37,971 nt of DNA, taken from NCBI GenBank assembly GCA_947460165.1, contig CANHKH010000002.1:1-37971 (forward strand), given 5' to 3'. The stretch is from Comamonadaceae bacterium (lineage in GTDB: Bacteria > Pseudomonadota > Gammaproteobacteria > Burkholderiales > Burkholderiaceae_C). Shown in pieces: positions 1 through 37,971 of the stretch (its first letter is position 1; every line of letters starts with the position of its first letter). The translations under genes were made by a program, and so were the position numbers. A model generated the notes under the pieces. That model worked only from the letters and a program-made list of their open reading frames with translations. It searched no databases and was not told where the DNA came from.

Positions 1-276
1 GAGGGGAGGCGGTTGGGTCTGACATGTTGGGGTTTTTTTACTTATTTTAAGGAGGCTGTGCGGGCACAGGCCCGCCAAGCCCCGTCTTTGGTGGAAGTGG
101 GGGCTGGCTCGGGCTGGGTCGGCCGCCCCAAACAGCTCAGCTGCGCTGTGGCAATGTCCAGCCGCCTGAGCAGGGCAGGGTGTGCGCAGCGGCTGGATGC
201 GGCAGGGGGCTGTGACCGGTCTAGCTTGGCGTTGCTTGTGATGGCCTGCGCCAGGGCTGGCGCCTGTTTCATCCCA

Positions 277-1065
277 TCAACGCCCTGTGAACACCGGCGT
301 GCGTTTTTCCCGGAAGGCGGTCATGGCTTCTCGGCTGTCATGGCTGTTGAGGCAGTCGGCCATGTGTTGGTAGCAAGCCTGGTCGCTGGCAGGACTGGCC
401 TGCATGGCCCGCAGGGCCTGCTTGCTCGCTCGCATGCTCAGGGGGGCGTTGGCGGCCAGCGTCTGGGCCAAAGCGGCGAGCTCGGCTTCAAAGGCCTCGG
501 GCTTGAGCACCCGCTGCACCAGGCCGCAGGCCAGCGCCTGCTCGCTGCTCAGAGGCTGGCTGGTGAGCAGCATGTCGGCGGCGCGTGCCGCGCCTGCGGC
601 CTGGGCCAGCGCAGCCAGGCCTTCCATGGGGTACACAAAGCCGTACTTGTTGGGCGGCATGACAAAGCTGCAGCCCTCGGTGCAAATGCGCATGTCGGCA
701 TGGCAAAACAGGTCCAGCCCAGCGCCAATCACAAACCGGTGGGCGGCAGCGAGCACGGGGTGGCGGCAGAGGGCGATGGCCTGGGCCGCCTGGCGCACAG
801 GCGCGTGAATGGCGCGTGCGTCACCAGCGCTGAGCGGGTGCGAGGGCAACTCGCCGAGGTTGTAGCCGGCAGAAAAAGCCAGCTCGCCGGCGCCGCGCAA
901 GACCACCACCCGCAGGTCCTCGCGCGCAGAACACTCCCCCAGCGCAGCCACCAGGCCCTGCAGCATGCCACCGGTCAGGGCGTTGCGCGCCTGCGGCCGA
1001 TTGAAAGCGATGGTCGCCACCGGACCGTCGAAGGCCAGTTGCAGGTGCTCGTTCTCAGTGGCCAT
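277..1065 (-). CDS. enoyl-CoA hydratase/isomerase (crotonase) family protein
   Basis: MATENEHLQLAFDGPVATIAFNRPQARNALTGG...AFSAGYNLGEL...GAGLDLFCHADMRI...FREKRTPVFTGR; crotonase fold motifs. Start chosen just downstream of the preceding gene's stop. Confidence 0.88.
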   Translation of the reverse strand: MATENEHLQLAFDGPVATIAFNRPQARNALTGGMLQGLVAALGECSAREDLRVVVLRGAGELAFSAGYNLGELPSHPLSAGDARAIHAPVRQAAQAIALCRHPVLAAAHRFVIGAGLDLFCHADMRICTEGCSFVMPPNKYGFVYPMEGLAALAQAAGAARAADMLLTSQPLSSEQALACGLVQRVLKPEAFEAELAALAQTLAANAPLSMRASKQALRAMQASPASDQACYQHMADCLNSHDSREAMTAFREKRTPVFTGR

Positions 1066-1067
1066 GC

Positions 1068-2450
1068 TCAGGCCAAGGGGTTCATCCATCCGGAGCGCAG
1101 AGGCGCCAGCAAGGCGCGCAGGTCGGTGCAGTGCTCCAACTCTTCGAGCGCATCGAAGAGGCCGCTGGCCTGCTCTGTGACCACCAGGTCGAGGGTGCAG
1201 GCCATGAATTTTTCGCGGCGCTCGGCCTGCGTCATCGGGTTGCGCGGATCGCCCGAGGGCACCAGCACCTTGCGGGTGTAGCTCTGCCCGCGCGCATGCA
1301 CCGTGACCTCGGCCGGCACCGCGTCGGCCGACACCTCGGGCTCCAGGTCGGCGCGCGAGCGAAAGCTGATCTTGGGCAGCAGGGCCTGTACCCTGGCGTC
1401 TTGGGTCCAGTGGTCCTCGTACTGGCGTGGGCCCGCTTGGCCTTCGACGGCCGCCACCGCCAGACTGAACTCCATGCTGAACTTGCCTTCCAGACCGGTC
1501 AGCGGTCGCGAATACAGCAGCACTTTCTTGGCCAGCGGGCTGGCGTCGCAGTCGATCTGGGTGATCTCCTCGGCCTGGATTTGATGCTCTTTGCAAATGG
1601 CCAGCAGCGCATCGAGGGCGCAATGGGTGCAGCCGCAGGCCGGGTAGCGCTTGAGCACAATGCCCGGCGCGCTCAGCTCCCAGGGCTGCCCCAGGCTGGC
1701 GGTCCACTCCTCGGGCGCGGGCATGCTGCGCGCTTGCAGCACCTGGGCCCAGCCCACCTCGCCCTCAAAGGCGCGCAGGTCGGAGGTAAAGCCCTCGCGC
1801 GCGAGTTCGGCCGACAAAATGCCGGCGCGGGCGGCATTGCCCGCATGGAAGGGTTTGGTCATGGTGCCAAAGTTGCGCCGCACGCCGCTGGCCTGCGAGG
1901 CGGCCAGGCCCAGGGCCATGGCGGTTTGCTGAGGGTTCAAGCCCATCAGCTTGGCACTGGCAGCGGCCGCGCCAATGACGCCCATGGTGGCGGTCGAGTG
2001 CCAGCCGTGCTCATAGTGCTGGGGGTTGGCCGCGCGGCCAAACTTGCCTATGAGTTCGACGCCGACGGCATAGGCCATGATCAGCTCGCGGCCCGATGCG
2101 CCTGTGGCCTCGGCCAGCGCCAGGGCCGCCGGCAGCACCGCCACCGAGGGGTGGCCGTATTGGGTCCAGAGGATGTCGTCGTAGTCGAGTGCATGACCGG
2201 CCGTGCCATTGGCCAGTGCGGCCGCCTGCGGGCTCAGGCTGCGGCCCCCGCCAATCACCGTGGACTGGCCATCGCCGCTGGAGGCCGCCGCGACCTTGTG
2301 CACGATGGCACCGGTGGGCGTGGCAGCACCGGCCACGGTGCAGGCGATGCAGTCTGAAATCGCGGCTTTGGCGCCGGCCAAGTCGGCGGGGCTGAGCATG
2401 TCGAATCTGGCATGGCCCACAAACTGGGCCAGGGCTTGGCTCAAGGTCAT
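1068..2450 (-). CDS. MmgE/PrpD family protein
   Basis: MTLSQALAQFVGHARFDML...NGTAGHALDYDDILWTQYGHPSVAVLPAALALAEATGASG; typical MmgE/PrpD N-terminal signature. The longer ORF extends upstream out of context; ATG at 2450 overlaps the CoA-transferase stop. Confidence 0.9.
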   Translation of the reverse strand: MTLSQALAQFVGHARFDMLSPADLAGAKAAISDCIACTVAGAATPTGAIVHKVAAASSGDGQSTVIGGGRSLSPQAAALANGTAGHALDYDDILWTQYGHPSVAVLPAALALAEATGASGRELIMAYAVGVELIGKFGRAANPQHYEHGWHSTATMGVIGAAAASAKLMGLNPQQTAMALGLAASQASGVRRNFGTMTKPFHAGNAARAGILSAELAREGFTSDLRAFEGEVGWAQVLQARSMPAPEEWTASLGQPWELSAPGIVLKRYPACGCTHCALDALLAICKEHQIQAEEITQIDCDASPLAKKVLLYSRPLTGLEGKFSMEFSLAVAAVEGQAGPRQYEDHWTQDARVQALLPKISFRSRADLEPEVSADAVPAEVTVHARGQSYTRKVLVPSGDPRNPMTQAERREKFMACTLDLVVTEQASGLFDALEELEHCTDLRALLAPLRSGWMNPLA

Positions 2451-3676
2451 ATCACGCCTGCTTTTTTGAGTTCGTCGATGTGTTGATCGGTGGCGCCTAG
2501 CAACTCGCGCAGCACCGCCGCCGTGTGTTCGCCCTGCAGCGGCGCGGCGCTGGCCTGCCCGTCGCGTATGCCTTCGACCTTCATCGGGTTGCCCGGCGCG
2601 CGGGCCAGGCCGTAGGCGGGGTGATCGGTTTGTACCACCATGTGGCGCTCGAGCACCACCGGGTCGTTGAGCGTTTGATCGACGGTGTTGATCGGGGCAC
2701 AAGGCACGCGCTGGGCCAGCAGCTCGTCGAGCCACTCCTGGGCCGGCCGGGTCTTGAGGATGGCTTTGATGATGGTCAGCAATTCTTCCCGGTGCTGCGA
2801 GCGCTGGTCGGCGCTGGCGTAACGCGGGTCGGCTGCCAGATGGGCAATGCCCAGCACCTCGCAGGTTTCTTTCCAATAACGCTCGCCAAAGATGGCGATC
2901 ACCATCCACTGGGTTTTCGTCTCAAAGGCCTGGTAGGGCACATTGACCACATGGCCGGAGCCTTGCGGACCGGGCACCTGGCCGGTGTTGAGGTAGTTGG
3001 CGCCCATGTAGCTGAGCAGGGCGGCCATGCAGTCGAGCATGCTGACTTCCACATGCCGGCCACGGCCGGTGAACTGCCGCGCTTGCAGCGCCGCCAAAAT
3101 GCCCGTGGCGGCATACATGCCGGCAGCGATGTCGCCCATGGGCAGGCCCAGCCGCACCGGCGGGCCGCCGGGCACGCCGGTCACGCTCATGGCGCCGCCC
3201 ATGGCTTGCACGATCAGGTCAAAACTCGAGCGCAAGCGGTACTCGCCGGTGCTGCCAAAGCCGGAGATGGAGCACGAGACCAGGCGCGGATTGACCGCTT
3301 GGCGCAATTCTTCATAGTCGACCCCAAAGCGGGCCATGGTGTCGGGCCTGAAGTTGTCGATGATCACGTCCGCCTGCGCGCACAACTGGCGCAGCAGCGC
3401 CACGCCTTGCGGATGCTTGAGGTTGAGCGCCAGCCCCTCTTTGTTGCGGTTGACGCCGGCAAAGTAGGACGACACGCCCGCGCCCAGGTGCGGCGCCAAG
3501 CCGCGGGTGGAGTCGCCCTCGCCGTCTTGCACCGGTTCTATCTTGAGCACGCGCGCGCCCAGATCGGCCAGCATCATGGTGCAGTGCGGGCCGGCCAAGG
3601 CCCGCGTGAGGTCTATCACCAGCAGGTTTTGCAAAGGGGGCGCCAGGTCTGCCGACCCCAGGGCTGGATTTGCCAT
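2447..3676 (-). CDS. CaiB/BaiF family III CoA-transferase
   Basis: LLVIDLTRALAGPHCTMMLADLGARVLKIEP...GDSTRG...NRNKEGLALNLKHPQG...VIIDNFRPDTMARFGVDYE; characteristic family III CoA-transferase motifs. Confidence 0.93.
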   Translation of the reverse strand: MANPALGSADLAPPLQNLLVIDLTRALAGPHCTMMLADLGARVLKIEPVQDGEGDSTRGLAPHLGAGVSSYFAGVNRNKEGLALNLKHPQGVALLRQLCAQADVIIDNFRPDTMARFGVDYEELRQAVNPRLVSCSISGFGSTGEYRLRSSFDLIVQAMGGAMSVTGVPGGPPVRLGLPMGDIAAGMYAATGILAALQARQFTGRGRHVEVSMLDCMAALLSYMGANYLNTGQVPGPQGSGHVVNVPYQAFETKTQWMVIAIFGERYWKETCEVLGIAHLAADPRYASADQRSQHREELLTIIKAILKTRPAQEWLDELLAQRVPCAPINTVDQTLNDPVVLERHMVVQTDHPAYGLARAPGNPMKVEGIRDGQASAAPLQGEHTAAVLRELLGATDQHIDELKKAGVI

Positions 3677-3683
3677 GGCTTGC

Positions 3684-4658
3684 TTACTTCTCGGTCTTGA
3701 GGTTGGCGGCTTGTATCACTTTTTCGAAGCGGGTCATGTCCGATTTGATGATGGCGGCAAACTCCGCCGGTGAGGTGGTGGTGGGCTCCAGACCCTGGCT
3801 TTGCAGGTTCTCGCGCACCTCGGGCAAGGCCATGACGGCAGCGATCTCGGCGGCCAGCTTGTTGACCACCTCTTTGGGCGTTGAGCCGTGGGCCAAAATG
3901 CCGGCCCAGGTGCCCGCCTCGTAGCCGGGCAGACCGGCCTCGGCAAAAGTGGGGACCTCGGGCAGCGCCACCGAGCGCGAGCGGCCGGAGATGGCCACAC
4001 CCTTGAGCTTGCCGGCCTTGATTTGAGAGATGACCGCGATCGGCGAGCTGAAATACGCCTGCACATGGCCGGCCAGGGTGTCGTTGAGCGCAGGCCCGCT
4101 GCCTTTGTAAGGGACCACCTGCAGCTTGACGCCGGCCATGGTGTTGAAGGTCTCGGCGGCCAGATGGGTCAGGCCCGCGTTGTCACCGGCCGCAAAGTTG
4201 ATGGCCGAGGGGTTGGCCTTGGCCAGGGCGATGAATTCGCGCAGGTTGTTCGCGGGCACGGCCGGGTGCGCCACCAAAATCAGGTCAAACCGGTAAAGCG
4301 TGCTGACCGGCGAAAAGTCACGCTCGGTGTTGTAGGGCAAGCGCGCCATCATGTGCGGGTTGATGGTGTGGGTGTTGACCACCATCACCATGTGGTGGCC
4401 GTCAGGCGCTGACTTGAGCAGCTCCTCAGAAGCAATCACGCCATTGCCACCGGGTCTGTTGTCAATGACCACGGCCTGACCCAGGCGCTCGCTGAGTTTT
4501 TGCCCCAGCAAGCGGGCCACCACCGTGGTGCTGCCACCGGGCGGAAAGGCCACGATGATGCGCATGGGCTTGCTTGGAAAGCCAGCCTGGGCCCAACTGC
4601 TGCCAGCGGCTGCAGCAAGCGTCAGCGTGATGAAGCTGCGGCGGGTGCTGTGATTCAT
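3684..4658 (-). CDS. Bug-family (tripartite tricarboxylate transporter) substrate-binding protein
   Basis: MNHSTRRSFITLTLAAAAGSSWAQAGFPSKPMRIIVAFPPGGSTTVVARLLGQKLSERLGQAVVIDNRPGGNG; signal peptide plus classical Bug/TctC signature. Confidence 0.93.
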   Translation of the reverse strand: MNHSTRRSFITLTLAAAAGSSWAQAGFPSKPMRIIVAFPPGGSTTVVARLLGQKLSERLGQAVVIDNRPGGNGVIASEELLKSAPDGHHMVMVVNTHTINPHMMARLPYNTERDFSPVSTLYRFDLILVAHPAVPANNLREFIALAKANPSAINFAAGDNAGLTHLAAETFNTMAGVKLQVVPYKGSGPALNDTLAGHVQAYFSSPIAVISQIKAGKLKGVAISGRSRSVALPEVPTFAEAGLPGYEAGTWAGILAHGSTPKEVVNKLAAEIAAVMALPEVRENLQSQGLEPTTTSPAEFAAIIKSDMTRFEKVIQAANLKTEK

Positions 4659-4668
4659 GATGAGCTCC

Positions 4669-5643
4669 TTATTCCGAACGGATGTTGGCGCTGCGGACCA
4701 CGTTGGTCCATTTTTTTTCTTCGGCGATCCACATCTTGCCGAAGCTCTCCAGCGTGCTGGGCACCGGTTCTGCGCCCAACTTTTCGTAGCGGGCCCGCAC
4801 CGCCGGGTTGGCCAGGGCTTTGTTGACCTCGGTGTTGAGGCGCTGCAGCACCGCCTGCGGCGTTCCCTTGGGGGCCACAAAGCCATACCAGGCGGTGACG
4901 TCAAAGCCCTTGACGCCTTGTTCGGAAATCGTCGGTATGGTTGGCGTGAGGCTGGCTTTTTCCAGGCTGGTCACGGCCAGTGCCTTGACAGCGCCGCTCT
5001 TGACATGCTGCGAGGAGGACACCACGGTGTCCATCATCATGCTGAGTTGCCCGCCCAGCACATCGGCCAGCGCGGCAGAGCTGCCTTTGTAGGGCACGTG
5101 CAGGATGTCAACCTGCGCCATGGACTTGAACAGCTCCATGCCCACATGGTTGATGGAGCCATTGCCGGCCGAACCGTAAGACAGGCTGCCCGGCTTGGAC
5201 CTGGCCAGCGACAGCAATTCATCGAGGTTGTTGACGGGCAGCTTGTTGTGGGTGATCAAGATAAAGGGGGAGCTGCCGATCAGCGCGATGGGCACAAAGT
5301 CACCAATGGGATCGAAGCTCAGGTTTTTGCTGAGCGAGGGCATCATGGAGGTGGCGGTGGTGCCCACATACAAGGTGTAGCCGTCAGGTGCCGCTTTGGC
5401 GACCAGCGCTGCGCCCAAGCCGCCGCCGGCGCCGGGGCGGTTGTCAATGACGATTTGCGCCTTCATGTCTTCGGCCATCTGCTGGGCCACGATGCGGGTC
5501 AGCACATCGGTGCCGCCACCGGGCGCAAAGGGCACGACGATGCGAATGGGTTTGTCGGGAAAGCCTGTCTGTCCAAACGCACAAGCGCAAGACAGAACAA
5601 GGCTCAGGGCGCCAAGCAGGCGGGGAAAAGCGATGGGTTTCAT
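4669..5643 (-). CDS. Bug-family (tripartite tricarboxylate transporter) substrate-binding protein
   Basis: MKPIAFPRLLGALSLVLSCACAFGQTGFPDKPIRIVVPFAPGGGTDVLTRIVAQQMAEDMKAQIVIDNRPGAGGGLG. Confidence 0.93.
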   Translation of the reverse strand: MKPIAFPRLLGALSLVLSCACAFGQTGFPDKPIRIVVPFAPGGGTDVLTRIVAQQMAEDMKAQIVIDNRPGAGGGLGAALVAKAAPDGYTLYVGTTATSMMPSLSKNLSFDPIGDFVPIALIGSSPFILITHNKLPVNNLDELLSLARSKPGSLSYGSAGNGSINHVGMELFKSMAQVDILHVPYKGSSAALADVLGGQLSMMMDTVVSSSQHVKSGAVKALAVTSLEKASLTPTIPTISEQGVKGFDVTAWYGFVAPKGTPQAVLQRLNTEVNKALANPAVRARYEKLGAEPVPSTLESFGKMWIAEEKKWTNVVRSANIRSE

Positions 5644-5675
5644 GGCAGTCTCCAGGGGGTGTCAAGCACAGGGCA

Positions 5676-6104
5676 TCAATTGCCGACGGATCGGCGTGGC
5701 GCGTTCTTCTCGATGTAAGTGATGATTTTTTCGATGGGCGTGCCGGGCAGAAAAATTTCGCTCATGCCCGCCGCCTTGAGCGCCGGGATGTCTTCATCGG
5801 GGATGATGCCGCCGGCCACCACCATCAGGTCGTCGCGGCAGCCGCGCGAGCGCAGGGCCTGCATCAGGTCGGGGCCAAGCAGCAGGTGGTCGGCTGCCGC
5901 AAAGTTGATCGCCACCACATCGGCATCTTCGTCAACGGCGGCGCTGGCGATTTGGTCCACCGACAGGCGCATGCCCAGGTAGATGACCTCCATGCCGGCG
6001 TCACGCAGGGCGCGCGTCACCACCTTGATGCCGCGGTCATGCCCGTCCAGCCCGGGCTTGCCAGCGATGATGCGGATCTTGCCTTGAGGGTCCTTGGCTT
6101 GCAT
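5676..6104 (-). CDS. cobalamin-binding (small) subunit of a methylmalonyl-CoA-mutase-type acyl-CoA mutase
   Basis: KIRIIAGKPGLDGHDRGIKVVTRALRDAGMEVIYLGMRLSVDQIASAAVDEDADVVAINFAAADH...VVAGGIIPDEDIPALKAAGMSEIFLPGTPIEKI; DxHxxG B12 motif present; lies directly downstream of the large subunit. Confidence 0.9.
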   Translation of the reverse strand: MQAKDPQGKIRIIAGKPGLDGHDRGIKVVTRALRDAGMEVIYLGMRLSVDQIASAAVDEDADVVAINFAAADHLLLGPDLMQALRSRGCRDDLMVVAGGIIPDEDIPALKAAGMSEIFLPGTPIEKIITYIEKNAPRRSVGN

Positions 6105-6105
6105 G

Positions 6106-7812
6106 TCAGTAACTTTGCATCGGGTTGTGAACGCCCCAGCAGCGGCGCAACACGCCGCAGATCTCGCCGAGGGTGAGGCGGGCCTTGGCCGCCTCAATGA
6201 ACAGGGGCATGAGGTTGTCGCTGCCGCGCGCGGCCTGCTCGATGCGCTCGAGCACGGCGGCGGCCCGGTCCGCATCGCGCTGCTGGCGCAACTGTGCGAG
6301 CCGCTGGCACTGCGCCTGCTCCAAGCTGTCGTCCACGCGGAAGGTCTCGATGGGATCGGCTTCCCGGCCTTCTTGCGGCAGGTATTTGTTCATCGCGACA
6401 AACACATGCTCGGCGCTTTCCACCTTTTTCTGAAAGGCGTAGCTCGACTCCTCGATCGCCTGCTGCACCCAGCCGCTTTCGTGGGCCGCGATCATGCCGC
6501 CCATCTCATCGATCTGCTTGAGAATGGCCGCTGCACGGTCTTCAATTTCATTGGTCAGCGACTCGACGTAATAGGAGCCACCCAGCGGGTCTATGGTGTT
6601 GGTGATGCCAAATTCATCGACCATCATCTGCTGGGTGCGCAGCGCAATGCGGGCGGCGCGTTCGGTGGGCAAGGCAAAGGCCTCGTCCAGCCCGGCGGTG
6701 AAGATGGCTTGGGCGCCGCCCAGTGCGCCTATGAGCGCGTGCATGGCGATGCGAACAATGTTGTTCTCAGGCTCTTGGCGGGTCAGGGTGGAGCCCAGCG
6801 TGCCGCAATAAATGCGAAACATCGACGAGCGGGGGTCCTTGGGCTGGAAGCGTTCTTGCATGACGCGGGCAAAGAGGCGCCTGGCCGCCCGGAACTTGGC
6901 CACCTCTTCAAACAGGTCGCGGTAGCAGCCCAGGGAATACGACAGGCGCGGCGCGAACTCATCCACATCCAGGCCGCGCTCCAGGGCCGATTCAATGTAA
7001 ACGATGGCATGGGCCAGGGCAAATGCGACTTCCTGCACGGCCGTCGCACCAGCCTCGCGCATGTGCACGCCGGTGATCGACAAGGTGTTCCACTTGGGCA
7101 CATGGTGGAAGCAGTGCTCAATCAAGTCGGTGGTCAAGCGCAGCGAGGGACGCACCGGAAAGATGTAGGTGCCGCGCGCCACATACTCTTTGAGGATGTC
7201 GTTTTGCGTGGTGCCTTGCAGCACCCGCAGGTCTATGCCCCGCTCCTGCGCCATGGCCAGGTAGAAGGCCAAAATGATGGGCGCGGTGGCGTTGATGGTC
7301 ATGGCCACGCTCACGTCCTGCACCGGGATGCCGTCAAACAGGGTGTGCATGTCCTCGATGGAGTCTATGGCCACGCCCACTTTGCCGACCGATCCCTTGG
7401 CCTGCGGCGCGTCGGAGTCATAGCCGATCTGGCTGGGCAGGTCAAAGGCGATGGTCAGGGCCTTTTCGTTGAGGCCCAGCAGGTATTTGAAGCGCTGGTT
7501 GGTCTCCTGTGGCGTGCCAAAGCCCGAATAGGGGCGTATGGTCCACAAGCGGCCCCGGTACATGGTGGGGTAGACGCCGCGGGTGAACGGTGCCTGTCCT
7601 GGAAAGCCCAGATCTTGCTCATAGTCGCGGCCGGCCACATCGGCCGGGGTGTACAGGCGTTTGATCGGGATGTTGGCTTCAGAGATGAATTCGGCCTTGC
7701 GCTCGGGCGATTTCTTGAGCACAGGCGAGAGCGTCTGCTCATGCCAGCGCTTCATCGCCTCGGCCAGGTGGGCGCTGCCCGAGCTGGAGGAAGATGTCGC
7801 TGAATCGCTCAT
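6106..7812 (-). CDS. methylmalonyl-CoA-mutase family large (catalytic) subunit, divergent; substrate uncertain
   Basis: RGRLWTIRPYSGFGTPQETNQRFKYLL...LQGTTQNDILKEYVARGTYIFP...SITGVHMREAGAT...VDEFAPRLSYSLGCYRDLFEEVAKFRAARRLFA...DPLGGSYYVESLTNEIE. ATG at 7812 overlaps the ACAD stop. Confidence 0.92.
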   Translation of the reverse strand: MSDSATSSSSSGSAHLAEAMKRWHEQTLSPVLKKSPERKAEFISEANIPIKRLYTPADVAGRDYEQDLGFPGQAPFTRGVYPTMYRGRLWTIRPYSGFGTPQETNQRFKYLLGLNEKALTIAFDLPSQIGYDSDAPQAKGSVGKVGVAIDSIEDMHTLFDGIPVQDVSVAMTINATAPIILAFYLAMAQERGIDLRVLQGTTQNDILKEYVARGTYIFPVRPSLRLTTDLIEHCFHHVPKWNTLSITGVHMREAGATAVQEVAFALAHAIVYIESALERGLDVDEFAPRLSYSLGCYRDLFEEVAKFRAARRLFARVMQERFQPKDPRSSMFRIYCGTLGSTLTRQEPENNIVRIAMHALIGALGGAQAIFTAGLDEAFALPTERAARIALRTQQMMVDEFGITNTIDPLGGSYYVESLTNEIEDRAAAILKQIDEMGGMIAAHESGWVQQAIEESSYAFQKKVESAEHVFVAMNKYLPQEGREADPIETFRVDDSLEQAQCQRLAQLRQQRDADRAAAVLERIEQAARGSDNLMPLFIEAAKARLTLGEICGVLRRCWGVHNPMQSY

Positions 7813-8984
7813 GCTCCTGCCCTCGTTTTGGAGCTTGACCACTTGTAAATATTGTTGCGCTGCACCGCCGAGGAGCCGCCAATGATGGGCAGCAGCAAGG
7901 CGTCGCGCACATAGCGCTCGGCGTCGAAGTCTTTCACATAGCCGTAGGCGCCGTGTATGGTCTGGCCCTCCAGCGCAATGGTCTTGGCCGCTTCGGTGGC
8001 GAACAGCTTGGCCATGGAGGTCTCGACGCCGCAAGGGATGCGCTCGTTGGCCATCCAAGCTGCGTGGTAGAGCATGAGGCGGGCGCCGTGCAGCTGGGTC
8101 TTCATGTCAGCCAGCTTGTGCTGGATGGACTGGTAGTTCTCTATGGTTTTGCCGAATTGCCGCCTCTGGCGGGCATAGTCCCAGGCGTCGTCGAGCGCTG
8201 CGCGGGCAATGCCCACCGCGATGGCGGCCACCTCGAGCTTTTCAACATCGAGGCCAGAGCCGACGATCATCTTCCAGCCACGGTTCCAGCCCTCCTCGCC
8301 ACCCATCACTTGCTCAAACGGCACCTCGACATTGTCGAAGCTCACATCGGTGGTGGCCGCGCCGTGGGTGCCCAGGGTGTGGATGGGGGTGATGGTGACG
8401 CCAGGGGTGTCCGGCGGGATCATCACCATCGACAGGTTGTTGTAGCGCTCCTCTTCGGGGCCGGTGCGCACCAGGGCGTAAATGCAGTCGGAGATGGCCG
8501 AACCGGTGCAAAAGCGCTTGGCCCCGTTGATGCGCACCTTGCCGCCTGCCACCCGCTCGGCCCGCGTCTTGACGCTGGCCAGGTCGGCGCCGGTGTCGGG
8601 CTCGGTCCAGCCGTAGGAAAAAATCAACGAGCCGTCGACCACCTTGGGCAGCAGCCGGCGTTTTTGCTCCTCGGTCGCGCAGTCAACGATGTTCATGCCG
8701 GCGTAGCAAGCGCCCATGATGTAGGGGATGCCAACGGCCGAGCTGCGCCTAGAGAGCTCCTCGATCACCACCATGGTGGCCAGGATGTCGCGGCCAGCCC
8801 CACCATATTCCTCGGGCACAGTCAGGCCCAGCACGCCCAACTGGGCGAGCTTGTCGAAGACTTCGCGCGGGAAGTGGTTGTCGCGGTCCCAGCGCTGGGC
8901 CAGCGGGCGGGGCATTTCTTTGTCGACAAAGCGCTCGAGCAGGTCGCGCAGCTGTCGAATATTGTCCGGCTCAGTGAAATTCAT
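7809..8984 (-). CDS. acyl-CoA dehydrogenase family protein
   Basis: LGVLGLTVPEEYGGAGRDILATMVVIEELSRRSSAVG...YGWTEPDTGADLASVKTRAER...RQFGKTIENYQSIQHKLADM...IHGAYGYVKDFDAERYVRDALL. Confidence 0.93.
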   Translation of the reverse strand: MNFTEPDNIRQLRDLLERFVDKEMPRPLAQRWDRDNHFPREVFDKLAQLGVLGLTVPEEYGGAGRDILATMVVIEELSRRSSAVGIPYIMGACYAGMNIVDCATEEQKRRLLPKVVDGSLIFSYGWTEPDTGADLASVKTRAERVAGGKVRINGAKRFCTGSAISDCIYALVRTGPEEERYNNLSMVMIPPDTPGVTITPIHTLGTHGAATTDVSFDNVEVPFEQVMGGEEGWNRGWKMIVGSGLDVEKLEVAAIAVGIARAALDDAWDYARQRRQFGKTIENYQSIQHKLADMKTQLHGARLMLYHAAWMANERIPCGVETSMAKLFATEAAKTIALEGQTIHGAYGYVKDFDAERYVRDALLLPIIGGSSAVQRNNIYKWSSSKTRAGA

Positions 8985-9026
8985 CGTTGCCCTTGTGAGT
9001 CGCTGCCCGAAGGTCTGGAGCGGCCA

Positions 9027-9857
9027 TCAGCGGCCGGTGAACACCGGCTTGCGCTTTTCTCGAAAAGCGTGGACCGCTTCTTGGTGGTCGGCGGTGACGT
9101 TGGACATGGCTTCATAGGCGATTGAGGCGTCCATGATGCTGCTGGCCAGTTGCTTGAGACCGATGTTGATGGACAGCTTGGTCCATTTGATGGCCTTGAT
9201 CGCACCGGCGGCCAGGGTGTCGGCAAACTGCGCCACCTGGGCGTCGAGCTCGGTCAGCGGCACCACGTGGTTGATCAAGCCCATGCCAGCGGCATCATGG
9301 GCCGACATCAGCTTGCCTGTCATCAGGTACTCCTTGGCGCGGGCGTAGCCGATCAGCTGGGGCCAGATGACCGCGCCGCCGTCGCCAGCGACCAGGCCGA
9401 CCGAGACATGCGGGTCGCCAATCTTGGCGCTGTCGGCGGCATAGATGATGTCGCAAAACAGCGCAATGGTGGCGCCCAGGCCGGTGGCATGGCCGTTGAG
9501 CTTGGCAATCACCGGCTTTTCGCAGTCCAACAGCGAAAAAACGATTTGCTTGGCCTCACGGGCGGTTTTTTCGAACGACGTGGGCTGGTCAATCATTTTC
9601 TGGAAGAAAGCCACGTCGCCGCCCGAGGAGAACGCCCGGCCGGCGCCGGTGAGCACCACGATGTCTGAATCCGGGTCATTGGAGGCGTCGGTAAAGACGC
9701 GGGCCAGCTCCTCGTGCATGAGCTCGTCGACCGCGTTGAGCGTGGCCGGCCGGTTCATGGTGATCTCAAGAATGCGGCCCCGCCGCGCAAAACTCAGGGT
9801 GTTGTAGGTTTCGAACTGCACGCCGCTTGACTCCAGTGTGTTTTGAGCCTCGATCAT
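9027..9857 (-). CDS. enoyl-CoA hydratase/isomerase (crotonase) family protein
   Basis: ITMNRPATLNAVDELMHEELARVF...GAGRAFSSGGDVAFFQ...GHATGLGATIALFCDIIYAADSAKIGDPHVSVGLVAGDGG...FREKRKPVFTGR. Confidence 0.9.
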   Translation of the reverse strand: MIEAQNTLESSGVQFETYNTLSFARRGRILEITMNRPATLNAVDELMHEELARVFTDASNDPDSDIVVLTGAGRAFSSGGDVAFFQKMIDQPTSFEKTAREAKQIVFSLLDCEKPVIAKLNGHATGLGATIALFCDIIYAADSAKIGDPHVSVGLVAGDGGAVIWPQLIGYARAKEYLMTGKLMSAHDAAGMGLINHVVPLTELDAQVAQFADTLAAGAIKAIKWTKLSINIGLKQLASSIMDASIAYEAMSNVTADHQEAVHAFREKRKPVFTGR

Positions 9858-9888
9858 GGCAAACAAGAGGCAAAGAATCAACAGTCAC

Positions 9889-9902
9889 TGAATGGCCATT
9901 CA
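9889..9902. promoter_or_regulatory. putative TetR operator: perfect 14-bp palindrome TGAATGGCCATTCA
   Basis: Self-reverse-complementary sequence between the divergent tetR and crotonase genes; resembles TGAATG...CATTCA operators of acyl-CoA-responsive TetR regulators. Confidence 0.6.
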
Positions 9903-9948
9903 TTGGGATGAACCCTTAGAATTTCTGCACAAAAACAAGGACCCGAGC

Positions 9949-10599
9949 ATGATCTCCAGCGACAACGAAGCCGTCGACAAGCTCAATGCGCAAGGCCGCA
10001 GCCGCAAACGCTTGACGCGCGAGGAGCGTGCACCCGATGCGCGCGATCAAATCTTTGCTGCCGCGGCCAAGGTGGTGGGCGAGCACGGCTATGCTGCGGC
10101 CTCGATCACCCGCATCACCGAAGAGGCGGGCATGGCCCAAGGCACTTTCTACCTCTACTTTTCGTCGCGCCAGAGCCTGTTCGACGAACTGCTGCCCCAT
10201 GTGGGCAAGGACATGCTGCACTTTGTGGGCACTCGGGTGGCCGGTGCCCAGGACATTTTGGAGATGGAAGAGCGCGGCTTCAGAGCCTTCTTTGAATTTC
10301 TGGGCCCCAACCCGGGTTTTTTTCGCATCCTCAACGAGGCGGAGGTGGCCGCGCCCAAGGCGCATGAGGAGCACTTTAGGCGCACGGTCAGCCACTTTGT
10401 GCAGGCGCTGGAGCTGGCGTTGCAAGCTGGCCAAATCCGCAACTTCATGCGCAGTGAGATCGAAACCCTGGTCTATGTCCTGATGGCGGCGCGCAGCTAT
10501 CTGTACATGCGCTATGTCAAGGGTCAGGCGACCGGTGCGCGATTGCCCGAGGAAGTGATCAAGACCTACATGCGCCTGGTGCGCAGCGGTCTCAATTAG
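9949..10599 (+). CDS. TetR/AcrR family transcriptional regulator
   Basis: RDQIFAAAAKVVGEHGYAAASITRITEEAGMAQGTFYLYFSSRQSLFDELL; canonical TetR HTH. ATG at 9949 preferred because the upstream ATG (9892) lies inside the putative operator. Confidence 0.93.
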   Translation: MISSDNEAVDKLNAQGRSRKRLTREERAPDARDQIFAAAAKVVGEHGYAAASITRITEEAGMAQGTFYLYFSSRQSLFDELLPHVGKDMLHFVGTRVAGAQDILEMEERGFRAFFEFLGPNPGFFRILNEAEVAAPKAHEEHFRRTVSHFVQALELALQAGQIRNFMRSEIETLVYVLMAARSYLYMRYVKGQATGARLPEEVIKTYMRLVRSGLN

Positions 10600-10605
10600 C
10601 TGCCG

Positions 10606-11616
10606 TCAACCGTTCGACAGCGCGCGGGCCAGCACTTGCTGCACCGCGCCTGAGAAATCTTGCTCGCCTTGCAGCAGGGCCTGGCCTATGGCCGCAAGCG
10701 CAGATTCGTCAAGCGCTGCGATGCGCCTCTGCAGCGCTTCACCGGCCATGGCGGCCAGGGTTTTTTGCAAGCGGCGCATGCGCTCTTGCGCCGGTGCGGG
10801 CACACGCGCTGCATGCACGGCATAGACCGCATCGAGCAATTGGGCGGCGCCCGCGCCTGTGCTGGCGGTCGTCGCGATCACCGGCGGCATGGCGGCACTG
10901 CCCAAATGGGCGGCGGCCTGCAATTGGCGGATCAGGCCCTGCGCGCCCGGCAGGTCGGACTTGTTGACCGCATAGACATCGGCCATCTCAAGCACGCCGG
11001 CCTTGATCATTTGCACTTCGTCGCCCATGCCAGGCGCACACACCAAGACCGTCAGTTGCGCCAGGCCACTGACCTCGGTCTCAGACTGACCAACGCCCAC
11101 CGTCTCAACAATGATCAGGTCTTTGCCAGCCGCATCAAGCACATCGACCACCCGCGACGCGGCCGCCGACAAGCCGCCCAGGTGACCGCGGGCGGCCAGG
11201 CTGCGCACAAACACGCCGCTGTCACCGGCCATGGCCAGCATGCGGATGCGGTCGCCCAGCACCGCCCCGCCGGTCAGCGGGCTAGAGGGGTCAACCGCCA
11301 CCACACCGACTTGCAAACCGCGCTGGCGCGCCTCGGTGATGCAGGCGGCAATCAGGGTGGATTTGCCGGCCCCCGGGGCGCCGGTAAAGCCGACCACCAC
11401 TGCCCGGCCCACCCGGGGGTAAATGGCTGCCAGCACCTGGGCCGCATCCTGCGTGTGCTCTTCGACCGCCGTGATGGCGCGGGCCAAAGCAGCGCGCTGG
11501 CCGTCGAGCGCCGCGCTCAGCCAAGCGGGAGCAAGGGCTGGTGGAGGCAAGGGAATGGGTGTGGTCAAAGTGCGGCGGATGTTAACAAGGGGTCCAGATG
11601 AGCCAGCTTGAGCCAC
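10606..11616 (-). CDS. meaB: MeaB/ArgK-type GTPase (acyl-CoA mutase G-protein chaperone)
   Basis: VVGFTGAPGAGKSTLIAACITEARQRGLQVGVVAVDPSSPLTGGAVLGDRIRM...VRSLAARGHLGGLSAAASRVVDVLDAAGKDLIIVETVGVGQSE...NKSDLPGA. Confidence 0.94.
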   Translation of the reverse strand: MAQAGSSGPLVNIRRTLTTPIPLPPPALAPAWLSAALDGQRAALARAITAVEEHTQDAAQVLAAIYPRVGRAVVVGFTGAPGAGKSTLIAACITEARQRGLQVGVVAVDPSSPLTGGAVLGDRIRMLAMAGDSGVFVRSLAARGHLGGLSAAASRVVDVLDAAGKDLIIVETVGVGQSETEVSGLAQLTVLVCAPGMGDEVQMIKAGVLEMADVYAVNKSDLPGAQGLIRQLQAAAHLGSAAMPPVIATTASTGAGAAQLLDAVYAVHAARVPAPAQERMRRLQKTLAAMAGEALQRRIAALDESALAAIGQALLQGEQDFSGAVQQVLARALSNG

Positions 11617-11661
11617 TGTGCGTCAGGCCCTCTGCCTGTGCCCCAGCTTGGCCCTGTGTGC

Positions 11662-12597
11662 TTAAAACACCAGCACCAATCGGCCACGGGTGCCGCCCGC
11701 TTCGAGCCGGCGGTGCGCCTCACCCGCTTGCTCGGGGGCATAGGTGGCGGCCACGCGCAGCGTGATCACACCCTTGTGCACGTTCTGGCGCAATTGGTGC
11801 AACACATCGGCCCGGTGGTTGTATTGGCGCACCCAGGTGGCGTGGCAAACAATGCCGCGCTCTGGCATGGACCAGCCTCGCACCGTGGCAAAGCCGCCGC
11901 CATCGCGCACCGCGCCTATGGCTTGCTCGCATTGGTAAGAGCCATCGGCCAGGCCGTCCACACCATGGGGGGCGACCTGGCGAATTTGCGTGGCGATGTC
12001 CGCGCCTCGGGGCACCACCACATCGGCGCCTAAGGAGCGCACCAAGGCCTCATCGCTGGGCGAGGCGTCGGCAATGACGCGCAGGCCCGCTTGCTTGGCC
12101 AGCTGGATCACATAGCCACCGTAGCAGCCGGCGGCCCCGGTGACGGCCAAGGTCTGCCCCGGCTGGAGGGCCAACTGGTCCAGGGTTTGGCGGGCGGTCA
12201 GCCCGTTCATGGGCAAGGTGGCCGCTTCCACCAGGCTGACGCCCTCGGGAATGGGCGCCACTGCATCGGCCGACAAGACAATGCTTTCCCGGTAGGCCCC
12301 ATGGCTGCCCTGGTTGTCGACCATGGCCATCACCTGGTCGCCCACCGCCAAGTCTGTGGTGGTGCCGGGGCCGATGGCGTCGATCACGCCCGCCACATCC
12401 ATGCCTGGCACATGGGGCGCTGGGATGGCGCGCAAAGCCTGGGCGCGCGAGCCATTGCGCAGCAAGGTGTCGGTGGGGTTGACCGTGGCGGCATGCACGC
12501 GCACCCGCACCTGGCCCGCGCCGGGCTGGCCTTCGGGCAGGTCCAAGACTTGCAAAACCTCGGGTCCACCAAATTCAAAAAATCCTACGGCGCGCAT
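11662..12597 (-). CDS. MDR-superfamily zinc-binding-dehydrogenase-like / NADPH:quinone reductase-like oxidoreductase
   Basis: MRAVGFFEFGGPEVLQVLDLPEGQPGAGQVRVRVHAATVNPTDTLLR...HVPGMDVAGVIDAIGPG...LAVTGAAGCYGGYVIQLAKQAG. Confidence 0.88.
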   Translation of the reverse strand: MRAVGFFEFGGPEVLQVLDLPEGQPGAGQVRVRVHAATVNPTDTLLRNGSRAQALRAIPAPHVPGMDVAGVIDAIGPGTTTDLAVGDQVMAMVDNQGSHGAYRESIVLSADAVAPIPEGVSLVEAATLPMNGLTARQTLDQLALQPGQTLAVTGAAGCYGGYVIQLAKQAGLRVIADASPSDEALVRSLGADVVVPRGADIATQIRQVAPHGVDGLADGSYQCEQAIGAVRDGGGFATVRGWSMPERGIVCHATWVRQYNHRADVLHQLRQNVHKGVITLRVAATYAPEQAGEAHRRLEAGGTRGRLVLVF

Positions 12598-12843
12598 GGG
12601 CTGCTCCTGAATGTTCAAAAAGTGCGTTGGCAGTTCCATGCTTGTTCGGCATGCACTGCTCTCCACGCTGGTTGGCGGGCATGATAGGTCAAGCATGGCC
12701 TGCGGATGGGCCTGGCAGGGCTCGATCTGACGCGCACATGACGCTCGCGCTCTGTGCGCAACACAGGCGCGTTTGCGCGCTGAACCACGTGCATGGCCAT
12801 GGTGTAAACCCCATCGTGGGCCTGGCTGGAGTTGCTCTATTCT

Positions 12844-12849
12844 TACAAT
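12844..12849 (+). promoter_or_regulatory. candidate -10 box TACAAT upstream of the DsbA-like/sulfatase operon
   Basis: TACAAT 20 bp upstream of the ATG at 12870; no convincing -35 located. Confidence 0.3.
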
Positions 12850-12869
12850 ACACTTGTGTACTGTTTGTC

Positions 12870-14231
12870 ATGTCGCTGCGCACCCTCATCACCCCTTTTG
12901 TCTCTGCGCACCTGTTGTCGCGCGAGCGCTTGCTGCGCCTGCGCGAGCGCGCCGAGGCGCGCCGCGTGGCCAAGGGCTTGCCGCATGTGCTGCTGTACTT
13001 TCACCAGGTGGACGATCCTTACAGCCATCTGGCAGCCCAGGCCTTGCAGGCCTTGGAGCAGCGTTACGCGCTGCGCATTGAGCCGCATTTGGTGGGCCCG
13101 CCCGCCGACGCGGCCGCGCCTGACCGAGCCAGGCTGGTGGCCTACAGCCGGCTGGACGCCCAGCGCCTGGCGCAGGTGCACGGCCTGAACTTTGAAGACC
13201 TTCAGCGTCAGCCGCCAGAGCACGCGGTGACTGCCACCTCTGTGGCCTTGCTCGATGCCATGGCCGATGGCAGTTTCACGGCCATGGCCAGCAGCTTGGG
13301 TGCCGCCCTGTGGTCGCCTGCGGTGCAGCCTGTGCGCCAGGCGCCATCAGGCCAACAGCTGCAGCGGCTGCAGCAGGCGCTGGACCAAGGGCAGCGACTG
13401 CGCGCGCGCCTGGGCCATTACCTGGGCGCCACTTTTTATTACGGCGGCGAGTGGTACTGGGGGGTCGATAGGTTGTACCACCTTGAAAAGCGCCTGCAGG
13501 CCCTGGCCAGCCAAGGCGGGGCGCAGCCGCAGGCCGGACAAAGCCCCACAGCGCTGGCCCAAACGCTGTTGTTCCCGCCTGATGACTGTGCCTTCCCCGC
13601 GCAGCCGCTGGTGGGCGCGCCTGACATTGACTTTTTCTTTTCGCTGCGCAGCCCGTACTCGGCCATTGTGGCGCCCAGGGTGTTTGAGCTGGCGCGCCGC
13701 ACGGGCGCCCGTGTCCACCTGCGCTATGTGTTGCCCATGGTCATGCGGGGCTTGGCGGTGCCCAAAGACAAGCGGCTTTACATCGCGCTCGATGCGGCGC
13801 GTGAGGCGCACGAGCGAGGCGTGCCCTTTGGCCGTTTGAACGACCCGGTGGGCCGGCCCACCGAGCGGGGCCTGAGCCTCATGCCCTGGGCTGAGCGCGC
13901 AGGCAAGGGCCAGGCTTATGTGCTGGCTTTCATGCACGGTGTCTGGGCCCAGGGTGTGGACGCGGGCTCTGACGCGGGCCTGCGCCGCATCGTCGAGCAG
14001 GCCGGGCTGCCGTGGGCACAGGCCCGCGCCGTGCTGCAAGAGGGCAGCAGCGGCGCTGACAGCTGGCGCAGCGTGGCCGAGGCCAACCGCCAAGCGCTGC
14101 TGGCCCTGGGGCTGTGGGGCGTGCCCTCGTTTCGGGTGGGCGATCTGGCCGTGTGGGGCCAAGACCGGCTGGGCATGGTGCAGACTGCGGTGTGCGCTCA
14201 GTCACAGTCTTCCCAGGAGGGCCTCTCATGA
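12870..14231 (+). CDS. tandem DsbA/HCCA-isomerase-like (thioredoxin-fold, GST-kappa-like) protein with two repeated domains
   Basis: First domain VLLYFHQVDDPYSHLAAQALQAL; second domain DIDFFFSLRSPYSAIVAPRVFEL...LWGVPSFRVGDLAVWGQDRLGMV; both lack a CxxC motif. Confidence 0.8.
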   Translation: MSLRTLITPFVSAHLLSRERLLRLRERAEARRVAKGLPHVLLYFHQVDDPYSHLAAQALQALEQRYALRIEPHLVGPPADAAAPDRARLVAYSRLDAQRLAQVHGLNFEDLQRQPPEHAVTATSVALLDAMADGSFTAMASSLGAALWSPAVQPVRQAPSGQQLQRLQQALDQGQRLRARLGHYLGATFYYGGEWYWGVDRLYHLEKRLQALASQGGAQPQAGQSPTALAQTLLFPPDDCAFPAQPLVGAPDIDFFFSLRSPYSAIVAPRVFELARRTGARVHLRYVLPMVMRGLAVPKDKRLYIALDAAREAHERGVPFGRLNDPVGRPTERGLSLMPWAERAGKGQAYVLAFMHGVWAQGVDAGSDAGLRRIVEQAGLPWAQARAVLQEGSSGADSWRSVAEANRQALLALGLWGVPSFRVGDLAVWGQDRLGMVQTAVCAQSQSSQEGLS

Positions 14232-16066
14232 AATGGATGAACCTGTGGTGCTGCAGCCTGGCGTGGCTGGCCTGGATGACGTTGCCGGTGCATGCGCTGC
14301 CCGCTGCGGCTCAAGTCAAGCCAGCCAGCGCTCTGAGCCCAACTGCCGCCAAGCGCCCCAACATCGTGCTCTTGTTGGCCGACGACTGGGGCTTTTCTGA
14401 CGTGGGCGCCTTTGGCGGCGAAATCGCCACCCCCCACCTGGATGCCTTGGCCGCCCGGGGCATGCGCTTTTCTAATTTTCATGTCTCGGCCTCGTGCTCG
14501 CCCACCCGGGCCATGCTGCTGACCGGGGTGGACAACCACCTCAACGGCGTGGGCAACATGCGAGAGACCATGCCTCGCGCCCACACGGGCCGGCCGGGTT
14601 ACCTGGCCGTGCTCAACGAGCGGGTGGTGACGTTTTCCACCTTGCTGCAGGCCAGCGGTTACCGCACCTACGTGACGGGCAAGTGGCATGTGGGCAAGGA
14701 GCCGCACAACCTGCCGCCTCAGCGCGGTTTTGACCGCTCGCTGGTGCAAGGCGACAGCGGCTCTGACAACTGGGAAACCGCGCGCCGCTACCTGGATTTG
14801 ACCGACAAGGTGCACTGGTACGAAGACGGCCGCGAAGCCCAGATGCCCACGGATTACTACTCGTCCACCTACTTCATGGACAAGATGCTGGGCTACCTGC
14901 GCCAAGACCAGGCCAAGCCCCAGCCCTTTTTGGCCTACGTGGCTTTTCAGGCCAACCACATCCCCTTGCAGGCCCCGCCCGCCTTCATTGACAAATACCG
15001 GGGCCGCTACAAGGACGGCTGGAGTGCCCTGCGCCGCGAGCGCCGCGACCGCGCTGCAGCGCTCGGCCTGGTGCCAGCGGGCACGCCCATGGTGGAGATG
15101 GCCAGCACCCGCCACTGGGCCAGCCTGAGCGCTGAGGAGCGCCAGTACGAAGAGCGGCGCATGGAGGTCTACGCCGGCATGGCCGAGGCCATGGACCACG
15201 AGGTCGGCCGCCTGGTGGCCCACCTCAAGCAAAGCGGGCACTACGACAACACGGTGTTTGTGTTTCTTTCAGACAACGGGGCCGAAGCCTCAGACCCCTA
15301 CGCCAAGCTCTCGGGCCGCTTGTGGCTGGACTGGCAGTACAAGCGCGACTTGGCCAGCTTGGGCGCCAAAGGCGCTTACACCGTGATTGGCCCGAGCTGG
15401 GCCAGCGCCGTGGCCTCGCCCTTGTCCACCTACAAGTTTTATTCGGGCGAGGGCGGCATCCGCGTGCCGCTCATCGTGGCCGGTGTGCCGGGTGTTCAGC
15501 CCGGCGCGGTGCACCCGCGCTTTGCGCACGTCAACGACCTGGCGCCCACCTTGCTGGAGTTGGCCGGCCTGCCGCCGCAGACTGGCAGCCACCAAGGCCA
15601 GTCTGTGGAGCCCATGACAGGGCGCAGCCTGCTGCCTGTGCTCACAGGCCGCGCCGACCGCGTGCATGCGCCTGAGGCGGCCATTGGCTATGAACTCTCG
15701 GGCAACGAGGCGCTGTTCCAGGGCGACCTCAAGCTCTTGCGCAATATTGCGCCTGTGGGCGACGGGCAGTGGCGCCTGTATGACATCGTGCGCGACCCCG
15801 GTGAAACGCGCGACCTCGCCGCTGACATGCCCCAGGTTTTTGCCGCCATGCAAAAGGCCTACGCCGACTACGCCCAACGCCACGGCGTGCTGCCCATGCC
15901 CGAGGGCTACGACCCGATCCGGCAGGTGGAGATCAACGCGTTTTTCAATGTGTATGTCCCGCGCTACCGCACGGCTTTTTGGCTGACCATGGGTGTACTG
16001 GTGCTGGTGGGGGCTTGGCTGTGGCGCAGGCGGCGCCTGCGGCGTGTGAGCAGGGCAGTCCCGTGA
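14228..16066 (+). CDS. type I (formylglycine) sulfatase / arylsulfatase with N-terminal signal and C-terminal transmembrane tail
   Basis: RPNIVLLLADDWGFSDVGAFGGEIATPHLDALAARGMRFSNFHVSASCSPTRAMLLTG (CSPTR modification motif)...VTGKWHVGK...FLSDNGAE; C-terminus FWLTMGVLVLVGAWLWRRRRLRR. ATGA overlap with the upstream gene. Confidence 0.94.
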   Translation: MKWMNLWCCSLAWLAWMTLPVHALPAAAQVKPASALSPTAAKRPNIVLLLADDWGFSDVGAFGGEIATPHLDALAARGMRFSNFHVSASCSPTRAMLLTGVDNHLNGVGNMRETMPRAHTGRPGYLAVLNERVVTFSTLLQASGYRTYVTGKWHVGKEPHNLPPQRGFDRSLVQGDSGSDNWETARRYLDLTDKVHWYEDGREAQMPTDYYSSTYFMDKMLGYLRQDQAKPQPFLAYVAFQANHIPLQAPPAFIDKYRGRYKDGWSALRRERRDRAAALGLVPAGTPMVEMASTRHWASLSAEERQYEERRMEVYAGMAEAMDHEVGRLVAHLKQSGHYDNTVFVFLSDNGAEASDPYAKLSGRLWLDWQYKRDLASLGAKGAYTVIGPSWASAVASPLSTYKFYSGEGGIRVPLIVAGVPGVQPGAVHPRFAHVNDLAPTLLELAGLPPQTGSHQGQSVEPMTGRSLLPVLTGRADRVHAPEAAIGYELSGNEALFQGDLKLLRNIAPVGDGQWRLYDIVRDPGETRDLAADMPQVFAAMQKAYADYAQRHGVLPMPEGYDPIRQVEINAFFNVYVPRYRTAFWLTMGVLVLVGAWLWRRRRLRRVSRAVP

Positions 16067-17424
16067 GCACAGACCATGCGTTGAAGGCAGCCTCTGTTTT
16101 GAACAACGCTGCGGGTTCGGTGGACCTGGAGCCACCACTGGCCCAGGCCCTTGCCGTGCAGCCGGCAGGTACTGCCACCTGCGCCTGGCCCAGTGAAGAC
16201 GGTGGCGCCGAACGCCGCCAAGCCGTGAGCCCGGCCAGCCGTCTGGCGCTGCAGCCTGGCGAGCGCCTGGTGTGCCGCAGCCGCGCCACCTTGCTCTCGA
16301 CCATGACGGTGCTGGGGCCGCAAGGCCAGGTCTACTTGCTCACGCATTCGGCGCTGCGGGCGCACCTGGGCCTGGCCACCACGGCGCGCGTGGAACGCAT
16401 ACACCCTACGGGGCTGCACACGCTGCAGCGTTCACCCCGCTTGAAAGGGGGACCCATGTGGCCGGGTGGCATGGCGCTGCACCCCAATGGCAGCTTGATC
16501 GTGGTCTACGGCCGACATGCGCACAGGCTGGACCTGGACTGCCAGCCTTTGGCCGTGCGCCAGTTGCCACAGGAGCAGGCTTACAACGGCTTTGTCACGC
16601 TGACCAACGGCTTGGTGGTCACCAAAAACCTGTCTGAGACGCAAGCGGCCCGGCTCAGCGTGCTGGCCCCCAACACCTTGGCTTCTTTGGGCCCAGACAC
16701 GCTGTGTCCAGAGCCCTCGGTGGCCAGGCTGAGCGCTGTGGGCAACACGGTCTACGTGGTGGGCACGCACAGCGTGATGCGCTTTCACTGGAACGCGGCA
16801 CAGACCCGCCTGGACCTGGACCCCTCTTGGCGTTACTTTTACCTGACGGGCCCCAGCCACAGCTTTGGCTGGGACCTGGTGCTCGCAGCCGGTCACGCCT
16901 GGTTCATGGACAACGGCAAACACCGTTACCGCTTTCAAATGCGCGGGGCGGGCGTGAGCCCAGGGGCCAACCGCTTGCACCGCGTCAGCCTGAGCGATGC
17001 CGCCGACCACCAAAGCGTGCAGGTGAGCGGCCTTCCGCACGGCAGCATCACCAACCCACCCCTGGTGGACGCGCAGCGCCAGCTGGTGCTGGCCTATGAC
17101 TCGGCCAACGCCTGCGTGCAAGCCTTTGCGTTTGCCACCGAATCCGGTCGCACCGAGCTCACACCGCTGTGGCGCAAAGACGGTTTTGGCTGCGCCAGCC
17201 ACATGCTGCTTTACGCTGAAAGCGGCGAAGTGGTGCTCAACGATTGGCGCCGCTGGGGCGAAGAGGTGGTGGTGCTGGACATCCTCACCGGCCAAGAAAA
17301 GGGCAGGGTGCGTGTGGGCGGCTGGAGCCAGGGCGTGGTCTTCCCCAGCCCGGGCCACAACCGCGACCTGTACTGGTGCAGCATGAGCCGCGTGGCGCGG
17401 GTGTCTGTGGAGGCTGCGGCATGA
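16063..17424 (+). CDS. uncharacterised protein, possibly beta-propeller-like
   Basis: GTG start overlaps the sulfatase TGA (GTGA); 453 aa with repeated VxGxxSVMRF / GMALHPNGSLIVVYGRHAHRLDLD-type segments; no recognised family. Confidence 0.6.
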   Translation: MSTDHALKAASVLNNAAGSVDLEPPLAQALAVQPAGTATCAWPSEDGGAERRQAVSPASRLALQPGERLVCRSRATLLSTMTVLGPQGQVYLLTHSALRAHLGLATTARVERIHPTGLHTLQRSPRLKGGPMWPGGMALHPNGSLIVVYGRHAHRLDLDCQPLAVRQLPQEQAYNGFVTLTNGLVVTKNLSETQAARLSVLAPNTLASLGPDTLCPEPSVARLSAVGNTVYVVGTHSVMRFHWNAAQTRLDLDPSWRYFYLTGPSHSFGWDLVLAAGHAWFMDNGKHRYRFQMRGAGVSPGANRLHRVSLSDAADHQSVQVSGLPHGSITNPPLVDAQRQLVLAYDSANACVQAFAFATESGRTELTPLWRKDGFGCASHMLLYAESGEVVLNDWRRWGEEVVVLDILTGQEKGRVRVGGWSQGVVFPSPGHNRDLYWCSMSRVARVSVEAAA

Positions 17425-17486
17425 ACGGTTATTTGGCCCGTTCAGGCCTGGCCTTGTTGGCTTTCGCACGGTCGGTGCCACGCCTT

Positions 17487-17600
17487 GCCCCCACCCCAGC
17501 CCTCCCCCAGAGGGGGAGGGAGCAATTCGCAGAGACTGCTCGCGCTTTCCTGACCCCGACTTCACTCCCTCCCCCTCTGGGGGAGGGCTGGGGTGGGGGC
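17487..17600. repeat. MITE/REP-like element with 36-bp perfect terminal inverted repeats
   Basis: Left arm GCCCCCACCCCAGCCCTCCCCCAGAGGGGGAGGGAG (17487-17522) is the exact reverse complement of the right arm (17565-17600), with a 42-bp spacer. Confidence 0.9.
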
Positions 17601-17743
17601 ACGCGCAGCACAGGCCTGACTTCAACACGCTCAAGAAATCTTTCAAGAACAAGCCGAAGGGGTGGATCGCGCCTCACAAGCCCCCACCAGCTCGCTAATT
17701 TGCCCCCAAGTCACCCCCGCAGCTCTCACTCTAAAGACTCCCC

Positions 17744-18832
17744 ATGACCCTTCGCAAACCTTGGCTTCTTGGCCTCTTGGTGCTCCTCCTCGCCGCTGCG
17801 GCCCTGTACAACTGGCGGGCAGAGATCTCCTTGCAAGTGGCCCGCAAAATTGCGGCCAAGCACCTGTCCTCCACCGGCCTGGAAGGCTTGGCCGATGGCT
17901 TGCATGTGGGGCTGTGCGGGGCGGGCTCGCCCTTTCCTGACGAGTTGCGCGCCGGCCCCTGCACCTTGGTGGTGGCTGGGCAGCGTCTTTTGATATTCGA
18001 TGCCGGCAACGGCGCCAGCCGCAACATTGGCCGCATGGGCTTTACCCATGGGCGGGTGGAGGCGGTGTTTCTCACCCACTTTCACTCGGACCACATTGAC
18101 GGCTTGGGCGAGCTGATGCTGCAGCGCTGGGTGCAAGGCGGCCACCGGGCGCCTGTGCCAGTGCATGGTCCGGCAGGCGTGCAAGAGGTGGTGGCGGGGC
18201 TGATGCAAACCTACCGCCAAGACCGGGGCTACCGCGTGGCCCACCATGGCGATGCGTCGGTGCCAGCCTCGGGCTTTGGCGGCCAAGCCCGGCCTTTTGC
18301 CGTGCCCAGTGATGCCGCCGTCAGCGTCTACAAAGAGGGCGACTTGGAGGTCAGCGCTTTTGCGGTTGACCACTCGCCTGCTCACCCAGCGGTGGGCTAC
18401 CGCATCAATTACAAGGGCCGGGTGGTGGTGCTCAGTGGCGACACCAAGCGCTCGGCGGCCGTGCAGCGCGAAGCGCAAGGCGCCGACTTGCTGGTGCACG
18501 AGGCGCTGTCCACCAAGCTGGTGAACCTGATGGAAGAAGTCTCCAGTCAAAACGGCAGGCCTGGCCTGGCCAAGGTCTTGGGCGACATCCACGACTACCA
18601 TGCCACGCCCGAAGAGGCGGCGCAAACCGCACGCGACGCCAAAGTGGGCTATTTGCTGCTTAACCACATCGTGCCCACCTTGCCGCCGCTGCCCGGCCTA
18701 GAAAAAACCTTTTTGGGTGACGCTCCGCGCATTTACAGCGGGCCTTTGCGCGTGGGCCGTGACGGTGACTTTCTGTCCCTGCCCGCAGGCAGCCGTGAGA
18801 TCACGCACAGCTCCCGGCTGAGGTTCCCTTGA
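17744..18832 (+). CDS. MBL-fold metallo-hydrolase (RNase Z/arylsulfatase-like) with N-terminal membrane anchor
   Basis: MTLRKPWLLGLLVLLLAAAALYNW anchor; VEAVFLTHFHSDHIDGLGEL (HxHxDH); VVVLSGDTKRS; LLLNHIVP. Confidence 0.88.
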   Translation: MTLRKPWLLGLLVLLLAAAALYNWRAEISLQVARKIAAKHLSSTGLEGLADGLHVGLCGAGSPFPDELRAGPCTLVVAGQRLLIFDAGNGASRNIGRMGFTHGRVEAVFLTHFHSDHIDGLGELMLQRWVQGGHRAPVPVHGPAGVQEVVAGLMQTYRQDRGYRVAHHGDASVPASGFGGQARPFAVPSDAAVSVYKEGDLEVSAFAVDHSPAHPAVGYRINYKGRVVVLSGDTKRSAAVQREAQGADLLVHEALSTKLVNLMEEVSSQNGRPGLAKVLGDIHDYHATPEEAAQTARDAKVGYLLLNHIVPTLPPLPGLEKTFLGDAPRIYSGPLRVGRDGDFLSLPAGSREITHSSRLRFP

Positions 18833-18834
18833 GC

Positions 18835-19782
18835 ATGCCCATGAGCGAGTTCAGCCTGCCCGCCTTGAGCGCGCCCGTGCTGCGCACACCCGAGCATTGC
18901 TTTGCGGCCGTGCGTGACTTTCCCTATGCGCCCCATTACTTGGAGCTCACTGGTGGTGGCACGCCGCTGCGCGTGGCCTACATTGACGAAGGTCCGCGCG
19001 ATGCCCCCCTGGTGCTGCTCATGCACGGCGAGCCCACTTGGTCTTACCTTTACCGCACCATGATCCCGCCACTGCTGGCGGCGGGCCTGCGGGTGGTGGC
19101 GCCCGATTTGGTGGGCTTTGGCCGCTCCGACAAACCCAGCGCCCAGCGCGATTACAGCTACGCCCACCATGTGGCCTGGATGAACCGCTGGCTGGCCCAG
19201 GCCCAGTTGGAGCGCATCACGCTGTTTTGCCAAGACTGGGGCTCGCTCATTGGCTTGCGCATGGCTTGCGCGCAGCCGCAGCGCTTTGAGCGCATTGCGC
19301 TGGCCAATGGCGGCTTGCCCACGGGCACAGCCCCCGTGCCGCGTGCCTTCAAGCTGTGGCGCGCTTTTGCCAGTTACAGCCCTTGGTTCCCCATAGGCCG
19401 CATTGTGCGAAGCGGCTGCGCCCAAGGCCTGAGCGACGAGGCCGTTGCCGCTTACAACGCGCCCTTTCCCACGGCTGCCCACCGCCGTGGCGCCAGGGCT
19501 TTTCCGCGCTTGGTGCCCATTGCGCCAAACGATCTTGAACGCCCGGCCAACGAGGCCGCTTGGGGCCAGTTGCGCGCCTGGGACAAGCCCTTTGTCACCT
19601 TGTTCAGCTCGCGCGACCCCATCACCCGGGGCGGCGAGCGGCTGTTTCAGGCCCAGGTGCCCGGCGCTCAGGGCCAGGCCCACCAAACCATTCGGGGCGC
19701 GGGCCATTTTTTGCAGGAAGACCGCGGCCCCGAGCTGGCCCAGGCCCTGATTGCCTTTGTCCACGCGAAAGCCGCCCCATGA
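18835..19782 (+). CDS. alpha/beta hydrolase, haloalkane-dehalogenase-like (DhlA-type)
   Basis: LVLLMHGEPTWSYLYRTMIPPLLAAGLRVVAPDLVGFGRSDKP...ITLFCQDWGSLIGLRMA (nucleophile motif QDWG)...GAGHFLQED. TTG at 18829 is an alternative start. Confidence 0.82.
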   Translation: MPMSEFSLPALSAPVLRTPEHCFAAVRDFPYAPHYLELTGGGTPLRVAYIDEGPRDAPLVLLMHGEPTWSYLYRTMIPPLLAAGLRVVAPDLVGFGRSDKPSAQRDYSYAHHVAWMNRWLAQAQLERITLFCQDWGSLIGLRMACAQPQRFERIALANGGLPTGTAPVPRAFKLWRAFASYSPWFPIGRIVRSGCAQGLSDEAVAAYNAPFPTAAHRRGARAFPRLVPIAPNDLERPANEAAWGQLRAWDKPFVTLFSSRDPITRGGERLFQAQVPGAQGQAHQTIRGAGHFLQEDRGPELAQALIAFVHAKAAP

Positions 19783-20690
19783 GCTCGCCCAGCTGGCAAG
19801 CCCGCGCCATCAGCTTGGCACTGCGCCTGACCTTCAAGCGCCAACTCGCGGCTGCGCAAGGCATAGACCAGGTCAGGCAGCTCATGGGCCGCAACATGAG
19901 CCGCACACCCCGCGAGATGGAGATTTCCCCCTGGCCCCATGCGGGCGGCGGTCAAGGCGAGCGCCTGCGCTGCCTGCGCGCGCCTGCGCGTGCCCGTATG
20001 ATGTACGTGCACGGCGGCGGCTTTGTGGCCGGCAGCCCGCTCAGCCACCGGTCCATCACGGTGGCACTGGCGCGGCTGGGCTTTGAGGTCTGGGTGCCCG
20101 ACTACCGGCTGGCGCCCGAGCACCCGTTTCCGCAAGGGCTGGAGCAGCTCTTGGCCCTCTACGGCGAGGCCAGCGAAGGCCTGAGCGCTGACCAGTACAT
20201 GCTGCTGGCAGGCGACTCGGCCGGCGGTGGGCTGGTGCTGTCTTTGATGCTCATGCTCAAGGACCAGGGCAGGGCGCTGCCCGCTGCTGGTGCCTTGCTT
20301 TCCCCCTTGGTCGACCTCACCTTGTCAGGCCGCTCCATTGACCGCAACGCCCGCCGCTGCGCCATGTTCACCCGCGCTCCCTTGGAGCGTGGCATGGCGC
20401 TCTACCTGGGCGGCCAAGACGCCCGTTTGCCCCTGGCCTCGCCGGTGCGTGCCAAGCTCCAAGGCTTGCCGCCGCTCCTCATCCATGTGGGCCAAAACGA
20501 AACCTTGCTCGACGACGCCGTGGCCCTGTGCGAGGCCTGCCAGCGCGATGGGGTTAAGGCGCAGCTTCGCATTTGGCCTGCCGTCCCCCATGTGTGGCAG
20601 CTGTTTGGGCGCTACATCCCCGAGGCGCGGCAGTCGCTGCGTGAAGTGGCTGCTTTTCTTCATCAACACACCCTCAAGACGCCTGTATGA
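19779..20690 (+). CDS. alpha/beta hydrolase, hormone-sensitive-lipase-like esterase
   Basis: MMYVHGGGFVAGSPLSHRS...VWVPDYRLAPEHPFPQGLEQ...LLAGDSAGGGLVLSLML (GDSAGG)...HVWQLF. Confidence 0.92.
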   Translation: MSSPSWQARAISLALRLTFKRQLAAAQGIDQVRQLMGRNMSRTPREMEISPWPHAGGGQGERLRCLRAPARARMMYVHGGGFVAGSPLSHRSITVALARLGFEVWVPDYRLAPEHPFPQGLEQLLALYGEASEGLSADQYMLLAGDSAGGGLVLSLMLMLKDQGRALPAAGALLSPLVDLTLSGRSIDRNARRCAMFTRAPLERGMALYLGGQDARLPLASPVRAKLQGLPPLLIHVGQNETLLDDAVALCEACQRDGVKAQLRIWPAVPHVWQLFGRYIPEARQSLREVAAFLHQHTLKTPV

Positions 20691-22174
20691 GCTCTTCAAC
20701 TTTTCAGCCCGACCACCAAGTGACCATCGTGGGCGCCGGCTTTGGCGGCCTGTGCATGGCCTTGCAGCTGGCGCGCGCGGGCGAGTCCAACTTTGTGCTG
20801 CTGGAGCAGGCCCAAGAGGTGGGCGGCACCTGGCGCGACAACCAGTACCCGGGTTGCGCTTGTGACGTGCCATCGCACCTCTACTCCTTTTCCTTTGAGC
20901 CCCACACCTCGTGGAGCCGCATGTACGCCAGCCACGACGAAATTCAGGCCTACTTGGTGGCTTGCAGCCACAAACACGGCCTGCGCGAGAAAATTTGGCT
21001 GGGCACGGCGCTCACCGAAGCCCGCTTTGACGAGACGCACAACGTCTGGCACATCACCACCAGCACAGGCCGGCAGTTCAGCACACGGGTGCTGGTCACG
21101 GCTTTGGGCGCTTTGTCTCGGCCGGCCATTCCGCAGTTGCCGGGCATAGAGCGCTTTGCGGGCCGGGTGTTTCACTCGGCGCGCTGGGACCACGGCTTGG
21201 ACTTGCAGGGCCTGCGCGTGGCCGTCATTGGCACAGGCGCGAGTGCCATTCAGTTTGTGCCGCACCTGCAAGCCCGTGCTCAGCAGGTGCATGTGTTCCA
21301 GCGCACGCCAGCCTGGGTGCTGCCCAAGGGCGACCGGCCCTTCACACCCACCGAGCTGGACCGCATGCAACGAATCCCCGGCTACAGGCGCTTGTTCCGC
21401 TGGCTTATTTACTGGCGCCAAGAGTTCACCGGCCTGGGATTTTTGGTGGCGCCCTCGCTCATGGCCCGCGCCCAAAGCCTGGCCACACGGTTTTTGAAAA
21501 AACACGTCAAAGACCCGGCCTTGCGCGAGCGCCTCTTGCCGCGCTACACCATGGGCTGCAAGCGCGTGCTGCTGTCCAACGACTACTACCCCGCCATGGC
21601 CCAGCCCAATGTGCAGGTGCACGGCATGGACCAGCTCCAAGGTGTGACCGAGCGCGGCGTGCAGGTGGGCGGCCAAGAGCTTGCGGTGGACGCCATCATT
21701 TACGGCACGGGTTTCAGGGCCACCGACTTGCTCACGCCGCTGCGACTGCTGGGGCGCGGCGGGGTGGACCTCAACACCGTGTGGGCCGAGCAGGGTCTGG
21801 GCGCGCACAAGGGCGTGTGCGTGGCGGGTTTTCCCAATTTGTTCATGCTGCTCGGCCCCAACACCGGCCTGGGCCACAACTCGGCCATCTTCATGATCGA
21901 GTCGCAGGTGCAGTACATCCTCAAGGGCTTGGCACGCATGCGCGCGCGCGGCGCCACGGCGGTGGAAGTCAAGCCCCAGGCCCAAGAGGCTTTTGCCCAA
22001 GAGATGGACAAGCGCACCCATGGCACGGTGTGGAAAAGCGGCTGCAAAAGCTGGTACCTGGACGCCAAAGGCCGCAACGTCACCCTGTGGCCTGGCTTTA
22101 CCTTTTCGTATTGGTGGCGCTTGCTCAGCTTCAAGGCCAGTGAACACCTGTGGGGCCGCACGGCGCGGCCATGA
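20687..22174 (+). CDS. flavin-containing monooxygenase, Baeyer-Villiger type
   Basis: VTIVGAGFGGLCMALQLA (GxGxxG), FAGRVFHSARW (BVMO fingerprint FxGxxxHxxxW), VAVIGTGASAIQ, YGTGF. Confidence 0.93.
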   Translation: MSSSTFQPDHQVTIVGAGFGGLCMALQLARAGESNFVLLEQAQEVGGTWRDNQYPGCACDVPSHLYSFSFEPHTSWSRMYASHDEIQAYLVACSHKHGLREKIWLGTALTEARFDETHNVWHITTSTGRQFSTRVLVTALGALSRPAIPQLPGIERFAGRVFHSARWDHGLDLQGLRVAVIGTGASAIQFVPHLQARAQQVHVFQRTPAWVLPKGDRPFTPTELDRMQRIPGYRRLFRWLIYWRQEFTGLGFLVAPSLMARAQSLATRFLKKHVKDPALRERLLPRYTMGCKRVLLSNDYYPAMAQPNVQVHGMDQLQGVTERGVQVGGQELAVDAIIYGTGFRATDLLTPLRLLGRGGVDLNTVWAEQGLGAHKGVCVAGFPNLFMLLGPNTGLGHNSAIFMIESQVQYILKGLARMRARGATAVEVKPQAQEAFAQEMDKRTHGTVWKSGCKSWYLDAKGRNVTLWPGFTFSYWWRLLSFKASEHLWGRTARP

Positions 22175-23292
22175 ACCAGCCCTACACCTTTTACGGCTGG
22201 CACGCCTCCTACTTTGCGGGCAAGGCGCGCACCTACCTGCATTACAAGCAAGTGCCCCTGGCCGAGCCCACGCTGACACTGTGGACGCTCATGGGCCCCG
22301 TCAAGCGCCACACCGGCGCGGCTGCCATGCCTGCGCTGCGCACGCCCACGGGGCAGTGGTTGTCGGACAGCAGCGAGATCATTGACCACATGGAAGCGGC
22401 CTTTCCCGAGCGGCCCGTGGTGCCCCAGACGCCTGTGCAGCGCTGCGTGTCTTACCTGCTGGAAGCTTGGTTTGACGAGTGGTGGATTCCCATGGCCATG
22501 CACTCGCGCTGGAGCTACCCCGAGAATTACCAAGATCTCTTCAGGCGCGACGTGGGCAACCAGCTCATGCCCGGCTTTCCCCGCCTGGCCAAAAACATGG
22601 CAGTCGACCACGTGGCCCGCATGCTGCGCGGCATGTGCCCGGCCGTCGGCATACGCCCCGAGCAGCTGGGCTGGCTCAACAGCTGGAGCGAGCATGCGCT
22701 GGACTTGCTGCACACCCACTTGCAGGCCCAGCCCTATCTGTTGGGAAGCCGCCCCAGCCTGGCCGACTTTGCCCTGGCTGGGCCCATGTACGGCCACCTG
22801 GCCCGCGATCCCTGGCCTGCCCGCGAATGGGTGGCCCCTAGGCCCGCTCTGCGGCAATGGACAGACCGCATGGCCCAGCCGCCTGCGCACGCAGCGCAGG
22901 GCGAGCTCACGCCGGACGATGACATTCCCACCACGCTGGTGCCCCTCTTGCAGCTGGTGCTCAGTGAATTCACGCCTTTTGTGCAAGGCATACAGGCCCA
23001 AGTGCAGGCCCTGTCTGCCACCTGGCCCCCAGGCAAAACCCTGCCTCGCGGGCTGGCCGACGTGTGCGTGAACACCCCACAAGGTCGCTTTTGCCGCGCC
23101 GCCTTGCCCTACACCTTGTGGATGGTGCAGCGTCTGCAAAGCGTGTTTGCCAGCCTGCCACAGGCCGAGCAAGCCCGCGTGCGCCTGGCTTTTGCCAGCT
23201 GGGGCAGTGATGCGCTGCTGACCATGCCTGTGCCCAAGCTGGAGCGGCGGGCGCTGCGGGTGGCGCTGGCCATGGACCAGCCACAGGCCTGA
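22171..23292 (+). CDS. glutathione S-transferase-like protein
   Basis: YTFYGWHASYFAGKARTYLHYKQVPLAEPTLT...MPALRTPTGQWLSDSSEIIDHMEAAFPERPVVPQ...LLGSRPSLADFALAGPMYGHL; GST N- and C-domain pattern. ATGA overlap. Confidence 0.78.
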   Translation: MNQPYTFYGWHASYFAGKARTYLHYKQVPLAEPTLTLWTLMGPVKRHTGAAAMPALRTPTGQWLSDSSEIIDHMEAAFPERPVVPQTPVQRCVSYLLEAWFDEWWIPMAMHSRWSYPENYQDLFRRDVGNQLMPGFPRLAKNMAVDHVARMLRGMCPAVGIRPEQLGWLNSWSEHALDLLHTHLQAQPYLLGSRPSLADFALAGPMYGHLARDPWPAREWVAPRPALRQWTDRMAQPPAHAAQGELTPDDDIPTTLVPLLQLVLSEFTPFVQGIQAQVQALSATWPPGKTLPRGLADVCVNTPQGRFCRAALPYTLWMVQRLQSVFASLPQAEQARVRLAFASWGSDALLTMPVPKLERRALRVALAMDQPQA

Positions 23293-23348
23293 GGTCTGGC
23301 CACGCGCAGCGCGCGAGCACCTGTCTTGCCCATGCCAGAATCCTCGCC

Positions 23349-23990
23349 ATGGAACTGGTCACCTTCTTCATCGACTTCATCTTGCACGTGGACCGCTACT
23401 TAGAGGCCTTCACGCGGGACCATGGCACCTGGGTGTATGCGCTGCTGTTTGCCATTGTTTTTGTAGAGACTGGCGTGGTGGTGATGCCCTTTTTGCCGGG
23501 GGATTCGCTGCTGTTCATCACCGGGGCGCTGGCGGGGGCGGGTTTGTTGAGCTTGCCATGGGTCATGGCGCTGCTGCTGCTGGCGGCCATCTTGGGCGAC
23601 CAGTGCAATTACCTCATAGGCCGACGGGTGGGGCCCAAGGTGTTTCAGTGGCCGCAGTCGCGCTTTTTCAACCGACAGGCCTTTGACCAGGCGCACCGGT
23701 TTTACGAGCGCTACGGTGGCATCACCATTGTGATTGCGCGCTTCATGCCTTTTGTGCGCACCTTTGCGCCTTTTGTGGCCGGTGTGGCCGAGATGGGCCG
23801 GGCCAAGTTCAGCGCCTACAACGTGGGCGGGGCACTGCTGTGGGTGCTGGGTTTGTGTGGGGCAGGTTACCTGTTTGGCAACCTGGCCTGGGTGCAGCAG
23901 CACCTGAGCAAAATCATTTGGGCGCTGATCATCGTGCCGGGTGTGCTGGCCATGCTGGGCGCCTGGCGTGCCCGCCGCGCGGCGTCCTGA
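23349..23990 (+). CDS. DedA family membrane protein (VTT/SNARE-associated domain)
   Basis: LLFAIVFVETGVVVMPFLPGDSLLFITGALAGAG...GDQCNYLIGRRVGPKVF...FYERYGGITIVIARFMPFVRTFAPFVAGVAEM. Confidence 0.93.
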   Translation: MELVTFFIDFILHVDRYLEAFTRDHGTWVYALLFAIVFVETGVVVMPFLPGDSLLFITGALAGAGLLSLPWVMALLLLAAILGDQCNYLIGRRVGPKVFQWPQSRFFNRQAFDQAHRFYERYGGITIVIARFMPFVRTFAPFVAGVAEMGRAKFSAYNVGGALLWVLGLCGAGYLFGNLAWVQQHLSKIIWALIIVPGVLAMLGAWRARRAAS

Positions 23991-23996
23991 AGCGCC

Positions 23997-25376
23997 TCAA
24001 ATGGCCCGGTTGCGGGCCAGCGGCGGGTTGCGGGCAAAGTAGCGCTCTATGCCGCGCATCAGGGCGTCGGCCAGCTTGTTCTGAAAAGCGGGGTCGCGCA
24101 ACCTTTCTTCTTCGTCTGGGTTGCTGATGAAGGCTGTTTCCACCAGCACGCTGGGGATGTCTGGCGCCTTGAGCACCGCAAAGCCCGCTTGCTCTACCCG
24201 CGGCTTGTGCAGCTTGCCCACGCGGCCAATTTCACCCAGCATGGCGCCGCCCAACTGCAAGCTGTCGTTGATTTGCGCGGTGGTGCTCATGTCCAGCAGG
24301 GTCTGGCGCAGGGCTTGGTCGCGCACCTGAATGTTCACCCCACCCACGCCGTCGGCGGCGTTTTCCTTGTCGGCCAGCCAACGCGCGGCACTGCTGGAGG
24401 CGCCGCGCTCGCTGAGCACAAACACGCTGGCGCCTTGCGGGCGCTGTGAGTAAAAAGCATCGGCATGGATGCTGATAAAGAGGTCGGCCTGCACCCGCCT
24501 GGCTTTTTGCACGCGCACATGCAGGGGCACAAAAAAGTCGCCATCGCGCGTGAGGTAGGCGCGCATGTGGGGCCGCTCGTTGATGCGTTCGCGCAGCAAC
24601 TGGGCCACTTGCAAGACCACGTCTTTTTCTCGCGTGCCGCCCGGGCCAATGGCGCCAGGGTCTTCACCGCCGTGGCCGGGGTCCAGGGCCACGATGATGA
24701 GCCTGTCTGTCTTGGCTGGCCCAGCTTTGGCCAGGGGCGCTGCGGGGCCGCTTGGTGACGGAACAGGCCCAGGCCCAGGCTTGCGTTTGGCGTGCTCGGC
24801 CATGAGCTCGCCCAAGGGATCGGCCGGGGCGGCGCTGTCTGGCGAGGAACTGCTCGATGGGCTGGTGCCAGCGCCGTCCCGCATTTTTTCGGCAATCAGG
24901 GCCTCCAGCGGGTCTGTCGCTTGGGTGGGGTAGAGGTCCATCACCAACCGGTGCTGGTAGGGCGCCACCGGCTTGAGACTGAACACCTGCGGCTGCACCG
25001 CTTGCTTGAGGTCTATCACCAAGCGCACCACCCCAGGGGCATTTTGGCCCACGCGAATGCTGGCGATGTTGGGGTCGTCTGCCCTGACCTTGGCCACCAA
25101 CTCCTTGAGCGCGGGCTGCAGGTCCAGTCCCGTGATGTCTATGGCCAAGCGGGGCGGGTCGGGGATCAGCCATTGCCGCGCCCGAATCGGCTCGTCAGAC
25201 TCCAGCGTCACGCGGGTGTAGTCTTTGGCGGGCCACACCCGCACAGCCACCAGCTCGGCCCCCTGGGCAATCTCGCGGCTGCCCAGCAGCAGCACCAAGC
25301 TGCCCGCTTGCAGCAGTTGGCGCCTGTGCCACAGACGGGTCTGATTGGGCTGGCCTTTGTCAAAAGACAAGCTCAT
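23997..25376 (-). CDS. amiC: N-acetylmuramoyl-L-alanine amidase (AmiC-like, AMIN + amidase_3)
   Basis: RRQLLQAGSLVLLLGSREIAQGAE (Tat-like leader), AMIN-like domain, IIVALDPGHGGEDPGAIGPGGTREKDVVLQVAQLLRERI...FISIHADAF...PSVLVETAFISNPDEE. Confidence 0.92.
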   Translation of the reverse strand: MSLSFDKGQPNQTRLWHRRQLLQAGSLVLLLGSREIAQGAELVAVRVWPAKDYTRVTLESDEPIRARQWLIPDPPRLAIDITGLDLQPALKELVAKVRADDPNIASIRVGQNAPGVVRLVIDLKQAVQPQVFSLKPVAPYQHRLVMDLYPTQATDPLEALIAEKMRDGAGTSPSSSSSPDSAAPADPLGELMAEHAKRKPGPGPVPSPSGPAAPLAKAGPAKTDRLIIVALDPGHGGEDPGAIGPGGTREKDVVLQVAQLLRERINERPHMRAYLTRDGDFFVPLHVRVQKARRVQADLFISIHADAFYSQRPQGASVFVLSERGASSSAARWLADKENAADGVGGVNIQVRDQALRQTLLDMSTTAQINDSLQLGGAMLGEIGRVGKLHKPRVEQAGFAVLKAPDIPSVLVETAFISNPDEEERLRDPAFQNKLADALMRGIERYFARNPPLARNRAI

Positions 25377-25897
25377 TGCACACCCTTGAGCAGCGCATCG
25401 CCCTTGGCGCTGAAGCTGCTCATCTTCACTTGCCTGGGGCAGTCGGTGTGCCCTGCCTCGCTGGCCAGGCTGTGTATGTCCAGCACCAGATCGGGCGTGG
25501 GCAGGCGGTCTTGGGCTTTGTCTGGCCACTCGACCAGCTTCAAGCCGGGGGCGGCAAACAGGTCCCTGAAGCCCGCTTCTTCCCATTCGTCTGGGTCGTT
25601 GAAGCGGTAAAAGTCGAAGTGGGCCACGGCCAAGTCAGCTCCTGCCGGTTTGACCGCATAAGTTTCAACCACGGCATAGGTGGGGCTTTTGATGCGGCCG
25701 GTCACGCCCAGGGCCTGCAGCAGGTGGCGCGCCAAGGTGGTTTTGCCCGCGCCCAAGTTGCCGCGCAACTCGATCAAGGCATCGCCTGGCGGCTGCAATG
25801 TGAGCAGCGCGCGGGCCAGCAGTTGGGCAAAGGCTTGGGTGTCCCGCTCCTGGCGCCAGACGGTGCTTTCTACAATGCCGTGATGCAAGGCGGCCAT
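25373..25897 (-). CDS. tsaE: tRNA threonylcarbamoyladenosine biosynthesis ATPase TsaE
   Basis: LIELRGNLGAGKTTLARHLLQALGVTGRIKSPTYAVVETY...HFDFYRFNDPDEWEEAGFRDLF...LVEWPDKA. Confidence 0.95.
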   Translation of the reverse strand: MAALHHGIVESTVWRQERDTQAFAQLLARALLTLQPPGDALIELRGNLGAGKTTLARHLLQALGVTGRIKSPTYAVVETYAVKPAGADLAVAHFDFYRFNDPDEWEEAGFRDLFAAPGLKLVEWPDKAQDRLPTPDLVLDIHSLASEAGHTDCPRQVKMSSFSAKGDALLKGVQ

Positions 25898-26956
25898 GAG
25901 GTGTTGGTGTTGATTCGGGACTGGGCAAAAGCGCTCGGATTCTCGCAAATCGGTGTGGCCGGCGTGAACCTGAGCTCGGCCGAGGCAGGATTATCGGCTT
26001 GGCTGGCCGCAGGCTTTCATGGACAGATGGAATACATGGCCGCGCACGGCTTAAAGCGCGCCCGCCCGGCCGAACTTGTGCCCGGCACGGTCAGCGTCAT
26101 CACCGCCCGCATGGACTACCTGCCGCGCCAGCGCACCAGTGACTGGGCCGAGCAAGAACTGGATCGCCTGCAGCGCCCGGGCGAGGCCGTGGTGTCGGTG
26201 TACGCCCGTGGCCGGGACTACCACAAGGTGCTGCGTTCTCGCCTGGCCCAGTTGGGCGAGCGCATTGCCGCCCATGTGCAGCCGCTGGGCCACCGCGCTT
26301 TCACCGATTCAGCCCCTGTGATGGAGGCTGAATTGGCCAGCCGCAGCGGCCTGGGTTGGCGTGGCAAGCACACGCTGGTGCTCAGCCGCGAGGCGGGCTC
26401 CATGTTTTTTTTGGGCGAAATTTTTGTGGACATGGCGCTGCCGACCACCGAGCCGGTGGCGGGCCACTGCGGCAGCTGCAGCGCCTGCATGGACCTGTGC
26501 CCCACGGGCGCCATCGTGGGGCCACAGCGCCTGGACGCCAGGCGCTGCATTTCTTACCTCACCATTGAGCACGCAGGCGCCATCCCCCAAGAGCTGCGCC
26601 CGCTCATGGGCAACCGCATTTACGGCTGCGACGACTGTCAGCTGGTCTGCCCCTGGAACAAATATGCCCAGCGCTCGACCTTGTCCGACTTTGACGAGCG
26701 AGCCCCCGTGACAGGCCAGACCTTGCTGGCCGTGTGGCAGTGGAGCGAGGGTGATTTTTTGCGCCACACCGAGGGCAGCCCCCTGCGCCGCATCGGCCAT
26801 GAGCGCTGGTTGCGCAATGTGGCCGTGGCCTTGGGCAATGCTCTCCGGGCAGGGGGGGAACAAGCGCCCGCCATTCGGCAGGCCCTGAGCTTGCGCGCCC
26901 AAGACCCCAGCGACTTGGTGCGCGAGCATGTGCGCTGGGCCCTGGCCCAAGGCTGA
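25883..26956 (+). CDS. queG: epoxyqueuosine reductase QueG
   Basis: GHCGSCSACMDLCPTGAIVGPQRLDARRCISYLTIEHAGAIPQELRPLMGNRIYGCDDCQLVCPWNKYA; two 4Fe-4S motifs. The longer upstream ORF is antisense to tsaE; ATG at 25883 chosen. Confidence 0.95.
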   Translation: MQGGHEVLVLIRDWAKALGFSQIGVAGVNLSSAEAGLSAWLAAGFHGQMEYMAAHGLKRARPAELVPGTVSVITARMDYLPRQRTSDWAEQELDRLQRPGEAVVSVYARGRDYHKVLRSRLAQLGERIAAHVQPLGHRAFTDSAPVMEAELASRSGLGWRGKHTLVLSREAGSMFFLGEIFVDMALPTTEPVAGHCGSCSACMDLCPTGAIVGPQRLDARRCISYLTIEHAGAIPQELRPLMGNRIYGCDDCQLVCPWNKYAQRSTLSDFDERAPVTGQTLLAVWQWSEGDFLRHTEGSPLRRIGHERWLRNVAVALGNALRAGGEQAPAIRQALSLRAQDPSDLVREHVRWALAQG

Positions 26957-26965
26957 GCCTGGGTC

Positions 26966-27901
26966 TCAGCGCCCCGCCAGCCCCACCGCAAAAGGCAGGC
27001 TGAGCAGGGCCGCCAAGGTCGACAGCGTCACCAAGCCGGCCACCATGGGGCCGTTGTAGCCCATGCGGGCAGCCAGCACGTAGCAGGTCGAAGCCGTGGG
27101 CAGGGCTGAAAAAGCCAGCAAGACCGTGGCCTGCACTTGACTCAGACCCAGCAAGCGGCCCACACCAAAGGCCACCAGCGGCAAGGCCAGGTGCTTGATG
27201 GTCAGCACACTCACGGCCAAGACCTTGACGCGCGCCAGCGAGCCCAGCTGCAGGCCAGCGCCTGCGGCCATCAAGCCCAAGATCAAGGACGAGGCGCCTA
27301 TGCGGCTGACGCTGGGTTCCAGCCATGCGGGCATTCGAAAACCCAGCAAATTGGCGACCAAGCCCGAGGCGGTGGCAATGATCAGCGGGTTGCGCAACAG
27401 TTCGCGGCCAAAGTGGGTTTGCGACTGGCGGGCCATGGGCCAGACTGCGCCCATGTTGAAAATCGGCACGCACACGCCGATGAGCACCGCAATCAGCAGC
27501 AGCCCCTCGGCGCCGGCCAAGCGCTCGGCCATGGCCAGGCCAATGAAGGAGTTGAACCGAAAACCCACTTGCGCGGCGCCCGCATGCTCGCGCGCGTCGA
27601 TGTGCCGGCCCAAAAAAGGCAGGTGGGGCAGGGCGTAAGACAGGCCAATGCCCGCAGCCGCCACCGTCAGCCCGCCTGCAATGAGGTGCGAGGCGGCCCC
27701 CAGGTCCAGCGGGCTTTTCACCACCGAGTGAAACAGCAGGACAGGGAACAGGAAAAAGTACACCAGCTTGTCCACTTGCGTCCACACCGTGCGGTCCAGC
27801 GCGGTGAAGCGGCACACCAGGTAGCCACACAAAATCAGCGAAAAGTCCGGAAGCAGCAGTTGCAGGTAGTTCACGCGGGGGAGGATAACCGCAGTGGGCA
27901 C
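26966..27901 (-). CDS. AEC (auxin efflux carrier) family transporter
   Basis: Ten-TM-like hydrophobic protein; FRFNSFIGLAMAERLAG...NPLIIATASGLVANLLG...LLAFSALPTASTCYVLAARMGYN. Confidence 0.9.
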   Translation of the reverse strand: MPTAVILPRVNYLQLLLPDFSLILCGYLVCRFTALDRTVWTQVDKLVYFFLFPVLLFHSVVKSPLDLGAASHLIAGGLTVAAAGIGLSYALPHLPFLGRHIDAREHAGAAQVGFRFNSFIGLAMAERLAGAEGLLLIAVLIGVCVPIFNMGAVWPMARQSQTHFGRELLRNPLIIATASGLVANLLGFRMPAWLEPSVSRIGASSLILGLMAAGAGLQLGSLARVKVLAVSVLTIKHLALPLVAFGVGRLLGLSQVQATVLLAFSALPTASTCYVLAARMGYNGPMVAGLVTLSTLAALLSLPFAVGLAGR

Positions 27902-27940
27902 GCGGTCCCCGATGCGAAGCGTCTACTTCATGCTGTCAGG

Positions 27941-27975
27941 GTAATTCACCGATGTCGAATGGCTGGGTGAATTAC
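27941..27975. promoter_or_regulatory. putative regulator-binding inverted repeat GTAATTCACC-N15-GGTGAATTAC
   Basis: Perfect 10-bp arms (27941-27950 / 27966-27975) in the intergenic region between the divergent AEC transporter and Bug protein genes. Confidence 0.6.
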
Positions 27976-28042
27976 GATATGCGTCAATTTCGCAACTGAG
28001 TGCGAGCCACCGCTTCACCCACTTACTCCTAAGGATTCGTGT

Positions 28043-29020
28043 ATGTCAAAGTTTTGCATTTTGTCGAACAAAGCCCTGACCTTGGCCCTGACCCTGGCCG
28101 CAGGATCGGTGTGGGCCCAGGCCTACCCCAACAAAGCCGTCAAATTGGTGGTGCCCTTTGCACCCGGCGGCACCACGGACATTGTGGCGCGCGTGATTGC
28201 TGAGCCTTTGGGTCGGGCCCTGGGCCAAAGTGTGGTGGTGGAAAACCGCGCCGGTGGTGGCGGTTTGGTGGGGGCGGCCGAGACGGTCAAGTCCGCGCCC
28301 GACGGCTACTCGCTGGGCATGGCCACGGTGTCGACCACGGCTTCTAACCCGGCCATCAACCCCAAAACGCCCTACAACCCGCTGACGGACTTCACGCCCA
28401 TCATCAACATTGCGGCCACCCCCAACATCATTGCGGTGCACCCCAGCTTTCCGGCCAAAAACTACCCAGAGTTCTTGGCCGAGCTCAAGCGCAACCCGGG
28501 CAAGTACTCTTACTCTTCGTCGGGCACGGGCGGCATTGGTCACCTGCAGACCGAGCTCTTCAAAAACCTCACCCGCACCTTCATCACCCACATTCCTTAC
28601 CGGGGTGCGGGTCCGGCCTTGAACGACACGGTGGCCGGTCAGGTGCAGATTATTTTTGACAACCTGCCTTCTGCGCTGCCCTTTATCCAGCAGGGCAGGC
28701 TGGTGCCCATTGTGGTGGCTGCGCCCCAGCGCTTGACGGTGTTGCCCAATGTGCCCACCTTCAAAGAAGTGGGTCTGGAGCCGGTGAACCGCATGGCTTA
28801 TTACGGCATCTTGGGCCCCAAGGGCTTGTCCAAGGAGGTGGTGGACAAAATCAGCGCGGGCACCCGCAAAGCGCTTGAAGACCCGGCCGTGCGCAAGCGC
28901 ATTGAGGACACGGGCTCGCTCATCGTGGCCAACACGCCCGAGCAGTTTGTGGCCCAAATCAAGGCCGAGTTCGAGGTCTACAAAGGCGTGGTGGAAAGCG
29001 CCAAGCTCAAGCTGGACTGA
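28043..29020 (+). CDS. Bug-family (tripartite tricarboxylate transporter) substrate-binding protein
   Basis: ALTLALTLAAGSVWAQAYPNKAVKLVVPFAPGGTTDIVARVIAEPLGRALGQSVVVENRAGGGGLVGAAETVKSAPDGYSLG. Confidence 0.94.
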   Translation: MSKFCILSNKALTLALTLAAGSVWAQAYPNKAVKLVVPFAPGGTTDIVARVIAEPLGRALGQSVVVENRAGGGGLVGAAETVKSAPDGYSLGMATVSTTASNPAINPKTPYNPLTDFTPIINIAATPNIIAVHPSFPAKNYPEFLAELKRNPGKYSYSSSGTGGIGHLQTELFKNLTRTFITHIPYRGAGPALNDTVAGQVQIIFDNLPSALPFIQQGRLVPIVVAAPQRLTVLPNVPTFKEVGLEPVNRMAYYGILGPKGLSKEVVDKISAGTRKALEDPAVRKRIEDTGSLIVANTPEQFVAQIKAEFEVYKGVVESAKLKLD

Positions 29021-29033
29021 TTCGCAGCTGGCC

Positions 29034-29063
29034 AGAGTTCTTGCGCAAGGCAAGAGCTCTTTT
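29034..29063 (+). terminator. rho-independent terminator candidate downstream of the orphan Bug gene
   Basis: AGAGTTCTTGC-GCAAG-GCAAGAGCTCT stem-loop (11 bp, one G-U) followed by TTTT. Confidence 0.6.
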
Positions 29064-29125
29064 GCAAGCTCAAGCGTGCGGGTTGGGCTGCTCTTTCAGC
29101 CTGACCCGCCCCGCACCACAAGCTC

Positions 29126-30022
29126 ATGGATTCCGACTCCGGCATTGACGCCTTCATTGATGCCCTGTGGCTGGAAGAGGGCTTGGCCGCCAATTCATTG
29201 GCCGCTTACAGGCGCGACCTCAAGCTCTACGCGCAGTGGCTGGCCGGGCTGGCCCCTGCCAGGCGCCTGGACGACAGCCGAGAGCTCGAACTCAACGAAT
29301 ACTTTGCACACCGGCACGCGCACAGCAAAGCCACCTCGTCCAACCGCAGGCTCACGGTGTTCAAGCGCTACTTTCGCTGGGCGCTGCGCGAGGGCCGCCT
29401 GAGCGCAGACCCCACGCTCAAGCTGCAGTCGGCCCGGCAGGCGCTGCGCGTGCCCAAGTCTCTGAGTGAAAAGCAAGTCGATGAACTGTTGGGCGCCCCC
29501 GACCTGGCCACCCCTTTGGGCCTGCGCGACAAGGCCATGCTGGAGCTGATGTATGCCAGCGGCTTGCGGGTCAGCGAGTTGGTGGGGCTCAAGACCTTTC
29601 ATGTGGGCTTGAACGAGGGCGTGCTGCGCGTCATGGGCAAAGGCGGCAAAGAGCGCTTGGTGCCTTTTGGTGCGGTGGCCCGCGAGCATCTGGACGCCTT
29701 TATGCGCGAGGGCAGGGCCGCCATTTTGGCCGGGTGCCAAAGCGACGATTTGTTTGTCACCGGCCGGGGATCTGGCATGAGCCGGGTGATGTTTTGGATG
29801 CTGGTCAAAAAATACGCCGTGTTGGCCGGCATCACGGCGCCGCTGTCGCCGCACACTTTGCGCCATGCCTTTGCCACGCACTTGCTCAACCACGGCGCCG
29901 ACCTGCGCGCCGTGCAAATGCTGCTGGGCCATGCCGATATTTCCACCACCACCATCTACACCCACGTGGCGCGCGAGCGGCTCAAAAACCTGCACGCGGT
30001 GCACCACCCGCGCGGCACTTGA
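29126..30022 (+). CDS. xerD: site-specific tyrosine recombinase XerD
   Basis: ASGLRVSELVGLKTFHV...GKGGKERLVPFG...LSPHTLRHAFATHLLNHGADLRAVQMLLGHADISTTTIYTHVARERLK; 298 aa, Xer size. Confidence 0.93.
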   Translation: MDSDSGIDAFIDALWLEEGLAANSLAAYRRDLKLYAQWLAGLAPARRLDDSRELELNEYFAHRHAHSKATSSNRRLTVFKRYFRWALREGRLSADPTLKLQSARQALRVPKSLSEKQVDELLGAPDLATPLGLRDKAMLELMYASGLRVSELVGLKTFHVGLNEGVLRVMGKGGKERLVPFGAVAREHLDAFMREGRAAILAGCQSDDLFVTGRGSGMSRVMFWMLVKKYAVLAGITAPLSPHTLRHAFATHLLNHGADLRAVQMLLGHADISTTTIYTHVARERLKNLHAVHHPRGT

Positions 30023-31288
30023 TCAGGCCGGGTACATGTAGTCGCGCCTGAAGGGGTAGTTCGCGGGAGCCGCTGGCCATTCGCCCGTTTTCAGGGGGCC
30101 TGCAGGTCGGGCGGCCAACATTTGGTGCAGAGACACCCAGCCTTGCTCAAAGCTCATGGCGCAGCCGGCCAGGTAAAGCCGAAAGGCGCGAAGGGTTTTG
30201 TCGGCTTGCTCAGAGTCGCCATCGGCGGCCAGCACTTCTCGGGCCTCGGGCAGTTTGGCTTCTAGCGCGTCTGACCAGGCCCACAGCGTGCGCGCGTAGT
30301 GCGGGCGCAGGTTTTCGGTGTCCACCATTTCCAGGCCTGCATCGGCCATCTCGCCCAGCAAGCTGCCCACATGCATGAGCTCGCCGCCGGGGAAGATGTA
30401 TTTTTCAATGAAATCACCCATGCCCAAACCCAGCTCCCGGTGGCGTGTGCCACCAGAGGTGATGCCATGGTTGATGACCAGCCCGCCCGGCCTGAGCAGC
30501 CGGAAAATTTTGCCAAAGTAAGCGCCCATGTGTGCCTGGCCCACATGCTCGAGCATGCCCACCGAGGCCATTTTGTCAAAGGGCTGCGCCTCATCCAACT
30601 GGCGGTAGTCCAGCAGCTCCATGCGCACCCGGCCTTGCAAGCCTTTTTGCGCAATCAAGCGGCTGACATGGGCCAGCTGGTGGCGCGACAGCGTGATGCC
30701 GGTGGCGTCCACGCCGTGATGCTCGGCCGCCCACAGCAGCAATCCGCCCCAGCCCGCGCCCATGTCCAAAAATCGCTCGCCAGGCTGGAGCATGAGCTTT
30801 CGGCAAATGTGCTCGAGCTTGGCCTCTTGGGCCTGGGCCAGCGGCATGGGGCCTTCTTCATAGTAGGCGCAGGAATAGACGCGTCGCTCATCCAGCCAGA
30901 GCGCGTAAAAGTCGTCGCTGAGGTCGTAGTGGAATTCAATCTGTGCGGCATCTCGTCCCAGCGAATGCGCCGCCAAGGACCGGGCCCGCTGCAGTCCTTG
31001 CGACCACCAGCGGGTTTGTCCGTGCACGGACTGGGCGGGCAGGATCTGGCGCATGGCGGCCATGATGTCACGCATAGGGCCCTTGAGCTCTAACCTGCCT
31101 TCTACATAGTCCTCGGCCAGGGCGCCCAACTGGCCGGCTTTGAGCTTGGCCAGGCTGGCCCAATGGGCCAGTTCCACTTGCACTGTTGCTTCTTTGTGCC
31201 CCAGCGATTGGCCGCTGGGCAGGCGCAGCTGCATGTTGGCGGGCAATGCCGATTCGGCAGCCAGGACAAAGGCGGGACGCATCAGCAT
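30023..31288 (-). CDS. cyclopropane-fatty-acyl-phospholipid synthase family methyltransferase
   Basis: FHYDLSDDFYALWLDERRVYSCAYYEEGPMPLAQAQEAKLEHICRKLMLQPGERFLDMGAGWGGLLLWAAEHHGVDATGITLSRHQL...EHVGQAHMGAYF. Confidence 0.93.
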   Translation of the reverse strand: MLMRPAFVLAAESALPANMQLRLPSGQSLGHKEATVQVELAHWASLAKLKAGQLGALAEDYVEGRLELKGPMRDIMAAMRQILPAQSVHGQTRWWSQGLQRARSLAAHSLGRDAAQIEFHYDLSDDFYALWLDERRVYSCAYYEEGPMPLAQAQEAKLEHICRKLMLQPGERFLDMGAGWGGLLLWAAEHHGVDATGITLSRHQLAHVSRLIAQKGLQGRVRMELLDYRQLDEAQPFDKMASVGMLEHVGQAHMGAYFGKIFRLLRPGGLVINHGITSGGTRHRELGLGMGDFIEKYIFPGGELMHVGSLLGEMADAGLEMVDTENLRPHYARTLWAWSDALEAKLPEAREVLAADGDSEQADKTLRAFRLYLAGCAMSFEQGWVSLHQMLAARPAGPLKTGEWPAAPANYPFRRDYMYPA

Positions 31289-31550
31289 GAGGCTTGTACT
31301 CCGGTGTAGCGGCTGGGCAATGGCTGAGACGACTCACGCGCTCAGCCGCGAAGTTTTATTCACATGCCAGCTTAAAAGCGGGTACGCGCGCTTTGTGCAG
31401 GTTGGCGTATAGGCCCACTTGGGCAGGCTGATTTGTCGGTCATGTTCATGCGTGTTTGGCGCTCAGGTGCTGAGGTCTTTGCCCTTGCTTTTTTGCATCT
31501 ATGGGCGCCGTTAGATCAGGGCGATCATGGTGAAATAAGTGCCACGCGAT

Positions 31551-31648
31551 GCCCCCACCCCGGCCCTCCCCCAGAGGGGGAGGGAGGAATTCGGTGAGCT
31601 CGTCTTTGCTTTCTCGCCCCTTTGGGGAGAGGGCTGGGGAGAGGGGCA
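31551..31648. repeat. second, degenerate copy of the MITE/REP-like element
   Basis: GCCCCCACCCCGGCCCTCCCCCAGAGGGGGAGGGAG left arm nearly identical to 17487-17522; right arm CTCGCCCCTTTGGGGAGAGGGCTGGGGAGAGGGGCAC is its diverged inverted counterpart. Confidence 0.75.
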
Positions 31649-31729
31649 CGAATGAGGAAACGATGCTGCCCCCACAACGTCCTTCACCCAGAAGGTGTGA
31701 CGCTCAAGCCAGGTGACTGAGCGCTCAGC

Positions 31730-32536
31730 TCAGCGTCCCAGCAAATCCAGCTCGGCCTCCACAAAGCCGGCGGCGCGGCGGGCTGGCAGGTTGAAGGGGC
31801 CTCTGAGCTTGGGGGCGGCGTAAAGCTCGGCCAGGTGCTGGTAATGGCTGATGGGATCCAGCTTGCGCTGCGTGCACAGCCAGCGGTACCAGTGGTTGCC
31901 CACGGCCACATGGCCTATCTCGTCGCGCAAGATGATCTCCAAGATGGCGCCTGCACGCTGGTCGCCCACCGAGATCAACTTGCGCTGCACGGCGGGCGAG
32001 GCATCCAGGCCGCGGGCTTCGAGTGTGCGCGGCACGATGGCCATGCGTGCCAGCAGGTCGCCGCGCGTTTTGTGGGCCATGTGCCACAGGCCCTCATGAG
32101 CCTCAAAGTCACCGTAGGCATGACCCAGGCTCAGGAGGTGTTGGTCCAGCAATTCAAAGTGCAAAGCCTCTTCGCGGGCCACGCGCAGCCAGTCGCCGTA
32201 AAAAGCCGGTGGCATGCCGGCAAAGCGCCAGATCACGTCCAGCGCCAGATCCACAGCGTTGCATTCAATATGGACCAATGAATGAATCAGCGCTGCGCGG
32301 CCCTCCAGGGAGCCCACAGAGCGCTGCGGCACCTCACGGGCGGGCAGCAGCACGGGGCGGGCTGCGCGCCCGGGCACGCCAGCAGGCTCGTCCATGAGCT
32401 CATCGGTTTCTAAGGTCCAGCCCGCCAGTTGCAGCGCTTCTAAGCTGTCAGGCAGGGCGCGAACGGCGCGGGCCTTGGCCTGCGGGTCGCAAAGCAAAAT
32501 CAGCTCAAGGGCTGTGCGTCTAAGGCTGGCGGGCAT
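31730..32536 (-). CDS. DUF455 family ferritin-like protein
   Basis: LIHSLVHIECNAVDLALDVIWRFAGMPPAFYGDWLRVAREEALHFELLDQHLLSLGHAYGDFEAHEGLW...ILRDEIGHVAVGNHWYRW; E/H metal-ligand pattern. Confidence 0.9.
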   Translation of the reverse strand: MPASLRRTALELILLCDPQAKARAVRALPDSLEALQLAGWTLETDELMDEPAGVPGRAARPVLLPAREVPQRSVGSLEGRAALIHSLVHIECNAVDLALDVIWRFAGMPPAFYGDWLRVAREEALHFELLDQHLLSLGHAYGDFEAHEGLWHMAHKTRGDLLARMAIVPRTLEARGLDASPAVQRKLISVGDQRAGAILEIILRDEIGHVAVGNHWYRWLCTQRKLDPISHYQHLAELYAAPKLRGPFNLPARRAAGFVEAELDLLGR

Positions 32537-32601
32537 GGCCGGATTATCCCCGCCCCCTGGTGCGCTCTTTACAATGACTTTTTTGTTTCACATACCTCAT
32601 C

Positions 32602-33126
32602 ATGGCGCTTTACCAACTCGACGGTGACACCCCTGAAGTCCACGCCACGGCCTGGGTGGCCGACAGCGCCCAAGTGATGGGCAGGGTGCGCATGGAAGAA
32701 AACGCCAGCGTGTGGTTTGGCGCGGTGGTGCGCGGCGACACCGAGCACATCCACATAGGCAGAGGCAGCAATGTGCAAGACGGCAGTGTCTTGCACGCCG
32801 ACCATGGCATGCCGCTGACGATTGGCCAGAACGTGACCGTGGGCCACCAAGTCATGCTGCACGGCTGCACCATTGGTGATGGCTCGCTCATTGGCATTGC
32901 GGCAGTGGTGCTCAACGGCGCCAAGATTGGCAAAAATTGCCTGGTGGGCGCAGGCGCCTTGGTCACCGAGGGCAAGGAGTTTCCCGATGGCTCCATGATC
33001 TTGGGCAGCCCCGCCAAGGTGGTGCGCCAGCTCACGCCCGAGCAAATTGAAGGCTTGGCGCGCAGTGCCCAAGGCTATGTGGACAACGCCAAGCGTTTCA
33101 GGGCGGGGCTCCAAAAAATAGCTTGA
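32602..33126 (+). CDS. gamma-carbonic anhydrase family protein (left-handed beta-helix)
   Basis: [89 protein letters not shown]. Confidence 0.95.
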
Positions 33127-33143
33127 GCGGTGTGGGTTGTTGG

Positions 33144-33178
33144 CCGGCCGCAGGCCTGCGGCCGGTTTTTGTTTTTTT
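33144..33178 (+). terminator. strong rho-independent terminator
   Basis: 22-bp perfect palindrome CCGGCCGCAGGCCTGCGGCCGG immediately followed by TTTTTGTTTTTTT. Confidence 0.85.
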
Positions 33179-33201
33179 GTCGGCCTCTTGTGCAAAGTCC
33201 C

Positions 33202-34182
33202 ATGTCAGAACTCCATAAATTTATTTTTGACGGCCTGCCCGTGCGCGGCATGCTGGTCCAACTCACCGATGCGTGGCAAGAGATCTTGAAGCGCCGCGAG
33301 GCCGCCGGCGGCTACCCGCCTGAGGTCATGCAGCTGCTCGGCGAGATGGCCGCTGCTGCTGCGCTGATGCAAAGCAACATCAAGTTCAATGGCTCGCTGG
33401 TGCTGCAGATCTCGGGTGACGGGCCGGTCAAGTTGGCGGTCGCCGAGGTGCAGCCCGACCTGAGCTTGAGGGCCACCGTGTCTTTTGGCGCCGAAGGCGC
33501 GCAGGGCGTGGCGCCGGGTGCCACCTTGAGCCAAATGGTCAATGTGCACAACCAGGGCCGCTGCGCCATCACGCTGGACCCCAAGGACCGCCTGCCTGGC
33601 CAGCAGCCTTACCAGGGCGTGGTGCCGCTTTTTGGCGATCGTCATGAAAAGCTGGAAAAACTCAGCGAGGTGCTGCAGCACTACATGCTGCAAAGCGAGC
33701 AGTTGGACACCTGCTTGGTGCTGGCGGCCAACCATGAGGTGGCGGCGGGGCTGTTGATACAGCGCTTGCCCGTGATGGGCTCTGGCAACCTCCAAGGTCA
33801 GCTCGACCGTGATGCGAACGAAGACGAAATTGGCCGCAACGAGGACTACCAGCGCATTGCCATGCTGGCGGCCACGCTCAAAGCCGAGGAGTTGCTCAGC
33901 CTGGATGTCGAGACCATTTTGCACCGCCTTTTTTGGGAAGAAAAACTCAGCCGCTTTGAGCCGCAGCACCCGCGCTTTGCGTGCAGCTGCTCGCAAGAGC
34001 GGGTCAGTGGCATGCTGCGCAGCTTGGGCGAGCCCGAGGTGCAAAGCATCGTGGCCGAGTTCGGCTGGGTGAATGTGGGCTGCGAGTTTTGTGGCGCGCA
34101 ATACCGCTTTGACCCGGTCGAAGCGCTGCAAATTTTTGCGGCCCCGGCCGACCTGCCCCCCGCCCCTGACAGCTTGCAGTAA
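33202..34182 (+). CDS. hslO: Hsp33 redox-regulated chaperone
   Basis: MSELHKFIFDGLPVRGMLVQLTDAWQEIL...LPGQQPYQGVVPLFG...FACSCSQERVSGMLRSLGEPEVQSIVAEFGWVNVGCEFCGAQYRFD (CxC...CxxC). Confidence 0.94.
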   Translation: MSELHKFIFDGLPVRGMLVQLTDAWQEILKRREAAGGYPPEVMQLLGEMAAAAALMQSNIKFNGSLVLQISGDGPVKLAVAEVQPDLSLRATVSFGAEGAQGVAPGATLSQMVNVHNQGRCAITLDPKDRLPGQQPYQGVVPLFGDRHEKLEKLSEVLQHYMLQSEQLDTCLVLAANHEVAAGLLIQRLPVMGSGNLQGQLDRDANEDEIGRNEDYQRIAMLAATLKAEELLSLDVETILHRLFWEEKLSRFEPQHPRFACSCSQERVSGMLRSLGEPEVQSIVAEFGWVNVGCEFCGAQYRFDPVEALQIFAAPADLPPAPDSLQ

Positions 34183-34659
34183 TCAGGCCTGTGCGCGCTG
34201 GGCCAGCAACTCGGTAAAACTGCGGTGCTCACACCCCGGGTCGCTGCAATCGCTGCAGCGCCAGCCCGGCCGTCTGGATTGAACGCCCGTTTGCGGCAGC
34301 ACAGCTGCCAGCTCGGGCAGCCAGGGCAACAAGGTGTGCAGTGCCTGCGTCAGCTGCGCTTGGGGCGGCCCACGCAGCACCTGGTAGGCCAGGCCCAGGC
34401 TGTGCAATGCCTGACGCAGCGCATGCTGCGCTTGCAGCGCAGCGATGGCCTGGGCCGCCTCTTGGCCCTCAAAAGCATCTTCGTCCCAGGCCAACAACCA
34501 GCGCAGATCGGCGCCCGTGCTGCCTTGTGCACTGTGGGGAAATTGCCAATGCAGCTGGCAGGGTGGGGTGGCCATAGGCCAGCCGGACAAGCTTTGTGTC
34601 ACCGCCTGCGCGAGGGCCTGACCGCCTGCGCCAAGAACGGCAATGGCCAGCGATGGCAC
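34183..34659 (-). CDS. hypothetical protein, Cys-rich C-terminus; start uncertain (GTG proposed)
   Basis: Open frame directly after ftsB, ending ...RRPGWRCSDCSDPGCEHRSFTELLAQRAQA; no family recognised. Confidence 0.5.
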   Translation of the reverse strand: MPSLAIAVLGAGGQALAQAVTQSLSGWPMATPPCQLHWQFPHSAQGSTGADLRWLLAWDEDAFEGQEAAQAIAALQAQHALRQALHSLGLAYQVLRGPPQAQLTQALHTLLPWLPELAAVLPQTGVQSRRPGWRCSDCSDPGCEHRSFTELLAQRAQA

Positions 34660-34723
34660 AGGGCTTGAAGAAGGGAGGGCCAAAACGGCAAGCAGCCAAG
34701 CCCTCAGTGCAAGGGGCGGGCCA

Positions 34724-35005
34724 TCACTTGTTGATCTGCACAAAAATCTCGTTGGGCTTGACCATGCCCAACTCGCTGCGGGCTTTTTCCTCGACCATGT
34801 CCAGGCCCTCTTTGAGGTCGCGCACCTCGGCCGCCAGGCGCTCGTTTTCTGCCTGGGCAGCCTGGTTGACCTGCTGCAACTCGGTGAGTTTGCGCTGCAT
34901 GTGCTGCACGTTGGGAACGCTTCCCCGGCCCATCCACAACTGGATTTGCAAGATGACCAACAAGCCCAAGAGCAGGCCTGCAACCACACGTTTTCCCACG
35001 GTCAT
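34724..35005 (-). CDS. ftsB: cell division protein FtsB
   Basis: Short TM plus coiled coil: MTVGKRVVAGLLLGLLVILQIQLWMGRGSVPNVQHMQRKLTELQQVNQAAQAENERLAAEVRDLKEGLDMVEEKARSELGMVKPNEIFVQI; adjacent to eno. Confidence 0.95.
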   Translation of the reverse strand: MTVGKRVVAGLLLGLLVILQIQLWMGRGSVPNVQHMQRKLTELQQVNQAAQAENERLAAEVRDLKEGLDMVEEKARSELGMVKPNEIFVQINK

Positions 35006-35019
35006 TGGTGCTGACGGTA

Positions 35020-36315
<1,296 letters not shown>

Positions 36316-36341
36316 TTAGAGATTTCAAAATTCGTTCAGGC

Positions 36342-36632
36342 TCAGACGCCTTCAACCAGCAACATGCGCATCTGTGCGGCACCTTGCCGGGCCGTGCGGG
36401 CGCTGGCGTATTCGGGCGAGGCTTCAAAGCGCCTGGCCTGGGCCATGGAGGCGAACTTGAGCACCACCAGGCGCTCGGGTTGCCAGTCGCCTTCCACCAC
36501 CTCGATGGCGCCGCCGCGCACGCAGACCTCGGCGCCGTGGGCTTGCATGGCCAGCGAGGAGAGCTTTTTGTAGGCCTCGTACTGCACCGGGTTGGTGACG
36601 CTGACGTGGGCGATCAGGTAGGCGCTGGGCAT
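36342..36632 (-). CDS. DUF1330 domain-containing protein
   Basis: MPSAYLIAHVSVTNPVQYEAYKKLSSLAMQAHGAEVCVRGGAIEVVEGDWQPERLVVLKFASMAQARRFEASPEYASARTAR. Confidence 0.93.
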   Translation of the reverse strand: MPSAYLIAHVSVTNPVQYEAYKKLSSLAMQAHGAEVCVRGGAIEVVEGDWQPERLVVLKFASMAQARRFEASPEYASARTARQGAAQMRMLLVEGV

Positions 36633-36637
36633 GGCGA

Positions 36638-37495
36638 TTACGCGTTGAAGTTGTTTTCCAGAAAACCGCTTTGCTTGGTGACGCTGTCCAGCGTGACCAA
36701 GGTCTCCAGCAAGGCCCGCATGTGCTTGAGCGGCACGGCATTGGGTCCGTCCGACCAGGCGTCTTGTGGCCGTGGGTGGGTTTCCATGAACAGGCCTGCC
36801 ACGCCGACAGCCACGCCCGCGCGGGCGAGCACGGGCACCATGTCGCGGGCACCGCCACTGGTGGCGCCCAGGCCGCCGGGTTTTTGCACCGAGTGCGTCA
36901 CGTCAAACACCACCGGGGCGCCAGACTTGCGCATCTCGGCCAGGCTGCACATGTCGGCCACCAGGTTGTTGTAGCCAAAGCTCACGCCACGCTCGCAGGC
37001 CAAAAACCTGTCCTCGCTCAAGCCGGCTTCGCGGGCCGCATCGCGGGCTTTGTCAATGACGTTCTTCATGTCCCAAGGCGCCAGAAACTGGCCTTTTTTG
37101 ATGTTCACCGGCTTGCCCGATTGCGCCACCGCGCGGATAAAGTCGGTTTGGCGGCACAAAAAAGCCGGGGTTTGCAGCACATCGACCACGCTGGCCACCT
37201 CGGCCACCTGGCTCTCGTCGTGCACATCGGTCAAGATGGGCACGCCAAGCTGTCGGCGCACCTCGTCCAAGATGGTCAAGCCGGCCTCCAGACCCACGCC
37301 GCGCTGGCTGCTGCCTGAGGAGCGGTTGGCTTTGTCAAAAGAGCCCTTGTAAATCAGGGGGATGCCCAGTGCGCTGCACATCTCTTTGAGCTGGCCGGCC
37401 ACCTCCAGCGACATCTCAAGCCCCTCGATGGAGCAGGTGCCCGCAATCAAAAAGAAAGGTTGGTCCAAGCCGACTGGAAATCCACAGAGCTTCAA
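36638..37495 (-). CDS. kdsA: 3-deoxy-8-phosphooctulonate synthase
   Basis: [81 protein letters not shown]...[14 protein letters not shown]. Confidence 0.98.
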
Positions 37496-37971
37496 GCGGC
37501 CACCTTCAGCGATTTGCCGCTGTCTTTGTGGTCCAGCGCGGCCTTGATGTAGGCGTTGAACAGCGGGTGGCCGTCCCAGGGCGTGGACTTGAATTCAGGG
37601 TGAAACTGCACGCCCATGAACCAAGGGTGCACCGAGGGCGGCAGTTCAATGATTTCAGTGAGCTGCTCGCGCTGCGTCAAGGCCGAGATCACCAGGCCTT
37701 TGTCACGCAACTGGTCCAGGTAATTGACGTTGGCCTCGTACCGGTGGCGGTGGCGCTCGGTGACCACATCGCCGTAAATTTGGTGGGCCAAGGTGCCCCG
37801 GCTGACGTCAGAGCTTTGTGCACCCAAGCGCATGGTGCCGCCCAGGTCTGACTTTTCGTTGCGGGTCTTGATGCTGCCGTCGGCGTCTTTCCACTCGGTG
37901 ATCAGCGCAATCACCGGGTGTGGGCTGTCGGGCTCAAACTCGGTGGAATTGGCATGGTCTAGGCCGGCCAC
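37492..37971 (-). CDS. pyrG: CTP synthase, C-terminal part (5' end lies outside the window)
   Basis: [101 protein letters not shown]. Confidence 0.97.

Follow-up and report, generated by a model that had tools for sequence, protein, structure and literature searches.

A subterminal oxidation route has been proposed for Thalassolituus oleivorans in which an alcohol dehydrogenase, a Baeyer–Villiger monooxygenase (BVMO) and an esterase convert an alcohol, via ketone and ester, to an acid (PMC6304351). In Mycobacterium tuberculosis, the mymA locus encodes a monooxygenase (Rv3083), an esterase (Rv3084, lipR) and fadD13 (Rv3089); the locus is assigned to cell-wall lipid synthesis, and neither a sulfatase nor a dehalogenase is named there (PMC10272862). 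HLD-I haloalkane dehalogenases carry a catalytic pentad of Asp-His-Asp plus two tryptophans (PMC6920932), and several have been solved (6f9o, 4mj3, 5esr, 2xt0, 1b6g). Chlorosulfolipids, first described from freshwater chrysophytes, are long-chain lipids of algae that are both polychlorinated and sulfated; some are suspected of being shellfish toxins (PMC13413282).

The locus described here lies in a 37,971-nucleotide stretch of DNA from a Comamonadaceae bacterium (GCA_947460165.1, contig CANHKH010000002.1; hereafter the window). It consists of eight genes, A to H, whose protein families are all known with the exception of that of C, but whose conserved combination appears to be new. With the T. 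oleivorans route it shares the ketone–ester–acid steps (genes F and G, plus an SDR in many related loci), but here these are combined with sulfatases, the sulfatase-maturing formylglycine-generating enzyme (FGE) and a haloalkane dehalogenase, and the block showed no alkane hydroxylase. The likeness to mymA, judged by gene content rather than sequence, lies in a flavin monooxygenase adjoining an esterase, with FadD in the same locus. Protein E, a predicted dehalogenase, has the pentad of the solved HLD-I enzymes and is 52% identical to 6f9o but, unlike them, sits within a sulfatase/BVMO operon. Sulfatase B resembles the formylglycine arylsulfatases (1hdh) in its CxPxR motif and in the presence of an FGE gene, both in relatives and elsewhere in its own genome, but differs in its constant partnership with the uncharacterised propeller protein C. 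An earlier note on this DNA knew of no described pathway with such a combination, and none was found in the open-licence literature, from which subscription journals are mostly missing; a search there for haloalkane dehalogenase, Baeyer–Villiger monooxygenase, sulfatase and gene cluster together returned no papers.

Organisation of the locus

The features of the block are as follows.

12870..14231, + strand: A, DsbA/HCCA-isomerase-like (thioredoxin-fold) protein of 453 aa; PF01323, E 3.4e-20, residues 253-440
14228..16066, + strand: B, type I (formylglycine) sulfatase; PF00884, E 2.8e-61
16063..17424, + strand: C, predicted beta-propeller protein, cytosolic-looking; AF2 model with pLDDT 86.5, pTM 0.86
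17486..17601, no strand: dispersed inverted repeat; arms 17486-17522 and 17565-17601, 37 nt, 100% complementary, 42-nt loop
17744..18832, + strand: D, metallo-beta-lactamase (MBL)-fold hydrolase; PF12706/PF00753, HFHSDH motif, N-terminal hydrophobic segment
18829..19782, + strand: E, haloalkane dehalogenase, HLD-I by sequence; PRK00870/NF002043, pentad
19779..20690, + strand: F, hormone-sensitive-lipase (HSL)-family esterase; PF07859, E 6.9e-47; HGGG, GDSAG
20687..22174, + strand: G, predicted type I BVMO; motifs FAGRVFHSARWD and GGTWRDNQYPGCACD
22171..23292, + strand: H, glutathione S-transferase (GST)-like protein of 373 aa at the right edge of the block; GST_N/GST_C

All eight open reading frames are complete, lie on the + strand, have no internal stops and together span 12870-23292. 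The earlier note had described them as overlapping by 4 nt within each of two halves, and both the coordinates and all six junctions proved correct: A/B, E/F, F/G and G/H overlap at ATGA, B/C at GTGA and D/E at TTGA. Pfam/NCBIfam matches uphold the families it had named (DSBA, Sulfatase, Lactamase_B, PRK00870, Abhydrolase_3/HSL, FMO-like, GST_N/GST_C). All eight proteins are 85–96% identical to those of a sister species, in which they form an A-B-C and a D-H block, and in all eight genes third codon positions change 1.8–4.6 times as often as first and 3–14 times as often as second positions. This dominance of third-position change argues that the genes are under purifying selection and encode maintained proteins. 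Synteny with the sister species stops at H.

The perfect 37-nt inverted repeat lies in the 319 nt that separate C from D. It is one of a dispersed family for which BLAST finds 141 matches genome-wide, counting both strands; a further copy of this GC-rich repeat lies within the window at 31539-31593. In the nearest relative, the sister species (locus L001, genome G619), the contig carrying A-B-C breaks off within this repeat at the corresponding position, whilst the D-H block opens a different contig that starts with the repeat's other end. The shared position places the insertion before the two species diverged, and the repeat also explains the break in the sister-species assembly. Since C ends in ATGA and relatives have an SDR, BVMO or GST gene at this point, loss of a gene at the repeat was suspected, but translation of 17421-17744 revealed no remnant of any of the three and the idea was set aside. 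The peptide encoded downstream of the repeat matches nothing and is not conserved in the sister species.

Sulfatase B, hydrolase D and dehalogenase E

The catalytic motifs of both the sulfatase and the dehalogenase are intact. B has the sulfatase modification motif (C/S-x-P-x-R) as CSPTR at residue 90; its nearest solved structure is the arylsulfatase 1hdh (E 2.3e-125) and it also matches steryl-sulfatase, weakly. Signal-like N-terminal and C-terminal membrane segments lead us to infer that B is periplasmic and membrane anchored. The best match for D among solved chains is 8gyg, labelled an arylsulfatase (E 1.4e-20), followed by RNase Z, which is also its best NCBIfam match, below cut-off. D thus resembles arylsulfatase and RNase Z alike, and is possibly a third sulfatase. 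Candidates for sulfatase maturation (PF03781) are found on four contigs of the same genome (C127, C49, C483 and C197). The copy on C197, an FGE, adjoins a second sulfatase, and this closeness supports genuine sulfatase maturation.

E scores 440.6 bits against NF002043 (cut-off 265) and has the full HLD-I pentad, D136, W137, W177, D263 and H293, invariant in 16 aligned sequences. By sequence, E is thus a predicted HLD-I haloalkane dehalogenase. Given the promiscuity of haloalkane dehalogenases, the substrate of E may be something other than the halide proposed below. HLD-I enzymes have been well studied in vitro; to our knowledge, their natural role has seldom been tied to a gene neighbourhood, and a search of the open-licence literature for the natural context of HLD-I found nothing useful. 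The conserved operon, which ties HLD-I to sulfatases and a BVMO in common aquatic bacteria, offers such a context in directly testable form. Another HLD-I-like gene, 56% identical to E, occurs in genome G207 (L128:9757-12149), where it lies away from the sulfatase locus and has as neighbours a DUF1254/DUF1214 gene and genes resembling those of acyl-CoA ligases.

Esterase F and BVMO G

F carries both motifs of the HSL family, the HGGG oxyanion motif and the GDSAG nucleophile elbow. G has the type I BVMO fingerprint FxGxxxHxxxW[P/D] (FAGRVFHSARWD at residue 157), situated between its two Rossmann motifs, GAGFGG at 16 and GTGASA at 182. Its best solved match is phenylacetone monooxygenase (E 1.3e-72), steroid and cyclohexanone monooxygenases are also among its solved matches, and its best NCBIfam BVMO match, pentalenolactone D synthase, is far below cut-off. 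G can therefore be assigned as a type I BVMO, predicted to oxygenate ketones to esters. The sequence motifs of G and of F, the gene it adjoins, support the earlier suggestion that the two form a ketone-to-ester-to-acid module.

Relatives of G (51–52%) adjoin an HSL esterase and an SDR at two loci (L124, L125), and at L122 a BVMO relative lies beside beta-oxidation-type genes (neighbours named by eye). Within the A–H type of locus, F and G are rare: F is found in 1 of 80 loci, and G itself occurs there only in the window genome and the sister species. In one relative (L022), A-B-C-D-E-H are contiguous, which indicates that F-G is a cassette placed between E and H, in the window as in the sister species. 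At L057, in the same kind of locus, a different BVMO (27% to G) adjoins an HSL esterase (44% to F), so that a BVMO–esterase pair has probably joined the locus more than once. Given the rarity of F and G, cleavage by BVMO and esterase may be a local addition, although another family of BVMOs, BVMO8, recurs in 24 loci; this too shows FxGxxxHxxxWP on inspection.

Proteins A, C and H

The earlier note had called A a tandem DsbA/HCCA-isomerase-like protein. The family match stands, but A is a single 453-aa open reading frame with PF01323 in its C-terminal half only; DPYS- and SPYS-type motifs, one in each half, suggest a second DsbA/HCCA-like domain in the N-terminal half. A has no visible signal peptide and so is probably cytosolic, and probably glutathione linked. 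H has both N- and C-terminal GST domains (PF13409/PF13417 and PF13410/PF00043) above cut-off.

C has no match in Pfam, NCBIfam or PDB sequences. A model of C built from 32 aligned sequences is nearly all-beta, with varied propellers such as Rv3035 and BamB as its best Foldseek matches (8–14% identity), in agreement with its earlier description as propeller-like. A role as a lactonase was considered and rejected, given this lack of sequence matches and the variety of the propellers matched.

Conservation in relatives

Searching GTDB species genomes with C yielded 80 loci, mostly from metagenome-assembled genomes of Comamonadaceae and other Burkholderiales, with further examples in Roseateles toxinivorans, Limnohabitans and one Pseudomonas. 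Record titles (Baikal, Loclat and other lake names) indicate that the bacteria concerned are apparently mostly freshwater. The earlier note had proposed neighbourhood conservation as a check, and the gene set does recur across these 80 Burkholderiales-type loci. Wherever the upstream annotation could be read (75 of 75 loci), the annotated gene immediately preceding C is B, on the same strand. Twenty-five loci of at least 20 kb were treated as complete, and among these, in percentages that are not independent of shared ancestry, B is present in 24 (96%), A in 22 (88%), D in 21 (84%), a TetR regulator (TetR4) in 20 (80%), E and sulfatase 2 in 18 each (72%), an SDR (SDR7) in 15 (60%), FGE and an outer-membrane protein (OMP13) in 10 each (40%), FadD in eight (32%) and BVMO8 in seven (28%). 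The MBL hydrolase and the haloalkane dehalogenase lie downstream in most complete loci, and GST/HCCA-like proteins are recurrent members, as had been supposed. Relatives add a second sulfatase, FGE, TetR, SDR, other BVMOs and FadD to the set; several have A-B-C without E.

The gene right after C is SDR7 in 24 loci, BVMO8 in 22, D in 20 (six on the other strand) and GST in five; no SDR is present in the C–D gap of the window. One relative (L022) has an outer-membrane protein gene and A-B-C-D-E-H in a single row and another (L080) has B-C-D-E-H, with H directly after E in both. In the reverse search, six of 300 family genomes contained a homologue of E of at least 64% identity, and in five of the six C lay 1.2–1.9 kb away (Fisher p 1.8e-9 for the coincidence of E and C in the 300 genomes, a value that ignores shared ancestry). 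The sixth (genome G111, L118) has A-B-D-E contiguous and lacks the propeller gene, the sole such case seen. A class-wide search with C across 321 genomes yielded, apart from the genome of the window itself, a single partial relative. Outside the Burkholderiales, Pseudomonas sp. N040 (L024) has C followed by a cluster-type GST, without a sulfatase.

The strong co-conservation of the members across related loci bears out the view that they form one functional gene series. As for its two halves, a gap with a repeat does separate C from D, but comparison with relatives shows both halves to belong to one conserved operon, which the dispersed repeat interrupts.

Further components in the same genome

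Several genes found at the locus in relatives are present elsewhere in the window's genome. On contig C197, FadD (69%) and the second sulfatase (72%) are accompanied by the start of FGE (58%), in an order also found upstream of the locus in relatives. Contig C501 (L151) has a TetR4 homologue (57%) whose neighbours, named by eye, encode an aldehyde dehydrogenase and a fatty-acid-hydroxylase-like protein, and contig C8 encodes a PF10118 protein, 48% to that of the cluster. Completeness of the genome bin is 82% and contamination 5.8%, a level at which C197 could be foreign; these three contigs nevertheless likely belong to the window species.

Proposed pathway and substrate

By eye, signal or membrane segments are present in B, D, sulfatase 2 and FGE and absent from A, C, E, F, G and H, a distribution that suggests periplasmic desulfation followed by cytosolic steps. 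We propose that A–H is a catabolic operon for feeding on a sulfated, halogenated aliphatic (lipid-like) natural product, a reading to which we give an even chance. Sulfatase B, helped by sulfatase 2 and FGE (encoded elsewhere) and possibly by D, would remove sulfate esters in the periplasm, exposing alcohols. After uptake, E would replace an alkyl halide with a hydroxyl group. Secondary alcohols would be oxidised to ketones by the SDR found next to C in many relatives, G would turn the ketone into an ester and F would split this into acid and alcohol, whereupon FadD would activate the acid for beta-oxidation. The glutathione-linked A and H would deal with reactive intermediates, for instance epoxides or remaining halides. 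The observations behind this scheme are the layout of the operon, its conservation, the intact catalytic motifs and, in the same assembly, the segment with FadD, sulfatase 2 and FGE; the order of steps, the compartments, the substrate and what A, C, D and H do are as we infer them. Taken together, the subterminal alcohol–ketone–ester–acid route (PMC6304351), the sulfatases, HLD-I and FadD make a sulfated, halogenated aliphatic chain the most economical substrate. The recurrence of FadD and the BVMO relative beside beta-oxidation-type genes at L122 also point to an aliphatic chain, but FadD is commonly encoded in bacteria and is present in only a third of the complete loci.

Other explanations can be weighed against this. 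That A-B-C and D-H are unrelated operons, neighbours by chance with a repeat between them, would fit the 319-nt gap and its dispersed repeat, but in many relatives D lies right after C or one gene later, and with C-D-E-H contiguous at L022 and L080 the conserved order already contradicts an idea that we consider extremely improbable. More serious, if still somewhat unlikely, is a substrate that is sulfated but not halogenated, such as a secondary alkyl sulfate or sulfolipid: sulfatases would yield an alcohol and the SDR a ketone, the BVMO and esterase would cut the chain, and the HLD-family protein would serve as a promiscuous hydrolase for an epoxide or ester. In favour of this, no member of the locus is more constant than sulfatase B, several relatives have A-B-C but lack E, and the subterminal route requires no halide (PMC6304351). 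E, however, is well above its family cut-off and retains all five HLD-I residues, including both halide-binding tryptophans, in every aligned sequence.

The substrate might instead be a sulfated cyclic compound (a steroid, sterol or terpenoid sulfate) with the BVMO opening a ring ketone, which would accord with the steroid and cyclohexanone monooxygenases among the solved matches of G, with pentalenolactone D synthase as its best, though far sub-threshold, NCBIfam match and with the weak steryl-sulfatase match of B. Against this, the substrate ketone of phenylacetone monooxygenase, the best solved match, lies outside the ring, no recognisable steroid ring-degradation gene was seen among the recurrent neighbour families examined, and the dehalogenase and FadD would be left unexplained; we regard it as quite improbable. 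The earlier note had presumed a cyclic ketone, but nothing found indicates a ring, and FadD and the L122 context favour the aliphatic chain of our proposal.

Among known compounds, the chlorosulfolipids of freshwater chrysophytes fit such a chain best, by chemistry and habitat only. The locus could then be the first recognised bacterial pathway for chlorosulfolipid breakdown, in which sulfatases would take the sulfates, HLD-I and the glutathione enzymes the chlorines, SDR, BVMO and esterase would cut at a secondary oxygen, and FadD would lead into beta-oxidation. We think this specific identification unlikely; were it true, the locus would represent the bacterial sink so far missing for one class of chlorinated lipids from algae. 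A search of the open-licence literature for bacterial chlorosulfolipid degradation returned no papers.

Flanking genes

Upstream of A, on the - strand (5676-11616), lies a B12-dependent acyl-CoA mutase gene set, named from sequence as a large subunit, a separate B12-binding subunit, an acyl-CoA dehydrogenase, an enoyl-CoA hydratase and a MeaB-like GTPase, with a TetR-like gene at 9892-10599 on the + strand. Among solved chains, the large subunit comes closest to the 2-hydroxyisobutyryl-CoA mutase 4r3u (E 7e-155), yet its active-site stretch reads TIRPYSGFG (Tyr). These genes were considered as part of the pathway and rejected: they are syntenic in the sister species but do not recur in other loci. 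Beside the mutase set, 2447-5643 holds a CaiB-type CoA transferase and two tripartite-tricarboxylate (Bug) receptor-like genes, and an additional Bug-like gene is found at 28043-29020.
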